In this document: positions 1-64,000 of the stretch, one piece after another | How positions within the stretch are numbered: the stretch's first letter is position 1 | Layout: each line of letters opens with the position of its first letter | Origin: Sphingopyxis sp. OAS728 | GTDB taxonomy: Bacteria; Pseudomonadota; Alphaproteobacteria; Sphingomonadales; Sphingomonadaceae | Assembly (NCBI RefSeq): GCF_014873485.1 | Contig: NZ_JADBDT010000001.1 | Location: forward strand, 4,706,501-4,770,500 | Direction of reading: 5' to 3' | DNA length: 64,000 bases | Translations under genes and position numbers: made by a program | Notes under the pieces: model-generated | What the model was told of the DNA's origin: nothing | What the model saw: the letters and a program-made list of their open reading frames with translations, nothing else | Databases searched by the model: none

Positions 1-2
1 TA

Positions 3-749
3 TCGCGCGCGCCGGTAACTGCGGCTTTGAAGACGCTCGCCGCGGCGGGCATCGTCGAGGCACAAGCCAATCGCGGCTTCTTCGTCAGGCGCGCGCCTGA
101 CAGTGCGGCGGCAGCGGGGCAAGGTGACGACCCGCTCTATGGTGCCATTATAGAGGCGCGCCTGTCGGGCACGCTGCCCGACCGGGCGAGCGAGAATGAA
201 ATGATGCGCCGCTTCGGCGCGACGCGCGCCCGGCTTCAGCGCGTGCTTGCACAGATCGCCGAGGAGGGTTGGGTCGAACGCCTCCCGGGGCACGGATGGC
301 TGTTTCTTGCGACGCTCCATTCGGCCGAGGCTTATGAACAGGCCTATCGGTTCCGCGCGACGATCGAGACCGAGGCGCTCCTGCAGCCCGGATATCGTTT
401 CGTTCCCGCCGAACTGGAGGCGTTGCGCGCCGCTCAGAACCGATTGCTGGAGGGTGGTATCGTCAGCCTGTCGCGCGCCGGCCTGTATGAAATTAATTCG
501 GGGCTTCACGAGACGCTCGTCGCCTGGTCGGGCAACCGCTTCTTCCTCGACGCGATCCGGCGCGTTAATCGCCTCCGCCGGCTGATCGAATTTCGCGCGA
601 TCGCCGACCGCAGCCGTCTCGAGCAGCAGTGTCGTGAACATCTGGCGCTGCTCGACCTCATTGAGCGCGGTGACATGCTGCTCGCTACCGACTTCCTCCG
701 TCGTCATATCGGTCAAGCGCTCGACCAGAAGGTCGGGCTGGTCGAATAA
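3..749 (+). CDS. GntR/FCD-type transcriptional regulator with two winged helices (5' partial)
   Basis: The frame is open through the left edge, so the start lies outside the window and the TTG at 27 is not the real start. The first visible residues (SRAPVTAALKTLAAAGIVEA) are the recognition-helix and wing part of a GntR winged helix. A second GntR-like winged helix follows at about residues 36-100 of the visible part (LYGAIIEARLSGTL... EEGWVERLPGHGW). The rest is an all-helical FCD-like ligand-binding domain. FCD regulators usually have one winged helix, so the tandem arrangement is unusual. It reads toward the aconitase-family gene 69 bp downstream and is a plausible regulator of it; the ligand is unknown. 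Confidence 0.85.
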   Translation, partial: SRAPVTAALKTLAAAGIVEAQANRGFFVRRAPDSAAAAGQGDDPLYGAIIEARLSGTLPDRASENEMMRRFGATRARLQRVLAQIAEEGWVERLPGHGWLFLATLHSAEAYEQAYRFRATIETEALLQPGYRFVPAELEALRAAQNRLLEGGIVSLSRAGLYEINSGLHETLVAWSGNRFFLDAIRRVNRLRRLIEFRAIADRSRLEQQCREHLALLDLIERGDMLLATDFLRRHIGQALDQKVGLVE

Positions 750-761
750 TTGCATTTTGCA

Positions 762-775
762 TTGACAAAAGTCAT
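762..775. promoter_or_regulatory. candidate operator TGAC-AAAA-GTCA upstream of the aconitase-family gene
   Basis: A perfect 4-4-4 inverted repeat, TGAC-AAAA-GTCA, occupies 763-774, between the GntR-type regulator and the aconitase-family gene. GntR/FCD proteins commonly bind short palindromes of this size. The overlapping TTGACA at 762-767 could be a -35 box, but no good -10 lies 16-18 bp downstream. Assignment as an operator is inference. Confidence 0.4.
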
Positions 776-818
776 GTATCGACCCAGCTGAGATCGGGTA
801 AACCGACGAGGCGCAATC

Positions 819-3386
819 ATGATTCTCGACACCGCAGGCCAGCCGCTTCGCATCATCGATCTTCCTGCCCGACTGGGTGCCCGTCTGGCGACGATGCCGG
901 TGATCCACCGGCTGGTGGCTGAAAACCTGCTGCGTGCCGGGGGCGACGATGGCGCGGCGGCGTTCGCGGCGTGGATCGACGGTGGGCAGGCGGATGTCGA
1001 ACTACCGTTCTACCCCGGCCGCATCATGATGCACGACACGACCTGCGTCCCTGCGCTCGTCGACCTCGCTGCGGCGCGCGATGTGCTTGCGGCCGAGGGC
1101 GGCGATCCGGCGCGGATCGATCCAGTGGTGCCGGTCGATGTCTCCACCGACCATTCGCTCGCGGTCGACCATTTCGCCGATCCCGATGCGGCGCGGCTCA
1201 ACATGGCACGCGAGCGCGAGCGTAACGCCGAGCGGCTGCGGTTGATGAAATGGGCGAGCGGGGCGTTCGAAAAGCTGACCGTCCATCCCCCCGGCACCGG
1301 CATTATGCACACGCTGAACCTCGAACGGCTGGCGAGCATCGTGCGTGTCGAATCGCGCGACGGTGCCGATTGGGCGGTCCCCGACACGCTGATCGGAACC
1401 GACAGCCACACCCCGATGGTGAATGGCATCGGCGTGCTCGGTTGGGGCGTGGGCGGGCTGGAGGCCGAGGCGGCGATGCTCGGGCTGCCTGTGATTCTGC
1501 GCGTCCCTGAAGTCGTCGGCGTGCGGCTGGTCGGCGAACTGCCGGCCGATGTGTTCGGCACTGATCTTGCGCTGCTTGTCACGCAAAGGCTGCGCGCGCA
1601 TGGGGTTGCCGGCCGCTTCGTAGAATTTTTCGGCCCCGGTATCGCGACGCTGTCGGCCGACACGCGCGCGGCGGTCGCCAATATGGCGCCTGAATATGGC
1701 GCGACGACCGGCTTTTTTCCGGTCGATGCGCGAACGATCGCCTATCTGCGCGAAACCGGTCGCCCGGCGGACGCGGTGCAATTGGTCGAGGACTATTGCC
1801 GCCGACAAGGCCTGTGGTTCGAGCCCGAAGCCGCGCCGGATTACTCCGAGGTGCTGACAATCGATCTTGCCGACGTCGTGCGCGGTGCCGCCGGGCCCTC
1901 GCGTCCGCAGGACTTGCGCGCCGCCGGTGACACTCTTGCCCATATTGCCGCGGGTATCGCTGCGGGCGACGTCCCCGCGGGCGCAGTCGCGATCGCCGCG
2001 ATCACCAGCTGCACCAACACCAGCGACCCGCGGATGCTTGTCGCAGCAGGGTTGCTCGCGCGCAATGCCGTTGCTGCGGGGCTAACGGTCCCCGATTGGG
2101 TGAAGACCTCGCTCGCGCCCGGGTCGCCGGCGGCCGAAGCGTTGCTGCGCCGTGCCGGGCTGATGGGACCACTCGAAGAACTTGGTTTCGGGATCGTCGG
2201 CGTCGGCTGCACGACCTGCATCGGCAATTCGGGGGCGTTGGTGCCGAGGATGTATGAGGCCATTGCCGGAGGCGTGGTGCCCGTCGCGGTGCTTTCGGGC
2301 AATCGCAACTTCCCGGGGCGCGTCCATCCCGAGGTGCGCGAAAGCTTCCTCCTGTCGCCGCCGATGGTCGTCGCCTTCGCTATCGCCGGCGATGCGGCGC
2401 GGGACATTTTGTGCGATCCGATCGGTCGTCGTAGCGACGGCACGCCCGTCATACTCGACCAGATATGGCCCGATGCCGGGGAGATCGACCGCCTGCTCGC
2501 CGATGCGCGCGCGCCGGGCGATGTCCAGCTTCGCTATGATGCCGCCGAAGCGAACCCGACGTGGGCGGCGCTCGAGGCGCCGGACAGCGCCCTCTTCCCT
2601 TGGGATTCGGGATCGACCTATCTGCGTCCGCCGCCCTTCGTTCGGGCCGATGCGCGGCCCACGCTGGATGGAGCCTTGGCGCATCCGCTGCTTGTGCTCG
2701 GCGACGACATCACAACCGATCATATTTCGCCGGCGGGTGCAATTCCTGCGGGCACGCCGGCTGCACGCTATCTGATCGAGCGCGGCGAGACGCCGGGCGA
2801 CCTCAATGTCTTCGCCGCGCGCCGCGGCAATTGGGAGGCGATGGTGCGCGGACTGTTCACCAACCCCTCGGTCGACAATCTGCTGCGCCCGGGGATCGCG
2901 CCGGGCCGCACAGTGCACGCGCCAAGCGGGACGGAGATGACCCTGTGGGATGCGGCCGAACTTTACGCCGCCGAAGGCACACCGCTCGTGATCGTCGCGG
3001 GCGACCGCTACGGCACCGGATCGTCGCGCGACTGGGCGGCGAAAGGGCCGCAGTTGCTCGGCGTGCGGGCGGTGATCGCATCGAGCTTCGAGCGCATCCA
3101 TCGCAGCAATCTGATCAACATGGCGGTGCTGCCGCTGACCGTCGCGCGCGAAGACGCGCTGGCGCTGCGCGAATTATCGCCCGACGCGCTGATCTGCTTT
3201 CCCGGCGCAGTGCCGCTAGAGCCCGGCGCGCCGGTCGCCTTGCGTATCGAGGATCGCGGCGCGGTTCGGGATTATGCCGCGCGCCTCGCCGCCGATACGC
3301 AGGCCGAGTGTGACATATTGGCGCGCGGCGGAATGCTTCCCGCGCTTTTGCGACGCCTGCTTCCACAAATGGAGAAAGTCGGATGA
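819..3386 (+). CDS. aconitase-family hydratase (AcnA/AcnD type)
   Basis: 855 residues, a full-length aconitase-superfamily enzyme. These dehydrate and rehydrate hydroxy-tricarboxylates on a [4Fe-4S] cluster in the cytoplasm. The three cluster cysteines are visible in ITSCTNTS (about residue 397) and GVGCTTCIG (about 463 and 466). The VDVSTDHSL, PPGTGIMHTLNLE, GTDSHTPM and C-terminal swivelling-domain GDDITTDHISPAG and GDRYGTGSSRDWAAKG motifs are all present. The ATG has GAGG 7 bp upstream. At 855 residues it is nearer AcnD (2-methylisocitrate dehydratase) than typical AcnA, but no prpB, prpC or prpF is adjacent, so the substrate is undetermined. Its stop overlaps the esterase start (ATGA). 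Confidence 0.88.
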   Translation: MILDTAGQPLRIIDLPARLGARLATMPVIHRLVAENLLRAGGDDGAAAFAAWIDGGQADVELPFYPGRIMMHDTTCVPALVDLAAARDVLAAEGGDPARIDPVVPVDVSTDHSLAVDHFADPDAARLNMARERERNAERLRLMKWASGAFEKLTVHPPGTGIMHTLNLERLASIVRVESRDGADWAVPDTLIGTDSHTPMVNGIGVLGWGVGGLEAEAAMLGLPVILRVPEVVGVRLVGELPADVFGTDLALLVTQRLRAHGVAGRFVEFFGPGIATLSADTRAAVANMAPEYGATTGFFPVDARTIAYLRETGRPADAVQLVEDYCRRQGLWFEPEAAPDYSEVLTIDLADVVRGAAGPSRPQDLRAAGDTLAHIAAGIAAGDVPAGAVAIAAITSCTNTSDPRMLVAAGLLARNAVAAGLTVPDWVKTSLAPGSPAAEALLRRAGLMGPLEELGFGIVGVGCTTCIGNSGALVPRMYEAIAGGVVPVAVLSGNRNFPGRVHPEVRESFLLSPPMVVAFAIAGDAARDILCDPIGRRSDGTPVILDQIWPDAGEIDRLLADARAPGDVQLRYDAAEANPTWAALEAPDSALFPWDSGSTYLRPPPFVRADARPTLDGALAHPLLVLGDDITTDHISPAGAIPAGTPAARYLIERGETPGDLNVFAARRGNWEAMVRGLFTNPSVDNLLRPGIAPGRTVHAPSGTEMTLWDAAELYAAEGTPLVIVAGDRYGTGSSRDWAAKGPQLLGVRAVIASSFERIHRSNLINMAVLPLTVAREDALALRELSPDALICFPGAVPLEPGAPVALRIEDRGAVRDYAARLAADTQAECDILARGGMLPALLRRLLPQMEKVG

Positions 3387-4390
3387 AGAGGCTCTGCCTG
3401 TCGGTACTCGCCATGCTGCTCGCCGTACCCGTTGCTGCACAGCCGCCCGTCGAGGCCGAAATCGCCGAAAAGAGCGCGCGCGAGGATGTCTTTCCGCAAG
3501 CCGATGTCGCCTTTCCTAGCGATGTCGTCGCCTGGCCGCAGGTGGAGATTTCGAACCTCGACGGCTTCCGTCCCGTCCGCATGGATATTTACGCCCCCCG
3601 CGACCGCAGCAAGCCGCGCCCTGCGGTGCTGTGGATCCACGGCGGCGGCTGGAGCCGCGGCGATGCGAGGACATCGGGCGCCTATGCCAACTGGCCGGCG
3701 GTGCTCGCATCGCTCGCGGCGCGGGGCTTTGTCGTCGCCTCGCTCGATTATCGCCTCAGCGGCGAGGCGAAGTTTCCGGCGCAGATACAGGATGTGAAGG
3801 CGGCGATCCGGCATCTTCGCACACAGAACGGCGCGCTCGGTATTGACCCGTCCCGCGTCTATCTATGGGGCGGTTCGGCGGGCGGACATCTCGCCTCGCT
3901 TGCGGCGGTAACCTGCGGCGCCGCCGAATATGAGCCGCAGCCGTCGACTGGCCGACTTTCGCGAAGCCAGATCAATGCGCTCAAGGGCACCAAGGCGCCG
4001 CCGGCCGACGATTGCGTGCAGGGCGCAGCGCTCTGGTACGGCGTTTTCGATCTCGAGCATGTTCCCAGTGTTAATGTCACGGGCTTGCTTGGCTGCGATC
4101 CAGCGGTATGCCGCGACGTCGCGCGCGCGGCGAGCCCGCTGTACCGCATCGGCAAGAAGGTGCCGCCGATGCTGCTGATCCACGGGACGAAGGACGAGAC
4201 GGTCGACGTATCGCAATCGAAAGCGATGACGACCGCACTGCAAGGCGCCGGGGCCAAGGCCGAATTACTGCTCATCCCCGACGTCGATCACGGCCTGACG
4301 GGAAGTACGTCCCAAGCTACGCGCGACGCGAGTCTGCTAGCGCTCAGGCGTACCTTCGCCTTTTTTGAATCATTAGCCGCGGGGCGCTGA
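3383..4390 (+). CDS. secreted alpha/beta hydrolase (esterase/lipase, BD-FAE type)
   Basis: 335 residues beginning with a clear Sec signal peptide (MKRLCLSVLAMLLAVPVAAQ), so the mature enzyme is probably periplasmic. The oxyanion-hole motif HGGGW is near residue 84, the nucleophile elbow GGSAGGH near 164, the acid Asp in the KDETVD region near 270, and the catalytic His in DVDHGL near 301. This pattern fits carboxylesterases that act on small acyl or aryl esters. It overlaps the aconitase-family gene by 4 bp (ATGA), so the two are almost certainly co-transcribed. One idea is that the esterase releases a hydroxy-acid that the hydratase then processes. Its 3' end overlaps the convergent M20 gene by 18 bp. 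Confidence 0.85.
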   Translation: MKRLCLSVLAMLLAVPVAAQPPVEAEIAEKSAREDVFPQADVAFPSDVVAWPQVEISNLDGFRPVRMDIYAPRDRSKPRPAVLWIHGGGWSRGDARTSGAYANWPAVLASLAARGFVVASLDYRLSGEAKFPAQIQDVKAAIRHLRTQNGALGIDPSRVYLWGGSAGGHLASLAAVTCGAAEYEPQPSTGRLSRSQINALKGTKAPPADDCVQGAALWYGVFDLEHVPSVNVTGLLGCDPAVCRDVARAASPLYRIGKKVPPMLLIHGTKDETVDVSQSKAMTTALQGAGAKAELLLIPDVDHGLTGSTSQATRDASLLALRRTFAFFESLAAGR

Positions 4391-5623
4391 GAAGCCTTCT
4401 TCCATCCGCGCGAGGCGCATCAGCAGCAGCGCCGACAGCTTGGCGCGTTCGACGAGCGAATCCACGATCATGAACTCGCGGTCCGAATGGATCGCGCCGC
4501 CGCGCACGCCGAGGGTGTCGACGACAGCAAGTCCGTGCGCGGCGAGATTGTTGCCGTCGCACGCACCGCCCGTCGCCTGCCATGCTATGTCGAGGTCGAG
4601 CGCGGCACCGCAGTCGCGAACGAGGTCGAACAATCGTTGCTGATGCGCGTCCATCGGCTTGGGCGGGCGCTGGATGCCGCCGTGCAACTTGATTTCGACA
4701 TCGTGGCGCGCCGCGATTTCGTCGACCAGCCGGTTCAGCGTACCCAGCAGCCAGGGCTGATCCGCCGGGTCGGCGAGGCGGACGTTGAAGCGCAGCACCG
4801 CGCGATCGGGCACGATATTCTCGGGCCCGCCGCCGTCGATCCGCGCCGGATTGGCGGTAAGATCGGGGCGTGCGCCCGTCAGCGCGGCGATCCGTCCCGC
4901 AAGCGCCGCCGCAGCGACGATCGCATTGCGCCCGTCCTGCGGATTGCGCCCCGCATGCGCCGCGCGGCCGGTGATCGCGGCGGCGAAGTTGGCGCAGCCC
5001 TTGCGCGCGCCTGCCAGCACGCCTTCGGGGGTGGCAGAAGGCTCGTACGCTAGGCCAACGGTGCAGCGCTGCGCGACTTCGGCGAGGAGGGGTTCGGAGC
5101 CGACCGACGAGACTTCCTCGTCGGCGTTGACGATCACTTCGATTCCGAGACGATCGGCCAGAGAGATTTGCGACAGCGCTTCGATCGCGGTCAGCATCAC
5201 GATGATGCCGCCCTTCATGTCGGCGACGCCGGGGCCACGCACGGTCCGTTCGTCGATCCAGTCGGGAGCCTGGAACGGATGCTCGACCCCGAACACTGTG
5301 TCCATATGTCCGACCAGCAGCACGCGGTTTGCGGCGCTCGCGGCATCGCGGCGGAAATGGAGGTTGCGACCGTGCTGCACCGGCTGGAGATCGCCGCGCG
5401 CATCGGGATAGGCAAAGGGCGCAGGGTCGCGAAGCTCAACCGTCCCGCCAAGCCGGTCCATCTCGCCGCCGATGAGGTCAGCCATATGACCGAGCCCCGC
5501 GAGGTTGAAACTCCCCGAATTGATCGCCGACCAGGCGAGCGTGCGTTCGAGCAGCACCGGACCGAGCGCATCGATCCAGGCGAGGGCGTCCGCTTCGTCG
5601 CGGCTGATGTCGGCTATGGACAT
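4373..5623 (-). CDS. M20-family metallohydrolase (glutamate carboxypeptidase-like)
   Basis: 416 residues, cytoplasmic (no signal peptide). It carries the binuclear-zinc M20 pattern: GHMDTV with His106 and Asp108, GPGVADMKGG with the bridging Asp near 135, NADEEVSS with the catalytic Glu pair near 169-170, a ligand Glu in AYEPS, and a late His in GAIHSD. The dimerisation domain carries HAGRNPQDGRNA. Family members remove C-terminal Glu or Asp from peptides, or hydrolyse N-acyl amino acids. The ATG has AGGA 8 bp upstream. It is divergent from the methyltransferase gene and convergent with the esterase gene, so probably a single-gene unit. Confidence 0.87.
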   Translation of the reverse strand: MSIADISRDEADALAWIDALGPVLLERTLAWSAINSGSFNLAGLGHMADLIGGEMDRLGGTVELRDPAPFAYPDARGDLQPVQHGRNLHFRRDAASAANRVLLVGHMDTVFGVEHPFQAPDWIDERTVRGPGVADMKGGIIVMLTAIEALSQISLADRLGIEVIVNADEEVSSVGSEPLLAEVAQRCTVGLAYEPSATPEGVLAGARKGCANFAAAITGRAAHAGRNPQDGRNAIVAAAALAGRIAALTGARPDLTANPARIDGGGPENIVPDRAVLRFNVRLADPADQPWLLGTLNRLVDEIAARHDVEIKLHGGIQRPPKPMDAHQQRLFDLVRDCGAALDLDIAWQATGGACDGNNLAAHGLAVVDTLGVRGGAIHSDREFMIVDSLVERAKLSALLLMRLARMEEGFSAPRG

Positions 5624-5711
5624 GATTTTGTCCTAGGTTCGGCCGCTTTCACCTCGCTGTCGCGACAGCGACAGGACAGAATGTCAGCCCTAGAGGAAGG
5701 CGAAAGGAGCC

Positions 5712-6500
5712 ATGATGAGCAACGCTTTGGATCGCGCGGTGGGCACCACCGCATTCGGCGCCGATGTCGCGGGTTATGCGGCGGGGCGGCTCGATTATCC
5801 GGGCGAAGTTTTCGCCATCCTTGTTGAACGTGGCGGCATGGCGCCGGGCGTGAGCGTCCTCGAAATCGGACCCGGAACAGGGCAGGCGACGCGTGAGTTA
5901 TTGGGGGCTCGCGCGGCGCGTGTCGTGGCCGTCGAGCCCGATCCTGAACTGTCCGCGCATCTTCGCGAATGGGGCGAGGCACGGCTCGAAGTGGCGAACA
6001 TGGCCTTTGGACCTGCCGTGCCCGGTGACGGAAGTTTCGACCTGATCGTCGCCGCGACCGCCTTCCATTGGCTCGAAGCCGGACCCGCGCTCGCCGACGT
6101 GCGGCGGCTGCTGAAACCCGGCGGCCATTTTGCGATGTGGTGGAACGTCTTTAGCGAGCCCGGCGAAGACCCGTTGTTCGACGCGCTGTTCGACGGGCTG
6201 GCGCGCCCGCCGTCGATGCTGTCGGACCAGCATTATTCGCTCGACGCCGCCGCGCGCACCGCCGATCTTGCCGCAGCCGGGCTGACCGCGATCGAGCATG
6301 TCATGCTGGAACGGCGCATCGCGATGACACCTGCGTCATTGCGCGCGCTCTTCGCGACCTTCTCGGCCGTCCGGCAGTTGCCGACGGAACAGCGCGAGGC
6401 GCGGCTGGACGCGGTGGAGGCGCAGGCGCTGCGCGAACGCGGCGACCAGTTCGAACGGATGTTCCAGACGCCGCTGTACATCGCGCGTTCGCCCGGCTGA
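5712..6500 (+). CDS. class I SAM-dependent methyltransferase
   Basis: 262 residues. Motif I of the Rossmann-like SAM-binding fold is VLEIGPGTGQ (about 49-58). It is followed by VVAVEPDPEL (motif II) and FDLIVAATAFHW (motif IV), a layout typical of methyltransferase type-11 and type-25 families. The sequence does not identify the acceptor. AAGGAG at 5703-5708 supports an ATG at 5712 or 5715. It stands alone between the divergent M20 gene and the convergent dehydratase gene, whose stop is 5 bp away. Confidence 0.85.
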   Translation: MMSNALDRAVGTTAFGADVAGYAAGRLDYPGEVFAILVERGGMAPGVSVLEIGPGTGQATRELLGARAARVVAVEPDPELSAHLREWGEARLEVANMAFGPAVPGDGSFDLIVAATAFHWLEAGPALADVRRLLKPGGHFAMWWNVFSEPGEDPLFDALFDGLARPPSMLSDQHYSLDAAARTADLAAAGLTAIEHVMLERRIAMTPASLRALFATFSAVRQLPTEQREARLDAVEAQALRERGDQFERMFQTPLYIARSPG

Positions 6501-6505
6501 GCCGC

Positions 6506-7462
6506 TCAGCCAATCGTCCGCAAGAACAGATCGAGCGCGATGTTGCGGCCGCACAATACGACCGCGACCTTGCGCCCGCGGTATTTTTCGGCCTGCTGGA
6601 CAAGCCCCGCGAAGGCGACGCCCGCAGCGCCTTCGATCATCCAGCGTTCGGTTTCGGCAATGCGCTTCATCGCCGCCGCGATCTCCGCCTCGTCGACGAC
6701 GATCCGCGTGTCGATCGCCTTCTGGCACGCGGGGAAGGTGATCGAGCCGGGCTCGATCGCGCCGAGCGTACCGTCGGACAGGGTCGGGAATTCCTGCGTC
6801 GGGACGATCTCGCCCGCCTCCAGCGCGCGCAGCATGCACGGCGACGCCTCGGGCCACACCCCGACGACCTCGATACCGGGGCGCAGCGTATGGAGTGCGG
6901 TCCCCGCGCCGCCCATCAGCCCGCCCGCGCCGACCGCGATAAACACCGCGTCGAGATCGGGGTCCTGTTCGGCGATCTCGATGCCGATCGTGCCTTGGCC
7001 CGCCATCACCGCCGGGTCGTTATAGGGCGAGATATAGGTGCGGCCCTGTTCCTCGCCCGCGCGCCGCGCCGCCAGCTCGGCGTCGCCCGCCGGGCCGTCG
7101 ATCACCACGACTTCGGCGCCACGCGCCTTTATGCCGTCGACCTTCATCTGAAGCGCGTCATTGCCGACATAGACGGTCACCGGAACCCCGGCGAGCGCAC
7201 CCGCGCGTGCGACCGCCATGCCGTGATTGCCGGTCGAAGCGGTCAGCACGCCGCGGCGCCGCGCTTCGTCGTCCAGCGTGCGGACCTTGTTGGTCGCGCC
7301 ACGAATCTTGAACGACCCGGTCGGCTGCTGGAAATCGAGCTTGAGCGAGACGTCGCAGCCGAGCAGTTTCGACAGGACGGGGCTCGGCTCGAGCGGCGTG
7401 ACCGAAACCTGTGGTCGGATCGCCGCGTGCGCCTCTAGGATCTGGTCGAAAAGGGGGGCCAT
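6506..7462 (-). CDS. threonine/serine dehydratase-family PLP enzyme
   Basis: 318 residues of fold-type II PLP enzyme. Lys52 in GSFKIRGA is the Schiff-base lysine. STGNHG binds the substrate carboxylate, and VGAGGLMGG is the phosphate-binding glycine loop. No ACT regulatory domain is present, so this is the short catabolic type that deaminates Thr or Ser to 2-oxobutyrate or pyruvate; a racemase or hydroxyaspartate dehydratase role is also possible. The start is placed at the ATG ending at 7462 because GGAG sits 6 bp upstream of it; an ATG 12 bp earlier lacks a ribosome-binding site. Confidence 0.85.
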   Translation of the reverse strand: MAPLFDQILEAHAAIRPQVSVTPLEPSPVLSKLLGCDVSLKLDFQQPTGSFKIRGATNKVRTLDDEARRRGVLTASTGNHGMAVARAGALAGVPVTVYVGNDALQMKVDGIKARGAEVVVIDGPAGDAELAARRAGEEQGRTYISPYNDPAVMAGQGTIGIEIAEQDPDLDAVFIAVGAGGLMGGAGTALHTLRPGIEVVGVWPEASPCMLRALEAGEIVPTQEFPTLSDGTLGAIEPGSITFPACQKAIDTRIVVDEAEIAAAMKRIAETERWMIEGAAGVAFAGLVQQAEKYRGRKVAVVLCGRNIALDLFLRTIG

Positions 7463-7501
7463 GCTGCGCTCCATCGTTCAATTGCGTAATGGAACGAGCC
7501 T

Positions 7502-7536
7502 GCCCAATTCTTGGGCCCCAAGCCATCCCCCTTGGG
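7502..7536 (-). terminator. weak hairpin pair after the LuxR-type gene
   Basis: Two small inverted repeats lie in the 79 bp between the LuxR-type stop and the dehydratase start: GCCCAA-TTC-TTGGGC (7502-7516) and CCCAAG-N8-CTTGGG (7517-7536). They share arm sequences and could be alternative structures. There is no T tract, so intrinsic termination is doubtful. Confidence 0.3.
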
Positions 7537-7541
7537 AGGGG

Positions 7542-8264
7542 TCAATTGGCGCGGCGGCTCCGCGCGAACAATTCGGCGAGCGAGCCTACCTGCAGCTTGC
7601 GGAAAATCTGCTTGCGATGATCCTTGACCGTGTGGCGGCTGATGCCGAGCCGCAGCGCGATCGCTTCGCTCGAACAGCCCGCGACCATCAATTCATAAAC
7701 GTCGCATTCGCGCGCCGACAGATGCTCATGCGCCGGGGCAGGGCGCGAAAAGCGGCCGTGTCGTTCGAAAGCAGCGGTTACCGGCGCCGAAAGCTCACCT
7801 AGGGCGCGCAGATCGCTGGAAGGCAGCGACGTGCGCGCACGTTCGCGATAAAAGCTGAGTTCGACGACGCCGCCCCACGCCGCGACATAGAGCCCGATCT
7901 CTTCGCACCGTTCGGGCCAGCCGAGCGTACGGAAACCCATTTCCTCGTCGCTGGTCCATACAAGATAGGTGTCGGTCCGGGTGCCGCCGTCGATCGCAAA
8001 ATCGCTCGCGCGCACTGCGCCAAGCATCGGGACGGGGTGCACCATCGGACTCATGCCATGCGTGTGATGGACATAATTGGCGAGGCCCTCGCCAAAACCC
8101 GCAGGAGCGAAACCGTCGAACAACAGTTCGGCACGGGTATCGGCGCGGTGGAGCACGGCGGCCGCAAGGTCGAAGCCGATCGCCGTGCGCACGCTCTCGG
8201 CGGTGACGGCAATGAAGCCCTCTTCGCCGATCACGCCGATCATGTCGGTCAGTGCGGATTGCAT
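7542..8264 (-). CDS. LuxR-family transcriptional regulator
   Basis: About 240 residues. The C-terminal ~65 residues form a LuxR/GerE helix-turn-helix (HLSARECDVYELMVAGCSSE... ISRHTVKDHRKQIFRKL). The N-terminal ~165 residues are a GAF- or autoinducer-like sensory region without an obvious family match, and no receiver Asp signature is present. The ATG ending at 8264 is preferred because GAGG lies 7 bp upstream; the GTG 6 bp earlier is too close to it. It is divergent from the ornithine-cyclodeaminase-family gene and is a likely local regulator of the flanking amino-acid genes. Confidence 0.8.
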   Translation of the reverse strand: MQSALTDMIGVIGEEGFIAVTAESVRTAIGFDLAAAVLHRADTRAELLFDGFAPAGFGEGLANYVHHTHGMSPMVHPVPMLGAVRASDFAIDGGTRTDTYLVWTSDEEMGFRTLGWPERCEEIGLYVAAWGGVVELSFYRERARTSLPSSDLRALGELSAPVTAAFERHGRFSRPAPAHEHLSARECDVYELMVAGCSSEAIALRLGISRHTVKDHRKQIFRKLQVGSLAELFARSRRAN

Positions 8265-8349
8265 CGTCACGGCCTCATCCCTCCACGGGGGGATGGACTA
8301 TCGTGCGAAAGCTGACACGAACTTGTCGCGTAGCAGCAGGAAGGATGCC

Positions 8350-9270
8350 ATGCGGATCGTCGAATTGCCCGAGATACTGGACGCGCTGGACGAGGCGGCG
8401 GCGCTTGCCGCGGTCGAGGACGGGTTTCGCCGCCTTCATCGCGGTGGCGTACAACTCGCCGAGGTCGCGCATCTCAATTTCGAGCATCCCCCCGGCGATT
8501 GCCACGTCAAAGGCGGTTATATCGCCGGCGACGACGTCTTCGTCTTCAAATTTGCAACAAGCTTCTATCGCAATCCCGAACAGGGTCTGTCGTCGAGCAA
8601 CGGCTGCATGATCGTCGTGAGCGCGAAGACCGGCGAACAGCTTGCGATGCTTAAAGATCAGGGCATACTCACCGACACGCGCACCGCGATGGCGGGCGCA
8701 ATCGCCGCGCGCGCGATCGTGCGCCCGGGGTCAAAGATACTGGGTGTCGTGGGCACGGGCATTCAGGCCAAGATGCAGGGCGAAATGATCGCGCGTCTGC
8801 TCGGTCTCGATGAAATACTTGTCTGTGGACGTAGTCCTGACAAGGCCTTGGCGCTCGCTAACGACCTGGGCGGTGAGGCGGTCGATCTGGCCGAACTGTG
8901 CGCCCGCGCCGATCTGATCGTCACCACGACGCCGTCAACGTCGCCCGTGCTGACGGCCGATATCGTGCGGCCGGGGACGAGGATCGTTGCGGTCGGCGCC
9001 GACACGCCGGGCAAACAGGAACTCGAAACCGCGCTGACCGCGAAGGCGCGACTGATCGTCGATTCCGCAGTGCAATGCGCCCATCATGGCGAGGCCGGCT
9101 GGCCGATCCGCGCGGGGCAGATTGCGCCCGAAACGCTCGTCGAACTCGGCGCGCTGCTCGAAAATCCGGTCGCATTTCCCGACGACGAGATCGTCGTCGC
9201 CGACCTCACGGGCGTCGCAGTGCAGGACATCGCGATCGCCAAGACGGTGTGGGAACGGCTCGCGAACTAA
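8350..9270 (+). CDS. ornithine cyclodeaminase / mu-crystallin family protein
   Basis: 306 residues. The family includes ornithine cyclodeaminase, ketimine reductases, and alanine or lysine dehydrogenase-like enzymes. The NAD(P)-binding motif GVVGTGIQAKMQ lies at about 132-143. The substrate-pocket Lys (VFKFATSF) and Arg (DTRTAMA) are in their usual places, and VGADTPGKQEL provides the later conserved acidic region. The start is set at the ATG at 8350 with AGGAAGG just upstream; a longer frame from 8077 would run into the divergent regulator and adds non-homologous sequence. A bidirectional terminator follows at once. The specific reaction is not resolved. Confidence 0.85.
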   Translation: MRIVELPEILDALDEAAALAAVEDGFRRLHRGGVQLAEVAHLNFEHPPGDCHVKGGYIAGDDVFVFKFATSFYRNPEQGLSSSNGCMIVVSAKTGEQLAMLKDQGILTDTRTAMAGAIAARAIVRPGSKILGVVGTGIQAKMQGEMIARLLGLDEILVCGRSPDKALALANDLGGEAVDLAELCARADLIVTTTPSTSPVLTADIVRPGTRIVAVGADTPGKQELETALTAKARLIVDSAVQCAHHGEAGWPIRAGQIAPETLVELGALLENPVAFPDDEIVVADLTGVAVQDIAIAKTVWERLAN

Positions 9271-9333
9271 GGCGCGCAAACAAAAGGGGCGGCCGATCCG
9301 GACTCGATCGGCCGCCCCTTTTGTTTGCGCGCC
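9271..9333. terminator. bidirectional intrinsic terminator with a perfect 28-bp stem
   Basis: The arms at 9271-9298 and 9306-9333 are perfect reverse complements (28 bp) with a 7-nt loop at 9299-9305. The arms contain AAACAAAA on one side and TTTTGTTT on the other, so each strand supplies a U-rich 3' flank within the stem. It fills almost the whole gap between two convergent genes. Confidence 0.9.
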
Positions 9334-9343
9334 CTGCGCCTTG

Positions 9344-10444
9344 TCAGCCGCGCAACGCCGCCGAGATGGCGACCAGCCCCGCTTCCATCTCCTCGCGCGT
9401 CGGCCAGCCATAGCCAAGGCGGAAATAGGTATCGGGCAGGTCGAACCAGTGGCCGGGCGCCACATAGGTGCCATGGTCATTGAGCAACCGCTCGTAGAAG
9501 GCCGCGACGCCGCCTGCGGGTTCGCTGCGCATCCGTACGAAGCCGACAACTCCGCCTGACGGCTCGTTCCATTCGAGCATATCCTCGCCCGCCATCCATT
9601 CGATCGCGCGCGCGCGGCGCTGCCCCATCTCGGCGAGTGTTTCGGCGAGGACCTTGTCCTTCTGCGACAGAAGCTGCTCGGCGATCCACTCGTCGACGAC
9701 GCTGCCGCAGATCGCGATCTGCTCCTTCGCCGCGAGGAAAATCTCGTGCAGTTCGGGGTTCTGGACGATCAGCCAGCCCATGCGCGTGCCGGGAATGCCA
9801 TAGGCCTTCGACAGCGACGACACGCTGATCACATGCCTGCCGAGCGTCGCGGCGAGCGGGGTCAGCGTGCCGAAGCACAGCTCGCGATAGGTTTCGTCGA
9901 CCACCAGATAGGCGCCGGCTTCGGCGGCGATCTGCGCGAGGCGGCGGAGTTCCGCCTCGTCGGACAATATGCCGCTCGGGTTGTGCGGGTGGGTGATGCT
10001 GATGACCTTGGTCTTCGGCGTCACCGCGGCGGCAATCTGGTCGACGTCGGTACGAAAGCCGGTGTCGAAGGTCAGGTCGATATAGCTGATCTCGCACCCG
10101 ATCGCGCGCGGGGTTTCGAGGTTGAGCCCGTAGTTCGGCCGCACGACGACGATATGGTCACCGGGCGAAAGCAGTGCCGTCGCGATGATGAACAGCGCCC
10201 CGGCGGCCCCCGTGGTGACGAGCACATCGTCGGCGGTCAGCCCCGCACCATCGCGCGCGATCAGCGCTCGCAGCGACGTGCTGCCACGATGCTCGGTATA
10301 GAGCAGGGTGAGGTCGGGCACGGTCAGTCCGAGATCGGACAACTTGCGGTCCGAAATCGAACTTTCGGCCAGATTGTTGCGGATATTTCCGTACCCGAAC
10401 TCTTCGGGGGACTCGACCTCGATCGGAAGTCTTGCGTAACGCAT
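9344..10444 (-). CDS. class I/II PLP aminotransferase
   Basis: 366 residues, fold-type I. Lys213 in SSLSKAYGIPGTRMGW is the PLP lysine. Asn155 in HPHNPSG, Asp183 and Tyr186 in VVDETYREL, and Arg221 are the usual cofactor contacts. A carboxylate-binding Arg is expected near YFRLGYGW at the C-terminus. GAGGTGAG precedes the ATG. The substrate is not evident. The AraC-type gene lies 97 bp upstream on the same strand and may regulate it. With the dehydratase and ornithine-cyclodeaminase homologue it forms an amino-acid catabolic neighbourhood. Confidence 0.87.
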   Translation of the reverse strand: MRYARLPIEVESPEEFGYGNIRNNLAESSISDRKLSDLGLTVPDLTLLYTEHRGSTSLRALIARDGAGLTADDVLVTTGAAGALFIIATALLSPGDHIVVVRPNYGLNLETPRAIGCEISYIDLTFDTGFRTDVDQIAAAVTPKTKVISITHPHNPSGILSDEAELRRLAQIAAEAGAYLVVDETYRELCFGTLTPLAATLGRHVISVSSLSKAYGIPGTRMGWLIVQNPELHEIFLAAKEQIAICGSVVDEWIAEQLLSQKDKVLAETLAEMGQRRARAIEWMAGEDMLEWNEPSGGVVGFVRMRSEPAGGVAAFYERLLNDHGTYVAPGHWFDLPDTYFRLGYGWPTREEMEAGLVAISAALRG

Positions 10445-10541
10445 GGCGGCTCACCTCGATAAATATGGAGCCCGGATCATGCTGGAACGGGCGGCATCGT
10501 GCCACCCCTCCTTCGGGGGATGCCTATTTGCGTCCGCGCAT

Positions 10542-11297
10542 TCAGGCCGTGGCCTCGCGGCCGCGCATCTTGGTCGGCGCCATGCCGAAGCGGCGGGCAA
10601 AGGCGCGCGTAAAGCTCGCGTTGCTCATATAGCCGCAATTATAGCCGATGCTCGATATCGGAAGATCGCTCTGCGCCAGGAGCTGGCGCGCACGCTGCAG
10701 CCGCCGCTCGCTCACCGCCTCGGCGACGCTGCACTGGTAAAGCTCGCGAAAGCCCCGTGTCAGTTTGGCTTTGCTGAGGCCGCAGCGCCGCGCGACGCTG
10801 CCCACGGTGAGCTTTTCCTGCCACTTTTCGTTGACCAGTTGGTGCGCCGCGGCGACGCGCGTGATGTCGAGTTCGCTGAGCGAGGTGCTGCCGCCCACCT
10901 CGACCATGCGGTCGGCGGCGAGTTCGGCGAAAAGCTGGCAGAGCAATTCCTGGCTGCGCGCGCTGCGAAGCATGTCGTCGACTTCGCTGTTGCCCTCGAC
11001 GGCGACCACCGCGCGGCCGAGCCCGCGAAGATTGGCGGGGAGATACCAGCGTCCATCCGCCTTGGGGCGGAGGCCGAACAAGCGGTCGCACGCCGCCCGA
11101 CTGATAGCGAATACAACGAGATGATCGTCGGCGAGGCCGGCAATATCGCCGGGGAGGAGCATCGACACAGCAGGCTCGCCAATATCACCAAAGCCGAAGA
11201 TGAGCGCGTCGGGCGGCAAAACCTCGGGGTCGCAGGGGCCGCGACCGACGAAGCTCGTAAACTCCGGAGAAATGCGAATGGATAGCTTGTTGGTCAT
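10542..11297 (-). CDS. AraC-family transcriptional regulator
   Basis: About 251 residues. The C-terminal ~100 residues hold the two AraC helix-turn-helix units (LTVGSVARRCGLSKAKLTRG and LPISSIGYNCGYMSNASFTRAF) ending in the MAPTKMR signature. The N-terminal part is an unassigned sensor domain. The start is set at the ATG ending at 11297 (MTNKLSIR). The frame stays open to 11636, but that extension would overlap the divergent XRE-cupin gene, so it is rejected. Likely targets are the downstream aminotransferase gene and the divergent locus. Confidence 0.82.
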   Translation of the reverse strand: MTNKLSIRISPEFTSFVGRGPCDPEVLPPDALIFGFGDIGEPAVSMLLPGDIAGLADDHLVVFAISRAACDRLFGLRPKADGRWYLPANLRGLGRAVVAVEGNSEVDDMLRSARSQELLCQLFAELAADRMVEVGGSTSLSELDITRVAAAHQLVNEKWQEKLTVGSVARRCGLSKAKLTRGFRELYQCSVAEAVSERRLQRARQLLAQSDLPISSIGYNCGYMSNASFTRAFARRFGMAPTKMRGREATA

Positions 11298-11479
11298 CCT
11301 GTCATCCCAGCGAATCGGCGCATCAGTGGCGGCGTGCAGCGCTGTATGCAACCAAATCGACAACACCCAATGCGCAAAATTCTTTGCCGATCGTCTTGAT
11401 CCATGATGCTGTCTGGCTTGATCGATGCGATAAATACGCAAATATATGCTAGATGAGAAAATCGAGTGAAAGGACGCAA

Positions 11480-12145
11480 ATGCCGGCAACGCGCCAACCC
11501 ATTCCAACCGGAAGCGATCGGCGGACCGCCGTCGACGGCAATCCCGGGATATTCCTGAGGGAGCTGCGGATTGAAAAGGGATGGACGCTTGCCGAGGTGA
11601 GCGAGCGCACCCGTATTCCGGTTTCAACTTTGTCAAAGATTGAAACCGGCAAGATGTCGCTCAATTATGAAAAGCTTCTGCGGCTGAGCCAGGGGCTCGA
11701 CATTGACATCACGCAGCTGTTCGCGGCGGCGACGTCGGTCCCGGCCGCCACGCATACCGCCACCGGCCGGCGCAGCATCACGCCCGCCGGTGAGGGGCCG
11801 TCGATCAAGACGGCGACCTATAATTACACCTATCCGTCGGCGGATTTGCTCAACAAGACGCTCAATCCGATGATCATCGACATCAAGGTGCGCTCGATCG
11901 ACGATTTCGGCGATCTGATGCGCCACTCGGGGGAGGAATATGTCCTCGTGCTCGAAGGCGAATGCGATTTTCACACCGACATGTACGCGCCATCGCGCCT
12001 GAAAACGGGCGATTCGGCCTATTTCGACGCGTCGATGGGGCATGGCTATGTTGCGGTGGGCGATGGACCATGCCGTATCCTGTCGGTCTGCTCGGCAACC
12101 GATGCCGACCTGAAGTCGGCGCTTCATCCGGTCGAAACCGAATAA
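11480..12145 (+). CDS. XRE-family regulator with C-terminal cupin domain
   Basis: 221 residues. An N-terminal Cro/CI helix-turn-helix (about 24-76: FLRELRIEKGWTLAEVSERT... PVSTLSKIETGK) is joined to a cupin ligand-binding domain (about 140-205: HSGEEYVLVLEGE... LKTGDSAYFD). Regulators of this design control catabolism of amines, amino acids and peptides. GAAAGGA at 11468-11474 selects the ATG at 11480 over the one at 11453. It heads the D-amino-acid-type gene run, and AT-rich palindromes of a similar style occur before the next gene, before the dgcN-like gene, and before the TonB receptor at 28.8 kb, which suggests a shared regulon. Confidence 0.87.
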   Translation: MPATRQPIPTGSDRRTAVDGNPGIFLRELRIEKGWTLAEVSERTRIPVSTLSKIETGKMSLNYEKLLRLSQGLDIDITQLFAAATSVPAATHTATGRRSITPAGEGPSIKTATYNYTYPSADLLNKTLNPMIIDIKVRSIDDFGDLMRHSGEEYVLVLEGECDFHTDMYAPSRLKTGDSAYFDASMGHGYVAVGDGPCRILSVCSATDADLKSALHPVETE

Positions 12146-12262
12146 TCCTATAACCCTGACCCTGCGCTCCCGCTAATCGGCTCTCGCCGCCGATTCGGAA
12201 AATTCCGCCGTTCTGAAATTTGCCCGCGGCATCGCACCGCGGCTGCCCCGCCGCGTCCGCCA

Positions 12263-12327
12263 TTGACAAATTTTCGTTCTGGATGCCTATGTCCGGAATT
12301 GAAAATATTTCAAAAACTGAAATTTCA
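12263..12327 (+). promoter_or_regulatory. promoter and palindromic operator before the first serine hydrolase gene
   Basis: TTGACA at 12263-12268 and CTATGT at 12287-12292 (18-bp spacer) form a plausible sigma-70 promoter. Just downstream are TTGAAA-ATA-TTTCAA (12299-12313) and the perfect palindrome TGAAATTTCA (12318-12327), placed where a repressor would block initiation. The rest of the 224-bp gap shows no gene. The binding protein is not shown; the adjacent XRE-cupin regulator is the leading candidate. Confidence 0.5.
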
Positions 12328-12369
12328 TCGACAAGGCCGGCAAATGGCTACGTCGAAAGGGGAGGGCGA

Positions 12370-14343
12370 ATGCGGTTTATATGGTCTTGCGCAATGCTGG
12401 CTGCGGCGATGCTGGTCGGGGTCATGGCGCCATCGGTGACGCTGTCCGCCGCGCAAACGGCGCCCAAGCCGCTGGACGCGCGCGGCCCAAGCCCGTTGTC
12501 CGCCCCGGCGATGATCAAAAGCGACGTCGATGCGTGGCTCGATGGCTATATGCCCTATGCCCTCAAGCGCGGCGACGCGGCGGGTGCGGTGGTGGTGGTG
12601 GTCAAGGACGGCAAGGTGCTGACCCAGCGCGGTTTCGGTTACGCCGATGTCGGGAAGCGGCGGCCCGTCGATCCCGAAGCCACGCTTTTCCGGCAGGCCT
12701 CGGTGTCGAAGTTGATTACCTGGACGGCAGTGATGCGACTCGTCGAGCAGGGCAAGATCGATCTCGACAAGGACATCAATAGCTACCTCGATTTCAGGAT
12801 TCCGCCTTTCGCCGGCAAGCCGGTGACGATGCGCAACCTGATGACGCACACCGGCGGCTTCGACGAGGTGCAGCGCGGGCTCAACAGCTATGATCCGAAA
12901 AAGATCCCGTCGCTCGGCGAGGCGCTGAAGCGCCAGGTTCCGTACCGGATCTACGCGCCGGGCACGACGCCGGCCTATTCGAACTACGGCACCTCGCTGG
13001 CGGGCTATATCGTCGAGCGCGTGTCGGGGCTCCCCTATGATGATTATGTCGAGCGCCACATCTTTGCGCCCGCAGGCATGACGCGATCGACCTTTCGCCA
13101 GCCGCTTCCCGCACGGCTGAAGCCCTCGATGGCGAGCGGCTATATGCTGGGCTCGGGCAAGCCGGGGCCGTTCGAACTCAGCAGCCTCGCGCCGTCGGGC
13201 GCGATGACCGCGTCGGGCGCCGACATGGCGCGCTTCATGATCGCGCATCTCGAGAAGGGCGGCCCGCTCCTGAAACCCGCGACCGCGGCGCAGATGCACG
13301 ACACGATCCTTCGGCTGGTTCCGCCGCTCAACGGGATGGCGCTGGGATTTTACGAGCAGAATATCAACGGCCGCAAAGCGCTGTCGCACGCCGGCGACAG
13401 CCTCAATTTCCACAGCCAGCTCTGGATCTTCCCCGAGGAGAAGGTCGGCATCTATATGTCGATGAACGCCGCGGGGATGCAGAATGTGTCGGGGCCGATC
13501 CGCGCCTATCTGTTCGAAGCCTTCGCCGATCGCTACTTCCCGTTCGATGAGCGCGACGGCCGCGTTGATGCCGCAACCGCGCGCGAGCATGCGCGCATGA
13601 TGGTCGGCACCTACAACAAGACCCGGCGGCTCGAAACGAGCTTCCTGAAAGCGATGGAACTGGCCGGGCAGACGAAAGTCTCCCTCGATGGTGACGGCGG
13701 CATACGGGTGAACGCCGCGCCGGGCATCGGCGGCCAGCCGCGCAAATGGGTCGAAATAGCCCCGTTTTTGTGGCGCGAAGCCGATGGTAAGATGCGTCTC
13801 GCCGCGAAGGTCGAAAATGGCCGCGTCGTGCGTTTCAGCGTCGATTCGGCGTCACCCTATATCGCGTTCGATCGCGTGCCCTGGTATCTGTCGACCGCCT
13901 GGCTCACGCCGGCGATGCTCGTCAGCCTCGGCGCGCTGCTGCTCACCGCGATCGCCTGGCCCGTAGGGGCGATTGTCCGTCGCCGGTACGGCGTGAAAGC
14001 AGACCTCGCGCCCGCCGCGCTCAGAAGTTACCGATTGACGCGCGGCTTTGCGGCCCTCGCCGTCGCGGTGATGGTCGCGTGGATCCTGTTCGTGTCGACG
14101 CTGGTCAGCGATTTCTCGTCGCTCAGCGGCGAACTCGACTGGGCGCTGGTGACGCTGCAGATCGCGACGCCGATCATATTCCTAGGCCTGCTCGCCAGCA
14201 CGTTCTGGAACATCCGACACGTCTGGACGGGCAAGCGCGGGAGGTTCGCCAAATTCTGGAGCATCGTCTTGCTCGCCAGCGCCGTGGTCCTCCTGTGGAT
14301 CGGCGCGGGCTTCCACCTGATCGGCTTCGGGACCCGCTTCTGA
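12370..14343 (+). CDS. serine hydrolase (beta-lactamase/class C fold) with 4-TM C-terminal tail
   Basis: 657 residues. There is an N-terminal signal peptide to about residue 28 (ending LSAAQ), then a penicillin-binding/class C beta-lactamase fold: Ser111-V-S-Lys114 (SxxK), Tyr203-S-Asn205 (YxN), and HAGD as the likely third motif. The final ~150 residues hold about four hydrophobic helices (near 510-535, 563-585, 597-617, 630-652). The periplasmic hydrolase is therefore tethered to the inner membrane. Relatives include D-aminopeptidases, D,D-peptidases and esterases. GGAGG at 12361-12365 fixes the ATG. It has a close paralogue at 23238-25229, and the two bracket the gene run. Confidence 0.87.
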   Translation: MRFIWSCAMLAAAMLVGVMAPSVTLSAAQTAPKPLDARGPSPLSAPAMIKSDVDAWLDGYMPYALKRGDAAGAVVVVVKDGKVLTQRGFGYADVGKRRPVDPEATLFRQASVSKLITWTAVMRLVEQGKIDLDKDINSYLDFRIPPFAGKPVTMRNLMTHTGGFDEVQRGLNSYDPKKIPSLGEALKRQVPYRIYAPGTTPAYSNYGTSLAGYIVERVSGLPYDDYVERHIFAPAGMTRSTFRQPLPARLKPSMASGYMLGSGKPGPFELSSLAPSGAMTASGADMARFMIAHLEKGGPLLKPATAAQMHDTILRLVPPLNGMALGFYEQNINGRKALSHAGDSLNFHSQLWIFPEEKVGIYMSMNAAGMQNVSGPIRAYLFEAFADRYFPFDERDGRVDAATAREHARMMVGTYNKTRRLETSFLKAMELAGQTKVSLDGDGGIRVNAAPGIGGQPRKWVEIAPFLWREADGKMRLAAKVENGRVVRFSVDSASPYIAFDRVPWYLSTAWLTPAMLVSLGALLLTAIAWPVGAIVRRRYGVKADLAPAALRSYRLTRGFAALAVAVMVAWILFVSTLVSDFSSLSGELDWALVTLQIATPIIFLGLLASTFWNIRHVWTGKRGRFAKFWSIVLLASAVVLLWIGAGFHLIGFGTRF

Positions 14344-14346
14344 CGG

Positions 14347-14384
14347 GGCAGGGCGGGGCGCTCGGCATAGCCGCCCCGCCTGCC
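14347..14384 (+). terminator. GC-rich hairpin after the serine hydrolase gene
   Basis: GGCAGGGCGGGGCG (14347-14360) pairs with CGCCCCGCCTGCC (14372-14384) with one bulged G and an 11-nt loop. It begins 4 bp after the stop codon. It is followed by AAAAGAAAA rather than a T run, so it may attenuate transcription instead of fully terminating it. Confidence 0.45.
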
Positions 14385-14410
14385 GGCAAAAGAAAACTTC
14401 TCCAATCATA

Positions 14411-14439
14411 TTGCTTTTATCAAAATTTGAAAATAATGT
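14411..14439 (+). promoter_or_regulatory. promoter of the dgcN-like operon with palindrome in the spacer
   Basis: TTGCTT (14411-14416) and TAATGT (14434-14439) are spaced by exactly 17 bp. The spacer contains the palindrome TCAAA-A-TTTGA (14420-14430), an ideal position for a repressor. It resembles the TGAAA/TTTCA elements before the first serine hydrolase gene. Inference from position and sequence. Confidence 0.5.
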
Positions 14440-14523
14440 CCCAAACAGGTCAACAGGAGTGATTGCAGGATCGATACTGAGAAATCGGCCGATTCAGCCG
14501 CGCTTCCGAATTTGGTGAGAGAC

Positions 14524-15570
14524 GTGAACATTCAAACTTCCCTCGATGTCGCTGGCGGTGCCTTGCAGCTTCCGCAGCCCTATTTGCTGTTCCTCGGCGA
14601 CACGACGATCCGTGGTTATGCGAAGACCGCGTTCGGTCTTCGCGACTGGGCGCCCGAGAAATGCGTCGGCGAATATGCGCTGCGGGGTGCGACGGTCAGC
14701 GCCGGGCTGGAGCAGCTTGCACCGGCCGAAGCCAAGGCGCGCGGCGCGCGGTCGCTGCTCATCGGCGTCGCGAACAGCGGCGGCGTGATTCCCGAAAGCT
14801 GGATGCCGGCGCTCTTCGAAGCGCTCGAAGCGGGGCTCGATATTGTCAGCGGCATGCATATGCGGCTCGCCGATATGCCCGAACTCGCCGCGCGGGCCGA
14901 GCGCCTCGGTCGCCAGTTGATCGACGTGCGCCATCCGCCTGCCGGTCTGCCGGTCGGCACGGGCCGCAAGCGGAGCGGCAAGCGCCTGCTCACCGTCGGA
15001 ACCGACTGTGCGCTCGGCAAGAAATATACGGCGCTTGCGCTCGCGCGTGCCTTTGCCGCGCGCGGCGTCGACGCCGATTTCCGCGCGACGGGACAGACGG
15101 GCATCATGATCGCCGGCGGCGGCGTGCCGATGGACGCGGTCGTCTCGGATTTCGAGGCGGGCGCGGCGGAGACGGTGAGCCCCGACGCCGCCGACGATCA
15201 CTGGGATGTCGTGGAAGGGCAGGGCTCGCTGTTTCACCCCGCTTATGCCGCGGTATCGCTGGGCCTGCTCCACGGGAGCCAGCCTGACGTGATCGTCGTG
15301 TGCCATGAACCCGGTCGCGAAGAAATACTCGGATCTCCCGGCTACAGCTTGCCGAGCATCGAGGAAACGATCGATCTCAACCTGCGGCTGGGTAGCCGGA
15401 CCAATCCGGCGATCCGTTGTGCAGGCGTGTCCTTCAACACCGCGCATCTGGGCGAGGAAGAGGCCATCGCCCTGATGGCGGCCGAAAGCGAACGGCTCGG
15501 CCTCCCGGTCGCAGACCCGATCCGCGGCGGCGAAGCCTTCGCCCGTCTCGTGGATAGCTGTCTCGCATGA
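14524..15570 (+). CDS. dgcN: DgcN-like D-glutamate N-acetyltransferase (DUF1611 family)
   Basis: 348 residues. The family signature PYLLFLGD is at about 19-26, and a P-loop-like motif TVGTDCALGKKYTA at about 157-170. Characterised relatives named DgcN N-acetylate D-glutamate so that DgcA can racemise N-acetyl-D-Glu to N-acetyl-L-Glu. A DgcA-type gene lies 5.3 kb downstream in the same run, which supports the assignment. Candidate starts are TTG 14512, GTG 14515 and GTG 14524; the last is favoured by GGTGAGAG upstream. The stop overlaps the permease start (ATGA). The exact D-amino-acid substrate here is inferred. Confidence 0.75.
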   Translation: MNIQTSLDVAGGALQLPQPYLLFLGDTTIRGYAKTAFGLRDWAPEKCVGEYALRGATVSAGLEQLAPAEAKARGARSLLIGVANSGGVIPESWMPALFEALEAGLDIVSGMHMRLADMPELAARAERLGRQLIDVRHPPAGLPVGTGRKRSGKRLLTVGTDCALGKKYTALALARAFAARGVDADFRATGQTGIMIAGGGVPMDAVVSDFEAGAAETVSPDAADDHWDVVEGQGSLFHPAYAAVSLGLLHGSQPDVIVVCHEPGREEILGSPGYSLPSIEETIDLNLRLGSRTNPAIRCAGVSFNTAHLGEEEAIALMAAESERLGLPVADPIRGGEAFARLVDSCLA

Positions 15571-16724
15571 GCGCAGCGGCCATCCCGGCAGCGTCGGCTG
15601 GATCCTCCTGGTTCCAGCGCTTCCTGTTGCCGGGTTTCGCCTTCAAGGCCGTCGTGATCGGTGGCGGTTACGCCACCGGGCGCGAGCTCGCGGAATTTTT
15701 CCTGCCGAGTGGGCCGTGGGGCGGACTGGCGGCGATGCTGCTGGCAATGGTGCTGTGGAGCATCATCTGCGCGGTGACCTTCTCGCTCGCCCGCGCGATG
15801 GGCGCGTTCGATTATCGCAGCTTTTTCGAAGGGCTTCTGGGGCGCGCGTGGATCCTGTTCGAGGTCGGTTATGTCCTGCTCGTGACGCTCGTGCTCGCAG
15901 TGTTCGGCGCCGCGGCGGGCGAGATTGGCGCGTCGATCTTCGGCTGGCCGCCGCTCGCGGGAACGGCATTCCTCGCCGCGTCGATTGCGCTCTTCGTGAC
16001 CTTCGGCAATTCCTCGGTCGAGGGCCTGTTTAAATATGTCTCCTTCCTGCTCTACGGCGTCTACGCGCTGTTCATGGTCTTCGCGCTGAGCAGTTTTGGC
16101 GATGAGATTGCCGCGCGGTTCGCCATTCCCGCGCCGTCCGACGGCTGGATCCTCGGCGGCCTGACCTATACCGGATATAACGTCATCGGCGCGGTGGTGA
16201 TCCTGCCGGTGATCCGCCATCTGACCAGCCAGCGCGACGCGGTGACCGCGGGCCTGATCGCCGGCCCGCTCGCGATGGCGCCCGCGATCCTCTTCTTCGC
16301 CGCGATGATCGCTTTCTATCCGGGCATCGTGAGCGAAACGCTGCCGTCCGATTTCATGCTGCGGCAACTCGAAATGCCGCTGTTCCACCTGCTCTTCCAG
16401 TTCATGATCTTCGCGGCCCTGCTCGAAAGCGGCGCGGGCTCGGTGCACGCGATCAACGAGCGCGTCGATGCGGCGCGCCGGGCGCGCGGCGGGGCGCCGC
16501 TAGGCAAGCGGGCGCGCGCCGGTATCGCGGGCGCGCTGCTTGTCGGCTGCATGTTCCTCGCCGACCGCTTCGGCCTCGTGACGCTGATCGCCAGCGGTTA
16601 CCGCTTTCTCTCCTGGGTGTTCCTCGCGGTCTATGTCGCGCCATTGCTGACGGTCGGCCTGTACCGGCTGGTTCGCAGCCGGAAACAACAGCTTCAACCC
16701 GCCGTGCAGGGGAATGTGACGTGA
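15567..16724 (+). CDS. YkvI-type membrane transporter (APC/LeuT-fold superfamily)
   Basis: 385 residues with about ten hydrophobic helices and no signal peptide. The first helix carries the glycine-rich break KAVVIGGGYATGRELAEFF, as in YkvI/COG3949 permeases, which are distant relatives of LeuT-fold amino-acid transporters. It overlaps both neighbours (ATGA upstream, GTGA downstream), so it is translationally coupled to the dgcN-like gene and the hydrolase. The likely role is inner-membrane uptake of the amino acid or N-acyl amino acid processed by the locus; this is inferred from context. Confidence 0.78.
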   Translation: MSAAAIPAASAGSSWFQRFLLPGFAFKAVVIGGGYATGRELAEFFLPSGPWGGLAAMLLAMVLWSIICAVTFSLARAMGAFDYRSFFEGLLGRAWILFEVGYVLLVTLVLAVFGAAAGEIGASIFGWPPLAGTAFLAASIALFVTFGNSSVEGLFKYVSFLLYGVYALFMVFALSSFGDEIAARFAIPAPSDGWILGGLTYTGYNVIGAVVILPVIRHLTSQRDAVTAGLIAGPLAMAPAILFFAAMIAFYPGIVSETLPSDFMLRQLEMPLFHLLFQFMIFAALLESGAGSVHAINERVDAARRARGGAPLGKRARAGIAGALLVGCMFLADRFGLVTLIASGYRFLSWVFLAVYVAPLLTVGLYRLVRSRKQQLQPAVQGNVT

Positions 16725-17785
16725 CGAAAGTGACTGGCTGGGCGCGGATCCGGCTCTGGGGGAAGCGTATGTTGCTCGGGCTGCTTCTGCTGCTGATCCT
16801 GCTCGTCGTGGTGGGCGCGATTTATGAGGCCCTCGGCCGAAAAAGCGCCGCGGCGAACTATCCCCCGCGCGGGCAGATGGTCGATATCGGCGGACGCAAG
16901 ATGCACATCGACTGCCGCGGCACCGGATCGCCGACCGTCGTCTTCGAATCCGGCCTTGGTACGGGCGGGACGATCGACTGGACGCTGGTCCATGACGAGA
17001 TTGCCGGCTTCACGCGCGCCTGTGCCTATGACCGCGCCGGAATCATGTGGAGCGATGCAAAGGATACGCCGCAGCGTGCGTCCGCCGTCGCGGACGATCT
17101 TCATGCGCTGCTGAAGGGCGCGGGCATCACCGGTCCGCTGGTGCTCGTCGGCCATTCGATCGGCGGGCCCTACACGCGCACCTATGTCGGCAAATATGGC
17201 GAGCAGGTCGCGGGGCTGGTGATGGTCGACGCATCGCATCCCGACCAGGTCGCGCGGCTTGGCAAGGCCGTGAAGGTCGATGCGCATCCGCGGCAGGCGG
17301 GGTGGATCATGCACACCGCCACGGCGCTGTCGTGGACGGGCATCGTGCGCCTCGCGATGGCGAATGCCGGGCAGGGGAAATTGCCGAAGGACGCGGCGGC
17401 ACGGATGGCGGCCTATGCCAGCAAGTCGGTGCACGGTGCGACGTCCGAACTCGACGGCTTCGACCAGACGATGGACGACGCGCGCGCAGTCAAGAGTTTC
17501 GGAAACCGGCCGGTGATCGTGCTGACCGCTATGGCGCCGCTCAAGCCCGAAGAACTCAAGGGGTTGTCGTTGAAGGCATCGGACGGCGTGCGCTTCAAAC
17601 AGGAATGGAAGGCGCTCAACGCCGAACAGGCGGCACTTTCGACGCGCGGCCGCCAGCAGGTCGTGCCCGACGCGGGCCATTATATCCAGATCGACCGGCC
17701 CGATCTGGTGATCGCCGCAGTCCGCGAGGTCGTGAGCGATGTGCGCGCCGACCAGATAGGCGCCGATAAAGGGACCACCCGGTAA
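16721..17785 (+). CDS. membrane-anchored alpha/beta hydrolase
   Basis: 354 residues starting with GTG, coupled to the permease gene (GTGA). A single N-terminal helix (about 18-35, MLLGLLLLLILLVVVGA) probably anchors the enzyme with the catalytic domain in the periplasm. The nucleophile elbow is VGHSIGG (Ser146), and the C-terminal VPDAGHYIQIDRP supplies the catalytic His. HIDCRGTGSPTVVFESGLG is typical of the family. The substrate is unknown; within this locus an amide or ester of an amino acid is likely. Confidence 0.82.
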   Translation: MTKVTGWARIRLWGKRMLLGLLLLLILLVVVGAIYEALGRKSAAANYPPRGQMVDIGGRKMHIDCRGTGSPTVVFESGLGTGGTIDWTLVHDEIAGFTRACAYDRAGIMWSDAKDTPQRASAVADDLHALLKGAGITGPLVLVGHSIGGPYTRTYVGKYGEQVAGLVMVDASHPDQVARLGKAVKVDAHPRQAGWIMHTATALSWTGIVRLAMANAGQGKLPKDAAARMAAYASKSVHGATSELDGFDQTMDDARAVKSFGNRPVIVLTAMAPLKPEELKGLSLKASDGVRFKQEWKALNAEQAALSTRGRQQVVPDAGHYIQIDRPDLVIAAVREVVSDVRADQIGADKGTTR

Positions 17786-17831
17786 CGAAGGACGAAGATC
17801 GCGGGTCGTGGGGCCGCCGACAGGGAGAAGA

Positions 17832-19460
17832 ATGATGAAGCGTAAGATCCTCTTGGGTGCGATGTCGATGCTGCCGTTGTTGCTCGCCGCGAACACCCCG
17901 GCGCCCGAATATGACATCGTGATCCGCGGCGGCCGCGTGCTCGATGGCGCGGGCAGCCCGTGGGTCAGCGCCGACGTCGCGGTCAAGGACGGCCGGGTTG
18001 TGCGGATCGGCCGCGTTGCCGGGCGCGGTACCAGGGAAATCGACGCGACGGGCCGCTATGTCTCGCCGGGCTTCATCGACATGATGGACCAGTCGGGGCG
18101 CGTGCTGGTCAAGAATGGCGCGGCCGAGAACAAGCTGTTGATGGGCGTCACCACCGTCATCGCGGGCGAAGGCGGACCGCCCGCCGAGGCGGCGGAGATT
18201 CCGGCGCATTTCAGCCAGCTCGAAAAACAGGGCATCTCGGTCAATTACGGCACTTACTATTCGGCAACGCAGGCGCGCGTGAAGGTGATGGGCGATGGTG
18301 CCGGATCGCCAACCCCGGCGCAGCTCGACGCGATGGGGCGCGAGGTCAAGATCGCGATGGACAATGGCGCGTTCGGCATCACCAGCGCGCTGATCTATCC
18401 GCCGAGCAGCTTCCAGACCACGTCGGACCTTGTTACGCTGGCGAAGGTCGCGGCGCAGTGCGACGGCTTTTACGCCACCCACATGCGCGACGAGAGCGAA
18501 GGCCTCGTCAAGGCGATCGAGGAAGCGATCGAGATCGGCGAGAAGGGCGGGGTCAAGGTCGAGATCTTTCACCTGAAGGCCGCCTATGCCCCCGGCTGGG
18601 GCAAGCTGATGCCGCAGGCGGTGGCGACGATCAACGCGGCGCGCGCGCGCGGCGTCGATGTCGCCGCGGACCTTTATCCCTATACCGCGGGCGGCACGGG
18701 GCTCGAGATCATCGCGCCGAGCTGGGTGTGGGCCGACGGCGTGCAGAAGGGGATCGAACGACTGCGCGATCCCAAGGTGCGCGAAAGGATGAAGAAGGAG
18801 GTCGCCGCGGGTTCGATGCCCGGCTGGTCGAACCTCGTCCACGCATCGGGCGGCTTCGCCAACGTTCGTCTGGCGAACGGGTTCAGCGAAAAATACAAGC
18901 CGTACCACGGCAAGAGCCTCGCCGAGATCGGCAAGGCGCTCAATCGCGATCCCGCCGATGTCGCGTGGGATATCTTGCTCGAAGGCCTGCCGAACCGCTC
19001 GGTCGCGCTCTATTTCATGATGAGCGAGCAGGACATCGAGACCGCGATCAAGCAGCCGTGGGTCAGCATCGGCAGCGATGCGGCGGCGTCGGAGAAGCTG
19101 GGCGAGATGGACGCGCTCGGCCTGCCGCACCCGCGCGCCTATGGCACCTTCCCGCGCATCATCGCCGAATATGTGAAGCGTCGTCCGGTGCTGTCGCTCG
19201 AGGATGCGGTGCGCAAGATGACTGGCTGGCCGGCGCAGCGCATGGGGCTCACCGACCGCGGGCTGATCCGCGACGGGATGCGCGCCGATATCGTCGTGTT
19301 CGACTTGGACAAGCTCGACGATGTCGCAAGCTGGGAAAAGCCCACCGCGTCGCCGACCGGGATCGAGACGGTGATCGTCAACGGCGTCGTCACGATCGCG
19401 AATGGCAAGCATACGGGGGCCAAGGCCGGGGCAGTGCTGCGCCATAGCTGCGGCGTCTGA
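17832..19460 (+). CDS. D-aminoacylase-family amidohydrolase with altered metal site
   Basis: 542 residues with a signal peptide (ending near LLLAANT). Overall it matches N-acyl-D-amino-acid deacylases: YDIVIRGGRVLDGAG at the start, THMRDES with His217, FHLKAAY with His247, DLYPYTAGG, and GSDAAAS with the late metal Asp. Two hallmark sites differ. The PGFID-x-H-x-H motif is PGFIDMMDQ, so Met85 and Gln87 replace both His. The GNCG motif is GEGG, so the metal Cys is Gly114. It may bind one metal, act differently, or be inactive. GGGAGAAG precedes the ATG at 17832 or 17835. Confidence 0.82.
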   Translation: MMKRKILLGAMSMLPLLLAANTPAPEYDIVIRGGRVLDGAGSPWVSADVAVKDGRVVRIGRVAGRGTREIDATGRYVSPGFIDMMDQSGRVLVKNGAAENKLLMGVTTVIAGEGGPPAEAAEIPAHFSQLEKQGISVNYGTYYSATQARVKVMGDGAGSPTPAQLDAMGREVKIAMDNGAFGITSALIYPPSSFQTTSDLVTLAKVAAQCDGFYATHMRDESEGLVKAIEEAIEIGEKGGVKVEIFHLKAAYAPGWGKLMPQAVATINAARARGVDVAADLYPYTAGGTGLEIIAPSWVWADGVQKGIERLRDPKVRERMKKEVAAGSMPGWSNLVHASGGFANVRLANGFSEKYKPYHGKSLAEIGKALNRDPADVAWDILLEGLPNRSVALYFMMSEQDIETAIKQPWVSIGSDAAASEKLGEMDALGLPHPRAYGTFPRIIAEYVKRRPVLSLEDAVRKMTGWPAQRMGLTDRGLIRDGMRADIVVFDLDKLDDVASWEKPTASPTGIETVIVNGVVTIANGKHTGAKAGAVLRHSCGV

Positions 19461-19464
19461 AGAT

Positions 19465-20895
19465 ATGATGCGGATGATTTCGAGCCTTGTTCTCGCGCTT
19501 GCAGCCTCGGGACCGGCGCTTGCCGCCGCCCCGCCGATTGCGAAGCCCGAAGACCTCGGCACCGCGGTGTCGGCGCAGATCGCTTGTGCCAGCATCTTCG
19601 TCGCCGAACGCGCCGAGGCCGATGTGCTGCGCGACGATATCCATGCCTTTGCGCCGTTCATGACGGCGGTGACGCTGGCGGTCGACCGCGAGGCGCGGAC
19701 GGTGACGGCATCAGCGCCGGGCGCGGCGACGCGCACCGCGCTGTTTCGCCCGGTTGCGGGGTGCACACTGCTGACCGGCGATGTTTCCACCGCCGCGCTC
19801 GATGCACAGTCGGCGAAGCTGAAGCCGACGCGCGGCAACGCGGCGAAACGCTGGCCGATCGGCGACGCGCCGGTGCCCAAGCTCCAGGCGGCCGCCGAAG
19901 CCAGGCTCGACCGCGTCGCGCTCGACAAGGCGGTGCGCGCGGCCTTCGACGAACAGAATAAGGGCGGCTATCCTGACACCCGCGCGATCGTCGTCGTGCA
20001 GGGCGGGGCGATCGTCGCCGAACGCTATGCGCCCGGCTTTGACCGCAATACCGAACTGCTCGGCTGGTCGGCGTCGAAGAGCATCATGGGAACTTTGGTC
20101 GGCCTGCTGGTCGATGACGGCGTTCTCAAACTCGACGAACCGGCACCGGTACCCGAGTGGAAGGGCGAAGGCGACCCGCGCGCGAAGATCACGCTGCGCC
20201 AGTTACTCACCATGTCGAGCGGCCTGACCTTCAGCGAAAGCTATGTGCCCGGCAATGACTCGATCAAGATGCTGTTCGAGGCGGGCGACATGGGCGCGAT
20301 GGCGGCCGCGCTGCCGCTGAAGGATGCGCCGGGCACGAACTGGAGCTATTCGTCGGGCACGACCAATATCCTTTCGCGCATCGTGTTTCAGGCGACCGGC
20401 GGGACGCTTCAAGGCATGACGCGCTTTGCGCAAAAACGCCTGTTCGAGCCCACGGGCATGACCAGCGCGCTGATCGAGCCCGACGAGGCCGGCGTGCAGG
20501 TCGGCAGCTCCTACGCCTATGCCACCGCGCGCGACTGGGCGAGATATGGCCTGCTGCATCTCAACAAGGGCAAGGTCGGCGGCAAACAATTGCTCTCGAA
20601 ACAATGGCTCGATTTCGCGGTCACGCCGACCAGCGCGGCGCCGCGGCCCGTCTATGGCGCGCAGCTTTGGCTCAACCAGCCCGAGCCTGCCGGCGAACGC
20701 CGCAAGCTCTACCCCGACCTCCCTGCCGACACCGTCATGGCGCGCGGGCACAGCTTCCAGATCGTCGCGGCGATCCCGTCGCAGGATACGGTGATCGTCC
20801 GCCTCGGTTGGACTCCCGAGGGGCAGACTTTCGACTGGAACAAATATCTCTCGCAGATCGCCGCGGCGCTCGCGCCCGCTGTGCCTGCTTCCTGA
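19465..20895 (+). CDS. secreted serine hydrolase, NylB/class C beta-lactamase type
   Basis: 476 residues with a signal peptide (ALAASGPALAAAPP). After a ~130-residue N-terminal region comes the catalytic fold with Ser202-A-S-Lys205 (SxxK), a YSSGTTN motif for the Tyr position, and ARGHSFQIVA near the C-terminus. The layout resembles 6-aminohexanoate-dimer hydrolase (NylB) and related amidases and esterases that cleave small linear amides. It lies 4 bp after the D-aminoacylase-family stop; the ATG pair at 19465/19468 has only a weak ribosome-binding site, consistent with coupling. Confidence 0.84.
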   Translation: MMRMISSLVLALAASGPALAAAPPIAKPEDLGTAVSAQIACASIFVAERAEADVLRDDIHAFAPFMTAVTLAVDREARTVTASAPGAATRTALFRPVAGCTLLTGDVSTAALDAQSAKLKPTRGNAAKRWPIGDAPVPKLQAAAEARLDRVALDKAVRAAFDEQNKGGYPDTRAIVVVQGGAIVAERYAPGFDRNTELLGWSASKSIMGTLVGLLVDDGVLKLDEPAPVPEWKGEGDPRAKITLRQLLTMSSGLTFSESYVPGNDSIKMLFEAGDMGAMAAALPLKDAPGTNWSYSSGTTNILSRIVFQATGGTLQGMTRFAQKRLFEPTGMTSALIEPDEAGVQVGSSYAYATARDWARYGLLHLNKGKVGGKQLLSKQWLDFAVTPTSAAPRPVYGAQLWLNQPEPAGERRKLYPDLPADTVMARGHSFQIVAAIPSQDTVIVRLGWTPEGQTFDWNKYLSQIAAALAPAVPAS

Positions 20896-20915
20896 ACAAC
20901 CGAAGGATAGATTCG

Positions 20916-21926
20916 ATGACGACGCTAACCCCTCTCTCGCTCGACCTCGCGATTGAATCGCTCCCGCTCGCCAAGCCATTCCGCATTTCGGGGCATGTCT
21001 TCACCGACACGCCGGTCGTGCTCGTCACGCTGTCCGACGGCACGTACAGCGGGCGCGGCGAGGCGTCGGGGGTCTATTATCTCGGCGACGACGTGCCCGC
21101 GATGACGGCCGCGATCGAAAGCGTGCGCGGCGCGGTCGAGGCCGGGATCACGCGCGACCAGCTACAGGCGCTGCTCCCCGCGGGCGGCGCGCGCAATGCG
21201 CTCGATTGCGCGCTGTGGGAGCTGGAAGCCCGGCGCAGCGGCGTGCCCGTCTGGGAGCTCGCCGGCCTCGCCGAACCGCGCCCGCTTCGCACGACCTTCA
21301 CGCTCGGCGCCGACGATCCCGAGGTGATGGCCGAAGGCGCGCGCCATTATGCGCAAGCGCGCGCGCTCAAGCTCAAGCTCACCGGCGACCTCGACGTCGA
21401 TATCGCCCGCGTACAGGCGGTGCGCGCGGCGCGGCCCGAATGCTGGATCGGGGTCGATGCCAATCAGGGCTTTGCGATCGGCGATCTCGATACGCTCGTC
21501 GCGGCGCTGGTCGCCGCCGACGTCAAACTGCTCGAACAGCCGCTCGCGCGCGGGCGCGAGGCCGATCTCACCGGCTATCAATGTCCGATCCCGATTGCGG
21601 CGGACGAAAGCGCGCTGACGCTGGCCGATGTCGACGAGCTCGTCGGCCGCTTCGACGTCGTGAACATCAAGCTCGATAAGTGCGGCGGCCTGACCGAGGG
21701 CCTCGCCATCGCCCAGCGCGCCCGCGAACTCGGGCTTGGTGTCATGGTCGGCAATATGGTCGGCTCCAGCCTCGCGATGGCGCCGTCGTTCATCGTCGGA
21801 CAGCTCTGTGACATCGTCGATCTCGACGGCCCGATCTTCCTTGCGGACGATCGCAAGCCTTCGATCGAATATGTCGATGGCAACGCATGGTGCGGCGAGG
21901 CGATCTGGGGGCGCAAGCTCGGCTGA
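20916..21926 (+). CDS. dgcA: DgcA-like N-acetyl-D-glutamate racemase (enolase superfamily, MLE subgroup)
   Basis: 336 residues. It has all muconate-lactonising-subgroup catalytic elements: LKLKL with Lys152 and Lys154, metal ligands Asp181 (GVDANQG), Glu207 (LEQPL) and Asp230 (AADES), and the opposing general base Lys252 (NIKLDKCGG). Two opposed lysines are the signature of racemases and epimerases. Relatives are dipeptide epimerases and DgcA. The DgcN-like gene in the same run favours racemisation of N-acetyl-D-Glu; L-Ala-D/L-Glu epimerase activity is the alternative. AAGGA at 20903-20907 fixes the ATG; a longer frame reaching into the upstream gene is rejected. Confidence 0.85.
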   Translation: MTTLTPLSLDLAIESLPLAKPFRISGHVFTDTPVVLVTLSDGTYSGRGEASGVYYLGDDVPAMTAAIESVRGAVEAGITRDQLQALLPAGGARNALDCALWELEARRSGVPVWELAGLAEPRPLRTTFTLGADDPEVMAEGARHYAQARALKLKLTGDLDVDIARVQAVRAARPECWIGVDANQGFAIGDLDTLVAALVAADVKLLEQPLARGREADLTGYQCPIPIAADESALTLADVDELVGRFDVVNIKLDKCGGLTEGLAIAQRARELGLGVMVGNMVGSSLAMAPSFIVGQLCDIVDLDGPIFLADDRKPSIEYVDGNAWCGEAIWGRKLG

Positions 21927-21951
21927 TAACGATAACGGGACAGGGAGAGGC

Positions 21952-23241
21952 ATGATGAAAAAGACGATATTCGCGGGGCTCGCACTGGTCGCGCTGGCCC
22001 AGCCGGTCGCGGCGCAAGAACCGACGACGACCTATATCCACGCCGGCCGCCTGCTCGCCGATCCGGCGAGCGGCCGGGTCGAAACGAACAAGACTATCGT
22101 CGTCGAAGGCGGCAAGGTCGCCGCGATCCGCGATGGTTTCGTCGGCGAGGGCAAGGTCGTCGATCTTCGCGACCAGTTCGTCATGCCGGGCCTCATCGAC
22201 AGCCACGTTCATCTGACCTTTGAATCGAGCCCGACGAGCCGCCTCGATGCGGTGACCAAATCGACGGTCGATCAGGCGTTCGATGGCGTCGTCTTCGCCA
22301 AGCGCACCGTGCGCGCCGGGTTCACGACGGTGGTCGATCTCGGTTCCGATCCGCAGGCGATCAACGCGCTGCGCGATGCCACCGCGACAGGGAAGGTCAT
22401 CGGGCCGCGGATCATCGCCGCGGGCGGGGTCGCGGCGCATGGCGGGCATGGTGACGTCCATGGCTATCGGCAGGAAATCATCGACCTGTTCCGTTCGCCG
22501 ACGCTCTGCTCGGGCGCCGACGATTGCGCGCGCGCCGTCCGGCTGGCGGTGCAGCAGGGCGCCGACGTGATCAAGACCGCCTCGACCGGCGGCGTGATGT
22601 CGAACACCGCGGCGGGGCTCGGCCAGCAGATGAGCGACGCCGAATTGATCGCGATCGTCGACACCGCGCACCGTCTCGGCCGCAAGGTCGCCGCGCACGC
22701 GCATGGCACCGACGGGGTCAATGCCGCGCTGCGCGCCGGCGTCGATTCGGTCGAGCATGGTACCTATCTCGACGCGGAATCGATCCGGTTGTTCAAGGCG
22801 AAGGGCAGCTATCTCGTTCCCACGCTGCTCGCTGGTGACACCGTTGCGCGGCAGGCCGAAACCGCCGAGTGGATGCCCGCGCCGGTTCGCGCCAAGGCGC
22901 GCACGGTCGGACCGCTGATGGTCGATGCGCTGCGCCGCGCGCATAAGGGCGGGGTGCGCATCGCATTCGGGACCGACAGCGCGGTGTCGAAGCATGGCGA
23001 GAACGCCCGCGAATTCGCGCTGATGGTCAAGGCGGGGCTGACCCCGCTCGAGACGATCAAATCCGCGACCGTGTGGGCGGCAACACATGCCGGGCTTGAG
23101 GCCGAAATCGGCACGCTCGCCGCCGGCAAGTCGGCCGATATCGTCGCAGTGAAAGGCGACCCGCTGACTGACGTACGCACGCTCGAAACCATGGGCTTCG
23201 TCATGGCGCGCGGTGCCGTCGTGCGAGCGGCAGGGGAATGA
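21952..23241 (+). CDS. secreted amidohydrolase (imidazolonepropionase / Xaa-Pro dipeptidase-like)
   Basis: 429 residues with a signal peptide (ALVALAQPVAAQ). Complete metal site: His85 and His87 in MPGLIDSHVHL, the probable carboxylated Lys in DVIKTASTGG, His in AAHAHG, His in VEHGTY, and Asp in FGTDSAV. Related enzymes hydrolyse the C-terminal bond of dipeptides or N-acyl amino acids such as Xaa-Pro or Xaa-Lys. GGGAGAGG precedes the ATG pair at 21952/21955. It overlaps the next gene by 4 bp (ATGA) and follows dgcA by 25 bp. Confidence 0.86.
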   Translation: MMKKTIFAGLALVALAQPVAAQEPTTTYIHAGRLLADPASGRVETNKTIVVEGGKVAAIRDGFVGEGKVVDLRDQFVMPGLIDSHVHLTFESSPTSRLDAVTKSTVDQAFDGVVFAKRTVRAGFTTVVDLGSDPQAINALRDATATGKVIGPRIIAAGGVAAHGGHGDVHGYRQEIIDLFRSPTLCSGADDCARAVRLAVQQGADVIKTASTGGVMSNTAAGLGQQMSDAELIAIVDTAHRLGRKVAAHAHGTDGVNAALRAGVDSVEHGTYLDAESIRLFKAKGSYLVPTLLAGDTVARQAETAEWMPAPVRAKARTVGPLMVDALRRAHKGGVRIAFGTDSAVSKHGENAREFALMVKAGLTPLETIKSATVWAATHAGLEAEIGTLAAGKSADIVAVKGDPLTDVRTLETMGFVMARGAVVRAAGE

Positions 23242-25229
23242 CGATGCGCTCGATCAAGCTGTTCGCGATGCTGCCGCTCGTCCTGATGCTCGGCACGGCG
23301 GCGACGAAGCCGGCGACGCCGCTGGCGCCCGCCATCGCGCCCAAGCCGGCGGTCGAGACGCAAAAGGCCCCATCGCCCGTTGCAGCGCCGCTCGCAGTAT
23401 CGGCAACGCTGACGAAACAGGATGTCGATAGCTGGCTCGACGGCTTTGTGCCCTTCGCGCTCAAGCGCGGCGACCTCGCCGGCGCGGTGATCGTCGTGGT
23501 CAAGGACGGACAGGTGCTGACGCAGCGCGGCTTCGGTTATGCCGACGCCGCCAAGCGCACCCCGGTCGACCCCGCGCGCACGCTCTTCCGCCCCGGATCG
23601 GTGTCGAAGCTGTTCACCTGGACCGCGGTGATGCAGCAGGTCGAGGCGGGCAAGATCGACCTCGACGCCGACGTCAACACCTACCTCGATTTCAGGATCC
23701 CGCCGAAGGACGGCAAGCCCGCAACGATGCGCCAGCTGATGACGCATACCGCAGGGTTCGAGGAACATGGCAAGCTCACCATGTTCGAGGACAGGAAATT
23801 CCAGATCCCGCTCGGCGAGCTCGTGAAGGGCGGCATTCCGAACCGCATCTACACGCCGGGCACGACGCCCTCCTACTCGAACTATGGCACCGCGCTCGCC
23901 GGCTATATCGTCGAGCGCGTGACGAAAATGTCGTTCGACGATTATGTCGAACAGCGCATCTTCCAGCCGCTCGGCATGGCACAGTCGACTTTCAGGCAAC
24001 CTCTTCCCAAGGCGTTTGCGCCGTGGATGGCGACGGGGTATCGCCAGCTTTCGGCCGGGCCGTCGAAGTTCGAAATCGTCGGTCCGTCGCCCGCAGGCGG
24101 TCTCTCCTCGACCGGCGCCGACATGGCGAAATTCATGATCGCGCACCTCAATCAGGGCGCAGGGCTGATGAAGCCTGAAACCGCGCGAATGATGCACGAC
24201 ACACCGATGACGATCCTGCCGCCGCTCAACCGGATGGAGCTCGGCTTTTTCGAAACCAACATCAACGGGCGGCAGGTGATCGCGCATCTGGGCGACACGC
24301 AGCTGTTCCACACCGCGCTCCATCTGTTCACGAACGAAAATGTCGGCATCTATATGTCGTTCAACGCGACGGGCGAGCAGGCGTCGGTAGGCCCCGTGCG
24401 CCGCGCCTTGTTCGAGGATTTTGCCGATCGCTATCTGCCCGGCAACGAAATGCCCGCAACGCGCGTCGACGCAAAAACCTCGGCGGAACATGCGCAGATG
24501 CTCGCCGGCAATTGGCTCAACAGCCGCCGCGCGGAAACCAATTTCTACGCGATTGCGTCGCTGCTCGGACAGGTGAAGATCAGCGTCGGTCCCAAGGGCG
24601 AACTCATCGTCCCCGCCGCGCGCGACCTCAATGGAAAGCCCGCGAAATGGGTCGAGACCGCGCCCTTCGTCTGGCACAATGCCGACGGCCACGGCCGGCT
24701 CGCCGCGCAGGTCGTGGACGGCAAAGTCGTGCGCTGGAGCATCGACGGCATCTCGCCCTTCATGGTGTTCGACCGCGCGCCGGCGCCCAAGTCGGCGGCA
24801 TGGATCATGCCCGCGATGTATATCAGCCTCGGCGTGCTGCTGCTCACCCTGCTTCAGTGGCCGGCCTCGGCGCTGATCCGCCGTCATTACAAGGCGCCGC
24901 TGACGCTCGAACGCCGGTCGCTGCGTGTGTATCGCGGCGTCTGCGTGGCGTCGGGGCTGGTGCTCGCGCTCGTCGCAGCGTGGGTGATAAGCATGTCGAC
25001 ACTGAAAGCGCTGCCGTCCTACGATCCTTGGCTGTGGTTCCTCCAGATCGCGGGCCTGATCGTCCTCGTCGGCGGCGTCGTGCTGGCAGCTTGGGGTCTT
25101 CGCATCGTCCGTCAGGAGAAACGCGGCTGGTTTCGCACCCTCTGGGCGCTGCTGCTGCTCTTCGCGACGATCATGCCGCTGTATGTTGCGTGGACCTTCA
25201 GCCTGCTCGCGATGACGGTGAACTACTGA
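23238..25229 (+). CDS. second serine hydrolase with 4-TM C-terminal tail
   Basis: 663 residues, a clear paralogue of the protein at 12370-14343. Shared stretches include GYADAAKR-type sequence, RIYTPGTTPSYSNYG and FEDFADRY. It has a signal peptide, a Pro/Ala-rich linker (about 24-55), the catalytic Ser121-V-S-Lys124, YSN, and a HLGD third motif. The C-terminal ~150 residues hold about four membrane helices. Whole-gene duplication is likely. It is the last gene of the run and is followed by a strong terminator. Confidence 0.86.
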   Translation: MTMRSIKLFAMLPLVLMLGTAATKPATPLAPAIAPKPAVETQKAPSPVAAPLAVSATLTKQDVDSWLDGFVPFALKRGDLAGAVIVVVKDGQVLTQRGFGYADAAKRTPVDPARTLFRPGSVSKLFTWTAVMQQVEAGKIDLDADVNTYLDFRIPPKDGKPATMRQLMTHTAGFEEHGKLTMFEDRKFQIPLGELVKGGIPNRIYTPGTTPSYSNYGTALAGYIVERVTKMSFDDYVEQRIFQPLGMAQSTFRQPLPKAFAPWMATGYRQLSAGPSKFEIVGPSPAGGLSSTGADMAKFMIAHLNQGAGLMKPETARMMHDTPMTILPPLNRMELGFFETNINGRQVIAHLGDTQLFHTALHLFTNENVGIYMSFNATGEQASVGPVRRALFEDFADRYLPGNEMPATRVDAKTSAEHAQMLAGNWLNSRRAETNFYAIASLLGQVKISVGPKGELIVPAARDLNGKPAKWVETAPFVWHNADGHGRLAAQVVDGKVVRWSIDGISPFMVFDRAPAPKSAAWIMPAMYISLGVLLLTLLQWPASALIRRHYKAPLTLERRSLRVYRGVCVASGLVLALVAAWVISMSTLKALPSYDPWLWFLQIAGLIVLVGGVVLAAWGLRIVRQEKRGWFRTLWALLLLFATIMPLYVAWTFSLLAMTVNY

Positions 25230-25289
25230 CGCCAAGTTGGATGAGGAGGGGCTCGGCCGGGCCTCTCCGTCGGCGCGCTGCGCTGCCTC

Positions 25290-25326
25290 ACCTCCTCGTC
25301 GCCGTGCGACGGGGAGGTTATTTTTA
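25290..25326 (+). terminator. intrinsic terminator of the D-amino-acid-type operon
   Basis: ACCTCCTCGTCGC (25290-25302) pairs with GCGACGGGGAGGT (25306-25318): 13 bp with one G-U pair and a 3-nt loop, followed by TATTTTTAT. It lies 60 bp after the last stop. Confidence 0.85.
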
Positions 25327-25404
25327 TCCTCTTCATACGGCTCTCAAGCCGACGGCCGCCTCCGACCGTTTGCGGACATTGGCGCCTTTAGCTACGCATG
25401 TCGT

Positions 25405-25962
25405 ATGGGCCAGAGTTACCGCACAGTTTTCGACCTTACGGGACAGCCCGAACTCATCCAACCAGCTTACTGGTTTATAGCGATCTTTCTTTGTGCGGGG
25501 ATAATCTTCGCTGGGCTTGCTTGGATGGCAGTAAGGGAAAATTGGCACTCGCGCCGGTCACTGCCGTTTTTCGCAGCTGCTTGGATAATTTTCTGCACAT
25601 TCATGGTGGTTGTGGATTTTCGCGACGCAGCAGCAATTCGGAATGCCGTTGAGGCTGGGAAGTTCCGAACTGTAGAAGGATGCTTGGATTACTTCCGCCC
25701 TGGCGCTCCGAATGGATCGAAGACCACCTCCGGCAATGAAGAATGGAGCATTCAAGGGCTCGTATTCAGCTACGGTGAAGGCGAGGTTCGCCCGGCTTTC
25801 CATTCGGTATCGACGGCGGGAGGGGAAGTTCGAGCAGACGCGCGAGTGCGAGTTTCATTTGTTGTAAGCCCGGCATATCGCCGACGTGAAATCGTCAAGC
25901 TTGAGCTTGCGCCGCACGCTTGTCCGATGGCGCGTAATGTAAAAATGTACGAGCGGCCCTAG
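25405..25962 (+). CDS. hypothetical two-TM membrane protein
   Basis: 185 residues, not recognised. Two hydrophobic helices lie near the N-terminus (YWFIAIFLCAGIIFAGLAW and LPFFAAAWIIFCTFMVVVDF). A soluble region of ~115 residues follows, with FRTVEGCLDYFRPG... EEWSIQGLVFSYGEG, probably a small beta-rich extracytoplasmic domain. Base composition is visibly lower in GC than the neighbours, and codon use includes many A/T-ending codons, so recent acquisition is likely. The start is set at the ATG at 25405; the frame is open back to 25237 but that part reads through the terminator. Confidence 0.65.
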   Translation: MGQSYRTVFDLTGQPELIQPAYWFIAIFLCAGIIFAGLAWMAVRENWHSRRSLPFFAAAWIIFCTFMVVVDFRDAAAIRNAVEAGKFRTVEGCLDYFRPGAPNGSKTTSGNEEWSIQGLVFSYGEGEVRPAFHSVSTAGGEVRADARVRVSFVVSPAYRRREIVKLELAPHACPMARNVKMYERP

Positions 25963-26013
25963 GAAAACGTCCGCTTTCTACCCCAGAGCAGCCTTCTAGC
26001 CCCGATCCGGCGC

Positions 26014-26049
26014 AAAAAAAGGGCAGCGGTATCGGCGATACCGCTGCCC
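26014..26049 (-). terminator. intrinsic terminator of the TonB receptor gene (minus strand)
   Basis: GGGCAGCGGTATC (26021-26033) and GATACCGCTGCCC (26037-26049) form a perfect 13-bp stem with a 3-nt loop. On the minus strand it is followed by seven Ts (complement of 26014-26020). Confidence 0.92.
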
Positions 26050-26072
26050 CCGGGACTAACTGTTATAAGGGC

Positions 26073-28784
26073 TTAGAAGTTCAGCTTCACGCCCCCCGAA
26101 ACATAGCGCCCGATGACGTCATAGTTCGGGGTGATATAGGGGGTGAACGGCGGTTTGCGATCGAACAGATTGTTGACGTTGCCGAACAGCGTGAACGGCC
26201 CCGTCTTGAACTGCAGCCCGAGGTCGACATAGGTGCGGCTGCCGTTGCGGTTGTTCACGATCGGCTGCTGCGTCGGGCCGAGCTGCGTGTTGTAAAGGCC
26301 GCCGTCGACATAGCGCACGCGCAGGTTCGCGCCGAAAGAGTCATTGTCGAACGCGATCGTTCCCGAGCCGCGCCACTTCGGGGTCGAGAAGGCGGTTTCT
26401 CCGCCGACGACGCCCGCCACGTCGGTGCCGTTGATCCTCAGATGGAAGACATGATTGGCGAGAGCGCGGAAGGAGAGGGTGCCGTCGCCTAGGCTCGTCC
26501 GGTACGACGCCTCGATGTCGAGCCCTGCGGTGTTATAGTTGGCGAGGTTGCGGAAGGTGTTCGTCATCGACTCGATGCTGCCGTTCGGCAGGCGGGTGAT
26601 GACGCCGCCGCATGTTCGGTCGGCCGGGTTCGCCGCATAGCATTGGCGCAGCAGATCCTGTGCGGTCACCGTCGTGATCACATTGTCGATGTCGATCTCA
26701 TAATAGTCGACCGACAGGCGGACGCCCGGGATGTAGCTTGGCGAATAGGAGCCGCCGAGCGTCAGCGTGTGCGAGATTTCGGGGGTCAGGTTGCGATTGC
26801 CGCCGCCATACACCACCACATTGGCCTGCGGCGTGTTGACCGCGCCGCTTGAGTTCGGGAACGGATCGATGACATTGCCGATGTTCGTCGACCGGTTGAG
26901 GAAATATTCGGTGATGCTGGGCGAACGAATGTCGCGCGAATAGACAGCGCGCAGCAGCAGGTCGTTGACGACGCGCAGCGTTCCGCCGGTCTTCCACGAC
27001 CAGATGCCGCCGCTGGTGCTGTAATCCGAATAGCGCGCGGCGCCGTTGATCTCGAGCTTGATCGCGTCCGCGATGTCGAGCAGCGGCACGTTCACTTCGG
27101 CGAAGGCTTCCTTGACGTTGAAGCTGCCGTTGGTCGCCGACGAATTGAGCGTGCCGAGCGCGTTCGCCAGCGACAGCGGATCGACATAGTTGGTGATCTG
27201 CTTTTCCCAGCGCGCGTCGGTGCCGATCGCGATGTCGACGGGGCCGGCCCAGGTCGAGAAGGGCTGTCCCGACAGGCTGGCGCCCACGGTGTCGAGCTTC
27301 GTGGTCGCAATCAGCTGCGATCCGCCGAACGCCCACTTTGCCGCAGCTGCCGAGATATTGCCGTTGCCGAACAGGTTGATCGGCACGCAATTGGGATCGT
27401 CATTGGCGGTCGATGCATCGACGTTGATCCGGCAGGTTGGCGTATTGCCCACCAGAACCGCGTCGACGCCATTGTTGAAGCGCGTCTTGATCCGCTGGTT
27501 GTTGAGGCTTTGGTTGATCCGGACCTCGCCGTGATCATAGTAGAATTTATAGCTCCAGCCGTCGCCGAATGTCCCGTCGAGGCCGATCGCGCCTTCGAGG
27601 TTACGGCGGTTGTACTTGAAGGTCAGCATCTTGTCGGGGCCGACATCGTCGAGCATGCGGCCAAGGATGAACGGGCCGGTGACGCCGGCCGCGGCGAGCG
27701 CGGTACGATTCGCCGCCGTCAGGAAGGCGTTGTCGGGCATGATCACGGCGGTCGGGGTTTCGGGGAAGAAACCGTAATTGCCTGTCATCCGGTGGTAGCT
27801 GAAATTGGCCCAGACCTTCAGCGAGTCGGTCACCTCGAAATCGGCGCGGGCGAAGCCGTTGATGCGTTCGTACGGCGTGCTGACCGCGACATAATCATAG
27901 ATATTCTGGCCGCCGCCGCCGACGGTCGTCACGCCCTGCGTCACGCTGCCGAGCGGGAACGGGCCGATGTTGCCATCGGGGTTGAAGACGAGATTATAGG
28001 GTGCGCCGGTCAGGCCGAGGATCGAGCCGCCGTTGTAGAGCTGCGTCAGATTGGGGTCTTTGACGAGCTCGAGCCGGCCGTCGGGGCGCAGGAATACGCC
28101 CGATTCCAGCTTGGATCGGCTCTTGCGATCGAGGATGCCGCGTTCGTTCATATAGTCGGCGGCGACCATGAAATGGCCGCGCCCGTCGGCGAAATCGGTG
28201 CCCCACGCAATGTCGGCGCCATAACGCGCGCCATCGCCGCGCGACGATACGCCGGCCTGTGCGCCCATGCGCCAACCGGTGAAATCATCGTCGAGAATGA
28301 TATTGACCACTCCCGCGACGGCGCCCGAGCCCCAAGCCGCCGAAGCGCCGCCAGTGACGACGTCGATACGCTTGACCAGGCTTTGCGGCACGGTGTTGAG
28401 ATCGGCGGCGCCCGAGAAGCGATGCCCGTTGAGCAATGTCAGCGTGCGGACCGCGCCGAGCCCGCGCATGTCGGCGGTCGAAACGCCGCTGGCGGTGTTG
28501 CCGGTCGTCGTCGTCGGGCTCGACGTGGGGCGAAACTGGGGCGTGTCGTTCAGGACCTGCGCGATGCTGGGGCGGTTGCCGAGCGCCAATTCGGCCTCGC
28601 CGATCACGGTCGTCGGGGTGGGCGCGTCGAAACCTTCGCGCTGAATGCGCGAGCCGCTAACCACGATTTCCTGGTCCGAAACGCCCTCGGCCGCGGCGTC
28701 GACCGACTGCGCATAGGCTGGGTTCAGACTGACCAGCATCGACAATGCGGTGCCTGCATACCAGCCGGATTGAACGAATTTCAT
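26073..28784 (-). CDS. TonB-dependent outer-membrane receptor
   Basis: 903 residues. Signal peptide MKFVQSGWYAGTALSM... NPAYAQ, then a TonB-box/plug start (DQEIVVSGSRIQREG), a plug domain with VKRIDVVTGGASAAWGSGAVAG, a long beta-barrel, and the C-terminal aromatic ending KLNF. Proteins of this Oar/large-TBDR class import oligopeptides, glycans or aromatic compounds. Two starts are possible: ATG ending 28784 (AAGGGGA upstream, clean signal peptide) or ATG ending 28856 (GGAGG upstream, 24 extra residues). The adjacent peptide locus suggests it imports peptides for it; the promoter palindromes support co-regulation. Confidence 0.88.
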   Translation of the reverse strand: MKFVQSGWYAGTALSMLVSLNPAYAQSVDAAAEGVSDQEIVVSGSRIQREGFDAPTPTTVIGEAELALGNRPSIAQVLNDTPQFRPTSSPTTTTGNTASGVSTADMRGLGAVRTLTLLNGHRFSGAADLNTVPQSLVKRIDVVTGGASAAWGSGAVAGVVNIILDDDFTGWRMGAQAGVSSRGDGARYGADIAWGTDFADGRGHFMVAADYMNERGILDRKSRSKLESGVFLRPDGRLELVKDPNLTQLYNGGSILGLTGAPYNLVFNPDGNIGPFPLGSVTQGVTTVGGGGQNIYDYVAVSTPYERINGFARADFEVTDSLKVWANFSYHRMTGNYGFFPETPTAVIMPDNAFLTAANRTALAAAGVTGPFILGRMLDDVGPDKMLTFKYNRRNLEGAIGLDGTFGDGWSYKFYYDHGEVRINQSLNNQRIKTRFNNGVDAVLVGNTPTCRINVDASTANDDPNCVPINLFGNGNISAAAAKWAFGGSQLIATTKLDTVGASLSGQPFSTWAGPVDIAIGTDARWEKQITNYVDPLSLANALGTLNSSATNGSFNVKEAFAEVNVPLLDIADAIKLEINGAARYSDYSTSGGIWSWKTGGTLRVVNDLLLRAVYSRDIRSPSITEYFLNRSTNIGNVIDPFPNSSGAVNTPQANVVVYGGGNRNLTPEISHTLTLGGSYSPSYIPGVRLSVDYYEIDIDNVITTVTAQDLLRQCYAANPADRTCGGVITRLPNGSIESMTNTFRNLANYNTAGLDIEASYRTSLGDGTLSFRALANHVFHLRINGTDVAGVVGGETAFSTPKWRGSGTIAFDNDSFGANLRVRYVDGGLYNTQLGPTQQPIVNNRNGSRTYVDLGLQFKTGPFTLFGNVNNLFDRKPPFTPYITPNYDVIGRYVSGGVKLNF

Positions 28785-29106
28785 AACTATCCCCTTCGCC
28801 TGTGGACGACAGATTCTGCTGCCCGATGTTCGCTTATGTTTTACCGCGAGGCTCATCTGGTCCTCCGGTTTGCGATTTTTTATAAAGTCGGATTTTTTTG
28901 AAAAATCAACCCCAATCGAGACATAATTTTCAATTATGGAAAATGTATGGCTTTAGGGATGCGGGTTTGGCCCGATAACCGCATGAATCAGGACGTTTAA
29001 ACCATGTTTCAAATTGCAGCTATCGCCAACCATGGTCGCAGCGGCCGCGCCGCTACGGCGGGCCGAGAGCGCGATCGCTTTAGGGGGCTTGCTAGCGGCC
29101 TTCGTC
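28785..29106. other. intergenic region upstream of the TonB receptor
   Basis: 322 bp without a convincing gene. It holds the receptor promoter with AT-rich palindromes (28881-28944) and, near the end of the efflux operon, an imperfect GC-rich hairpin (about 29042-29063, GGCC..GCCG / CGGC..GGCC). That hairpin lacks a T tract and may be a weak terminator for the minus-strand efflux operon. Confidence 0.6.
28881..28944 (-). promoter_or_regulatory. TonB receptor promoter with three nested palindromes
   Basis: On the minus strand, -35 TTGATT (28904-28909) and -10 TTTATA (28881-28886) are spaced by 17 bp. Palindrome GATTTTT-TTG-AAAAATC (28891-28907) covers the spacer and part of the -35 box. Upstream are CATAATT-TTC-AATTATG (28922-28938) and the overlapping ATTTTC-N7-GAAAAT (28926-28944). 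The style resembles the elements at 12.3 and 14.4 kb. Confidence 0.5.
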
Positions 29107-30531
29107 TTATGACGGATCGACGACTTGGGGTGCCGTCGCGCAGGATGTTTCCGGAATCTCGCAAATCGTCCAGCCGCCACCCATCGCCTGGAAGAGCTGG
29201 ATGCGCGCCGAGAGTGCGTCGGCGTGGAGCTGGATCAGCGACAGCTCGGAGCCCAGCAGGCCGCGCTGGGCATCAAGCTGTTCCAGATAGGGCGAATAGC
29301 CTTCGCGATAGCGGTTGGTCGCGAGGCGGAGGCCCTCGGCCAGCGCATTGCGCTGCGACTGGGCGAAGGCGATCTGGGCATCGATCAGACGGACAGCTGC
29401 CAGCGCATCCTCGACCTCGCGAAACGCGGTGAGCGCGGTGCGGCGATAGGCGAAGGCGGCCTGGTCGCGCTGCGCGCCTGCGGCATCGGCCTGCGCCGTT
29501 AGTCGTCCGCCCTGAAAGATGGGCGCCAATATGCTGCCGCCCACCGACCAGATCGTAATCGGGTCGCCGAGCAGCGTAGAAAAGGCCGCACCGGCGGCCG
29601 AGGTAAGGCGTAGCTGCGGCAGGAAACGCTTGCGCGCCGCCGAGAGGTTCTTGTCGGACGCTGCGAGCTGATATTCGGCTTGCGCCACGTCGGGCCGACG
29701 GCGCAGCAGCTCGGACGGCAGGCCGTCCGGGACAAGCGGCACGGTCAGCCGGTCGAGCGCCTCGCCGCGCTCGATGGCGCGCGGGCTGTCGCCGACCAGC
29801 AGGCTTAACGCGTCTTCGGTTCGAGCGATGGCGAGTTCGATTTGCGGCACGATCTGCGCCGTAGCGTCATATTCTGCCTGCGCCTGTTCGAGTTCGAGCT
29901 TCGGCGAATAGCCCGATCCGACCCGCGACTTGGCGATGCGGAGCGATTCCGATCGCGCGCTCACTGTTTCGCGCGCGACCTCCAACCGCGCGTCGAGGCC
30001 GCGCAAGACCACATAATTGCCCGCTACCGCCGCGGCGATCGACAGTTGGATCGTGTCGTGCGCGGCCTCGCTCGCAAGATATAGATCGCGCGCGGCCGAT
30101 TGCTGGTCGGCGAGGCGGCCGAACAGATCGACCTCATAGGCGACCTGAAGTTGAGGCTGCGCGAAATTCTGCTCGACGGGCTGACCGAAGGCGTTAACCG
30201 ATCGCGACCTACCGCCGCCGAGCGTTGCGTCGATTGCCGGCAGCGTCTGCGCCCGAGCGAGCGCGACATTGGCGCGCGCCTCGCGGACGCGTGCTGCGGC
30301 GACGCCAATATCGCTGTTGTTCGCGAGCGCCGCGTCGACCAGCGCGGTGAGAGTCGGATCGCCGAAGGACCGCCACCAGTCGCGCTGCAGCGCCGCGCTG
30401 GGGCCGGCGTCGGTCCGCCACGCGAGCGGCGGCGCGACGGGCGCCACTGTCGTTGTCGCAACCTGGGGCCCGGCGCAGGCCGTGAGCGCCGCTGTCAGAG
30501 CCGAAGCGAGTGCGAGGCGCGATATTTTCAC
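29107..30531 (-). CDS. NodT-family outer-membrane efflux lipoprotein
   Basis: 474 residues, TolC/OprM-like channel of a tripartite pump. The lipoprotein signal ends in LTACAGP, with Cys19 as the lipidated residue. Two tandem outer-membrane-efflux repeats show the typical heptad-rich helices (ARVREARANVALARAQTLP, AAFAYRRTALTAFREVEDAL). The start is GTG, overlapping the membrane-fusion-protein stop as GTGA, so the genes are translationally coupled. It would carry substrates from the MFS pump through the outer membrane. Confidence 0.9.
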   Translation of the reverse strand: MKISRLALASALTAALTACAGPQVATTTVAPVAPPLAWRTDAGPSAALQRDWWRSFGDPTLTALVDAALANNSDIGVAAARVREARANVALARAQTLPAIDATLGGGRSRSVNAFGQPVEQNFAQPQLQVAYEVDLFGRLADQQSAARDLYLASEAAHDTIQLSIAAAVAGNYVVLRGLDARLEVARETVSARSESLRIAKSRVGSGYSPKLELEQAQAEYDATAQIVPQIELAIARTEDALSLLVGDSPRAIERGEALDRLTVPLVPDGLPSELLRRRPDVAQAEYQLAASDKNLSAARKRFLPQLRLTSAAGAAFSTLLGDPITIWSVGGSILAPIFQGGRLTAQADAAGAQRDQAAFAYRRTALTAFREVEDALAAVRLIDAQIAFAQSQRNALAEGLRLATNRYREGYSPYLEQLDAQRGLLGSELSLIQLHADALSARIQLFQAMGGGWTICEIPETSCATAPQVVDPS

Positions 30532-31691
30532 CGGCGCGCCCCGCCGCTCGTGTCGATACGGACCTCGACCGACATGCCGGGCCGCAGCCGCTTCGCCGCC
30601 GATTGCCCCTTGTCGATTGCAATCCGCACCGCGATCCGCTGCGCCACCTTCACAAAATTGCCGGTAGCATTGTCGGCCTTCAGCACCGCGAATTCGGAGC
30701 CTGCGGCGGGTGACAGATTCTCGATCCGCCCGGTCAGTTCGGCGCCGCCGAGCGCGTCGACGCTGAACCGCGCCCGCTGGCCGATCGCCATCTTGCCGGT
30801 CTGCGCTTCCTTGAAGTTGGCGATGACCCACACATTGTGTGGGACGACCGACAGCAGTTGCGTGCCTGCGGTGACATAAGCCCCCAAACGCACGCCGACT
30901 TCGGATAATTGGCCGTCGGCGGGCGCGCGGATGATCGTGTTGTCGAGGTCAATCTGGGCGAGGCGGAGCTGCGCCTTCGCCGAAGCGACCGCGGCTTCGA
31001 GACCGGCGCGCGCGACGACGACCGTTCGGACGTCCTGCGTGCCGATCGAGCGGCTCGCACGCGCCTGCTGCAACGATGCCTGCGCCGCGAGCAGCGCTGC
31101 GCGGGTCTGGTCGAGCTCGCGGGTCGAGATCGAGCCGTCTGCGGCGAGCGTGCGCGCGCGGCGCATGTCGGCCTCGGCGCGCGTCAGCTGCGCCTGCGCG
31201 TTGGCGATACCGGCATTCTGGCTGTCGGTGGCGACCTCGCGCGACCGCTGCGCCTGCGCCGAATTGGCGAGCGCGGCCTGCTGCGCCGCGACATTCGCCT
31301 CGGCCTGCGCAACGCGTGCGCGGTAGATGCGGTCGTCGATCGTCGCGAGCACCTGGCCCACCTTGACCTCGGCAAAATCCTGCACCGGAACGCTGGTGAC
31401 ATAGCCGCTGACCTGCGGGCTGATGATCGTCACACGCCCGCGGACATAGGCGTTATCGGTCCGTTCCGCCCTGCCGGCAAAGGGTGGCAGGTCCCACGCA
31501 TAGAGGATCGCGAGCACCGCCACGACCGCGGCGACGACGATGACGATCACGGTCGTGCGGGTCTTGTCCGGAGGGCGCCACGCCGACGGCTGTGCGTCGA
31601 CCTGCGGATCGGCCGGCGGCGCGGTTTCGGGCGGCGGGGCTGCCGCTGCGGGTCCGGGTTTCGGCGTGTTCGCCTTTGGCTCGTCGCTCAT
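30528..31691 (-). CDS. HlyD/EmrA-type membrane fusion protein
   Basis: 387 residues. A Pro/Ala-rich cytoplasmic N-terminus (about 1-45) precedes one membrane helix (TVIVIVVAAVVAVLAILYAW). Then come a lipoyl half-motif (RTDNAYVRGRVTIISPQVSGYV), a long coiled-coil hairpin (about 125-225), a second lipoyl half, and a beta-barrel domain. This is the EmrA pattern. It links the inner-membrane MFS pump to the NodT channel. It starts 1 bp after the MFS stop. Confidence 0.9.
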   Translation of the reverse strand: MSDEPKANTPKPGPAAAAPPPETAPPADPQVDAQPSAWRPPDKTRTTVIVIVVAAVVAVLAILYAWDLPPFAGRAERTDNAYVRGRVTIISPQVSGYVTSVPVQDFAEVKVGQVLATIDDRIYRARVAQAEANVAAQQAALANSAQAQRSREVATDSQNAGIANAQAQLTRAEADMRRARTLAADGSISTRELDQTRAALLAAQASLQQARASRSIGTQDVRTVVVARAGLEAAVASAKAQLRLAQIDLDNTIIRAPADGQLSEVGVRLGAYVTAGTQLLSVVPHNVWVIANFKEAQTGKMAIGQRARFSVDALGGAELTGRIENLSPAAGSEFAVLKADNATGNFVKVAQRIAVRIAIDKGQSAAKRLRPGMSVEVRIDTSGGARR

Positions 31692-31692
31692 A

Positions 31693-33363
31693 TCATTGCC
31701 CCTGTTGAGCCTGCGCCTGTGCCTGCGCTTGCAGGCGCTGTACCAATAATATCACCGGTGACGGTTCGTTTCGCCGTCGGATGCCTCGGCTAATCATGAA
31801 GCCCCATATCGTCGTCAGGATCGCGAGTACCCCGACCAGCAGGAATACGTCATTATACGCAAGGATATTGGCCTCGCGCGTGACTTGCTGGCTGAGCAAC
31901 GCCCCCCCCTCCGCGCTGCGCAGCACCGGATCGCCGACCGTCCCGGCCACGACGCGGCTGCCGGCACCGAGCCGCGCCGCGACGAGCGGATCGCTGGCGA
32001 CGATATTCTGGACCAGTTCGTGCGAGTGATATTTTTCGCGAACCGTCTGGAAGGTTCCGAGCAGGGTGCCGCCCGCGAGCCCGCCGATGCTCTGGCTCAT
32101 GCTGAACAATACGACAAAGCTGATGAAATTCTTGCCGCCCGCAAGCAGGGTCCGCGCGATGCCGATCACCATCGCCTGGGCGAGGAAGAGCAAAGACGCG
32201 AAACCGATCAGCGCCTGGCTGAGGTAGAAATGGCCGGGGCGGGTGAGGTTGGTCGAATTGGCGTCCATGAAGGATCCGATCACGATCAAGATGACCGCGA
32301 TGATGATCGGCCGCGTCAGATTGTCCGGGCGGAAGGTCAAAACCGCAGTAGCCAGACCGGCGATCGATGCAAAAACGACGATCAGGTTCAGCGTGACCAA
32401 TTGGTCGTTGATCAGTCCGACAGCATTCAGAAAGCCGATCGAACCGAACGCCTGTTCGGACAGCAGGATACGCACCGATGCGGCGACCGCTATCAGTCGC
32501 ATCATCTCGCGTGTACCGAGCCAGCGGGTGTTTATCAGGGGATTTCTACGATGATGTTCGACGAGGATCGCGGCGGCGATCAGCGCGACGCTGGCGGCGA
32601 GCGACCAGCCGATCCACTGCCGTTCGGTCCACCACTGGATTCGGCCCTGCGAGAGGACGGCGACCAGCAGCCACAGTCCTGGCGCGAGCAAGCCGAATGT
32701 CAGGAAGTCGAGCGGTTCGAACACTTTCTCGCGCTCGCTCGGCGGCAGCGGCTGCGCCATCACCGCGGCGAGCGTCGCCAGCGCCAACCCGAATTCGAAC
32801 CAGTATAGATTGTGCCAGTCGCCCCAGATGAGGAGCCCCGGCGACAGCACGCGCGCGAGCGGCGTCGCGATCTGCGGGATACAGATGCCGATCATCACGG
32901 CGGCGAGGCGCTTCGATGCCGGAAGCGCCTGGAAGAAATAGAGGATGGTGAGGGTCGACAGGCCGCTCGCCGCGATCCCGCTCATCGCCCGCACCGCGAC
33001 CGACGTCCAGAAATCGTGGATGAACAGGTGCATCAGCGTCGTCACCGCATAGGCGACGAGCGTGTAGCGGATGAACGGCTGCAGCCCGAATTGCTGGCGA
33101 TATTTGACCAGCAGCAGGTTCGCGGTGACGTTGGTCATGAAATAGGCGGCGGTCAGCCACGCCGCCTCGTCGCTGTTCAGCCCGAGCGTTCCTTGCGCGA
33201 AATTGAGATTGACCGTGACCAGCGCATTGCCGAGACCGCCGGTGATCCCGATCAGGCAGCCGATCAGGAAATGGCGCACCATGCGCGAGGTCGGATGATC
33301 GGGATTGGCGGGCGATCCCGGAAGCGTTGGCCGTTCGTGCGGCTTGAAGACATATTCCGCCAT
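31693..33363 (-). CDS. DHA2-family MFS efflux pump (EmrB/QacA type)
   Basis: 556 residues with about 14 membrane helices. The N-terminus (TSRMVRHFLIGCLIGITGGLGNALVTVNL) is a divergent DHA2 start, and the C-terminal cytoplasmic tail is Gln/Ala-rich (RLQAQAQAQAQQGQ). It is the first gene of the operon MFS-HlyD-NodT and is expected to export drugs, dyes or metabolites by proton antiport. No TetR or MarR regulator adjoins it. Upstream (33364-33531) is a 168-bp gap with no gene and no strong promoter match. Confidence 0.87.
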   Translation of the reverse strand: MAEYVFKPHERPTLPGSPANPDHPTSRMVRHFLIGCLIGITGGLGNALVTVNLNFAQGTLGLNSDEAAWLTAAYFMTNVTANLLLVKYRQQFGLQPFIRYTLVAYAVTTLMHLFIHDFWTSVAVRAMSGIAASGLSTLTILYFFQALPASKRLAAVMIGICIPQIATPLARVLSPGLLIWGDWHNLYWFEFGLALATLAAVMAQPLPPSEREKVFEPLDFLTFGLLAPGLWLLVAVLSQGRIQWWTERQWIGWSLAASVALIAAAILVEHHRRNPLINTRWLGTREMMRLIAVAASVRILLSEQAFGSIGFLNAVGLINDQLVTLNLIVVFASIAGLATAVLTFRPDNLTRPIIIAVILIVIGSFMDANSTNLTRPGHFYLSQALIGFASLLFLAQAMVIGIARTLLAGGKNFISFVVLFSMSQSIGGLAGGTLLGTFQTVREKYHSHELVQNIVASDPLVAARLGAGSRVVAGTVGDPVLRSAEGGALLSQQVTREANILAYNDVFLLVGVLAILTTIWGFMISRGIRRRNEPSPVILLVQRLQAQAQAQAQQGQ

Positions 33364-33531
33364 GGCGCGCTATGCTGGCTTCGCAGTCACGGGCGCGGCG
33401 CGAGCGGGTTCGTGACCGTCATGATCGCAGCACCCAAAGGGCGGCGGCGAGTCGGTTCGATAAACATGATTTTCTTTACCGCATCGAGGGCAGGGTTGCA
33501 GCCTCTTAGGTGTCGGTCTTCCCTCAGATTC

Positions 33532-34485
33532 TCAGCTGGAATACGTCTTCCAAAGCCACGCAGCGCTGGCCAGGTCCTGCACGATCGAGCCGAGCGATTT
33601 ATAGATGGTGACGTCCAATGCCGTCAGGCGGCCCGGCGCTGCCCCCGAAAAGACATGCCCGACCTCGGGCAGGACATGTGCTTCGGTGATGACCCCGGCG
33701 TCGCGCGCGCGCAGATATTCCGCGCCCTGCGCGAGCACCCCTTCGCGATGATCGGGCACGAAGCGTGCGCGCGCGACCAGCGCGATGTCGATCTCGGACG
33801 GGCCGGCACGGCTTGAGCCGACCGCATTTATATGCACGCCGTCCGCGATATGTCCGTTGAGCAGGATCGGCTCGGCTGCGCCGGTCAGCGTGCAGATGAT
33901 GTCAGCGCCCACCGCAGCCTCGGCCACCGAAGCGGCCACCTGCGCTGTGAGGCCCAAATCGCGCGTGACTCGGTCGGCAAGCTCCTCCGCCTTTTCGGGC
34001 GCGCGACCCCAGATCCGTACGTCGGTGAGCGATCGCACATAGCGGATGGCGGCGACATGGTGCCATGCCTGCTCGCCCGTCCCTATGATCGCAAGGCGGC
34101 TGGCCGCAGGGCGGGCGAGCGCGTCGGTCGCCGCCGCCGAAGCGGCGGCGGTGCGGATCGCGGTGACCTCGCTGGCGTCGATCACGCACACCGGCGCCCC
34201 GCTCACACGATCGAACAGGATGATGACGCCCTGATGCGAGCTACCATGCGCTGCGGCCGCAGGAAAAATGCTGATGATCTTCGCCCCGAAGCCCGCGCCG
34301 TCGAGTGCACCCGGCATGACCCCGAATAGATCGCCGCCGTCGAGGTCGATGATGCCGCGCAGCAATTGCCGGCTGCGTCCTTCGGCGAGCGCGATCATCG
34401 CGCCGCGCATCAGGTCGATGCATATCCGGTGGTCGAGCCGCTCGCGGACTTCCTCGGCATCGATGAAGCGGATCGGATCAGCCAC
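33532..34485 (-). CDS. ornithine cyclodeaminase family protein (second copy)
   Basis: About 317 residues, same family as 8350-9270 but not close in sequence. The Rossmann motif is AIIGTGEQAWHH, and the Lys in GFGAKIISIFP and Arg in TAIRTAAASA are the substrate-pocket residues. GSSRAGPSEIDIAL covers the later conserved Asp region. The GTG ending at 34485 (VADPIRFIDAEEV) overlaps the dipeptidase stop by 8 bp and fits family length; the ATG ending at 34503 overlaps more and lacks a ribosome-binding site. It is the last gene of an amidohydrolase-dipeptidase-cyclodeaminase operon, suggesting it acts on a released amino acid or imine. Confidence 0.85.
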   Translation of the reverse strand: MADPIRFIDAEEVRERLDHRICIDLMRGAMIALAEGRSRQLLRGIIDLDGGDLFGVMPGALDGAGFGAKIISIFPAAAAHGSSHQGVIILFDRVSGAPVCVIDASEVTAIRTAAASAAATDALARPAASRLAIIGTGEQAWHHVAAIRYVRSLTDVRIWGRAPEKAEELADRVTRDLGLTAQVAASVAEAAVGADIICTLTGAAEPILLNGHIADGVHINAVGSSRAGPSEIDIALVARARFVPDHREGVLAQGAEYLRARDAGVITEAHVLPEVGHVFSGAAPGRLTALDVTIYKSLGSIVQDLASAAWLWKTYSS

Positions 34486-35605
34486 CCCAGACGCTTTCCG
34501 CATGGCGCAGGAAATTGAGCCCCATGATCTTCTCGATCCGGCGGCTCGAATAGCCGCGCGCGGCGAGCAACGCGATCAGTTTGCGGAACTGGTCGGGCCC
34601 GCGCAGGTCGACGACGAAGAGATAGGTGTCGGGCCGCTCGCCCGAAGCGCTGATCCCCGCCGCGCGACGCTCGGCAATCTCCTTTGCCAGCACGGCTTCA
34701 TACGCGCGAAGATCGTCGATTTGGCCTACGGTGCCGTCGGTGCCGATTCCGACATGATCCTCGCCGCAGATATTCACCGCATGATCGATATGCGCCACGA
34801 CGTCTTCGGCGCGGGCGTGGCCCGAGATGTTGAGGAAGGGCATGAAATAGATGCCGATAAAGCCGCCCCTTTCGGCAACGAGCCGCAACTCGGCGTCGGT
34901 CTTGTTGCGCGGCAGGTCGGTGACTGCGCGGCAACCGGTGTGGTTGATCGAGACCGGCGCGTTCGACACGCGCGCGGCTTCAACGCAGGTTTTTTCGCCG
35001 CTGTGCGACAGGTCGACGATCATCTTCTGTGCGTTGAGCCGCTCGACCACTTCGCGTCCGAACGGGGTGAGTCCGCGATTGTCGGGTGCCATCGATCCGT
35101 CGCCGAGCTGGTTCGCGGGATTATAGGTGATCTGGAAGATGCGCACGCCCATGTTGGCGAAGATGTCGACGCGGGCGGCGTCCTTGCCCATCATCGCGCC
35201 ATTCTGAAAGCCATAGATGATCCCGATCTTCTTTTCGGCCTTGGCGCGGCGGATGTCGGCCGCGCTCAAAATCTTGAGCAGATCGCGCGGATAGCGGCGC
35301 AGCAGCATGTCCATCTCGGCGACGTCGGCGACGCTCTTTTCGAAGGGGTCAGCCGGTCCCGCGACATAGCCGAGGGTGCAGTTGATCGCGGTGATGCCCG
35401 ACGCGTGGGCTTCGGCCAGCACGCGTGGTGAAAAGGGATCGGGCGCATCGCGCACATTGGGATCGGCGAGGCCGCCCAGCGCATTTACGATAACCCATTT
35501 GCGACCGTCGGGCGCCGCGGCATGTGCCGTAGCGGGCAGGAGAGATGTCGCAGCCAGTCCCGCTGCACCCGCGAGCATCGCGCGGCGTTCAATCGTCATT
35601 GCCAA
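34478..35605 (-). CDS. M19 (renal/membrane dipeptidase) family protein with degenerate metal site
   Basis: 375 residues. A twin-arginine-like signal (ERRAMLAGAAGLAATSLLPA) directs it to the periplasm. M19 features are visible: LSHSGEKTC, SINHTGCRAV, GIGTDGT and a C-terminal GLNFLRHAESVW. The usual first metal motif (DGHND-like, HxD) is replaced by NALGGLADPN, and the bridging Glu motif (IEG) reads GFQNGAMM. Catalysis by the standard binuclear-zinc mechanism is therefore doubtful. Active family members cleave dipeptides, including those with a C-terminal D-residue. Overlaps with both neighbours (17 bp and 8 bp) indicate an operon. Confidence 0.82.
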   Translation of the reverse strand: MAMTIERRAMLAGAAGLAATSLLPATAHAAAPDGRKWVIVNALGGLADPNVRDAPDPFSPRVLAEAHASGITAINCTLGYVAGPADPFEKSVADVAEMDMLLRRYPRDLLKILSAADIRRAKAEKKIGIIYGFQNGAMMGKDAARVDIFANMGVRIFQITYNPANQLGDGSMAPDNRGLTPFGREVVERLNAQKMIVDLSHSGEKTCVEAARVSNAPVSINHTGCRAVTDLPRNKTDAELRLVAERGGFIGIYFMPFLNISGHARAEDVVAHIDHAVNICGEDHVGIGTDGTVGQIDDLRAYEAVLAKEIAERRAAGISASGERPDTYLFVVDLRGPDQFRKLIALLAARGYSSRRIEKIMGLNFLRHAESVWGG

Positions 35606-36968
35606 GTTCCTTCGCCGTCGGGGCGATATAGTCGGCGCGCCGATATTGGCAGCCGCGCTTCACGGTCATTTCGATGCGTTCGATATTGTCGATGTCGGCG
35701 AGCGGGTCAGCGGCCAGCACGACGAAGTTCGCGAGCTTGCCGGGCTCGATCGACCCCATATCCTTGTCCTGCCCCGCCGCACGCGCGCCGACGAGCGTCG
35801 CCGAATGGATGACCGCGAGCGGCGGCATGCCGACGTCATGCGCGAGATAGCGAAGCTCGGCGTGGACTTCGGGCCATGCGTCGCCGGCGGGATTGGCGAA
35901 ATCGGTGCCGGTCGAAATCGGCAGGCCGGCGCGCCACGCCTGCTGCGTCAGGCGGATCGTCTGGGCGCCGGTGCAGCGCAATGGTTTGGCTTTCGGATCG
36001 GCCTTGCGCGCGGCCTCGAACTTCACGAACAGGCTGCCGGTCGCGTCAAGGATCGTACCGTGTTTCCGCATCGCGTCGAAAAGGCGGGCGACGACCGGAT
36101 CGTCGCCGGTCGGCGCGAGCAGCGCCTCGTTGACCGGAGTGCGGTCCTGATAGGCCGCGAGCATGTCGGGCTGCGCTTCATAGCCGAGATAACAGACATG
36201 GCTGACCGAATCGACGCCCGCTGCGATCACCTCGGCTGGGCGGGCAGGGAAGACTGCACTGTGCGCCCAGATCATCATCTTCTGCCGGTGTGCCTCGGCG
36301 GTGATTGCCTTGACGCGCTCGGCGGGCAGATTGGCGTAGATTTTGATCGCGCTCGCCGATGTGCCGCGTGCGAGTGTGATTGCGGTGCGAAGATCGGTTC
36401 CTTTGTCGATCGCCTGCATCCATGGCGCCGTGCCCGGGGTGAAACCCCGACTGACGGCGAGGACGCGCGGATCCTCGAAAAAGGACGGCCCTGCCATCAG
36501 CGCGGCGTAATAAATATCGGGCGCGGGAATCTCGCCGATCAAGGACGCACGCGAAAGCTCGCCTACCGCGCGCAGATCGTCCGCCATGTCGCGCACTGCG
36601 GTGACCCCGCCATAAAGGTTTCGGCGCAAGATCGCTTCGGCGCGGGCGCGGTTCGGCGGGGTGGCGAGATGCACGTGGCTGTCGATGAGTCCCGGGATCA
36701 CGAAGCGTCCGGTCAGGTCGACCCGGCGCGCGGTCACGGCGCGCTCTGCCAGCGTGTCATGTGCGCCGATCGCCACGATCCGTTCGCCGTCGATCAGAAT
36801 GTCCTGCCCGGCGCGTGAGGGGCCGCCCGTGCCGTCGATGACCGACGCATTGGTGTAAAGCACCTGCTCGGCCGCGTGCGAGGGTGCCCACGCCATCAGC
36901 AATGCGGCAATGCCAAGCGACTGAAAGGCAGCGACGAGCGCCAACGGGCGTGAGCGGACCGATGTCAT
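35589..36968 (-). CDS. secreted amidohydrolase
   Basis: 459 residues with a signal peptide (LGIAALLMAWAPSHAAEQ). Metal motifs are intact: IPGLIDSHVHLA (HxH near residues 97-99), AIKIYANL with the probable carboxylated Lys, WAHS, DSVSHVCYL, and STGTDFANP. It resembles imidazolonepropionase- and prolidase-like enzymes acting on peptides or cyclic amides. It is the first gene of the three-gene minus-strand operon and overlaps the dipeptidase gene by 17 bp. The 94 bp between it and the TonB receptor stop hold no other feature. Confidence 0.86.
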   Translation of the reverse strand: MTSVRSRPLALVAAFQSLGIAALLMAWAPSHAAEQVLYTNASVIDGTGGPSRAGQDILIDGERIVAIGAHDTLAERAVTARRVDLTGRFVIPGLIDSHVHLATPPNRARAEAILRRNLYGGVTAVRDMADDLRAVGELSRASLIGEIPAPDIYYAALMAGPSFFEDPRVLAVSRGFTPGTAPWMQAIDKGTDLRTAITLARGTSASAIKIYANLPAERVKAITAEAHRQKMMIWAHSAVFPARPAEVIAAGVDSVSHVCYLGYEAQPDMLAAYQDRTPVNEALLAPTGDDPVVARLFDAMRKHGTILDATGSLFVKFEAARKADPKAKPLRCTGAQTIRLTQQAWRAGLPISTGTDFANPAGDAWPEVHAELRYLAHDVGMPPLAVIHSATLVGARAAGQDKDMGSIEPGKLANFVVLAADPLADIDNIERIEMTVKRGCQYRRADYIAPTAKELGNDD

Positions 36969-37062
36969 GCGCTCGTGGCTAGCGCCCTCATTTCATGTCC
37001 GCAATCGCCCCGCACCCGCCACCGGAGAAAAGCGGAGCTGCGGACATGTTTCTGCTATTTCG

Positions 37063-39198
37063 TCAGAAGTTGTATTTCAGCGTCACCCGCGCGTTTCGCG
37101 GCTCGCCATATACGAAGCCGGGGAACCAGACGTTGCCGCTGAAAAAGCGCTTGTCGAAGAGATTGTCGACATTGACCTGCAGCGACAGGGCCTCGGTCAG
37201 GTCGTAGCGCGCCATGATATTGGCGATGGCATAGGCGGGTTGGCCGATCCGCTCCTCGACGTTCGACCCCGGATTGACGGCGGTCACCGGCGGACGGCTT
37301 TCCCATTTCAACGCGCCGCCGACACTCAGGCCGTCGAACATGCCGGTAAAATCGTACCGGGTCGCAAAGTTGAACACGCGGCGCGGCTGATGCGCGAGTA
37401 CATGCGCTCCCTCAGCGTCCTTCGCGCTATAATCGCTCCAGCCGGCGCTGACGTCCCATTGCGGGGTGATCTTCCCGACGACTTCCAGTTCATAGCCCTT
37501 GGCGACGGTCCCCTTCATGCCGCGATAGGCCTGAATAGGCGTGCCAGGGATCAGGCCGTCGGCGACCGCCAGATTGTCCTGTTCGATCCGATAGACCGAG
37601 ACCGTCGCAAGCAACTGACCATCGAGCAGCAGTGCTTTCAGACCGGCTTCATAATTGGTGCCTTCGAGCGGATCGATCAGCTTGTTGTTGCGGTCGCGCA
37701 GGTCGCCCTGTGGCTTGAAGATGTTGGTGTAGCTTGCATAGGCGGACAGATTGTCCGTCAGGTTGTAGACCAGCCCGACATAAGGCGTGATCTGGCCCTT
37801 GTACGAGAGGGTGTAGGGTGAACTGTACAGGCTCTCATGCTCTTCGCGCTTGTAATAGCTGACGCGGCCGCCGCCGATGAGCTTCAGCCCGCCGATCAGG
37901 CTGATCCGCGTCGAGGCGTACACCGCCGCCTGCGTCGTGTTGCCGAAACCGGACATGTCATATCGCTCGCCCCATTCAGGCTCGGCGAGCCGGCCGTCGA
38001 AGCTGTTGAAGTCGGTGATCGGGTCGATCGCGATCGGATCGCGGTTCGTCCAGCCGTTGTCGACGCGGCTCGCCATCGCGCCGAACGCGAGGTCGTGCTG
38101 GCCGCCCAGCAAGTTGAAGCTACCGCTGGCCTGGACGCTGCCATGCCATTGCTCGGGGTCGGTCTTGTACCAGTAACCCGACGTGTTCACGCCCGCGCCG
38201 GTAATGCGATCGGGCAGGCCGTCGAGCCACAGCAGTTTCGAATTTTCGAGTCCCTTGTGATAACCGATGTCGCCGCGAATTTCCCAATCGCCGCCCAATT
38301 TGTGCTTGAGGGTGGCAAAGGCCGAAATCTCGGTGGTGTTCCAGAGCCCCCAGTCGGCGCCGGTGGTCTTCGATCGCCGCCAGTCGGTGCGCGTGCCGTC
38401 GGTATACCAATAGGGCAGCTGGGCCCACATGATCCCGTCGCGCTCGTCGCGCTGGTAGCTTGCACCGATCGACAGCGTCGTGCGGTCGCCCAGATCGGCG
38501 TCGATCACGCCATAGAGAAGGAGGCCCTTCTTCTTTTCGAGGTCGACGAAACTGTCCTGCGTATAGGCCTGCGCGACCGCGCGTGCGCGCACCGTGCCAG
38601 CGGCGTTGAGCGGCGACTGGACATCGAGCGTTGCGGCGAAGCGATCCCACGATCCGGCCTCGACGCTGATGTTGCCCGCAAAGTCGCCTGCCGTCGCATG
38701 TTTGCGGATCAGGTTGACGACCGCCGACGGGTCGCCGGCGCCCTGCATCAGGCCGGCGGCACCGCGCACCAGGTCGACGCGCTCATATTGCGCGGTGCTG
38801 GTCTCGCCAAAGCCGACATTGCCATTTTCGAAAGGCGCGCCGTCGAGCTGGAAATTCTGCACCTCGAAACCGCGCGCGGTGATCGCGCTGCGCCCGCGGT
38901 CGATGTCCTTCTTGGAAATGCCGACGGTAAAGTCGAGCGCATCGTTGATCGTGTTGAACCCCTGGTCCTGGATCTGCTGTTGCGTAATCACGCTGATCGT
39001 TTGCGGCGTTTCAAGCGGGGAGAGCGGAAGCCCGGTTGCGGCGGTGGGCTGGTCGGTCCGGCCATAGGCGGTCACGACGATGGCATCGCCCGGTTCTTCG
39101 TCGGCCGCCGTCGGCGGCGCATCTTGCTGCGCCTGGGCGAATGTCGCGGTATACAGAAGCGCCGATCCGGTCAGCAGCAAACGAATGGAACGGCGCAT
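37063..39198 (-). CDS. TonB-dependent siderophore receptor (FhuE/FpvA-like)
   Basis: 711 residues. Signal peptide (LLLTGSALLYTATFAQAQ), then a plug beginning DAIVVTAYGRT, with PLETPQTISVITQQQIQDQG and RGAAGLMQGAGDPSAVVNLIRK, which is the TonB-siderophore-receptor signature. A ~22-strand barrel follows, ending RVTLKYNF. There is no N-terminal signalling domain for a FecR/FecI relay. It most likely imports a ferric hydroxamate or similar chelate. AAGGGGGAAAAG precedes the ATG, and a Fur-box-like element lies 49 bp upstream. Confidence 0.9.
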   Translation of the reverse strand: MRRSIRLLLTGSALLYTATFAQAQQDAPPTAADEEPGDAIVVTAYGRTDQPTAATGLPLSPLETPQTISVITQQQIQDQGFNTINDALDFTVGISKKDIDRGRSAITARGFEVQNFQLDGAPFENGNVGFGETSTAQYERVDLVRGAAGLMQGAGDPSAVVNLIRKHATAGDFAGNISVEAGSWDRFAATLDVQSPLNAAGTVRARAVAQAYTQDSFVDLEKKKGLLLYGVIDADLGDRTTLSIGASYQRDERDGIMWAQLPYWYTDGTRTDWRRSKTTGADWGLWNTTEISAFATLKHKLGGDWEIRGDIGYHKGLENSKLLWLDGLPDRITGAGVNTSGYWYKTDPEQWHGSVQASGSFNLLGGQHDLAFGAMASRVDNGWTNRDPIAIDPITDFNSFDGRLAEPEWGERYDMSGFGNTTQAAVYASTRISLIGGLKLIGGGRVSYYKREEHESLYSSPYTLSYKGQITPYVGLVYNLTDNLSAYASYTNIFKPQGDLRDRNNKLIDPLEGTNYEAGLKALLLDGQLLATVSVYRIEQDNLAVADGLIPGTPIQAYRGMKGTVAKGYELEVVGKITPQWDVSAGWSDYSAKDAEGAHVLAHQPRRVFNFATRYDFTGMFDGLSVGGALKWESRPPVTAVNPGSNVEERIGQPAYAIANIMARYDLTEALSLQVNVDNLFDKRFFSGNVWFPGFVYGEPRNARVTLKYNF

Positions 39199-39528
39199 CT
39201 TTTCCCCCTTTTGTCGGCGGCCCGGCCGCGTCGGTAAAGCGCCACTAATGAGAGTAACTCGCATTTGCAACATCGTTTAGGGCTGTTTTCGCGACATGGA
39301 CGCGTCGAAGGCTTTCCGCGGGACAAATATCACGACAGGCCACAACCCGCCCGCGTCGCATCGACCCGGCGCGACGCTTGTTCTGCAGCGCATTATTATG
39401 TTACCCCTTCATCACGAATCCGAAATTTTCTGAGCCGACGCGGTCATAAATCGCGCGGTACGACTGCCTGATCTTTCCCGTGGGCGTCCGCGCCCATTGG
39501 CAAACAGAAACAGAAACGGAGGACCGCG
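39199..39528. other. divergent intergenic region between siderophore receptor and aldehyde oxidoreductase operon
   Basis: 330 bp without a gene. The receptor side contains the Fur-like site (39247-39265). The remainder should hold the promoter of the oxidoreductase operon, but no -35/-10 pair of good quality and spacing was found. GGAGGA at 39518-39523 is the ribosome-binding site of the first operon gene. Confidence 0.6.
39247..39265 (-). promoter_or_regulatory. Fur-box-like palindrome
   Basis: AATGAGAGTAACTCGCATT is a 19-bp imperfect palindrome (8 of the 9 paired positions complementary) ending 49 bp upstream of the siderophore receptor start. Length and the AATG...CATT ends match Fur sites of proteobacterial iron-uptake genes. 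Confidence 0.6.
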
Positions 39529-40170
39529 GTGCAAACTCCCGAAGAATATGAGCTGTCCCGGCGCGGTGTGCTGGTTGGCGGCGCGGCGTCGGTTGCGACG
39601 GTGACGCTCGTTCCGATCGGCGCGGCGACGGCTGCCAGTCCGGCCGCTGCGGCGCCGCCGACCGTCAAAGTGGCGTTCAACGTCAATGGTCAGGCGCAAG
39701 AGCTCGAGCTCGATACGCGCACCTCGCTGCTCGATGCGTTGCGCGAGCATCTGCACCTGACCGGCACCAAGAAGGGTTGCGACCACGGCCAGTGCGGCGC
39801 GTGCACCGTGATCGTCGACGGGCGGCGGATCAACAGCTGCCTGACATTGGCGGTGATGCACGATGGCGACAATATCACGACGATCGAGGGGCTCGGCACT
39901 CCCGACAAGATGCACGCGATGCAGGACGCCTTTGTGACGCACGACGGTTTTCAATGCGGCTATTGTACGCCGGGTCAGATTTGCTCGGCGGTCGCGGTGC
40001 TCGACGAGATCAAGGCCGGCATCCCGAGCCATGTGACGGCCGACCTGACTGCCGCGCCGCAAGTCACCAACATGGAGATCCGTGAGCGGATGAGCGGCAA
40101 TATCTGCCGCTGCGGTGCCTATCCCAATATCGTTGCGGCGATCAGCGAAGTGGCGGGAGTGAAGGCATGA
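39529..40170 (+). CDS. paoA: periplasmic aldehyde oxidoreductase, [2Fe-2S] subunit (PaoA type)
   Basis: 213 residues from a GTG start (GGAGGA 5 bp upstream). A twin-arginine signal ([19 protein letters not shown]) exports the folded enzyme. The plant-type ferredoxin cluster is [14 protein letters not shown] plus a later Cys; the second cluster is CGYCTPGQ and ICRCGAYPN. This is the small subunit of a xanthine-dehydrogenase-family molybdoenzyme that oxidises aldehydes to acids, as in E. coli PaoABC. It overlaps the FAD-subunit gene by 4 bp (ATGA). Confidence 0.9.
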
Positions 40171-41117
40171 AAAGCTTCACCTATGAACGGGTCGACACGC
40201 CGGCCGCCGCCACGGCCGCCTTCGCGCGGACCAAGGGTTCGCGTTATATCGCCGGCGGCACCAACCTTCTCGACCTGATGAAGCTCGAGATCGAGACGCC
40301 GGGCCATCTGATCGACATCAGCCGCCTCGCGCTCGACAAGATCGAGCCGACCGCCGATGGCGGCCTGCGCATCGGGGCGATGGTGCGCAACACCGACCTC
40401 GCGTCCGACGCGCGCGTTCGCCGCGACTATGGCCTCGTCTCGCGCGCGCTCGTCGCGGGGGCATCGGGGCAACTCCGCAACAAGGCGACGATGGGGGGCA
40501 ACATCCTCCAGCGCACACGCTGCCCCTATTTTTACGACACGAACCAGCCGTGCAACAAACGCCAGCCGGGTAGCGGCTGCGCGGCGATCGGCGGCTTCAA
40601 CCGCATCCTCGCTGTCCTTGGCGCCAGCGACGCGTGCATCGCGACACAGCCGAGCGATGTCGGCGTGGCGCTGCGCGCGCTCGACGCCAGCGTCGAAACG
40701 GTCGATGTGGCGGGCAAGACGCGTGCGATCTCCTACGCCGATTTCTATCGCGCGCCGGGCAAGACCCCGCATCTCGAAACCGCGCTGGCGCCGGGCGAGT
40801 TGATCACCGCGGTGACGCTGCCCAAGCCGATCGGCGGCACGCACATCTATCACAAGGTGCGCGACCGGGCGTCCTATGCCTTTGCGCTGATATCGGTCGG
40901 CGCCGTCGTGCAAAGGGACGGCACCGGGCGTGTCGCGCTCGGCGGCGTCGCCTACAAACCCTGGCGTGTCGAGGCGGCCGAGGCCGAGCTGCCGCGCGGC
41001 GCCAAGGCGGTGGCCGCGAAGCTGCTCGCGGGTGCGAAGACCACCCACGAAAATGCCTATAAGCTGCCACTGGTCGAGCGCACGCTCGCCGGCGTACTGG
41101 CGCAAGCGAAAGGCTGA
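40167..41117 (+). CDS. paoB: aldehyde oxidoreductase FAD subunit (PaoB type)
   Basis: 316 residues. FAD-binding motifs are [14 protein letters not shown] and [13 protein letters not shown]. The insertion [20 protein letters not shown] carries the extra cysteines that bind a [4Fe-4S] cluster in PaoB, which separates it from ordinary XdhA/CoxM subunits. It passes electrons between the iron-sulfur subunit and FAD. Located between the [2Fe-2S] and molybdopterin subunit genes, 4 bp from the latter. Confidence 0.9.
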
Positions 41118-41121
41118 ACCG

Positions 41122-43326
41122 ATGAAATTCGACACGCCCGCCACCACCAATCCGATCGATCAGCTGAAGGTCGTCGGCAAACCCACCAACCGGATCGAAG
41201 GGCCGCTCAAGGTGACGGGCACAGCGCCCTATGCCTATGAGCATCAGGACTTCGCGAAAACGCAGGCCTATGGCTATGTCGTCGGGTCGGCGATTGCCAA
41301 GGGCAAGATCGCGTCGATGAACCTCGACGAAGCCCGCGCCGCGCCAGGCGTGCTCGCGATCGTCACCGCCGCCAATGCCGGCAAGCTCGGCAAGGGCGAT
41401 TTCAACAATGCGACGTTGCTCGGCGGACCCGATATCGAACATTATCATCAAGCCGTCGCGCTCGTCGTCGCCGAAAGTTTCGAACAGGCGCGCGCCGCCG
41501 CGTCGCTCGTCCGTATCGACTACACTCGCGGCAAGGGCGCATTCGACCTCTCTGCCACCGTTGAAACGGCGGGCAAGGCGCCCGTGCTCTATGGCAATCA
41601 GCCCGATACGGCGGTGGGCGATTTCGGCGCCGCCTTTGCTGCCGCGCCGGTGCAACTCGACGCGCGCTATTCGACCCCCGACCATGCCCATGCGATGATG
41701 GAGCCCCATGCGTCGATCGCGGCGTGGGAAGGCGACAAGCTGACGGTGTGGACGGCGAACCAGATGATCGCCTGGTCGGCGGGCGACGTCGCGAAGACGC
41801 TCGGCCTGCCCAAGGAAAATGTCCGGCTGCTGTCGCCCTATGTCGGCGGCGGTTTTGGCGGCAAGCTCTATGTCCGCGCCGATGCGATCCTCGCCGCGCT
41901 CGGCGCCAAGGCGGCGAAGCGTCCGGTCAAGGTCGCGTTGCACCGCGCGCTGATGATCAACAACACGCCGCACCGGCCGGCGACGATCCAGCGCATCCGG
42001 CTGGGCGCGACGCCCGACGGCAAGCTGACCGCGATCGGTCACGAAAGCTGGTCGGGCGACGTCAACGCCGCCAAGCCCGAGGGGGCGGTCGCGCAGACGC
42101 GCCTGCTCTACGCGGTCGCCAATCGCATGACCGCGATGCGCATCGCCGCGCTCGACCTTGCCGAGGGTAACGACATGCGCGCGCCGGGCGAGGCGCCCGG
42201 CATGATGGCGCTCGAGGTCGCGATGGACGAGATGGCGGAAAAGCTCGGACTCGACCCGATCCAGTTCCGCATCCTCAACGATACGCAGGTCGATCCCGAA
42301 GTGCCGACCCGGCCCTTCACCCAGCGCCAGCTCAACAAATGCCTGCAAATGGGCGCCGAGAAATTCGGCTGGGCAAAGCGCGGCAAACCGGGCGTGACGC
42401 GCGATGGCAAATGGCTCGTCGGCATGGGCGTCGCGGCGGCGTTCCGCAACAATCTCAACGCCAATTCGGGGGCGCGCGTCCGGCTTTCTAATGCGGGTAT
42501 CGTCACGGTCGAAACCGACATGACCGACATCGGCACCGGCAGCTACACGATCATCGCGCAGACCGCCGCCGAAATGATGGGCGTACCGCTCGACAAGGTG
42601 GTGGTGAAACTGGGCGATTCCAGCTTCCCCGTTTCCTCGGGCTCGGGCGGGCAGTGGGGCGCCAACAGCTCGACTGCGGGCGTCTACGCCGCTTGCACGA
42701 AACTCCGCGAAGCGGCGGCGCAAAAGCTGGGGCTCAACCCTGCGGAAGCCGTGTTCGCCGAAGGAAAGATCAAGGCGGGGCGGCGCAGCTTGGCGCTTGC
42801 CGATGCTGCAAAGGACGGCGAACTCGTTGCCGAAGATGTCATCGAATTCGGCAAGCTCGCCGAAAAGGAACAGCAATCGACCTTCGGCGCGCATTTCGTT
42901 GAGGTCGGCGTGGATATCGCGACAGGCGAAATCCGCATCCGCCGCATGCTCGCAGTGTGCGCCGCGGGACGCATCCTCAACCCGAAAGCAGCGCGCAGCC
43001 AGGTCATCGGCGGGATGACGATGGGGGCGGGCGCGGCGCTGATGGAGGAACTCGCGGTCGACAAACGCTTCGGCTTCTTCGTCAATCACGACCTTGCTGG
43101 ATATGAAGTGCCGGTCCACGCCGACATCCCCTATCAGGAAGTGATCTTCCTCGACGAAACCGATCCGAACACCTCGCCGATGAAGGCAAAGGGCGTCGGC
43201 GAGCTCGGCATTTGCGGCGTCGCCGCAGCGGTTGCGAACGCGGTATACAACGCGACGGGCGCGCGCGTGCGTAACTATCCGATCACGCTGGACAAATTCA
43301 TCGACAAATTGCCGGAGATGACGTGA
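41122..43326 (+). CDS. paoC: aldehyde oxidoreductase molybdopterin-binding subunit (PaoC type)
   Basis: 734 residues with aldehyde-oxidase/xanthine-dehydrogenase domains 1 and 2. GPLKVTGTAPYAYEH starts the first domain. YVGGGFGGK is the cofactor loop, RAPGEAPGM precedes the active site, SSGSGGQWGANSS lines the cofactor, and the catalytic Glu lies in AKGVGELG near the C-terminus. No signal peptide, so export probably depends on the PaoA subunit. The ATG at 41122 has AAAGG 8 bp upstream; a longer frame overlapping the FAD-subunit gene is rejected. Confidence 0.9.
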   Translation: MKFDTPATTNPIDQLKVVGKPTNRIEGPLKVTGTAPYAYEHQDFAKTQAYGYVVGSAIAKGKIASMNLDEARAAPGVLAIVTAANAGKLGKGDFNNATLLGGPDIEHYHQAVALVVAESFEQARAAASLVRIDYTRGKGAFDLSATVETAGKAPVLYGNQPDTAVGDFGAAFAAAPVQLDARYSTPDHAHAMMEPHASIAAWEGDKLTVWTANQMIAWSAGDVAKTLGLPKENVRLLSPYVGGGFGGKLYVRADAILAALGAKAAKRPVKVALHRALMINNTPHRPATIQRIRLGATPDGKLTAIGHESWSGDVNAAKPEGAVAQTRLLYAVANRMTAMRIAALDLAEGNDMRAPGEAPGMMALEVAMDEMAEKLGLDPIQFRILNDTQVDPEVPTRPFTQRQLNKCLQMGAEKFGWAKRGKPGVTRDGKWLVGMGVAAAFRNNLNANSGARVRLSNAGIVTVETDMTDIGTGSYTIIAQTAAEMMGVPLDKVVVKLGDSSFPVSSGSGGQWGANSSTAGVYAACTKLREAAAQKLGLNPAEAVFAEGKIKAGRRSLALADAAKDGELVAEDVIEFGKLAEKEQQSTFGAHFVEVGVDIATGEIRIRRMLAVCAAGRILNPKAARSQVIGGMTMGAGAALMEELAVDKRFGFFVNHDLAGYEVPVHADIPYQEVIFLDETDPNTSPMKAKGVGELGICGVAAAVANAVYNATGARVRNYPITLDKFIDKLPEMT

Positions 43327-43342
43327 TCGCGATGCGCCGCGA

Positions 43343-43921
43343 TCAGCGGGCGGGCAGATCGCCCGGCCGGTCGATATCCAGCAGTTCGTCGGCGGCTGCG
43401 TGCACGAGTGCCGCGCCCGCGAGCAAGGCTTTGCCACCCCGATCGCCTTCGCCAGTAAGCAGCTTGTTGAACAGCGCGCTGGCAAACAGCGCCGGGGGCA
43501 TCGCCGTGTCGCCATCAGATGAGGCGACCACGGGAGCGGTCGAAGGATCGAAACGCGCCAGCAACTCGCGCAAATGGCTGGTGCTGACGAAGGGCATATC
43601 GGCGAGACAGATTAGTGCCGCGACCTCCGGACCCAGCGCCGCCTCGGCAATGCCTCGCGACAAGGAGTGTGACAAGCCGCGTTCGGGGTACGGGTTGACG
43701 GCAATTTCAAAACCTTCCGCCGCGAGCTGCTGCGCGAGAACGCCATCGCGGTTGGGGCAGACGGCGATCCGCCGCCCCGGCGCGAGTTCGACGATCCGCC
43801 GCGCGGCGTGCAGCGCCAGCGGTTCGCCCGCGAGCGACGCCAGCAGCTTGTCCTCGGTGCCGAACCGTTGCGACGTCCCCGCGGCGAGCAGGACGGCGGC
43901 GATGTTCGCGGCTTCGACCAT
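43343..43921 (-). CDS. mocA: molybdenum cofactor nucleotidyltransferase (MocA-like)
   Basis: About 192 residues. LLAAGTSQRFG is the NTP-binding signature of MobA/MocA-type nucleotidyltransferases, and CLADMPFV is the metal-binding segment. MocA adds CMP to Mo-molybdopterin to form the cytosine dinucleotide used by Pao-type enzymes, which fits its position beside the oxidoreductase operon. The ATG ending 43921 has GGAAGGGG 8 bp upstream; a GTG 21 bp earlier is less likely. Convergent with the molybdopterin-subunit gene (16-bp gap) and divergent from the XdhC-like gene. Confidence 0.82.
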   Translation of the reverse strand: MVEAANIAAVLLAAGTSQRFGTEDKLLASLAGEPLALHAARRIVELAPGRRIAVCPNRDGVLAQQLAAEGFEIAVNPYPERGLSHSLSRGIAEAALGPEVAALICLADMPFVSTSHLRELLARFDPSTAPVVASSDGDTAMPPALFASALFNKLLTGEGDRGGKALLAGAALVHAAADELLDIDRPGDLPAR

Positions 43922-43972
43922 GGCTCTTGCCCCTTCCGCCACTCTTTACGCCCCTTTCAGGGCAAACGACGA

Positions 43973-44986
43973 ATGATAGCAACTACGCCGACCGACATAT
44001 TGCGCTTTGTCCTGATGCGGACCGAGGAGGGCATTGCGACGATCCTCGTCACGCTCACTTCGATCGAAGGATCGTCGCCGCGCGCGATCGGTGCGCAGAT
44101 GGCAGTGGCGGAGGACGGGCGATATGTCGGGTCCTTCTCCGGAGGCTGCATCGAGGCGGCGGTCGTTGCCGAGGCGATCGGCACGCTCGCCGACGGGCGT
44201 GCCAAGCTCGTGCGGTTCGGCGTGGGATCGCCCTATCTCGACATCCGGCTCCCGTGCGGCGGCGGGATCGACCTTTTGTTCAACCCCGGCCCCGATCCGG
44301 ATGCGATCGCGGCGGTGCTGTTGCGGCATGACCGGCGCGAGGCGGCGGCATTGCGGCTATCGGACGATGGCGTGTTTTTGGACGCTGTGTCCGACGGTGA
44401 TTGCGTGGGCTGGCGTGATGAGGGTTTCCGCCTTTGCTATGCACCGACGCTCCGCGTCGTCGCGATCGGGCAGGGCGAAGAACTCACCGCGCTGGCGCGG
44501 CTGGCGGCGAGCTTCGGCGCCGATATCGCCGTACTTTCGCCCGACGAACGCGCCTTGGCGGACCTGGCTGCCGAAGGATTCGACACCGTTCGGCTTACCG
44601 CGCGCACGTCGCTGCCGCCGGTGCGTACCGATGCGTGGACCGCGATCCTCTCGGTGTTTCACGACCGCGATTGGGAGGAAGAGCTACTGCCGTTAGCATT
44701 GCGTCTTCCCAGCTTTTACATCGGGGCGATCGGGAGCCGGCGAACGCAGCATATCCGGCTCGATATCTTGCGGGCAGCCGGGGTGCCGGAGGATTTGCGC
44801 CGAAAGCTGCGCACCTCGGTCGGCTTGATACCCGCGACCCGCGACCCCGCGACGCTGGCGCTGTCGGCGCTATCGCAGATCGTGCAGGAATATCACCGCA
44901 TCGGCAGTGGAACCCTGGGTTCGAATGAGGTGGCCGATCGCTACGCCGGAAACGGCGATCTGATGGGTCAAGCGCTTCAGGCCTGA
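43973..44986 (+). CDS. XdhC/CoxI-family cofactor insertion protein (PaoD-like)
   Basis: 337 residues. The N-terminal XdhC_CoxI domain contains TSIEGSSPRAIGAQM, GSFSGGCIEAAV and LPCGGGIDLL; the C-terminal Rossmann-like XdhC_C domain ends in PSFYIGAIGSRRTQ and ...RDPATLALS. These proteins bind molybdenum cofactor, help sulfurate it and insert it into xanthine-dehydrogenase-family enzymes. It is divergent from the MocA-like gene with 51 bp between the starts, and with it forms the maturation pair for the oxidoreductase. Stop adjoins the convergent TPR gene with no gap. Confidence 0.87.
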   Translation: MIATTPTDILRFVLMRTEEGIATILVTLTSIEGSSPRAIGAQMAVAEDGRYVGSFSGGCIEAAVVAEAIGTLADGRAKLVRFGVGSPYLDIRLPCGGGIDLLFNPGPDPDAIAAVLLRHDRREAAALRLSDDGVFLDAVSDGDCVGWRDEGFRLCYAPTLRVVAIGQGEELTALARLAASFGADIAVLSPDERALADLAAEGFDTVRLTARTSLPPVRTDAWTAILSVFHDRDWEEELLPLALRLPSFYIGAIGSRRTQHIRLDILRAAGVPEDLRRKLRTSVGLIPATRDPATLALSALSQIVQEYHRIGSGTLGSNEVADRYAGNGDLMGQALQA

Positions 44987-46051
44987 TTAGTCCGGGCGGG
45001 GGGCCGCTTGATATCGGTTGTCGAGATTGATCGCGCGTCGCTCGTCGATGTCCGCACGACGAACCTCACCTTGTTTTCGCAAGATAAGGCTGCGGTTATA
45101 ATAAGCGCGAGCCGATTGCGGTGCATGCCGGATCGCACGGTCGAGATCGGCGATCGCGCGCGTGCTTTCGCCCTGGCGATCATAAGCGAGACCGCGATTG
45201 AGGTAGGCGACCGAAAGGTCGGGCGCGACGGCAATTGCCTGATCGAACGCGATGATCGCCTCGTCCAGTTCGCCCTCCCACGCATGCTTCAGCCCGTCGG
45301 AAAGATGCGCGTCGGCTTGCGCGCGGACGTCCTTCGCGCCCTTGTTCGCCAGCTTCTTGCATTTGGATAGCGTCCGGCTGGGGTCATTGACTGTACAGGC
45401 GTTCCAGTCACCACGCCGCGGCGGCTTCGATATACGCGTGCCGGTGACGACGACGGAATCACTCTCGGACACCCTGTCGGCGGACACTGCCGAAACAGGG
45501 CTTGCGGCTTCGAGCGAGGGGCGCGGGGCTGCTCGCCCTTGAACGACAATAGGAGCGGCTTCTTCGGCCTTTGCGGTAGCTGCCGCCGGTGCAAAAATTT
45601 CAGCCTGCGCCAATTCGACCCGCTTCGCCGGTGGCGCAGCCGGGGCGGGAGGGGGCGCGGCGGTGTTCGGCTCGACGCGATCAGCTTCTTCGGACGGTAC
45701 CATCGCGATCGAGGCTGTGGCTGGAACGTCGGCCGTGTCGGGCGTAGCGACCCGGCCCGCTTCGCGAGGGGTCGGTGAAGCCCGTTCGTCGGCTGCGGGC
45801 GCGCCCGGATTGAGCGTCGTCCAGGCAAAGGGCAGGCTAATCGCGGCAACCAGCGCCGCAGTCGCGAGCAGCCCGGCCTGAGGGCCACGAAGCGATTTCC
45901 ACCATGGCGTCCTGATCTGTGGCGGGGGGCGCTTTGCAACAGGCGTTCCGTCGAAGCGTGCGAGCGCCTCGGCAATGGCCGCCTCGCGCCGTTTGGGCGC
46001 GGGCGGCGGAGCTGGTGGCAGAAGGGCATTGAGATCATCGTCGCCGGTCAT
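44987..46051 (-). CDS. membrane-anchored TPR protein of an ECF-sigma operon
   Basis: 354 residues. A ~55-residue cytoplasmic N-terminus rich in Pro (NALLPPAPPPAPKRREAAIA) precedes one membrane helix (about 58-80). A long Pro/Ala-rich extracytoplasmic linker follows, then TPR-like repeats (about 240-340, AYLNRGLAYDRQGESTRAIADL). The linker contains SDSVVVTGTRIS (about 197-208), which looks like the TonB-box/plug start of TonB-dependent receptors. The topology resembles anti-sigma factors, but no known anti-sigma motif is seen. Third gene after the ECF sigma and VWA genes. Confidence 0.72.
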   Translation of the reverse strand: MTGDDDLNALLPPAPPPAPKRREAAIAEALARFDGTPVAKRPPPQIRTPWWKSLRGPQAGLLATAALVAAISLPFAWTTLNPGAPAADERASPTPREAGRVATPDTADVPATASIAMVPSEEADRVEPNTAAPPPAPAAPPAKRVELAQAEIFAPAAATAKAEEAAPIVVQGRAAPRPSLEAASPVSAVSADRVSESDSVVVTGTRISKPPRRGDWNACTVNDPSRTLSKCKKLANKGAKDVRAQADAHLSDGLKHAWEGELDEAIIAFDQAIAVAPDLSVAYLNRGLAYDRQGESTRAIADLDRAIRHAPQSARAYYNRSLILRKQGEVRRADIDERRAINLDNRYQAAPRPD

Positions 46052-46159
46052 CGCCAGGCCTTATACGCACAATTGGACGCCCGTCGAACAACTCGATCGA
46101 AATGCCAAAGCGTCAGAGCGGATGCGGCGGCGCTCGTTCGGATACGCCGCCGCACCATG

Positions 46160-47923
46160 TTACCGCTCCAGCTTCGCCATCGATCCGGCCGTCTTCGCGG
46201 CGCGAACCATCTGCGTCAGCTCCATGCGATAGCCGAAATCGTCGGTGCCGCGCGAGGCGCCGACGATCTGGAGCACATCGTCATAGGTCATCGATCCACT
46301 ATACTTTCCGCCGCGGAGCAGTTCGGCAAAGGCCGCCACCCCGGTCGCAAAGCGCGCATCTTGCGGCGCGTCGGCGAAGCGTGCGAATTCGACGCGGCGG
46401 TCGATCGGTGTCGAAATCAGCTGGCTGCGGTCCGATCTCGGCAGTTTGTAGCGAATTTTCACGAAGCCATATTCGCTCGCCGATGCCGCGGCCATGCGTG
46501 GGGCGGGCTTGCTGTAGCGCAGGTCGCCCATCGTGCGCGGCCCGCCGACGGGGACGATCTCGTAGATCGCGGTGACCGTCTGCCCCGACCCGACATCGCC
46601 TGCATCGACCTTGTCATTGTCGAAATCGTCGCGGTTCAGCATCCGCGTTTCATAGCCGATGAGCCGATATTCGGCGACGGTCGCTGGGTTGAACTCGACC
46701 TGGATTTTCACGTCCTTCGCGATCGGGAACAGGGTCGAGGAAGCTTCATCGACCAGCGTTTTGCGCGCTTCGCCGAGCGTGTCGATATAGGCGGCGGCAC
46801 CATTGCCGTTCTGCGCCAGCGTCTGCATCAGCGCGTCGTTGTAATTGCCCATGCCGAAGCCGAGCACCGACAGGAATATGCCTTTGCCGCGCTCGCGCTC
46901 GATATAACCCTTCAGTTCGTTCTGGTCGGTGATGCCGACGTTGAAGTCGCCGTCGGTGGCGAGCACGACGCGGTTGACGCCGTTCGAGTCGAGATTGCGC
47001 CCGGCCAGCGCATAGGCCTGACGAATGCCCTCGGCGCCCGCAGTGCTGCCACCCGCGCCAAGCTGGTCGATCACCGCGAGGATCTTGTCCTTCTGGCTCG
47101 CCGGTGTCGGCTCGAGCGCCGTCCCCGCGCTGCCCGCATAGGTCACGATCGACACGCGGTCGTTGGGCCCCAACTGGTCGAGCAGCAGGCCGAGCGATTT
47201 CTTGACGAGCGGCAGCTTGTTCGGCGCATTCATCGATCCCGACGTGTCGATCAGGAAGACGAGGTTCGCGCGCGGCCGCGTCGCGCGCTCGATCGCATAG
47301 CCCTTGATGCCGATGCGAACGAGCTTGCGGCCCGCCGTGAACGGGCTGGGAAAGACGGCGACATTCGAGGAGAAGGGCTGCTGCGCGCTGCGCGGCGCGG
47401 CATAGTCATAGGGGAAATAGTTGATCAGCTCTTCGGTCCGCACCGCCGCCGGCTGCGGCAGGGCATTGTTGTTCAGCGATGCGCGAACGAAGGAATAGGA
47501 CGCGGTATCGACATCGATCGAAAAGGTCGACACGGGCTCGTCCTGCGCGATCTTGAAAGCATTTTCCTGCGTCGAGGTGAATTTGTCGCGGCCGACATCC
47601 TGATAATAAGACATCATCCGGTCGGGAATCGGCGCGCGAATGGCGCTGCCCGTCACGACCATTTTCTGGACTTGCGCAGGCGGCGGCGGGGGCGATGCGA
47701 CGCTTTCCGAACCGATCACGGAGACCGCCAACGGCGTGTCCATGGCGCGCGCGGCGACACGCTGTCCCGTGACGACGATGTCGGAAGAATCCGCTTCAAA
47801 CTCGGCCTTCGGGGTCGTGGCCTCCGACGACGGCGATGCGATGTCGGGCGCGGCCGATTGCGAGCAGGCGGTGACGAGCGTGATCGACAGGCCTGCGGTA
47901 AGCGTCAGATAGAAACGGGACAT
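46160..47923 (-). CDS. VWA-domain lipoprotein (YfbK-like)
   Basis: 587 residues. Lipoprotein signal with lipobox LVTACSQ (Cys20). A low-complexity region carries two TonB-plug-like motifs, DIVVTGQRVAARAMDTPLA (about 48-66) and KMVVTGSAIRA (about 87-97). Next are the VWA-associated N-terminal domain (PVSTFSIDVDTASYSFVR) and the VWA domain with a complete MIDAS start, Asp226-x-Ser228-x-Ser230 (LIDTSGSM), then a C-terminal DUF3520-like region. AGGGAGA precedes the ATG. Periplasmic metal-dependent protein binding is expected; the process is unknown. Confidence 0.85.
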   Translation of the reverse strand: MSRFYLTLTAGLSITLVTACSQSAAPDIASPSSEATTPKAEFEADSSDIVVTGQRVAARAMDTPLAVSVIGSESVASPPPPPAQVQKMVVTGSAIRAPIPDRMMSYYQDVGRDKFTSTQENAFKIAQDEPVSTFSIDVDTASYSFVRASLNNNALPQPAAVRTEELINYFPYDYAAPRSAQQPFSSNVAVFPSPFTAGRKLVRIGIKGYAIERATRPRANLVFLIDTSGSMNAPNKLPLVKKSLGLLLDQLGPNDRVSIVTYAGSAGTALEPTPASQKDKILAVIDQLGAGGSTAGAEGIRQAYALAGRNLDSNGVNRVVLATDGDFNVGITDQNELKGYIERERGKGIFLSVLGFGMGNYNDALMQTLAQNGNGAAAYIDTLGEARKTLVDEASSTLFPIAKDVKIQVEFNPATVAEYRLIGYETRMLNRDDFDNDKVDAGDVGSGQTVTAIYEIVPVGGPRTMGDLRYSKPAPRMAAASASEYGFVKIRYKLPRSDRSQLISTPIDRRVEFARFADAPQDARFATGVAAFAELLRGGKYSGSMTYDDVLQIVGASRGTDDFGYRMELTQMVRAAKTAGSMAKLER

Positions 47924-48033
47924 GCTATGTCTCCCTGGCAACAGCGGCGCACAATCGCCCGCATGTCCCTGGGACGCCCCGGCGCGGGAAATCCTTGGCG
48001 GCGTGTTGAAAAAATTTTCCCGGAGCTTTGCGA

Positions 48034-48570
48034 TCAATCGTCGGCTCCCGAATTTGCCGCGAGCTGTCGCCGGATTTCGTGCATCCGCCACGACACGGTT
48101 GCCTCGGCGATGCCAAGGATCAGCGCGGCTTCGGCGTGGGTGAGCTGTTGTCCGGCGACCAGCACGGCGGTGTCGCGAAGATCGGGTTTGAGCTTTGCGA
48201 TGGCGCTTTCGATCCAGAGCGCGTCATAAAGGTCGCGCCCGTCGGGCTCTCGCGACAGCCCGACCATGACGCTCAGCCGCCCGGTGAAGCGCGTCAGTGC
48301 CGACCGCCGCCGGTGGAAATCGCGGCACGCATTATAGACGATGCTGCATAGCCATGTCGTGAATTTGGCATCGCCGCGGAAGGCGGAGAGCTTTTCCGCG
48401 AGAATGCAGCAGACGTCCTGCGCGATATCGTCGGCGTCGGCGCGCGATCCCGTCAGCTGCCACGCGAGCCCGTGGATGCGCTCATAGTGGCGCCGCAGCA
48501 GCGCAGCGAACGCGTCACGGTCACCGGCGATGGCCGCGGCGAGGATATCGGCTTCGTCGGCGTCGGCCAT
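48034..48570 (-). CDS. ECF RNA polymerase sigma factor
   Basis: 178 residues. Region 2 includes LLRRHYERIHGLAWQLTGSR... DADDIAQDV and KFTTWLCSIVYNACRDFHRR; region 4 is LKPDLRDTAVLVAGQQLTHAEAALILGIAEATVSWRMHEIRRQL. This is the normal size for an ECF sigma factor. It is first in the operon with the VWA lipoprotein and the TPR membrane protein, which may sense envelope state. No classical zinc anti-sigma gene is adjacent. A 16-bp palindrome lies 10 bp upstream. Confidence 0.9.
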   Translation of the reverse strand: MADADEADILAAAIAGDRDAFAALLRRHYERIHGLAWQLTGSRADADDIAQDVCCILAEKLSAFRGDAKFTTWLCSIVYNACRDFHRRRSALTRFTGRLSVMVGLSREPDGRDLYDALWIESAIAKLKPDLRDTAVLVAGQQLTHAEAALILGIAEATVSWRMHEIRRQLAANSGADD

Positions 48571-48579
48571 GCGTCAGCA

Positions 48580-48595
48580 TCTGTCGGCGGACAGA
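48580..48595. promoter_or_regulatory. 16-bp palindrome upstream of the ECF sigma gene
   Basis: TCTGTC-GGCG-GACAGA is a perfect 6-4-6 inverted repeat 10 bp before the sigma-factor start. It could be an operator or an RNA hairpin near the ribosome-binding site. The rest of the 126-bp gap shows nothing definite. Confidence 0.4.
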
Positions 48596-48696
48596 AGGTC
48601 GCTCACCGGCCCAATTGATCCCCCGTGTCCTGCCATCAGGGCGGGTTGTGCCTCATTCGCCGCGCGAAGGCCATCGCTGACTTTGGCGGTGCGCGG

Positions 48697-51054
48697 CTAT
48701 GCTTCGGCGTCGCGCTTATCGAGGTGGGGTGAGCCCAGCGACCATTCTTCGGCTTGAAAGGGATCGGCGGCGGGGCGTCCGAAATAATAGCCTTGCGCCT
48801 GTGGACAGCCCTCGTCGAGGAGCATCTGGCGCTGCTCTTGCGTCTCTACCCCTTCGGCGACGATCGGCATATTAAAGCTCCGGCCGAGGCCGATGATCGC
48901 CCGCACGATCGATCGCGCCGCCTCGTCGTCCGAGATCGAGGCGACGAAGCTTTTGTCGATCTTGATCTTGTCGAACGGGAAGGCCTTGAGATTGCTGAGC
49001 GACGAATAGCCGGTACCGAAATCGTCCATCGCGATCCGCACCCCAAGCGCGCGGATCTCGTGGAGCGCCTTCAGGGCGCTGTGCCGGTTGCGCAGAAAAG
49101 CGGTTTCGGTAATTTCGAGCTCGAGCCGATGCGCCTCGAGCCCCGATTGCGACAGCGCGTCGCGCACGACTGCGGGCAGGTTCGGCACCTGAAACTGGAT
49201 CGTCGATACGTTGACCGCGACCGAAACATTCTTGGGCCAGGTCGCCGCCGCTCGGCAGGCTTCGCGGAGAACCCATTCGCCGATCGGAACGATCGCGCCG
49301 ATTTCCTCGGCGACCGGGATGAAATCGTCGGGCGCGATCTCGCCGCGTTCGGGATGGTTCCAGCGGAGCAGGGCTTCATAGCCGATCACCGAGGCGAAGG
49401 CGGTCGCAACGAGCGGCTGGTACATGACATATAGCTGATCGCGGGCGATCGCGTGCCGCAGGTCATGCTCGAGCGCGCGGCGTTCCTGCGCGAGCTCGTC
49501 CATCTCCTGATCGAAGAAAGCCGCGTTGCCCCTGCCATTGTTCTTCGCGCGGTAGAGCGCGGTGTCGGCATTGCGCTGCAGTATTTCGGCATTGGTGCCG
49601 TCCTGCGGAAAGAGCGCGACGCCGATGCTGACCCCGACCGCCATCGGGTCGCGCGCGACGTCCATCTCGACCGCCAGCGTATCGAGGATACGCGCCGAGA
49701 GCCTGCGCGCGTCGTCCGGATCCGAAACGCCCGTCTGGATCACGAGGAATTCGTCGCCGCCGATGCGCGCGATGACGTCGTCGGCGCGCACCACTGACCG
49801 CAGGATGTCGGCGATCCGGCACAGGATCTGGTCGCCCGCACCATGGCCGTATAAGTCGTTCACCGCTTTGAACCGGTCGAGATCGAGCGCGAGCAGGGCA
49901 AAGGGTTTTTTCGCGCCGATCGCCGCATCGAGTGCCCGGCCGAAATGCGCGCGGTTCGACAGATCGGTCAGCGCGTCATGCGACGCAAGATGCTCGATCG
50001 CCCGCTGCGCGCGTTTCCGGTCCGACAGGTCGCGGATCGCGAGAACCTGACAGCTGCGACCGCGATATTCGATCGTCTGGGTCGCGATTTCTAGAATATG
50101 ATCGTCATCGGTGCTGCTGCGAATGCGCGCTTCGGCGGAATGGCCGTCGGGCGCCTCGAACGTGCCGCCGTCGCTGGCGACGAACCAGTCCGACGGGGTG
50201 CTGCCGACGATCGCGCCGCTACTGACGCCGAGCAGGATACAAAGCCGTGCGTTAACTTCGACGATGCGCCCGTCATAAGTGATCGCCAGCGCCTCGAGCG
50301 TCGCATCGGCGAGGCCGTGTGCGTCGGTGAGCCAGCGGTCGACGAGCGAGCCGGTGAGCGCCAGCGCGACCAGCGCGACATTGGCAATCACGATTGCCGG
50401 AACGAGCCAGTCGCCGCTGCTTCCCGTGCCTAGGGCGGTGCCGCGCGTCGGATCGGGGACGAGAGTCGTGGCCGACATCGCGGTGAAATGCATGACGACG
50501 ATGGCCAGCACGGCGAACCCCGCGGGCAGTGCGATCTTCGTCCAACCCTTCGTTCTCGCAAATGTAAGGAAGGCGGCAAAAAAGCACAGCCCCGACAGCA
50601 GCAGCGAAACGAAGATCGGCACCCAGTCATAGGTTACGCGGGCCGGCGCGATGATCGATGCCATACCGGTGAAATGCATCGCCGCGACGCCGGTAGCTGC
50701 GCCAGCCGCTGCAATCGCACAGCGCTCCGCGCTTGGCGCCTTGCCGAGCAATCGAAAGCTGCCCCAGAAAAAGCCTATCGCGATCGCGACCGACAGGATG
50801 GTCAGCCCGACGTCGAAACGGATCGGCATCGCCCCACGATAGGCGAGCATCGCGACAAAATGCGTCGCCCACACCCCGACTCCCTCGGCAACCGCCGCGA
50901 CGATAAGCCAGTGGCGTCGGCGCGCATCGACGCAGTGCGTCGAGCGGTTTAGCACGACAAAAAGGCTGATGTTCCCGAGGATACAGACCAGTGCGGCAAT
51001 CAGGACAAATCGCAGATCGTGCTGATAAACGACGCACTCGAGGACGCTGAACAT
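48697..51054 (-). CDS. MHYT-PAS-GGDEF-EAL cyclic-di-GMP protein
   Basis: 785 residues. The N-terminal seven-helix MHYT sensor has three repeats with ATHFVAM, AAMHFTGM and VMHFTAM, whose Met/His residues are proposed to bind copper or small gases. A PAS-like domain follows (LADATLEALAITYDGRIVEVN). GGDEF is intact (RIGGDEFLV), with YGHGAGDQILC before it. EAL is intact (YEALLRWNHPE, DDFGTGYSSLSNLKAFPFDKIKID). Both synthesis and hydrolysis of c-di-GMP are possible. GGGAGA precedes the ATG. It is a single-gene unit. Confidence 0.9.
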   Translation of the reverse strand: MFSVLECVVYQHDLRFVLIAALVCILGNISLFVVLNRSTHCVDARRRHWLIVAAVAEGVGVWATHFVAMLAYRGAMPIRFDVGLTILSVAIAIGFFWGSFRLLGKAPSAERCAIAAAGAATGVAAMHFTGMASIIAPARVTYDWVPIFVSLLLSGLCFFAAFLTFARTKGWTKIALPAGFAVLAIVVMHFTAMSATTLVPDPTRGTALGTGSSGDWLVPAIVIANVALVALALTGSLVDRWLTDAHGLADATLEALAITYDGRIVEVNARLCILLGVSSGAIVGSTPSDWFVASDGGTFEAPDGHSAEARIRSSTDDDHILEIATQTIEYRGRSCQVLAIRDLSDRKRAQRAIEHLASHDALTDLSNRAHFGRALDAAIGAKKPFALLALDLDRFKAVNDLYGHGAGDQILCRIADILRSVVRADDVIARIGGDEFLVIQTGVSDPDDARRLSARILDTLAVEMDVARDPMAVGVSIGVALFPQDGTNAEILQRNADTALYRAKNNGRGNAAFFDQEMDELAQERRALEHDLRHAIARDQLYVMYQPLVATAFASVIGYEALLRWNHPERGEIAPDDFIPVAEEIGAIVPIGEWVLREACRAAATWPKNVSVAVNVSTIQFQVPNLPAVVRDALSQSGLEAHRLELEITETAFLRNRHSALKALHEIRALGVRIAMDDFGTGYSSLSNLKAFPFDKIKIDKSFVASISDDEAARSIVRAIIGLGRSFNMPIVAEGVETQEQRQMLLDEGCPQAQGYYFGRPAADPFQAEEWSLGSPHLDKRDAEA

Positions 51055-51223
51055 GCATGCTCTCCCTGGTCCCCGTCGCTCTTTTGCCTTTCAATTCTAA
51101 AGATTGCCTTATTGCGCGACCGCAGCTTGGTCGGGGTCGCGGGTGCCGGAGCCGCCGCGAACGCGGGACCGGATGCCGCAAAATCCCAAAAATCCTTGAT
51201 GCGCCTATCTCTTCACGATAATA

Positions 51224-51244
51224 ACTTAGCTATCTAAGTATAAT
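51224..51244 (+). promoter_or_regulatory. operator copy 1 overlapping a TATAAT box (leuC-like promoter)
   Basis: ACTTAG-CTAT-CTAAGT (51224-51239) is a perfect 6-4-6 palindrome. It abuts a consensus -10 box TATAAT (51239-51244), so bound protein would block the promoter. Start of transcription is expected near 51251, which rules out a GTG at 51249 as the leuC-like start. The rest of the 51055-51320 gap has no gene. Confidence 0.7.
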
Positions 51245-51320
51245 TGACGTGCGTAGGGCGTTCGGGGTGAGCGTCGATCGAGTCCGGAGATTTGGCGTGG
51301 AGGACGGGATTTTGCGCGGG

Positions 51321-52739
51321 ATGACCATGCGGCGCCCGCGCACGCTTTATGACAAAATCTGGGACGCGCATGCAGTCGCCGAAGATGATGGCGAGACTTT
51401 GCTCTATATCGATCTGCACTTACTCCACGAGGTGACCTCGCCGCAGGCCTTTGCGGGATTGGTCGCTGCGGGGCGGGGAGTGCGGCGCCCCGAGCGGGCG
51501 CTGGCGCTCTCCGATCATAATGTGCCGACCGTCGGACAGGCGGCCGGACCCGCCGGTGTCGCGGATCCCGAGGCGCGGGCGCAGCTCGAGGCGCTTGCCG
51601 GTAATACGCGTCGTTTCGGGATCGAGAATTTCGCGATGGGCGATCCGCGCGGCGGGATCGTCCATGTTGTCGGCCCCGAGCAAGGACGGTCGCAGCCCGG
51701 GATGACGATCGTCTGCGGCGACAGCCACACCTCCACACACGGCGCCTTTGGCGCGCTCGCGTTCGGGATCGGCACGTCGGAGGTCGAGCATGTGCTTGCG
51801 ACACAGACGATCCGCCAGCGCCGGTCGCGGAATATGCGTGTGATGATCGATGGCGTGCTTTCGCCGCATGTTCATGCGAAGGATCTCGCGCTGCACCTGC
51901 TCAGCGTGATCGGCGTCGACGGGGCGGGCGGACACGTAATCGAATACGCCGGCGAAGCCGTCCGCGCGCTGTCGATGGAGGCGCGGATGACGCTGTGCAA
52001 CCTCAGCATCGAAATGGGTGCGCGCGCGGGGCTGGTTGCGCCCGATGCGACGACGCTCGCCTATCTGGAGGGGCGGCCGGCGGTACCGACGGGGCCGGAT
52101 TGGAATGCGGCCGGCATGCGCTGGCGGACGCTGGCGAGCGACGACGAAGCAGTATTCGACCGCGAGGTGCGGGTCGACGCGCGTGAAGTGCGGCCGATGG
52201 TGAGTTGGGGCACGAACCCGTCGCAAGTCGTCGCGGTCGACGGACTGGTTCCAGATCCGGTCGTGCTGAAAAGTGCCGAAGCACGTGGAACTGCTGAGCG
52301 CGCGCTTGCCTATATGGACCTGGCACCGGGTACGCCGATTGCCGGGCTGCGGCTCGACCGCGTGTTTATCGGGAGCTGCACGAACAGCCGGATCGAGGAT
52401 TTGCGCGTTGTTGCGGGCGTCGTGCGTGGTCGCCGCGTCGCGCCGCATGTTCTTGCGATGGTCGTTCCGGGGTCGGGTCTCGTCAAAAGGCAGGCCGAGG
52501 AAGAGGGGATCGATCGCGTTCTGCGCGATGCCGGGTTCGACTGGCGCGAACCTGGCTGTTCGATGTGTGTGGGCATGAACGCCGATCGGTTGCAACCGGG
52601 CGAACGCTGCGCCGCGACGTCGAACCGCAATTTCGAGAACAGGCAGGGGCGCGGCGGCCGCACCCACCTGATGAGCCCTGCGCTGGCGGCGGCGAGCGCG
52701 ATTGCAGGGCGCATCGAGTCGCCTGAAATGCTCGCCTAG
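51321..52739 (+). CDS. leuC: isopropylmalate isomerase large subunit-like protein (LeuC)
   Basis: About 472 residues. Family motifs are [60 protein letters not shown], and the cluster cysteines in GSCTNSR and [11 protein letters not shown]. It forms the [4Fe-4S] half of a LeuCD-type hydro-lyase. Starts at GTG 51297 (GGAGA), TTG 51312 (GGAGG) and ATG 51321 are possible; 51321 gives the usual N-terminus. Its partner gene is on the opposite strand, so the stops interlock at CTAG. The setting suggests a catabolic hydroxy-diacid isomerase or dehydratase rather than leucine synthesis, but the substrate is unproven. Confidence 0.83.
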
Positions 52740-53320
52740 AGCGCCGCCTCGAACCGGTCGATCGCGTCGGCATGGCGCAGTGTGCGGGCAATGTCGTCGA
52801 GTCCTTCCAGCAGGATACGGCGATCGCCACCATCGATGTCGAAATCGATCCTTTCGCCCGATGCAAGCCGGATCTGTTGTGCCTCCAGATCGACTTCGAT
52901 CGGCGCATATTGTGCGAGCGCTATCTCATCGCGCAGTCGCGCGCATGTTTTGCCCGGCAAGCGGACCAGCAACAGGCCATTCTTGCGTGCATTGCCCGCG
53001 AAGATATCGCCGAAGCTCGGTGCGATGACGCAGCGGATACCGAAGTCGGCCAGCGCCCACACCGCATGCTCGCGCGACGAACCGCAACCGAAATTGCGGT
53101 CGGCGATCAGAATTTGGGCGCGGTGGCAGGACGGCTTGTTGAGGATGAATTCGCCGCGCTCGCTGCCGTCCTCGGCGAAGCGCAGCTCGCGGAACAGATG
53201 CTCGCCGAGGCCCGTCCGGGTAAGCGCCTTCATATATTGCGCCGGGATGATCATGTCGGTGTCGACATTGGCGAGCGGCAGGGGCGCCGCAACCGCATTC
53301 AACCGGATAAATTTCTGCAC
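52736..53320 (-). CDS. leuD: isopropylmalate isomerase small subunit-like protein (LeuD)
   Basis: 194 residues, standard LeuD length. [14 protein letters not shown] is the N-terminal signature, and [30 protein letters not shown] is the swivelling-domain motif (serial Ser/Arg carboxylate binding). It pairs with the LeuC-like protein to complete the enzyme. Unusually it is convergent with that gene: both end in TAG codons that overlap on the tetranucleotide CTAG at 52736-52739. Its own copy of the 16-bp operator lies 14 bp upstream of the start. Confidence 0.87.
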
Positions 53321-53333
53321 ACCGCCTCCATTA

Positions 53334-53349
53334 ACTTAGTATTCTAAGT
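53334..53349. promoter_or_regulatory. operator copy 2 (leuD-like / marR divergent region)
   Basis: ACTTAG-TATT-CTAAGT, perfect 6-4-6 palindrome with the same arms as copy 1. It sits between the leuD-like start and the divergent MarR-type gene, so it could control both, including autoregulation. Rest of the 190-bp gap: no gene seen. Confidence 0.7.
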
Positions 53350-53510
53350 AAATGGTCAGGGCGATGTTGTCCAACATTATCGCGGGGTTGGAACGGCGAT
53401 GCGACGCAAGATGGCGATGAAGATAGTTGCCGCGCGAATCTTCGCGTCCTAAGGTTCGCAATCGCGCGGGTCGGCGCTGGGCGCCGGGGACCGCGACAGG
53501 GGAGCAGGAT

Positions 53511-54017
53511 TTGGCAAAGAAACCACAGGATTATCGGCATCCGGCCGAATATTATACCGATCCTGAAAACAGCATCGGCTATCTGGCGCGCGTCGTCTTT
53601 CGTTCCTTTTCGCGGCTGCTCGAACGTCGCACGCTGACGCACGACGTCTCGGCGGGGCAGTGGCGGTTCCTCCGTCAGCTGTGGCGCGAGGATGGCATCA
53701 CCCAGCGTGAACTCAGCGAACGCGTGGGCATGCGCGAGCCGACGACGGTCGTTGCGCTGAAGGGGTTGGAAAAGGCCGGGCTGATCACGCGCAAGAAGAC
53801 GACCGACGATCGGCGCAAGACCTTCATCCATCTGACCCCGCATGCCAAGAAGCTCGAACTGATTCTCGCGCCGATGAACGCCGAGATTCACGAAATCGCG
53901 ACCAAGGGTATGACCGACGAGGAGGTCGAGACGCTCCAGGGTTTGATGCGCCGCGTCATCGACAATCTCGGCGACGAAACGCGCAAGCTGGCGGTGCTTT
54001 CCGACATCAAGGCCTGA
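53511..54017 (+). CDS. MarR-family transcriptional regulator
   Basis: 168 residues. The winged helix-turn-helix is typical: GQWRFLRQLWREDGITQRELSERVGMREPTTVVALKGLEKAGLITRKKTTDDRRKTFIHLT, read here in segments. A TTG start at 53511 is supported by GGGGAG at 53499-53504; a longer frame from 53427 lacks a ribosome-binding site. It is flanked by operator copies 2 and 3, so it is the strongest candidate for the protein that reads the 16-bp palindrome. MarR proteins bind such sites as dimers and release on binding aromatic acids or acyl-CoAs. Confidence 0.85.
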   Translation: MAKKPQDYRHPAEYYTDPENSIGYLARVVFRSFSRLLERRTLTHDVSAGQWRFLRQLWREDGITQRELSERVGMREPTTVVALKGLEKAGLITRKKTTDDRRKTFIHLTPHAKKLELILAPMNAEIHEIATKGMTDEEVETLQGLMRRVIDNLGDETRKLAVLSDIKA

Positions 54018-54049
54018 CCGCTTGCAATTGATCCGGCATCCGGACAATA

Positions 54050-54065
54050 GGTTAGTATACTAACC
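54050..54065. promoter_or_regulatory. operator copy 3 (FMN reductase promoter)
   Basis: GGTTAG-TATA-CTAACC, a fully self-complementary 16-bp site 19 bp before the FMN reductase start. Core TTAG-N4-CTAA is as in copies 1 and 2. Confidence 0.7.
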
Positions 54066-54084
54066 ATATTGTCTGGGAGGATGA

Positions 54085-54660
54085 ATGACCCGCATCGCAA
54101 TTATCGTCGGAAGCACCCGCGAGGGGTCTTTTAACCGCGCCTTGGGCGAACTCGCTGCGACCAGCCTGGAGGCCCAGGGCGCGAGCGTGACACGGATCGA
54201 CCTCGCTGCCTTCGATCTGCCACTCTATTCGGCAGCGTTGGAGGCGGGTGCATTTCCGCCTGATGCGCTCAAGCTCAAGGCGCTGTTCGCGGCGCAGGAC
54301 GGGCTGCTCTTCGTCTCGCCCGAATATAATGGCTCGCTCTCGCCGCTGCTCAAAAATGCGATCGACTGGGCGTCGCGGCCGACCGGGGACGAGAGCCTCG
54401 TCGCGCTCTCCGCCTATCGCGGCAAGGTGGCTGCGATCATGTCGGCATCGATCAGCCCGTTCGGCGGGCTCCGCGGGTTGATGCACCTTCGCCAGATATT
54501 GTCGACGATCCAGATGCTGGTGATTCCCGAGCAGGTCGTGGTGCCGAACGCGCATGCGGCGTTTGCCGAGGATGGCAGTTTGAAGGAGGCGTTACCGGCA
54601 TCGCTCGTCGAGATGACGGCGGGACGGCTGATCGCCGTCGCGAAGGCGCTGGCGGTTTAG
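54085..54660 (+). CDS. NAD(P)H-dependent FMN reductase
   Basis: 191 residues of flavodoxin-like fold. The FMN phosphate loop is VGSTREGSFNRAL, and FVSPEYNGSLSPLLKNAIDW is the isoalloxazine-binding signature of the NADPH-dependent FMN reductase family. It may feed reduced flavin to an oxygenase or act as a quinone or azo reductase; no partner oxygenase is visible in the window. Its stop interlocks with that of the convergent MarR-type gene (4-bp overlap). Confidence 0.86.
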   Translation: MTRIAIIVGSTREGSFNRALGELAATSLEAQGASVTRIDLAAFDLPLYSAALEAGAFPPDALKLKALFAAQDGLLFVSPEYNGSLSPLLKNAIDWASRPTGDESLVALSAYRGKVAAIMSASISPFGGLRGLMHLRQILSTIQMLVIPEQVVVPNAHAAFAEDGSLKEALPASLVEMTAGRLIAVAKALAV

Positions 54661-55115
54661 GCGCCGCGCCGCCGTGGGGCCGCGACGTCACGGGCGATAT
54701 TGTCGCCCCAGTCGGCTTCCAGCGCCGCGAGCAGCGCGTCGAATTTGTCCTGGCCGAGCACCGCGGCGATTTGCGCGGTGAGTTCGTCCATCGAGCGCTG
54801 CGCATCCTTGCGCATCCGCGCGCCGAGATCGGTCAGCGAGACGATCATGTGGCGGCGGTCGGCGGGGTCGACCTCGAGTTGAACGATACCCAGCTTCACC
54901 ATCTGGTTAATCGTGCTGTGGATCGCCTGCCGCGACACGCCGAGGTTGCGCGCGATGTCCGACGGGCGCACGACGCCGCTGACGATATTGGTCATCACCA
55001 TCGATTGCGGGCGATTGACGTCGGGCCAGCCATGGTCGTGAAGCCGCGCCTGCAGCCCTTCGTCGAGCCAGCAGAAGCGCTGAAAAAGGGCGATGATAAG
55101 CTGGTTTGTGCGCAT
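54657..55115 (-). CDS. second MarR-family transcriptional regulator
   Basis: 152 residues. The winged helix includes RPSDIARNLGVSRQAIHSTINQMVKLGIVQLEVDPADRRHMIVSLTDLG, given here as its key region, followed by a C-terminal dimerisation helix. It is not closely similar to the regulator at 53511. It is divergent from the acyl-CoA ligase operon, with operator copy 4 in between, so either MarR protein could act there. Confidence 0.85.
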   Translation of the reverse strand: MRTNQLIIALFQRFCWLDEGLQARLHDHGWPDVNRPQSMVMTNIVSGVVRPSDIARNLGVSRQAIHSTINQMVKLGIVQLEVDPADRRHMIVSLTDLGARMRKDAQRSMDELTAQIAAVLGQDKFDALLAALEADWGDNIARDVAAPRRRGA

Positions 55116-55218
55116 ATGACGCCGTGATTAGCCCCTGTTGCCCGCGGAGTGCCGACGTCGCCACGCTAGAAGAGCAGGGCGAGCGAAGCAAGGCAGAGCG
55201 CCGTTGCAATCGCAAAAT

Positions 55219-55234
55219 ACTTAGCATACTATCT
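55219..55234. promoter_or_regulatory. operator copy 4 (acyl-CoA ligase operon)
   Basis: ACTTAG-CATA-CTATCT. The left arm is perfect and the right arm matches 4 of 6. It lies 28 bp before the ligase start and 104 bp from the second MarR-type start. Confidence 0.55.
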
Positions 55235-55261
55235 ATATAACGATAAGGGAGAGAAGGTCGC

Positions 55262-56896
55262 ATGGACGGGTTGATGCAGAATGTGCCGCTGACGGTCGAC
55301 CGGATCATTGACCATGCAGCGCACTGGCACGGCGCGCGCGAGATCGTGTCGCGCGATGCCGAGGGGCGCGTTACCCGTTCTACCTATGCCGACGTTCACG
55401 CCGATGCAAAGCGCGTGTCGAACGCGCTCGCCGCCGAAGGGATCAAGCGCGGCGACCGCGTCGCAACGATGGCCTGGAACGGTACGCGCCACCTCGCCGC
55501 TTGGTATGGCGCGGCGGGGATGGGGGCGGTGCTGCACACGCTCAACCCGCGGCTCTTCCTCGAACAGATCGCCTATATCGCGAACCACGCGGGCGACCGG
55601 CTGCTGATCGCCGATCCGGCAACCGCCGACCTTGTCGAGGAACTGCTGCCGCAGGTGCCGTCGATCGAGAAGGTGATCTTCCTCTGCGACCGCGCCTCGC
55701 TGCCAAAGACCAGCTTTCCGGCGGTCGCTTTCGATGACTGGATCGCCGGCCACTCCGCCGAATATGATTGGGGTGACTTCGATGAGAACGCCGCGTGCGG
55801 TCTCTGCTATACCAGCGGCACGACAGGCAATCCCAAGGGCGTGCTATACTCGCACCGCTCCAATTACATCCACGCGCTGATGACGCTGCAGCGCGACGCG
55901 CTCGCGCTGTCGGCGCGCGACACCGTGTTGCTCGTCGTGCCGATGTATCACGCGAACGCGTGGGGCGTGGTCTATTCGGCGCCCGCGGTCGGCGCGAAAC
56001 TCGTGCTGCCGGGGCAGCGGATGGACGGCGAGTCCATCTATAATCTGATCGAGGAGGAGGGCGTCACCTATTCGGCCGCCGTGCCAACAGTGTGGCAGAT
56101 GTTATTGCAATATATGCAGGAAAACGGAAAGCGCTTCACGACGTTGCAGCGCGTCACGATCGGCGGTTCGGCGTGTCCGGCATCGATCATCCGCACCTTC
56201 CGCGACGATTATGGCGTCGATGTTATTCAGGGCTGGGGCATGACCGAAACCTCGCCTCTGGGAACTGTATCGGTTCCGAACGCGTCGGTCGCGGCGATGT
56301 CGGAGCCCGGGCAGATGGCGTACAAGCTGAAGCAAGGCCGCCTGCTCTGCGGGCTCGAAATGAAGCTCGTCGACGATGCGGGCAATCGTCTGCCGCATGA
56401 CGGCAAGACGCCGGGGCGGCTGATGGTCAAGGGGCCGACGATTGCGGGCGCCTATTATGGCGGCGAGGGCGGCGATGTGCTCGACGACGAGGGCTTTTTC
56501 GACACCGGCGACGTCAGCACGATCGACGCCGAAGGCTATATGCAGATCACCGACCGCGCCAAGGATGTCGTGAAGTCGGGCGGCGAGTGGATCAGCTCGA
56601 TCGAGATCGAGAATATCGCGATGGGGCATGATGCGGTCGCCAATGCTGCCGTCGTCGGCGTCGCGCATCCCAAGTGGGACGAGCGGCCGATCCTTTTGTG
56701 CCAGCTCAGGGACGGCGCCGATGCCTGCGCCGACGATCTCAAGGCGTATCTCGATGGCAAGATCGCGCGCTGGTGGATGCCCGATGATGTGCTGTTCGTC
56801 GAGGAGATCCCGCTGGGGCCGACAGGCAAGATCGACAAGAAGGCGATCCGCGCCGGGCTGGAGGGCTATAAATTGCCCTTCGAAGTTACCCGCTGA
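55262..56896 (+). CDS. AMP-forming acyl-CoA ligase
   Basis: 544 residues of the ANL superfamily. The P-loop is [17 protein letters not shown] (about 184-200), followed by the adenylate motif [11 protein letters not shown], the hinge region [15 protein letters not shown], and the C-terminal catalytic Lys in [10 protein letters not shown]. It activates a carboxylic acid to its CoA thioester; relatives act on medium-chain, cinnamoyl-type and methylthio-propionate substrates. First gene of a co-directional run to 61939. Confidence 0.89.
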
Positions 56897-56922
56897 ACAA
56901 TAATCGATAATCAGGAGAGACG

Positions 56923-58053
56923 ATGATGGACCCGAACGGGATCGAGGGACTGGACGCGCAATTTATCGGGCGTGTGTCGCCAACCGCGCCGCGCATTCAG
57001 GCGGGCGGGCATCCGTGTCAGGGGATTTACTGGACCGAAAGCGGCAAACGGCCGAAGGTGGCGATCATCGCGACCCATTATAATGTCGATTTCGCCGAAC
57101 ATTATATCGCCCCCTATTTCGCACGGCAGGGCTTCGGCTTCCTTGGTTGGAACACGCGCTATCGGGGGTTCGAGGACCAGTTCCTGCTTGAGCATGCCGT
57201 GCTCGATATCGGCGTCGGGATGAAATGGCTGAAGGAAGAAGCCGGGGTCGAGCAGATCGTCATCCTCGGCAATTCGGGCGGTGGCTCGTTGATGGGCGCC
57301 TATCAGGCCGAGGCGATCGCGCCGACGCTGACCGATCGGCTGCCGTCCGTAGGGCAGGATGCGCTGGCGCAGCTCATCAAGGGCGATCTCTACATCAGCT
57401 TCAACGCGCATCAGGGCCGGCCCGAGGTGCTCACCGACTGGATGGATGCATCGGTGATCGACGAGAATGATCCGACGCTGACCGACCCCGAACTCGACCC
57501 GTTCAACCCCGACAATGGCCCGCCCTATTCGGACGAATTCATCGCAAAATATCGCGCGGGCCAACGGGCGCGCAACCAGCGCATCACCGACTGGGCGAAG
57601 GCCGAACTGGCGCGGCTCAACGCGGCGGGTATCCCCGACCGTATCTTCCCGATGTTCCGCTGCTGGGGCGATATACGCTGCGTCGATCCGGCGATCGACC
57701 CGTCGGACCGCAAGCCCAACTGGTGCTATCGCGGCGACCCCGCGACCGCGAACCGCACGCCCAGCATCGGGCGCGCCAATACGCTGAAGACCTGGCTCAA
57801 TATGTGGAGCCTCGAAACCTCGCCGTGCCAGGGGCAGCCGCACCTCGCCAAGCATGACACACCCGCGCTGGTCGTTCAGGGGCTCGCCGATACCGGCGTC
57901 TTTCCGAGCGATGCGCGCAAGATTTTCGACTTCCTCGGCTCGACCGACAAGAAACTCGAACTGATCCCCGGCGCGCATTATTTCGAGGATTCGATTGCCG
58001 AGCGGCAAAATGCGGCCGATCTTGTCGGCGCGTGGATCCGGGAGAAGCTGTGA
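56923..58053 (+). CDS. alpha/beta hydrolase
   Basis: 376 residues, cytoplasmic. The nucleophile elbow is LGNSGGGS (Ser118), and PGAHYFEDS near the C-terminus supplies His. A large cap insertion (about 150-280) rich in acidic and aromatic residues is specific to this subfamily, whose substrate is not known. The ATG pair at 56923/56926 follows CAGGAGAGA. In this operon a thioesterase or C-C hydrolase role is conceivable. Confidence 0.8.
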   Translation: MMDPNGIEGLDAQFIGRVSPTAPRIQAGGHPCQGIYWTESGKRPKVAIIATHYNVDFAEHYIAPYFARQGFGFLGWNTRYRGFEDQFLLEHAVLDIGVGMKWLKEEAGVEQIVILGNSGGGSLMGAYQAEAIAPTLTDRLPSVGQDALAQLIKGDLYISFNAHQGRPEVLTDWMDASVIDENDPTLTDPELDPFNPDNGPPYSDEFIAKYRAGQRARNQRITDWAKAELARLNAAGIPDRIFPMFRCWGDIRCVDPAIDPSDRKPNWCYRGDPATANRTPSIGRANTLKTWLNMWSLETSPCQGQPHLAKHDTPALVVQGLADTGVFPSDARKIFDFLGSTDKKLELIPGAHYFEDSIAERQNAADLVGAWIREKL

Positions 58054-58054
58054 C

Positions 58055-59035
58055 GTGACGGCCGACGCCGACATCGTGGAAGAATTGCGTGCCGCCGGGC
58101 TGGTCGGCGAGGGCGATGTCGTCCTCGAGCCGCTAACCGGCGGCGTGTCGTGCGACGTGTGGAAGGTAGAGACAGCGTCAGGGCCGATCGTCGTCAAACG
58201 TCCGCTCGAACAGTTACGCGTCGCGGCCGAATGGCACGCGCCGGTCGAACGCGGGCAAAGCGAAGTGCGCTGGCTTCGCCGCGCGCGCAGGGTCGATCCG
58301 CGCATCGTTCCCGAGGTGCTAGCCGAATTGCCGACGGGTCACGCCTTTGCAATGCGCTTCCTGCCCGGATGTCCGGTTTGGAAGGACGAGCTGGTTGCAG
58401 GCCGCGTCGATATCAATTTCGCCGGTGCTGTGGGGCGGGGCATCGCCGCGGTCCATGCCGCGACCGCGAACAATGCGGCCGACCGCGACGCCTTTCCGAA
58501 TGACGAGATGTTCCGGGCGCTGCGCGTCGACCCATTCCTGTTGCATGTCGCGCGGAAGGACACCGAGCTGGCGCCGGCGCTGAACGCGCTCGCTGCCGAC
58601 CTGATGTCGCGCAAGATCGCGCTCGTCCACGGCGACGTCAGCCCCAAGAATATCCTCGTGAGCGCCAACGGACCGGTGTTCCTCGATGCCGAGTGTGCCG
58701 TATACGGCGATCCCGCGTTCGACCTCGCTTTCTGCACGACGCACTTGCTGCTCAAGGCCGTGTGGCTCGCCGATCATTGGCTGACGCACGCGGCCGATAT
58801 GCTCGTCGATACCTATCGAGCGGGAATCAGCTGGGAAGACGCCGACGGACTGCTGCTCCGCGCGGGCGAACTCACCGCGGCGCTGCTGCTCGCCCGGGTC
58901 GAAGGCAAGTCGCCCGCACCTTATCTGACCAATCCCGAACATAAGCGCATCGTGCGCGATCAGGCGCGCGCGCTGGTCTTGGCGCCCCAGCCTCTCGACA
59001 CGCTCGTGACCCACTGGAAAAGGACTTTTGCATGA
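58055..59035 (+). CDS. APH-family phosphotransferase (kinase)
   Basis: 326 residues from a GTG start 1 bp after the previous stop, with GGAGAAG 7 bp upstream. The fold is aminoglycoside-phosphotransferase-like: nucleotide loop LTGGVSCDVWKV, ATP Lys in PIVVKRP, catalytic loop LVHGDVSPKNILV, and metal Asp in FLDAECAVYGDPAFDLA. In catabolic settings such kinases phosphorylate hydroxyacyl-CoAs (LvaA, ACAD10/11) or small hydroxy acids rather than antibiotics. Coupled to the enolase paralogue by ATGA overlap. Confidence 0.82.
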   Translation: MTADADIVEELRAAGLVGEGDVVLEPLTGGVSCDVWKVETASGPIVVKRPLEQLRVAAEWHAPVERGQSEVRWLRRARRVDPRIVPEVLAELPTGHAFAMRFLPGCPVWKDELVAGRVDINFAGAVGRGIAAVHAATANNAADRDAFPNDEMFRALRVDPFLLHVARKDTELAPALNALAADLMSRKIALVHGDVSPKNILVSANGPVFLDAECAVYGDPAFDLAFCTTHLLLKAVWLADHWLTHAADMLVDTYRAGISWEDADGLLLRAGELTAALLLARVEGKSPAPYLTNPEHKRIVRDQARALVLAPQPLDTLVTHWKRTFA

Positions 59036-60330
59036 CTTCGCGTATCGCCTCCGTCACCGGCCGTCAGATCTGGGATTCGCGCGGCCGGCCCACCGTCGAG
59101 GCGGAGGTCGTGCTGGAATCGGGCGCCGTCGGACGTGCTATCGCTCCGGCTGGTGCGTCGCGTGGGGCGCATGAGGCGATCGATCTGCGCGACGGGGGGC
59201 GGGCGTTCGGTGGCTTTGGCGTCAATCGCGCGGTCGCCGGGATCGGATCGGAAATCGCCGGAGCGATTGGCGGCATGGATGCGCGCGAGCAGGTCGCGGT
59301 CGACGCCGCGCTCTGCGCGCTCGACGGTACGCTGAACAAGGCGCGGCTGGGTGCCAATGCCGTGGTCGCGGTGTCGATGGCGGTACTTCACGCCGCCGCG
59401 GCCGATGCGCGCGAGCCGTTGTGGCGCTATCTCGCTGAGGGAAGAAAGGTTCGTATCCCTTTACCGGAAATACAGATTTTCGGCGGCGGGGCGCATGCCG
59501 GGCGGCGCACTGACGTGCAGGATTTCATGGTGATGTGCCCGAACGCGGGCAGCTTTCGTCGCGCGCTCGAGATCACCGACGATGTCTATCGCGCGGCGGG
59601 GAAGCTTATGGAGGCGAAGGGGCCGATGTCGGGAGTCGCCGACGAAGGCGGCTGGTGGCCGAATTTCGCGTCGAACGAGGATGCGCTGGATATGCTGACC
59701 AAGGCGATCGAGGCGAGCGGACACCGTGCGGGCGAGGATGTCTTCATCTCGCTCGATATCGCGGCGAACGAGCTGGGCGATGCTGATGGTTATAATCTCT
59801 CGCTCGACGACGGGCGCCTGTCGGGCGAGGAAATGGCCGCGCGCATCGTCGAATGGGCAAGACGTTATCCGATCCTGTCGATCGAGGATCCCGCGGGGCA
59901 GGACGATTGGACGACGATGGCAGCGGTAACGGCGGCGATCGGTGAGCGCGTCCAGATCATCGGCGACGATGTGCTCGTCACCAACGCGGCGAGGGTCGAA
60001 CGCGCGGGCGATGCCGCAGTGTGCAACGCCGCCCTGATCAAGGTCAATCAGGTGGGCACCGTGACCGAAGCCAAGGCCGCGCTCGATGCCGCGGTCGCGC
60101 GCGGTTGGGGCGCGATCGTCTCGGCGCGCTCGGGCGAGAGCGAGGATGTCACCATCGCGCATCTGGCGACGGGCTGGAACGCCGGGCAGTTGAAGGTCGG
60201 CAGCTTCACGCGGTCGGAACGTATGGCGAAGTGGAACGAGATGCTGCGGATCGAAGAAGCGATGGGCGCAGACGCGGTTTTTGCGGGCTTCTCGGCCTTT
60301 GCAGGATCGATCGGGGCCGTCCACGCATGA
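59032..60330 (+). CDS. divergent enolase paralogue
   Basis: 432 residues, co-linear with phosphopyruvate hydratase. The metal ligands are kept: Asp242 (SLDIAAN), Glu285 (SIEDPAG), Asp312 (IGDDVL). The catalytic pair Glu205 (ADEGG) and Lys337 (LIKVNQ) is kept, as are Lys388 (QLKVG), His155 and Ser43. Two active-site residues differ: the SHRSGE motif is SARSGE (Ala365 for His) and QEFM is QDFM (Asp164 for Glu). The SGASTG loop is AGASRG. These changes and the operon context argue against the housekeeping enzyme and for dehydration of a related 2-phospho-acid. Overlaps both neighbours by 4 bp. Confidence 0.83.
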   Translation: MTSRIASVTGRQIWDSRGRPTVEAEVVLESGAVGRAIAPAGASRGAHEAIDLRDGGRAFGGFGVNRAVAGIGSEIAGAIGGMDAREQVAVDAALCALDGTLNKARLGANAVVAVSMAVLHAAAADAREPLWRYLAEGRKVRIPLPEIQIFGGGAHAGRRTDVQDFMVMCPNAGSFRRALEITDDVYRAAGKLMEAKGPMSGVADEGGWWPNFASNEDALDMLTKAIEASGHRAGEDVFISLDIAANELGDADGYNLSLDDGRLSGEEMAARIVEWARRYPILSIEDPAGQDDWTTMAAVTAAIGERVQIIGDDVLVTNAARVERAGDAAVCNAALIKVNQVGTVTEAKAALDAAVARGWGAIVSARSGESEDVTIAHLATGWNAGQLKVGSFTRSERMAKWNEMLRIEEAMGADAVFAGFSAFAGSIGAVHA

Positions 60331-61247
60331 TCGTGCTCCATGCCCGCCCAAGCCCCGGTTTCCGCGACGCAGTCGAGGCGATCTTTGGGGCGGGCGTCGT
60401 GACGCATGTCGATGAAGCCGCGCCGCTCGATGAGGTTGCGGGCGAGATCACCGCGCTGCTGCACGTCCTCACGCCGGTCACGCCCGAATTCATCGCCTCG
60501 GCGCCGAAATTGAAGCTGATCCAGAAACTCGGCGTCGGCGTGAATACCATCGCGCTGGATGCGGCGCGCGACCACGGCGTTGCTGTTTGCAACATGCCGG
60601 GCACGAACAGCCAAGCGGTCGCCGAAATGGCGCTGTCGTTGATGATGGCGGTGCTGCGCCGTACCTGCTTCTTCGACGCGCGGACGCGCGCCGGCGAGGG
60701 GTGGACCGCCGATCCGTCCGAACTCGACAGCGTCGGCGAAGTGTGCGAGCGCACGGTGGGCCTCGTCGGTTTCGGCAACTCGGCACAACTGCTCGCACCG
60801 GTGCTCGCGGCGCTCGGGGCGAAAGTGATCTATACGGCGCGAAATCGCCGCGACGGTCCTTATGAATATCGGTCATTCAACGACTTGATGGCCGAAGCCG
60901 ATATTGTTTCACTGCATATGCCGCTCACCGACGAAACGCGCGCGAGCGTCGATCCGTTCGCGATGAAGAAGGGCGCTGTGCTGGTGAACACCGCGCGCGG
61001 CGAACTCGTCGATCAGGCGCGGCTGGTCGAGGCGCTGATCACGGGCCATTTGCGCGGCGCAGGGCTCGATGTGTTTGCGGAGGAGCCGCTGTCTCGTGGC
61101 AATCCGCTTCTTGGGCTTCCTAACGCAGTTCTCGCGCCGCATATCGCGTGGCTGACACCCGAAACGCTCGTGCGCAGCCTTACCGTTGCGCATGAAAATT
61201 GCCGCCGTCTGCTGGCGGGCGAAACCCTTCTTCATCAGGTGATCTAA
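60327..61247 (+). CDS. D-isomer-specific 2-hydroxyacid dehydrogenase
   Basis: 306 residues. The NAD(P) motif is GLVGFGNSA, with Ala153 in place of the third Gly. Catalytic residues are Arg224 (NTARGELVD), a Glu near 253 (FAEEPL) and His272 (APHIAWLT). Relatives include hydroxypyruvate/glyoxylate reductase and 3-phosphoglycerate dehydrogenase. It overlaps the enolase paralogue (ATGA) and the next gene (TAATG), so it is tightly coupled. Interconversion of a 2-oxo and 2-hydroxy acid feeding the kinase and enolase paralogue is the favoured guess. Confidence 0.86.
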   Translation: MIVLHARPSPGFRDAVEAIFGAGVVTHVDEAAPLDEVAGEITALLHVLTPVTPEFIASAPKLKLIQKLGVGVNTIALDAARDHGVAVCNMPGTNSQAVAEMALSLMMAVLRRTCFFDARTRAGEGWTADPSELDSVGEVCERTVGLVGFGNSAQLLAPVLAALGAKVIYTARNRRDGPYEYRSFNDLMAEADIVSLHMPLTDETRASVDPFAMKKGAVLVNTARGELVDQARLVEALITGHLRGAGLDVFAEEPLSRGNPLLGLPNAVLAPHIAWLTPETLVRSLTVAHENCRRLLAGETLLHQVI

Positions 61248-61939
61248 TGTCGCTCCCTATTGTTCTGATAACCGGTCAGCTTTTGACGAGCGCTGTGTGG
61301 CAACCGCTGATCGATGCATGGGGCGGCCGCGAGGTAATCGTCGCCGATAACCGCAGCGACGACACGATTGCGGATTTCGCACAGCGCCTGCTCGACAACG
61401 CCCCGCCGAAATTCGCCCTTATCGCCCACGCCATGGGCGGCTTCATCGCCTTTGAGGTCATGCGCCGTGCCCCCGAGCGCGTCGCGAAGCTGGCTTTGAT
61501 CTCGACGCTCGCCTCGGCCGACGGTCCGGCGCAGACCGCGCGGCGGCAGGGCTATATCGACCTTGTCGAGAGCGGCAATTTCGATCAGGTCGTCGAAGAA
61601 CGCATCCCGATCCTCTTCCCCGAAGAAAAACGCAGCGATGAGCGGCTGCTCGGCATCGCCCGCCAGATGGCGGCGGATACCGGCGCAGAGACCTTCCTCG
61701 CGCAACAACGTGCGATCATGGCGCGGATCGACAGTCGTCCGCGGCTCGGCGAGATCGCGGTGCCGACGCTGCTCGTGTGGGGCGAAAAGGACGGCATCAC
61801 CAGCCGTGCGCACCATGAGGAGATACTGGAAGCGATCCCGGGCGCACGGCTCGAGGTAATCGCCGGGGCAGGGCATCTGCCGACCGTCGAGGCGCCCGAA
61901 GCGGTTGTGCCGCTGCTGGACGCCTTCATCGACGAATAG
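61247..61939 (+). CDS. alpha/beta-fold protein lacking the nucleophile serine
   Basis: 230 residues of alpha/beta-hydrolase fold. The nucleophile elbow reads AHAMGG (Ala62) where Ser is expected, seen directly as GCC CAC GCC ATG. The acid (WGEKDGIT) and His (GAGHLPT) remain. It may be a lyase, isomerase-like or binding protein, or inactive. Start overlaps the previous stop by 1 bp (TAATG). Last gene of the operon, 2 bp from the convergent MetE-C-like gene. Confidence 0.82.
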   Translation: MSLPIVLITGQLLTSAVWQPLIDAWGGREVIVADNRSDDTIADFAQRLLDNAPPKFALIAHAMGGFIAFEVMRRAPERVAKLALISTLASADGPAQTARRQGYIDLVESGNFDQVVEERIPILFPEEKRSDERLLGIARQMAADTGAETFLAQQRAIMARIDSRPRLGEIAVPTLLVWGEKDGITSRAHHEEILEAIPGARLEVIAGAGHLPTVEAPEAVVPLLDAFIDE

Positions 61940-61941
61940 GC

Positions 61942-63000
61942 TTACTTCAACTCCGCCCGCACCAGCGCTGTCCCATCGACCATGGCTTTCAGCTTCGCCT
62001 GGCTATGTTCGCGACTGTGGTATTTCATCCCGCAGTCGGGCGCGATCCACAGCCGTTCGGCATCGACATAGCGCAAGGCCTCGCGAATGCGTCCGGCGAC
62101 GACTTCGGGCGTCTCCACCTCGGGGATCGACAGGTCTAGCACGCCGTACATGATCGTCTTGGTCGGAAGCTCGGCGAGGATCGCGGGATCGAGCCCCGGC
62201 TGCGCCGCCTCGATCGAGATGACGTCGATCGCTGACGCCTCGAGTTCGGCAAGGAAGTCATAGGCCTTGGGCTTCGGCCCCGTCGCGCCCGCGCCATGAT
62301 GCACCATCGCATAGCCGAAGCAGATGTGCAGCGCCGTGGTGCCATCGACGCCGTCGAGCGCGCGGTTGATCGCCTCGATCGCATAGCTGTTCGCTTCGGC
62401 GGCCCGCGCCTGCAGATAGGGTTCGTCGAGCTGGACGACGTCGACGCCCGCTGCGAACAGATCCTTGACCTCGGCATTGACCGCATCGGCATAATCCATC
62501 GCGAGCGCGCGCAGGTCAGGATAATAACCATTCTCGGCCTGCTGCGTCATCGTGAACGGGCCGGGCAGGGTGAGCTTCACCGGCTTCGTCGAGTGGCGGC
62601 GGAGGAAGGCAGCGTCCTGTGCCTCGATCGGCGCGACGCGGCGGATCGGCCCCGAGACGAGCGGTACCGGGTTCGCGTTTCCGGTGCGGTCGATCGCGGT
62701 GCCATGCTTTTCGCGGTCGATGCCCGACAGTGCGGTCGCGAGCCGGTTCGAATAGCTTTCACGGCGCATCTCGCCGTCGCCGACGATGTCGATGCCCAGT
62801 TCCTCCTGATCGCGGATCGCCATCAAGGTGGCCGCTTCCTGCGCCTCGGCGAGCCAGGGTTCGGGGATGCGCCACAGCGTCTCGGCGCGCACGCGCGGGG
62901 GCAGGCTGGCCTTCAGCCGTTCGCGGTCGATCAGCCAGTCAGGCTGGGGGTAGCTTCCGACGATGGTTGTCGGCAGGATGGGGTGGTCGAACAAGGCCAT
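61942..63000 (-). CDS. MetE C-terminal-domain-like protein (cobalamin-independent methyltransferase family)
   Basis: 352 residues, a free-standing version of the catalytic barrel of cobalamin-independent methionine synthase. Visible family features are TTIVGSYPQPDWL, GDGEMRRESY, VKLTLPGPFTM, VDVVQLDEPYLQ, zinc ligands in ALHICFGY (His-x-Cys) and APDCGMKYHSR (Cys). It lacks the N-terminal folate-binding half. Related short proteins move methyl or alkyl groups to thiols (for example in coenzyme M and demethylation chemistry). Divergent from the last ligase gene, with operator copy 5 between. Confidence 0.8.
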   Translation of the reverse strand: MALFDHPILPTTIVGSYPQPDWLIDRERLKASLPPRVRAETLWRIPEPWLAEAQEAATLMAIRDQEELGIDIVGDGEMRRESYSNRLATALSGIDREKHGTAIDRTGNANPVPLVSGPIRRVAPIEAQDAAFLRRHSTKPVKLTLPGPFTMTQQAENGYYPDLRALAMDYADAVNAEVKDLFAAGVDVVQLDEPYLQARAAEANSYAIEAINRALDGVDGTTALHICFGYAMVHHGAGATGPKPKAYDFLAELEASAIDVISIEAAQPGLDPAILAELPTKTIMYGVLDLSIPEVETPEVVAGRIREALRYVDAERLWIAPDCGMKYHSREHSQAKLKAMVDGTALVRAELK

Positions 63001-63031
63001 TCCTCTCGATTTTTAGGCTGGCCAAACATTT

Positions 63032-63047
63032 GCTTAGTATTCTATCT
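63032..63047. promoter_or_regulatory. operator copy 5 (MetE-C-like / second ligase divergent region)
   Basis: GCTTAG-TATT-CTATCT. The right arm is identical to copy 4. It lies 34 bp before the ligase start and 32 bp from the MetE-C-like start, so it can serve both. Confidence 0.55.
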
Positions 63048-63080
63048 AATTCAAGTCGAAACGACGGTTGGGAGAGCAAA

Positions 63081-64000
63081 ATGATCGATCTGGAGGCCAT
63101 CCGGACGCTGGCGGATATTCCGGCGGCGCAGGCACGGGTACGGGGGCAGGCGACCGCGGTGAAGTTCGGGGTGCGCGAGACCAGTTTCGCGGAGCTCGAT
63201 GCGCGTTCGAACCGCGTCGCGCATGCGCTGATCGCATCGGGCGTTGCGCCCGGCGACCGCGTCTCAGCGCTGACCAAGAACCACGACAGCTGGTATCCGC
63301 TTTTCTTCGGCACGGCACGCGCGCGCGCCTGTTTCGCGCCGATCAACTGCCGCCTCGCGCCCGCCGAAATCGGCTTCATCTTGGGTGATGCCGGGCCGAA
63401 GCTGTTGTTCGTCGGCGAAGACTTCTTCGACTGCGCGCTCGCCGCGGTGGCCGATCTGGCCGCGCCGCCGCGCCTGATCGCGCTCTATGGCGAACATCCT
63501 TCGTTCGAGCCTTTCGAGGCGTGGCTCGGCGCGGCGTCCGACGCCCCGCTCACCGATCCGCCGCAACTCACCGACGATGTGCTCCAGCTCTATACCAGCG
63601 GGACGACCGGGCTGCCCAAGGGCGTCGTGCTCACCAACGCCAATTACCGCACCTTCCTCGAGGCGGCGACCGAGGTCGACGGCTTTGCCTATGGCGCGGA
63701 CGAGACGGTGATGATCGTCATGCCGTTATTCCACGTCGCGGGCACGAACGTCAGCTTCTCGGGCCTCGCGCAGGGCGGACGCCTCGTGCTCGTCAAGGAT
63801 TTCACCGCGGCCGACGCGGTGCGCATGATGCGCGAGGAGGATGTCGCGCATGCGTTCCTTGCGCCTGCAATGATCCAGATGATGCTGCTTCAGCCCGATG
63901 CGAACAGCGGCACCTATCCGGCGCTCAAGTCGATCGCTTATGGCGCGTCGCCGATCGCCGAGGATGTGCTGCGCCGCGCGCGCAGGGCCTTCGGCTGCGA
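63081..64000 (+). CDS. second AMP-forming acyl-CoA ligase (3' partial)
   Basis: The first ~306 residues are visible; the frame runs past the right edge. The P-loop is LYTSGTTGLPKGVVLTN, followed by MPLFHVAGTN and AYGASPIAEDVLRRA. GGGAGAG at 63070-63076 fixes the ATG at 63081. It belongs to fatty-acyl/aryl CoA ligases and differs clearly from the ligase at 55262. The shared 16-bp operator ties it to the same regulon. Confidence 0.88.
   Translation, partial: MIDLEAIRTLADIPAAQARVRGQATAVKFGVRETSFAELDARSNRVAHALIASGVAPGDRVSALTKNHDSWYPLFFGTARARACFAPINCRLAPAEIGFILGDAGPKLLFVGEDFFDCALAAVADLAAPPRLIALYGEHPSFEPFEAWLGAASDAPLTDPPQLTDDVLQLYTSGTTGLPKGVVLTNANYRTFLEAATEVDGFAYGADETVMIVMPLFHVAGTNVSFSGLAQGGRLVLVKDFTAADAVRMMREEDVAHAFLAPAMIQMMLLQPDANSGTYPALKSIAYGASPIAEDVLRRARRAFGC

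Follow-up and report, generated by a model that had tools for sequence, protein, structure and literature searches.

A conserved Sphingopyxis gene cluster around divergent DgcN- and DgcA-like enzymes, with a possible role in the use of D-amino-acid peptides

We examined a 64,000-nucleotide stretch of the Sphingopyxis sp. OAS728 genome (the window) and found ten genes on its + strand between 11.48 and 25.23 kb. The first (11480–12145, start possibly at 11453) encodes an XRE-family HTH and cupin regulator (Pfam HTH_3, Cupin_2), and is followed by a gene for an S12 serine hydrolase (12370–14343; PF00144) with a hydrophobic N terminus and C-terminal transmembrane helices in the TM scan. Next come a putative N-acyltransferase that is DgcN-like (DUF1611) and falls in a distinct group (about 14515–15570; PF07755/PF17396), a YkvI-family permease (15567–16724), an alpha/beta hydrolase tethered by a single N-terminal TM segment (16721–17785; PF12697/PF00561, TM scan), a D-aminoacylase relative with a signal-peptide-like start (17832–19460; best PDB matches 3gip and 1rjp), and an S12 serine hydrolase of a second type (19465–20895; PF00144), again with a hydrophobic N terminus in the TM scan. 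The last three genes encode a DgcA-like racemase of the enolase superfamily (20916–21926), a predicted secreted amidohydrolase with a signal-peptide-like start (21952–23241), and a further S12 hydrolase (23238–25229; PF00144) composed of a signal-like start, the S12 domain, a beta-rich domain and four C-terminal helices. From the DgcN-like gene onward, neighboring genes overlap by 4 bp or sit 4 to 46 bp apart, and are thus read as one operon. Every gene named in an earlier, sequence-only reading of this DNA is present where that reading placed it. Its list of ten did not include a convergent gene for a TonB-dependent receptor (26073–28856, − strand; Pfam), which probably belongs to the set as the outer-membrane entry, since the product shares 47% identity with the TonB receptor encoded in the host's third cluster.

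The same grouping was sought around the best 80 of 274 confirmed tblastn matches to DgcN, which are not independent (49 are left at 85% DgcN identity). At least four of eight core families occur in 68 of these best 80 of 274, as against 1 of 20 canonical dgcN loci and none of the 20 control regions, a comparison biased toward the surveyed loci by the training of the family HMMs on them; with these counts the grouping is a conserved unit, beyond chance. The family counts are lower bounds, because the simple ORF caller recovered DgcN in 74 of the 80 loci where tblastn found it in all 80. The sequence-only reading had offered scattered orthologues in relatives as its own refutation and had suggested a survey of sphingomonads; the orthologues proved to be co-located, and the gene content is kept in sphingomonads and further afield. 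Carriers among the best 80 of 274 are mostly sphingomonads and lysobacters, with Stenotrophomonas also represented; Sphingosinicella microcystinivorans and Sphingopyxis microcysteis are present beside many other species. The XRE-cupin regulator has homologues in 62 of the best 80 of 274 loci and in 1 of 20 canonical ones, the latter count falling to 0 of 20 when 100 bits are required; M19 homologues were detected in 44 of the 80 and in 0 of 20 canonical loci, and a POT peptide transporter in 16 of the 80. A family of 568-aa ORFs (locus L052, 12084–13790), without Pfam match, is probably an antisense artefact.

The host genome holds three related clusters and one canonical dgcA-dgcN pair; searches of it gave 7 matches for M19 and 39 for the DAO family. 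Co-inheritance was examined in 199 genomes from the host's family, with identity cut-offs chosen by eye after the lists had been inspected: the DgcN-like group and the permease (30 and 31 carriers) share 29 genomes (Fisher p = 2e-31), and the DgcN-like and DgcA-like groups (30 and 29 carriers) share 28 (p = 1e-30).

The DgcN-like and DgcA-like enzymes are both separated from their canonical counterparts. The DgcN-like protein scores 460.4 bits with NF041892, below the curated cut-off of 480, as do its cluster paralogues (445.1 and 438.0 bits), whereas the canonical DgcN of the host passes with 510.1 bits. It is 51% identical to that canonical DgcN and 76 and 72% identical to the paralogues of the host's other clusters, the group being defined by identity, without a tree. 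The DgcA-like protein likewise falls short of the NF042940 cut-off of 400 (375.1–376.1 bits), as does that of cluster 2 (357.4 bits), while the canonical DgcA of the host passes (421.9 bits). The host's lone DgcA-type gene, at 393.5 bits, is also below the cut-off, and we accordingly weight our preferred explanation slightly lower.

The functional residues of the racemase/epimerase branch of the enolase superfamily are KxK, the D/E/D metal ligands and a second Lys. The window DgcA-like protein retains this KxK/D/E/D/K set, each position of which is kept in 46 or more of 47 subclade rows (one row being a spurious ORF), and its residues assign it to the dipeptide epimerase / N-acyl amino acid racemase branch. 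What has changed is the 20s loop, where SRGxK is replaced by SGHVF. Across the true rows of its clade the two positions are Gly (46/46) and Phe (44/46), as against Arg (9/10) and Lys (8/10) in canonical rows and Arg at both in E. coli AEE and 4gfi; by alignment, the window enzyme thus lacks the two basic residues of D-Glu-type DgcA and AEE (R..K/R), which we take to bind the acidic side chain. The DgcA-like clade is separate in the tree (46 rows, support 99/99). In that tree row L067_17262 is a spurious ORF and no DgcA, canonical-locus rows L102 (SRGTT) and L103 (ASSLY) deviate from SRGxK, and L103 was flagged as a long branch whose placement is possibly wrong.

The hydrolases are a mixed set. 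The products of the first and last S12 genes are 51% identical, and SxxK, YxN and HxG are present in all 95 aligned homologues of this long type, which are by these motifs predicted S12 serine hydrolases; the second type carries SASK and YSSG. A structure match aligned the long S12 protein to the DL-peptidase Lip3 over residues 57–663; D-amino-acid amidase, alkaline D-peptidase and ClbP were further matches, so that the fold suggests putative DL-peptidases. Identity to these S12 DL-peptidases and D-stereospecific peptidases (Lip3 9sn1, ClbP, alkaline D-peptidase) is 19%, however, and the PBP homologue 2qmi and the esterase 7spn score equally or higher. The HxH motif and Cys of D-aminoacylase are metal ligands. 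The sequence-only reading was right to see a D-aminoacylase-family member here, but both motifs are absent (GFIDMMDQSG and GEGG stand at these positions; two His and an Asp are retained), and HxH is absent from 41 of 47 subclade rows and present in 15 of 16 canonical-locus rows. We class the protein as a divergent D-aminoacylase relative. The amidohydrolase belongs, by its sequence and PDB relatives, to the group of Xaa-Pro dipeptidase, Cc2672 and ochratoxinase, yet at 355.6 bits it is below the NF051886 cut-off of 500.

The permease gave no Pfam match, but some sources give its relatives the name "YkvI family membrane protein". Its AF2 model (pLDDT 88.3, pTM 0.84) is closest to LAT/asc amino-acid carriers by Foldseek and VIA-align, which makes it a YkvI-family protein of predicted LeuT/APC fold. 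This permease occurs in 50 of the best 80 of 274 loci and in none of 20 canonical loci, whereas a dicarboxylate-family symporter occurs in 10 of 20 canonical loci, adjoins the host's canonical pair, and was found in 1 of the 80.

A conserved promoter/operator element (TTGACA...GGAT...TATGT), common to Alpha- and Gammaproteobacteria, accompanies these genes. The consensus is present in 40 of 45 loci in which regulator and S12 gene are divergent, with no good match in the other five (L033, L026, L052, L021, L035). The window copy (12262–12292, +), 5′ of the first S12 gene, diverges from the consensus but has a PWM score of 14.2, where the highest background score on either strand of 20 control regions is 2.8; a first scan missed it, having covered the 17 same-strand cases solely upstream of the regulator. 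The PWM scan of 34 loci gave a site scoring at least 8 in 23 and none at that score in 11 (L010, L011, L012, L013, L023, L027, L036, L042, L050, L058, L067). A dyad search for an operator returned weak dyads only, confined to single loci.

Polysaccharide utilization loci combine a regulator, a TonB receptor, exported hydrolases, an inner-membrane carrier and cytosolic conversion. The present loci share this organization and the presence of several related loci per genome, but among the genes scanned peptide and D-amino-acid enzyme families replace the carbohydrate ones. On balance, with confidence only a little above even, we favor a comparable catabolic locus for peptides containing neutral D-amino acids, working through N-acylation and racemization. 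The TonB receptor would bring oligopeptides into the periplasm, where anchored and soluble S12 hydrolases and the carboxypeptidase-like amidohydrolase may cleave bonds beside D-residues. M19 enzymes cleave L-Xaa-D-Xaa dipeptides, and in the many relatives that have them could also cut beside D-residues. The exported D-aminoacylase relative possibly strips N-acyl caps. Free D-amino acids would then enter through the LAT-like permease, the DgcN-like enzyme would N-acylate them, and the DgcA-like racemase would convert N-acyl-D- to N-acyl-L-amino acids, to be deacylated by an enzyme encoded outside the locus; the operon may be controlled by the XRE-cupin protein through the conserved element. The regulated outside-to-inside locus for D-residue peptides proposed from the sequence is supported, but "complete" was an overstatement, because no deacylase for the N-acyl-L product is evident within the locus. 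No description of this gene set was found in the literature searched, in keeping with the same remark in that reading.

The sequence-only reading focused on D-glutamate, which the locus would recover from peptidoglycan peptides or poly-gamma-glutamate by means of DgcN and DgcA. The published DgcN route reportedly handles acidic D-amino acids along with the corresponding amides. As in that pathway, the window pairs a DUF1611 protein with an enolase-superfamily racemase, and a D-aminoacylase relative, here one whose top PDB match is N-acyl-D-glutamate deacylase, lies nearby in many loci. We nevertheless consider this substrate unlikely: the basic loop is lost in a separate DgcA clade, both enzymes score below cut-offs that the host's own canonical pair passes, and an LAT/asc-like permease takes the place of the dicarboxylate-family symporter, which was not found in 79 of the best 80 of 274 loci. 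The S12, M19, TonB and XRE-cupin genes are also extra relative to that pathway.

The resemblance of the long S12 protein to Lip3 and ClbP, and the occurrence of these loci in Lysobacter, Stenotrophomonas and sphingomonads among the best 80 of 274, would also suit detoxification of nonribosomal D-residue (lipo)peptide antibiotics, cut by the DL-peptidases, decapped by the acylase and the remainder eaten. Lipopeptide degradation to amino acids is reported for Stenotrophomonas maltophilia in the excerpted text of one study, where D-stereospecific peptidases are named solely as future work (PMC12516957). DgcN/DgcA and the permease suggest nutrition over defense alone, and we hold this account improbable; it overlaps the preferred one, differing mainly in the polymer that would be eaten. 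As to microcystin, the mlr pathway marker PF07171 (MlrC) gave no match in the host, and likewise none in any of 14 control genomes. Very doubtful is a DgcA-like dipeptide epimerase for imported L-Xaa-D-Xaa dipeptides, with the DgcN-like protein modifying something else: the family is that of AEE, DLDGP is retained and the POT transporter is at hand in 16 of the best 80 of 274, but DLDGP does not discriminate, as 9 of 10 control rows have it too, the DgcN-like and DgcA-like groups are co-inherited, and the permease next door is of amino-acid type.

Our preferred reading, a locus for peptides with neutral D-amino acids, leads to a broader and more tentative one, to which we give somewhat less than an even chance. 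Rather than being specific to D-glutamate, DgcN/DgcA would be a general chassis for N-acylation and racemization, one branch of which was retuned to neutral D-amino acids, within multi-copy D-peptide utilization loci, each equipped with a receptor, DL-peptidases and a permease of its own and with a conserved operator read by the XRE-cupin protein, common to Alpha- and Gammaproteobacteria. Aged organic matter, lipopeptides and cell walls contain D-amino acids, which are considered recalcitrant. The locus supplies a clear enzyme set for assay, and pairs of DUF1611 and enolase proteins that carry a D-Glu annotation may use other D-amino acids. If true, the proposal would account for the ability of sphingomonads and lysobacters to feed on D-residue material, possibly including peptide antibiotics.

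The ten genes named in the sequence-only reading are all present on the plus strand at 11480–25229. Adjacent genes overlap by 4 bp at the DgcN/permease, permease/hydrolase and amidohydrolase/S12 junctions, and the other neighbors from the DgcN-like gene through the last S12 gene lie 4 to 46 bp apart; this stretch therefore reads as one operon. A TonB receptor gene (26073–28856, minus strand) faces it. The M20 family search found no M20 deacylase inside the locus (11480–25229); the host genome has 17 matches, one of them in the window at 4418–5320, and the M20-family gene there (4373–5623, minus strand) is a candidate for the step missing from the locus, deacylation of N-acyl-L-amino acids. Also in the window, an ornithine cyclodeaminase-family gene adjoins a PLP enzyme at 8077–10444, the latter with top NCBIfam scores for GntC and capreomycidine synthase, all below cut-off. 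A second, small minus-strand set (33532–39273) encodes an ornithine cyclodeaminase family protein, M19 dipeptidase, TonB receptor and an amidohydrolase 25% identical to that of the locus.

Genomes were scanned with the three related host DgcN sequences, and the best 80 of 274 confirmed loci were surveyed. Most are from sphingomonads; Lysobacter and its kin, Rhodanobacteraceae and Steroidobacteraceae are also represented, and some are metagenome bins, one labelled Chthoniobacterales. Comparison sets were 20 loci around canonical-type dgcN (48–54% identical to the window's) and 20 control regions. By HMMs trained on the surveyed loci themselves, the XRE-cupin regulator occurs in 62/80 relatives vs. 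1/20 canonical loci, long S12 (the 12370–14343 and 23238–25229 type) in 74/80 vs. 5/20, other S12 (the 19465–20895 type) in 56/80 vs. 5/20, YkvI permease (15567–16724 in the window) in 50/80 vs. 0/20, DgcA in 44/80 vs. 9/20, M19 in 44/80 vs. 0/20 and the D-aminoacylase relative in 40/80 vs. 12/20, with 0/20 controls for each; TonB occurs in 63/80, 12/20 and 5/20, respectively. Applying score thresholds reduced XRE-cupin and long S12 to 0/20 each among canonical loci, and long S12 to 72/80 in the new subclade. At least four of eight core families are found in 68/80 relatives, 1/20 canonical loci and 0/20 controls. Thinning at 85% DgcN identity left 49 loci (XRE-cupin 36, long S12 42, permease 30, DgcA 32, M19 24, TonB 39). 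Twenty of the 80, assigned by record titles to Gammaproteobacteria, have XRE-cupin in 18, long S12 and TonB in 19 each, other S12 in 14, DgcA in 13 and permease in 12, whereas M19 (6/20 vs. 38/60 of the remaining loci) and the D-aminoacylase relative (5/20 vs. 35/60) are scarcer.

Other features of these best 80 loci are a POT-family peptide transporter (16/80, L025:739–2103 and 15 others, vs. 0/20 canonical) and a class A beta-lactamase-like gene near the group DgcN (5/80, L073:2864–3847 and four others). Among D-aminoacylase relatives, the HxH motif is kept in 15 of 16 rows near canonical dgcN (L011, L094–L113), and absent from 41 of 47 near the new group.

The gene-order survey that the sequence-only reading proposed for sphingomonads, here covering loci mostly from that group, found recurrent neighbors. 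Leaving out unlabelled ORFs, the commonest pair in the best 80 of 274 loci is DgcN then permease (45/80), followed by the divergent XRE-cupin/S12 pair (44/80), TonB then DgcN (40/80) and S12 then DgcA (31/80). The window's exact order (regulator, long S12, DgcN, permease, alpha/beta hydrolase, D-aminoacylase relative, other S12, DgcA, amidohydrolase, long S12) recurs in 5/80 (L014–L017, L020), and L018, L019 and L024, among others, differ from it only slightly; in 13/80 a reverse-strand XRE-cupin gene comes after the S12 gene (e.g., L009:14510–14917).

Carriers were also counted among 199 genomes from the host's family, with identity cut-offs (at least 60% for the DgcN-like group, at least 54% for the DgcA-like group) picked by eye once the lists had been seen: 30 have the DgcN-like group, 31 the permease and 29 the DgcA-like group, with DgcN and permease together in 29 and DgcN and DgcA in 28. 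Within 15 kb of a group DgcN lie 33 of 38 permease and 32 of 36 DgcA matches; conversely, 34 of the 46 group DgcNs have a permease, and 33 a DgcA, within that distance.

The host genome, a single contig of 4.92 Mb, carries four DUF1611 genes and as many of the DgcA type. Three of the DUF1611 genes, each in a cluster, are 70–76% identical to each other and ~50% identical to the fourth, a canonical dgcN, which adjoins dgcA at host contig 3715–3717 kb. Close to this pair are genes for a symporter of the sodium:dicarboxylate family (SDF), a ROK-type regulator and a D-aminoacylase relative that has the HxH motif. Cluster 2 (4793–4807 kb), its DgcN ~81 kb right of the window locus, contains a D-aminoacylase relative, two XRE-cupin genes, long S12, DgcA-like, M19, TonB, DgcN-like, permease, other S12 and another M19. 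Cluster 3 (3990–4004 kb) has TonB, two S15 peptidases, M19, DgcN-like, two S12 and a D-aminoacylase relative; DgcA, permease and regulator are absent among its labelled genes. The fourth DgcA-type gene is solitary (3463 kb).

The gap separating the regulator gene from the divergent S12 gene contains a 31-bp element with consensus TTTGACAATTTTCTAATCAGGATCATTATGT. In 40 of 45 divergent loci at least 22 of the 31 positions agree with it (best shuffled sequence, 18); the other five have no match at that level. Since a promoter-like element occupies 12262–12292, the first S12 start was set at ATG 12370 rather than the upstream TTG. With a PWM built on 18 distinct sites, these training sites score 36–51 and control regions at most 2.8; the window site before the first S12 gene scores 14.2, and of 28 other relatives scanned, 21 have a site of at least 8. 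In host cluster 2, where a second XRE-cupin gene is placed as in the 13 loci above, that gene has its own element, a second site (30.5) that precedes M19; the scan of cluster 3 gave no site. A 28-base pattern (up to three mismatches) matched the host genome twice, both in cluster 2, and its reversed control nowhere; the window's own element is too divergent for that pattern. From its position, the XRE-cupin protein is the putative binder of the element, and the locus is apparently co-regulated.

By curated cut-offs the core pair falls outside the DgcN and DgcA equivalog families. No description of the locus was found in the literature searched. Loop residues, these cut-offs and the transporter type point to a predicted activity on neutral D-amino acids. 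The gene set is real and conserved, and the locus would work like a PUL for D-peptides.
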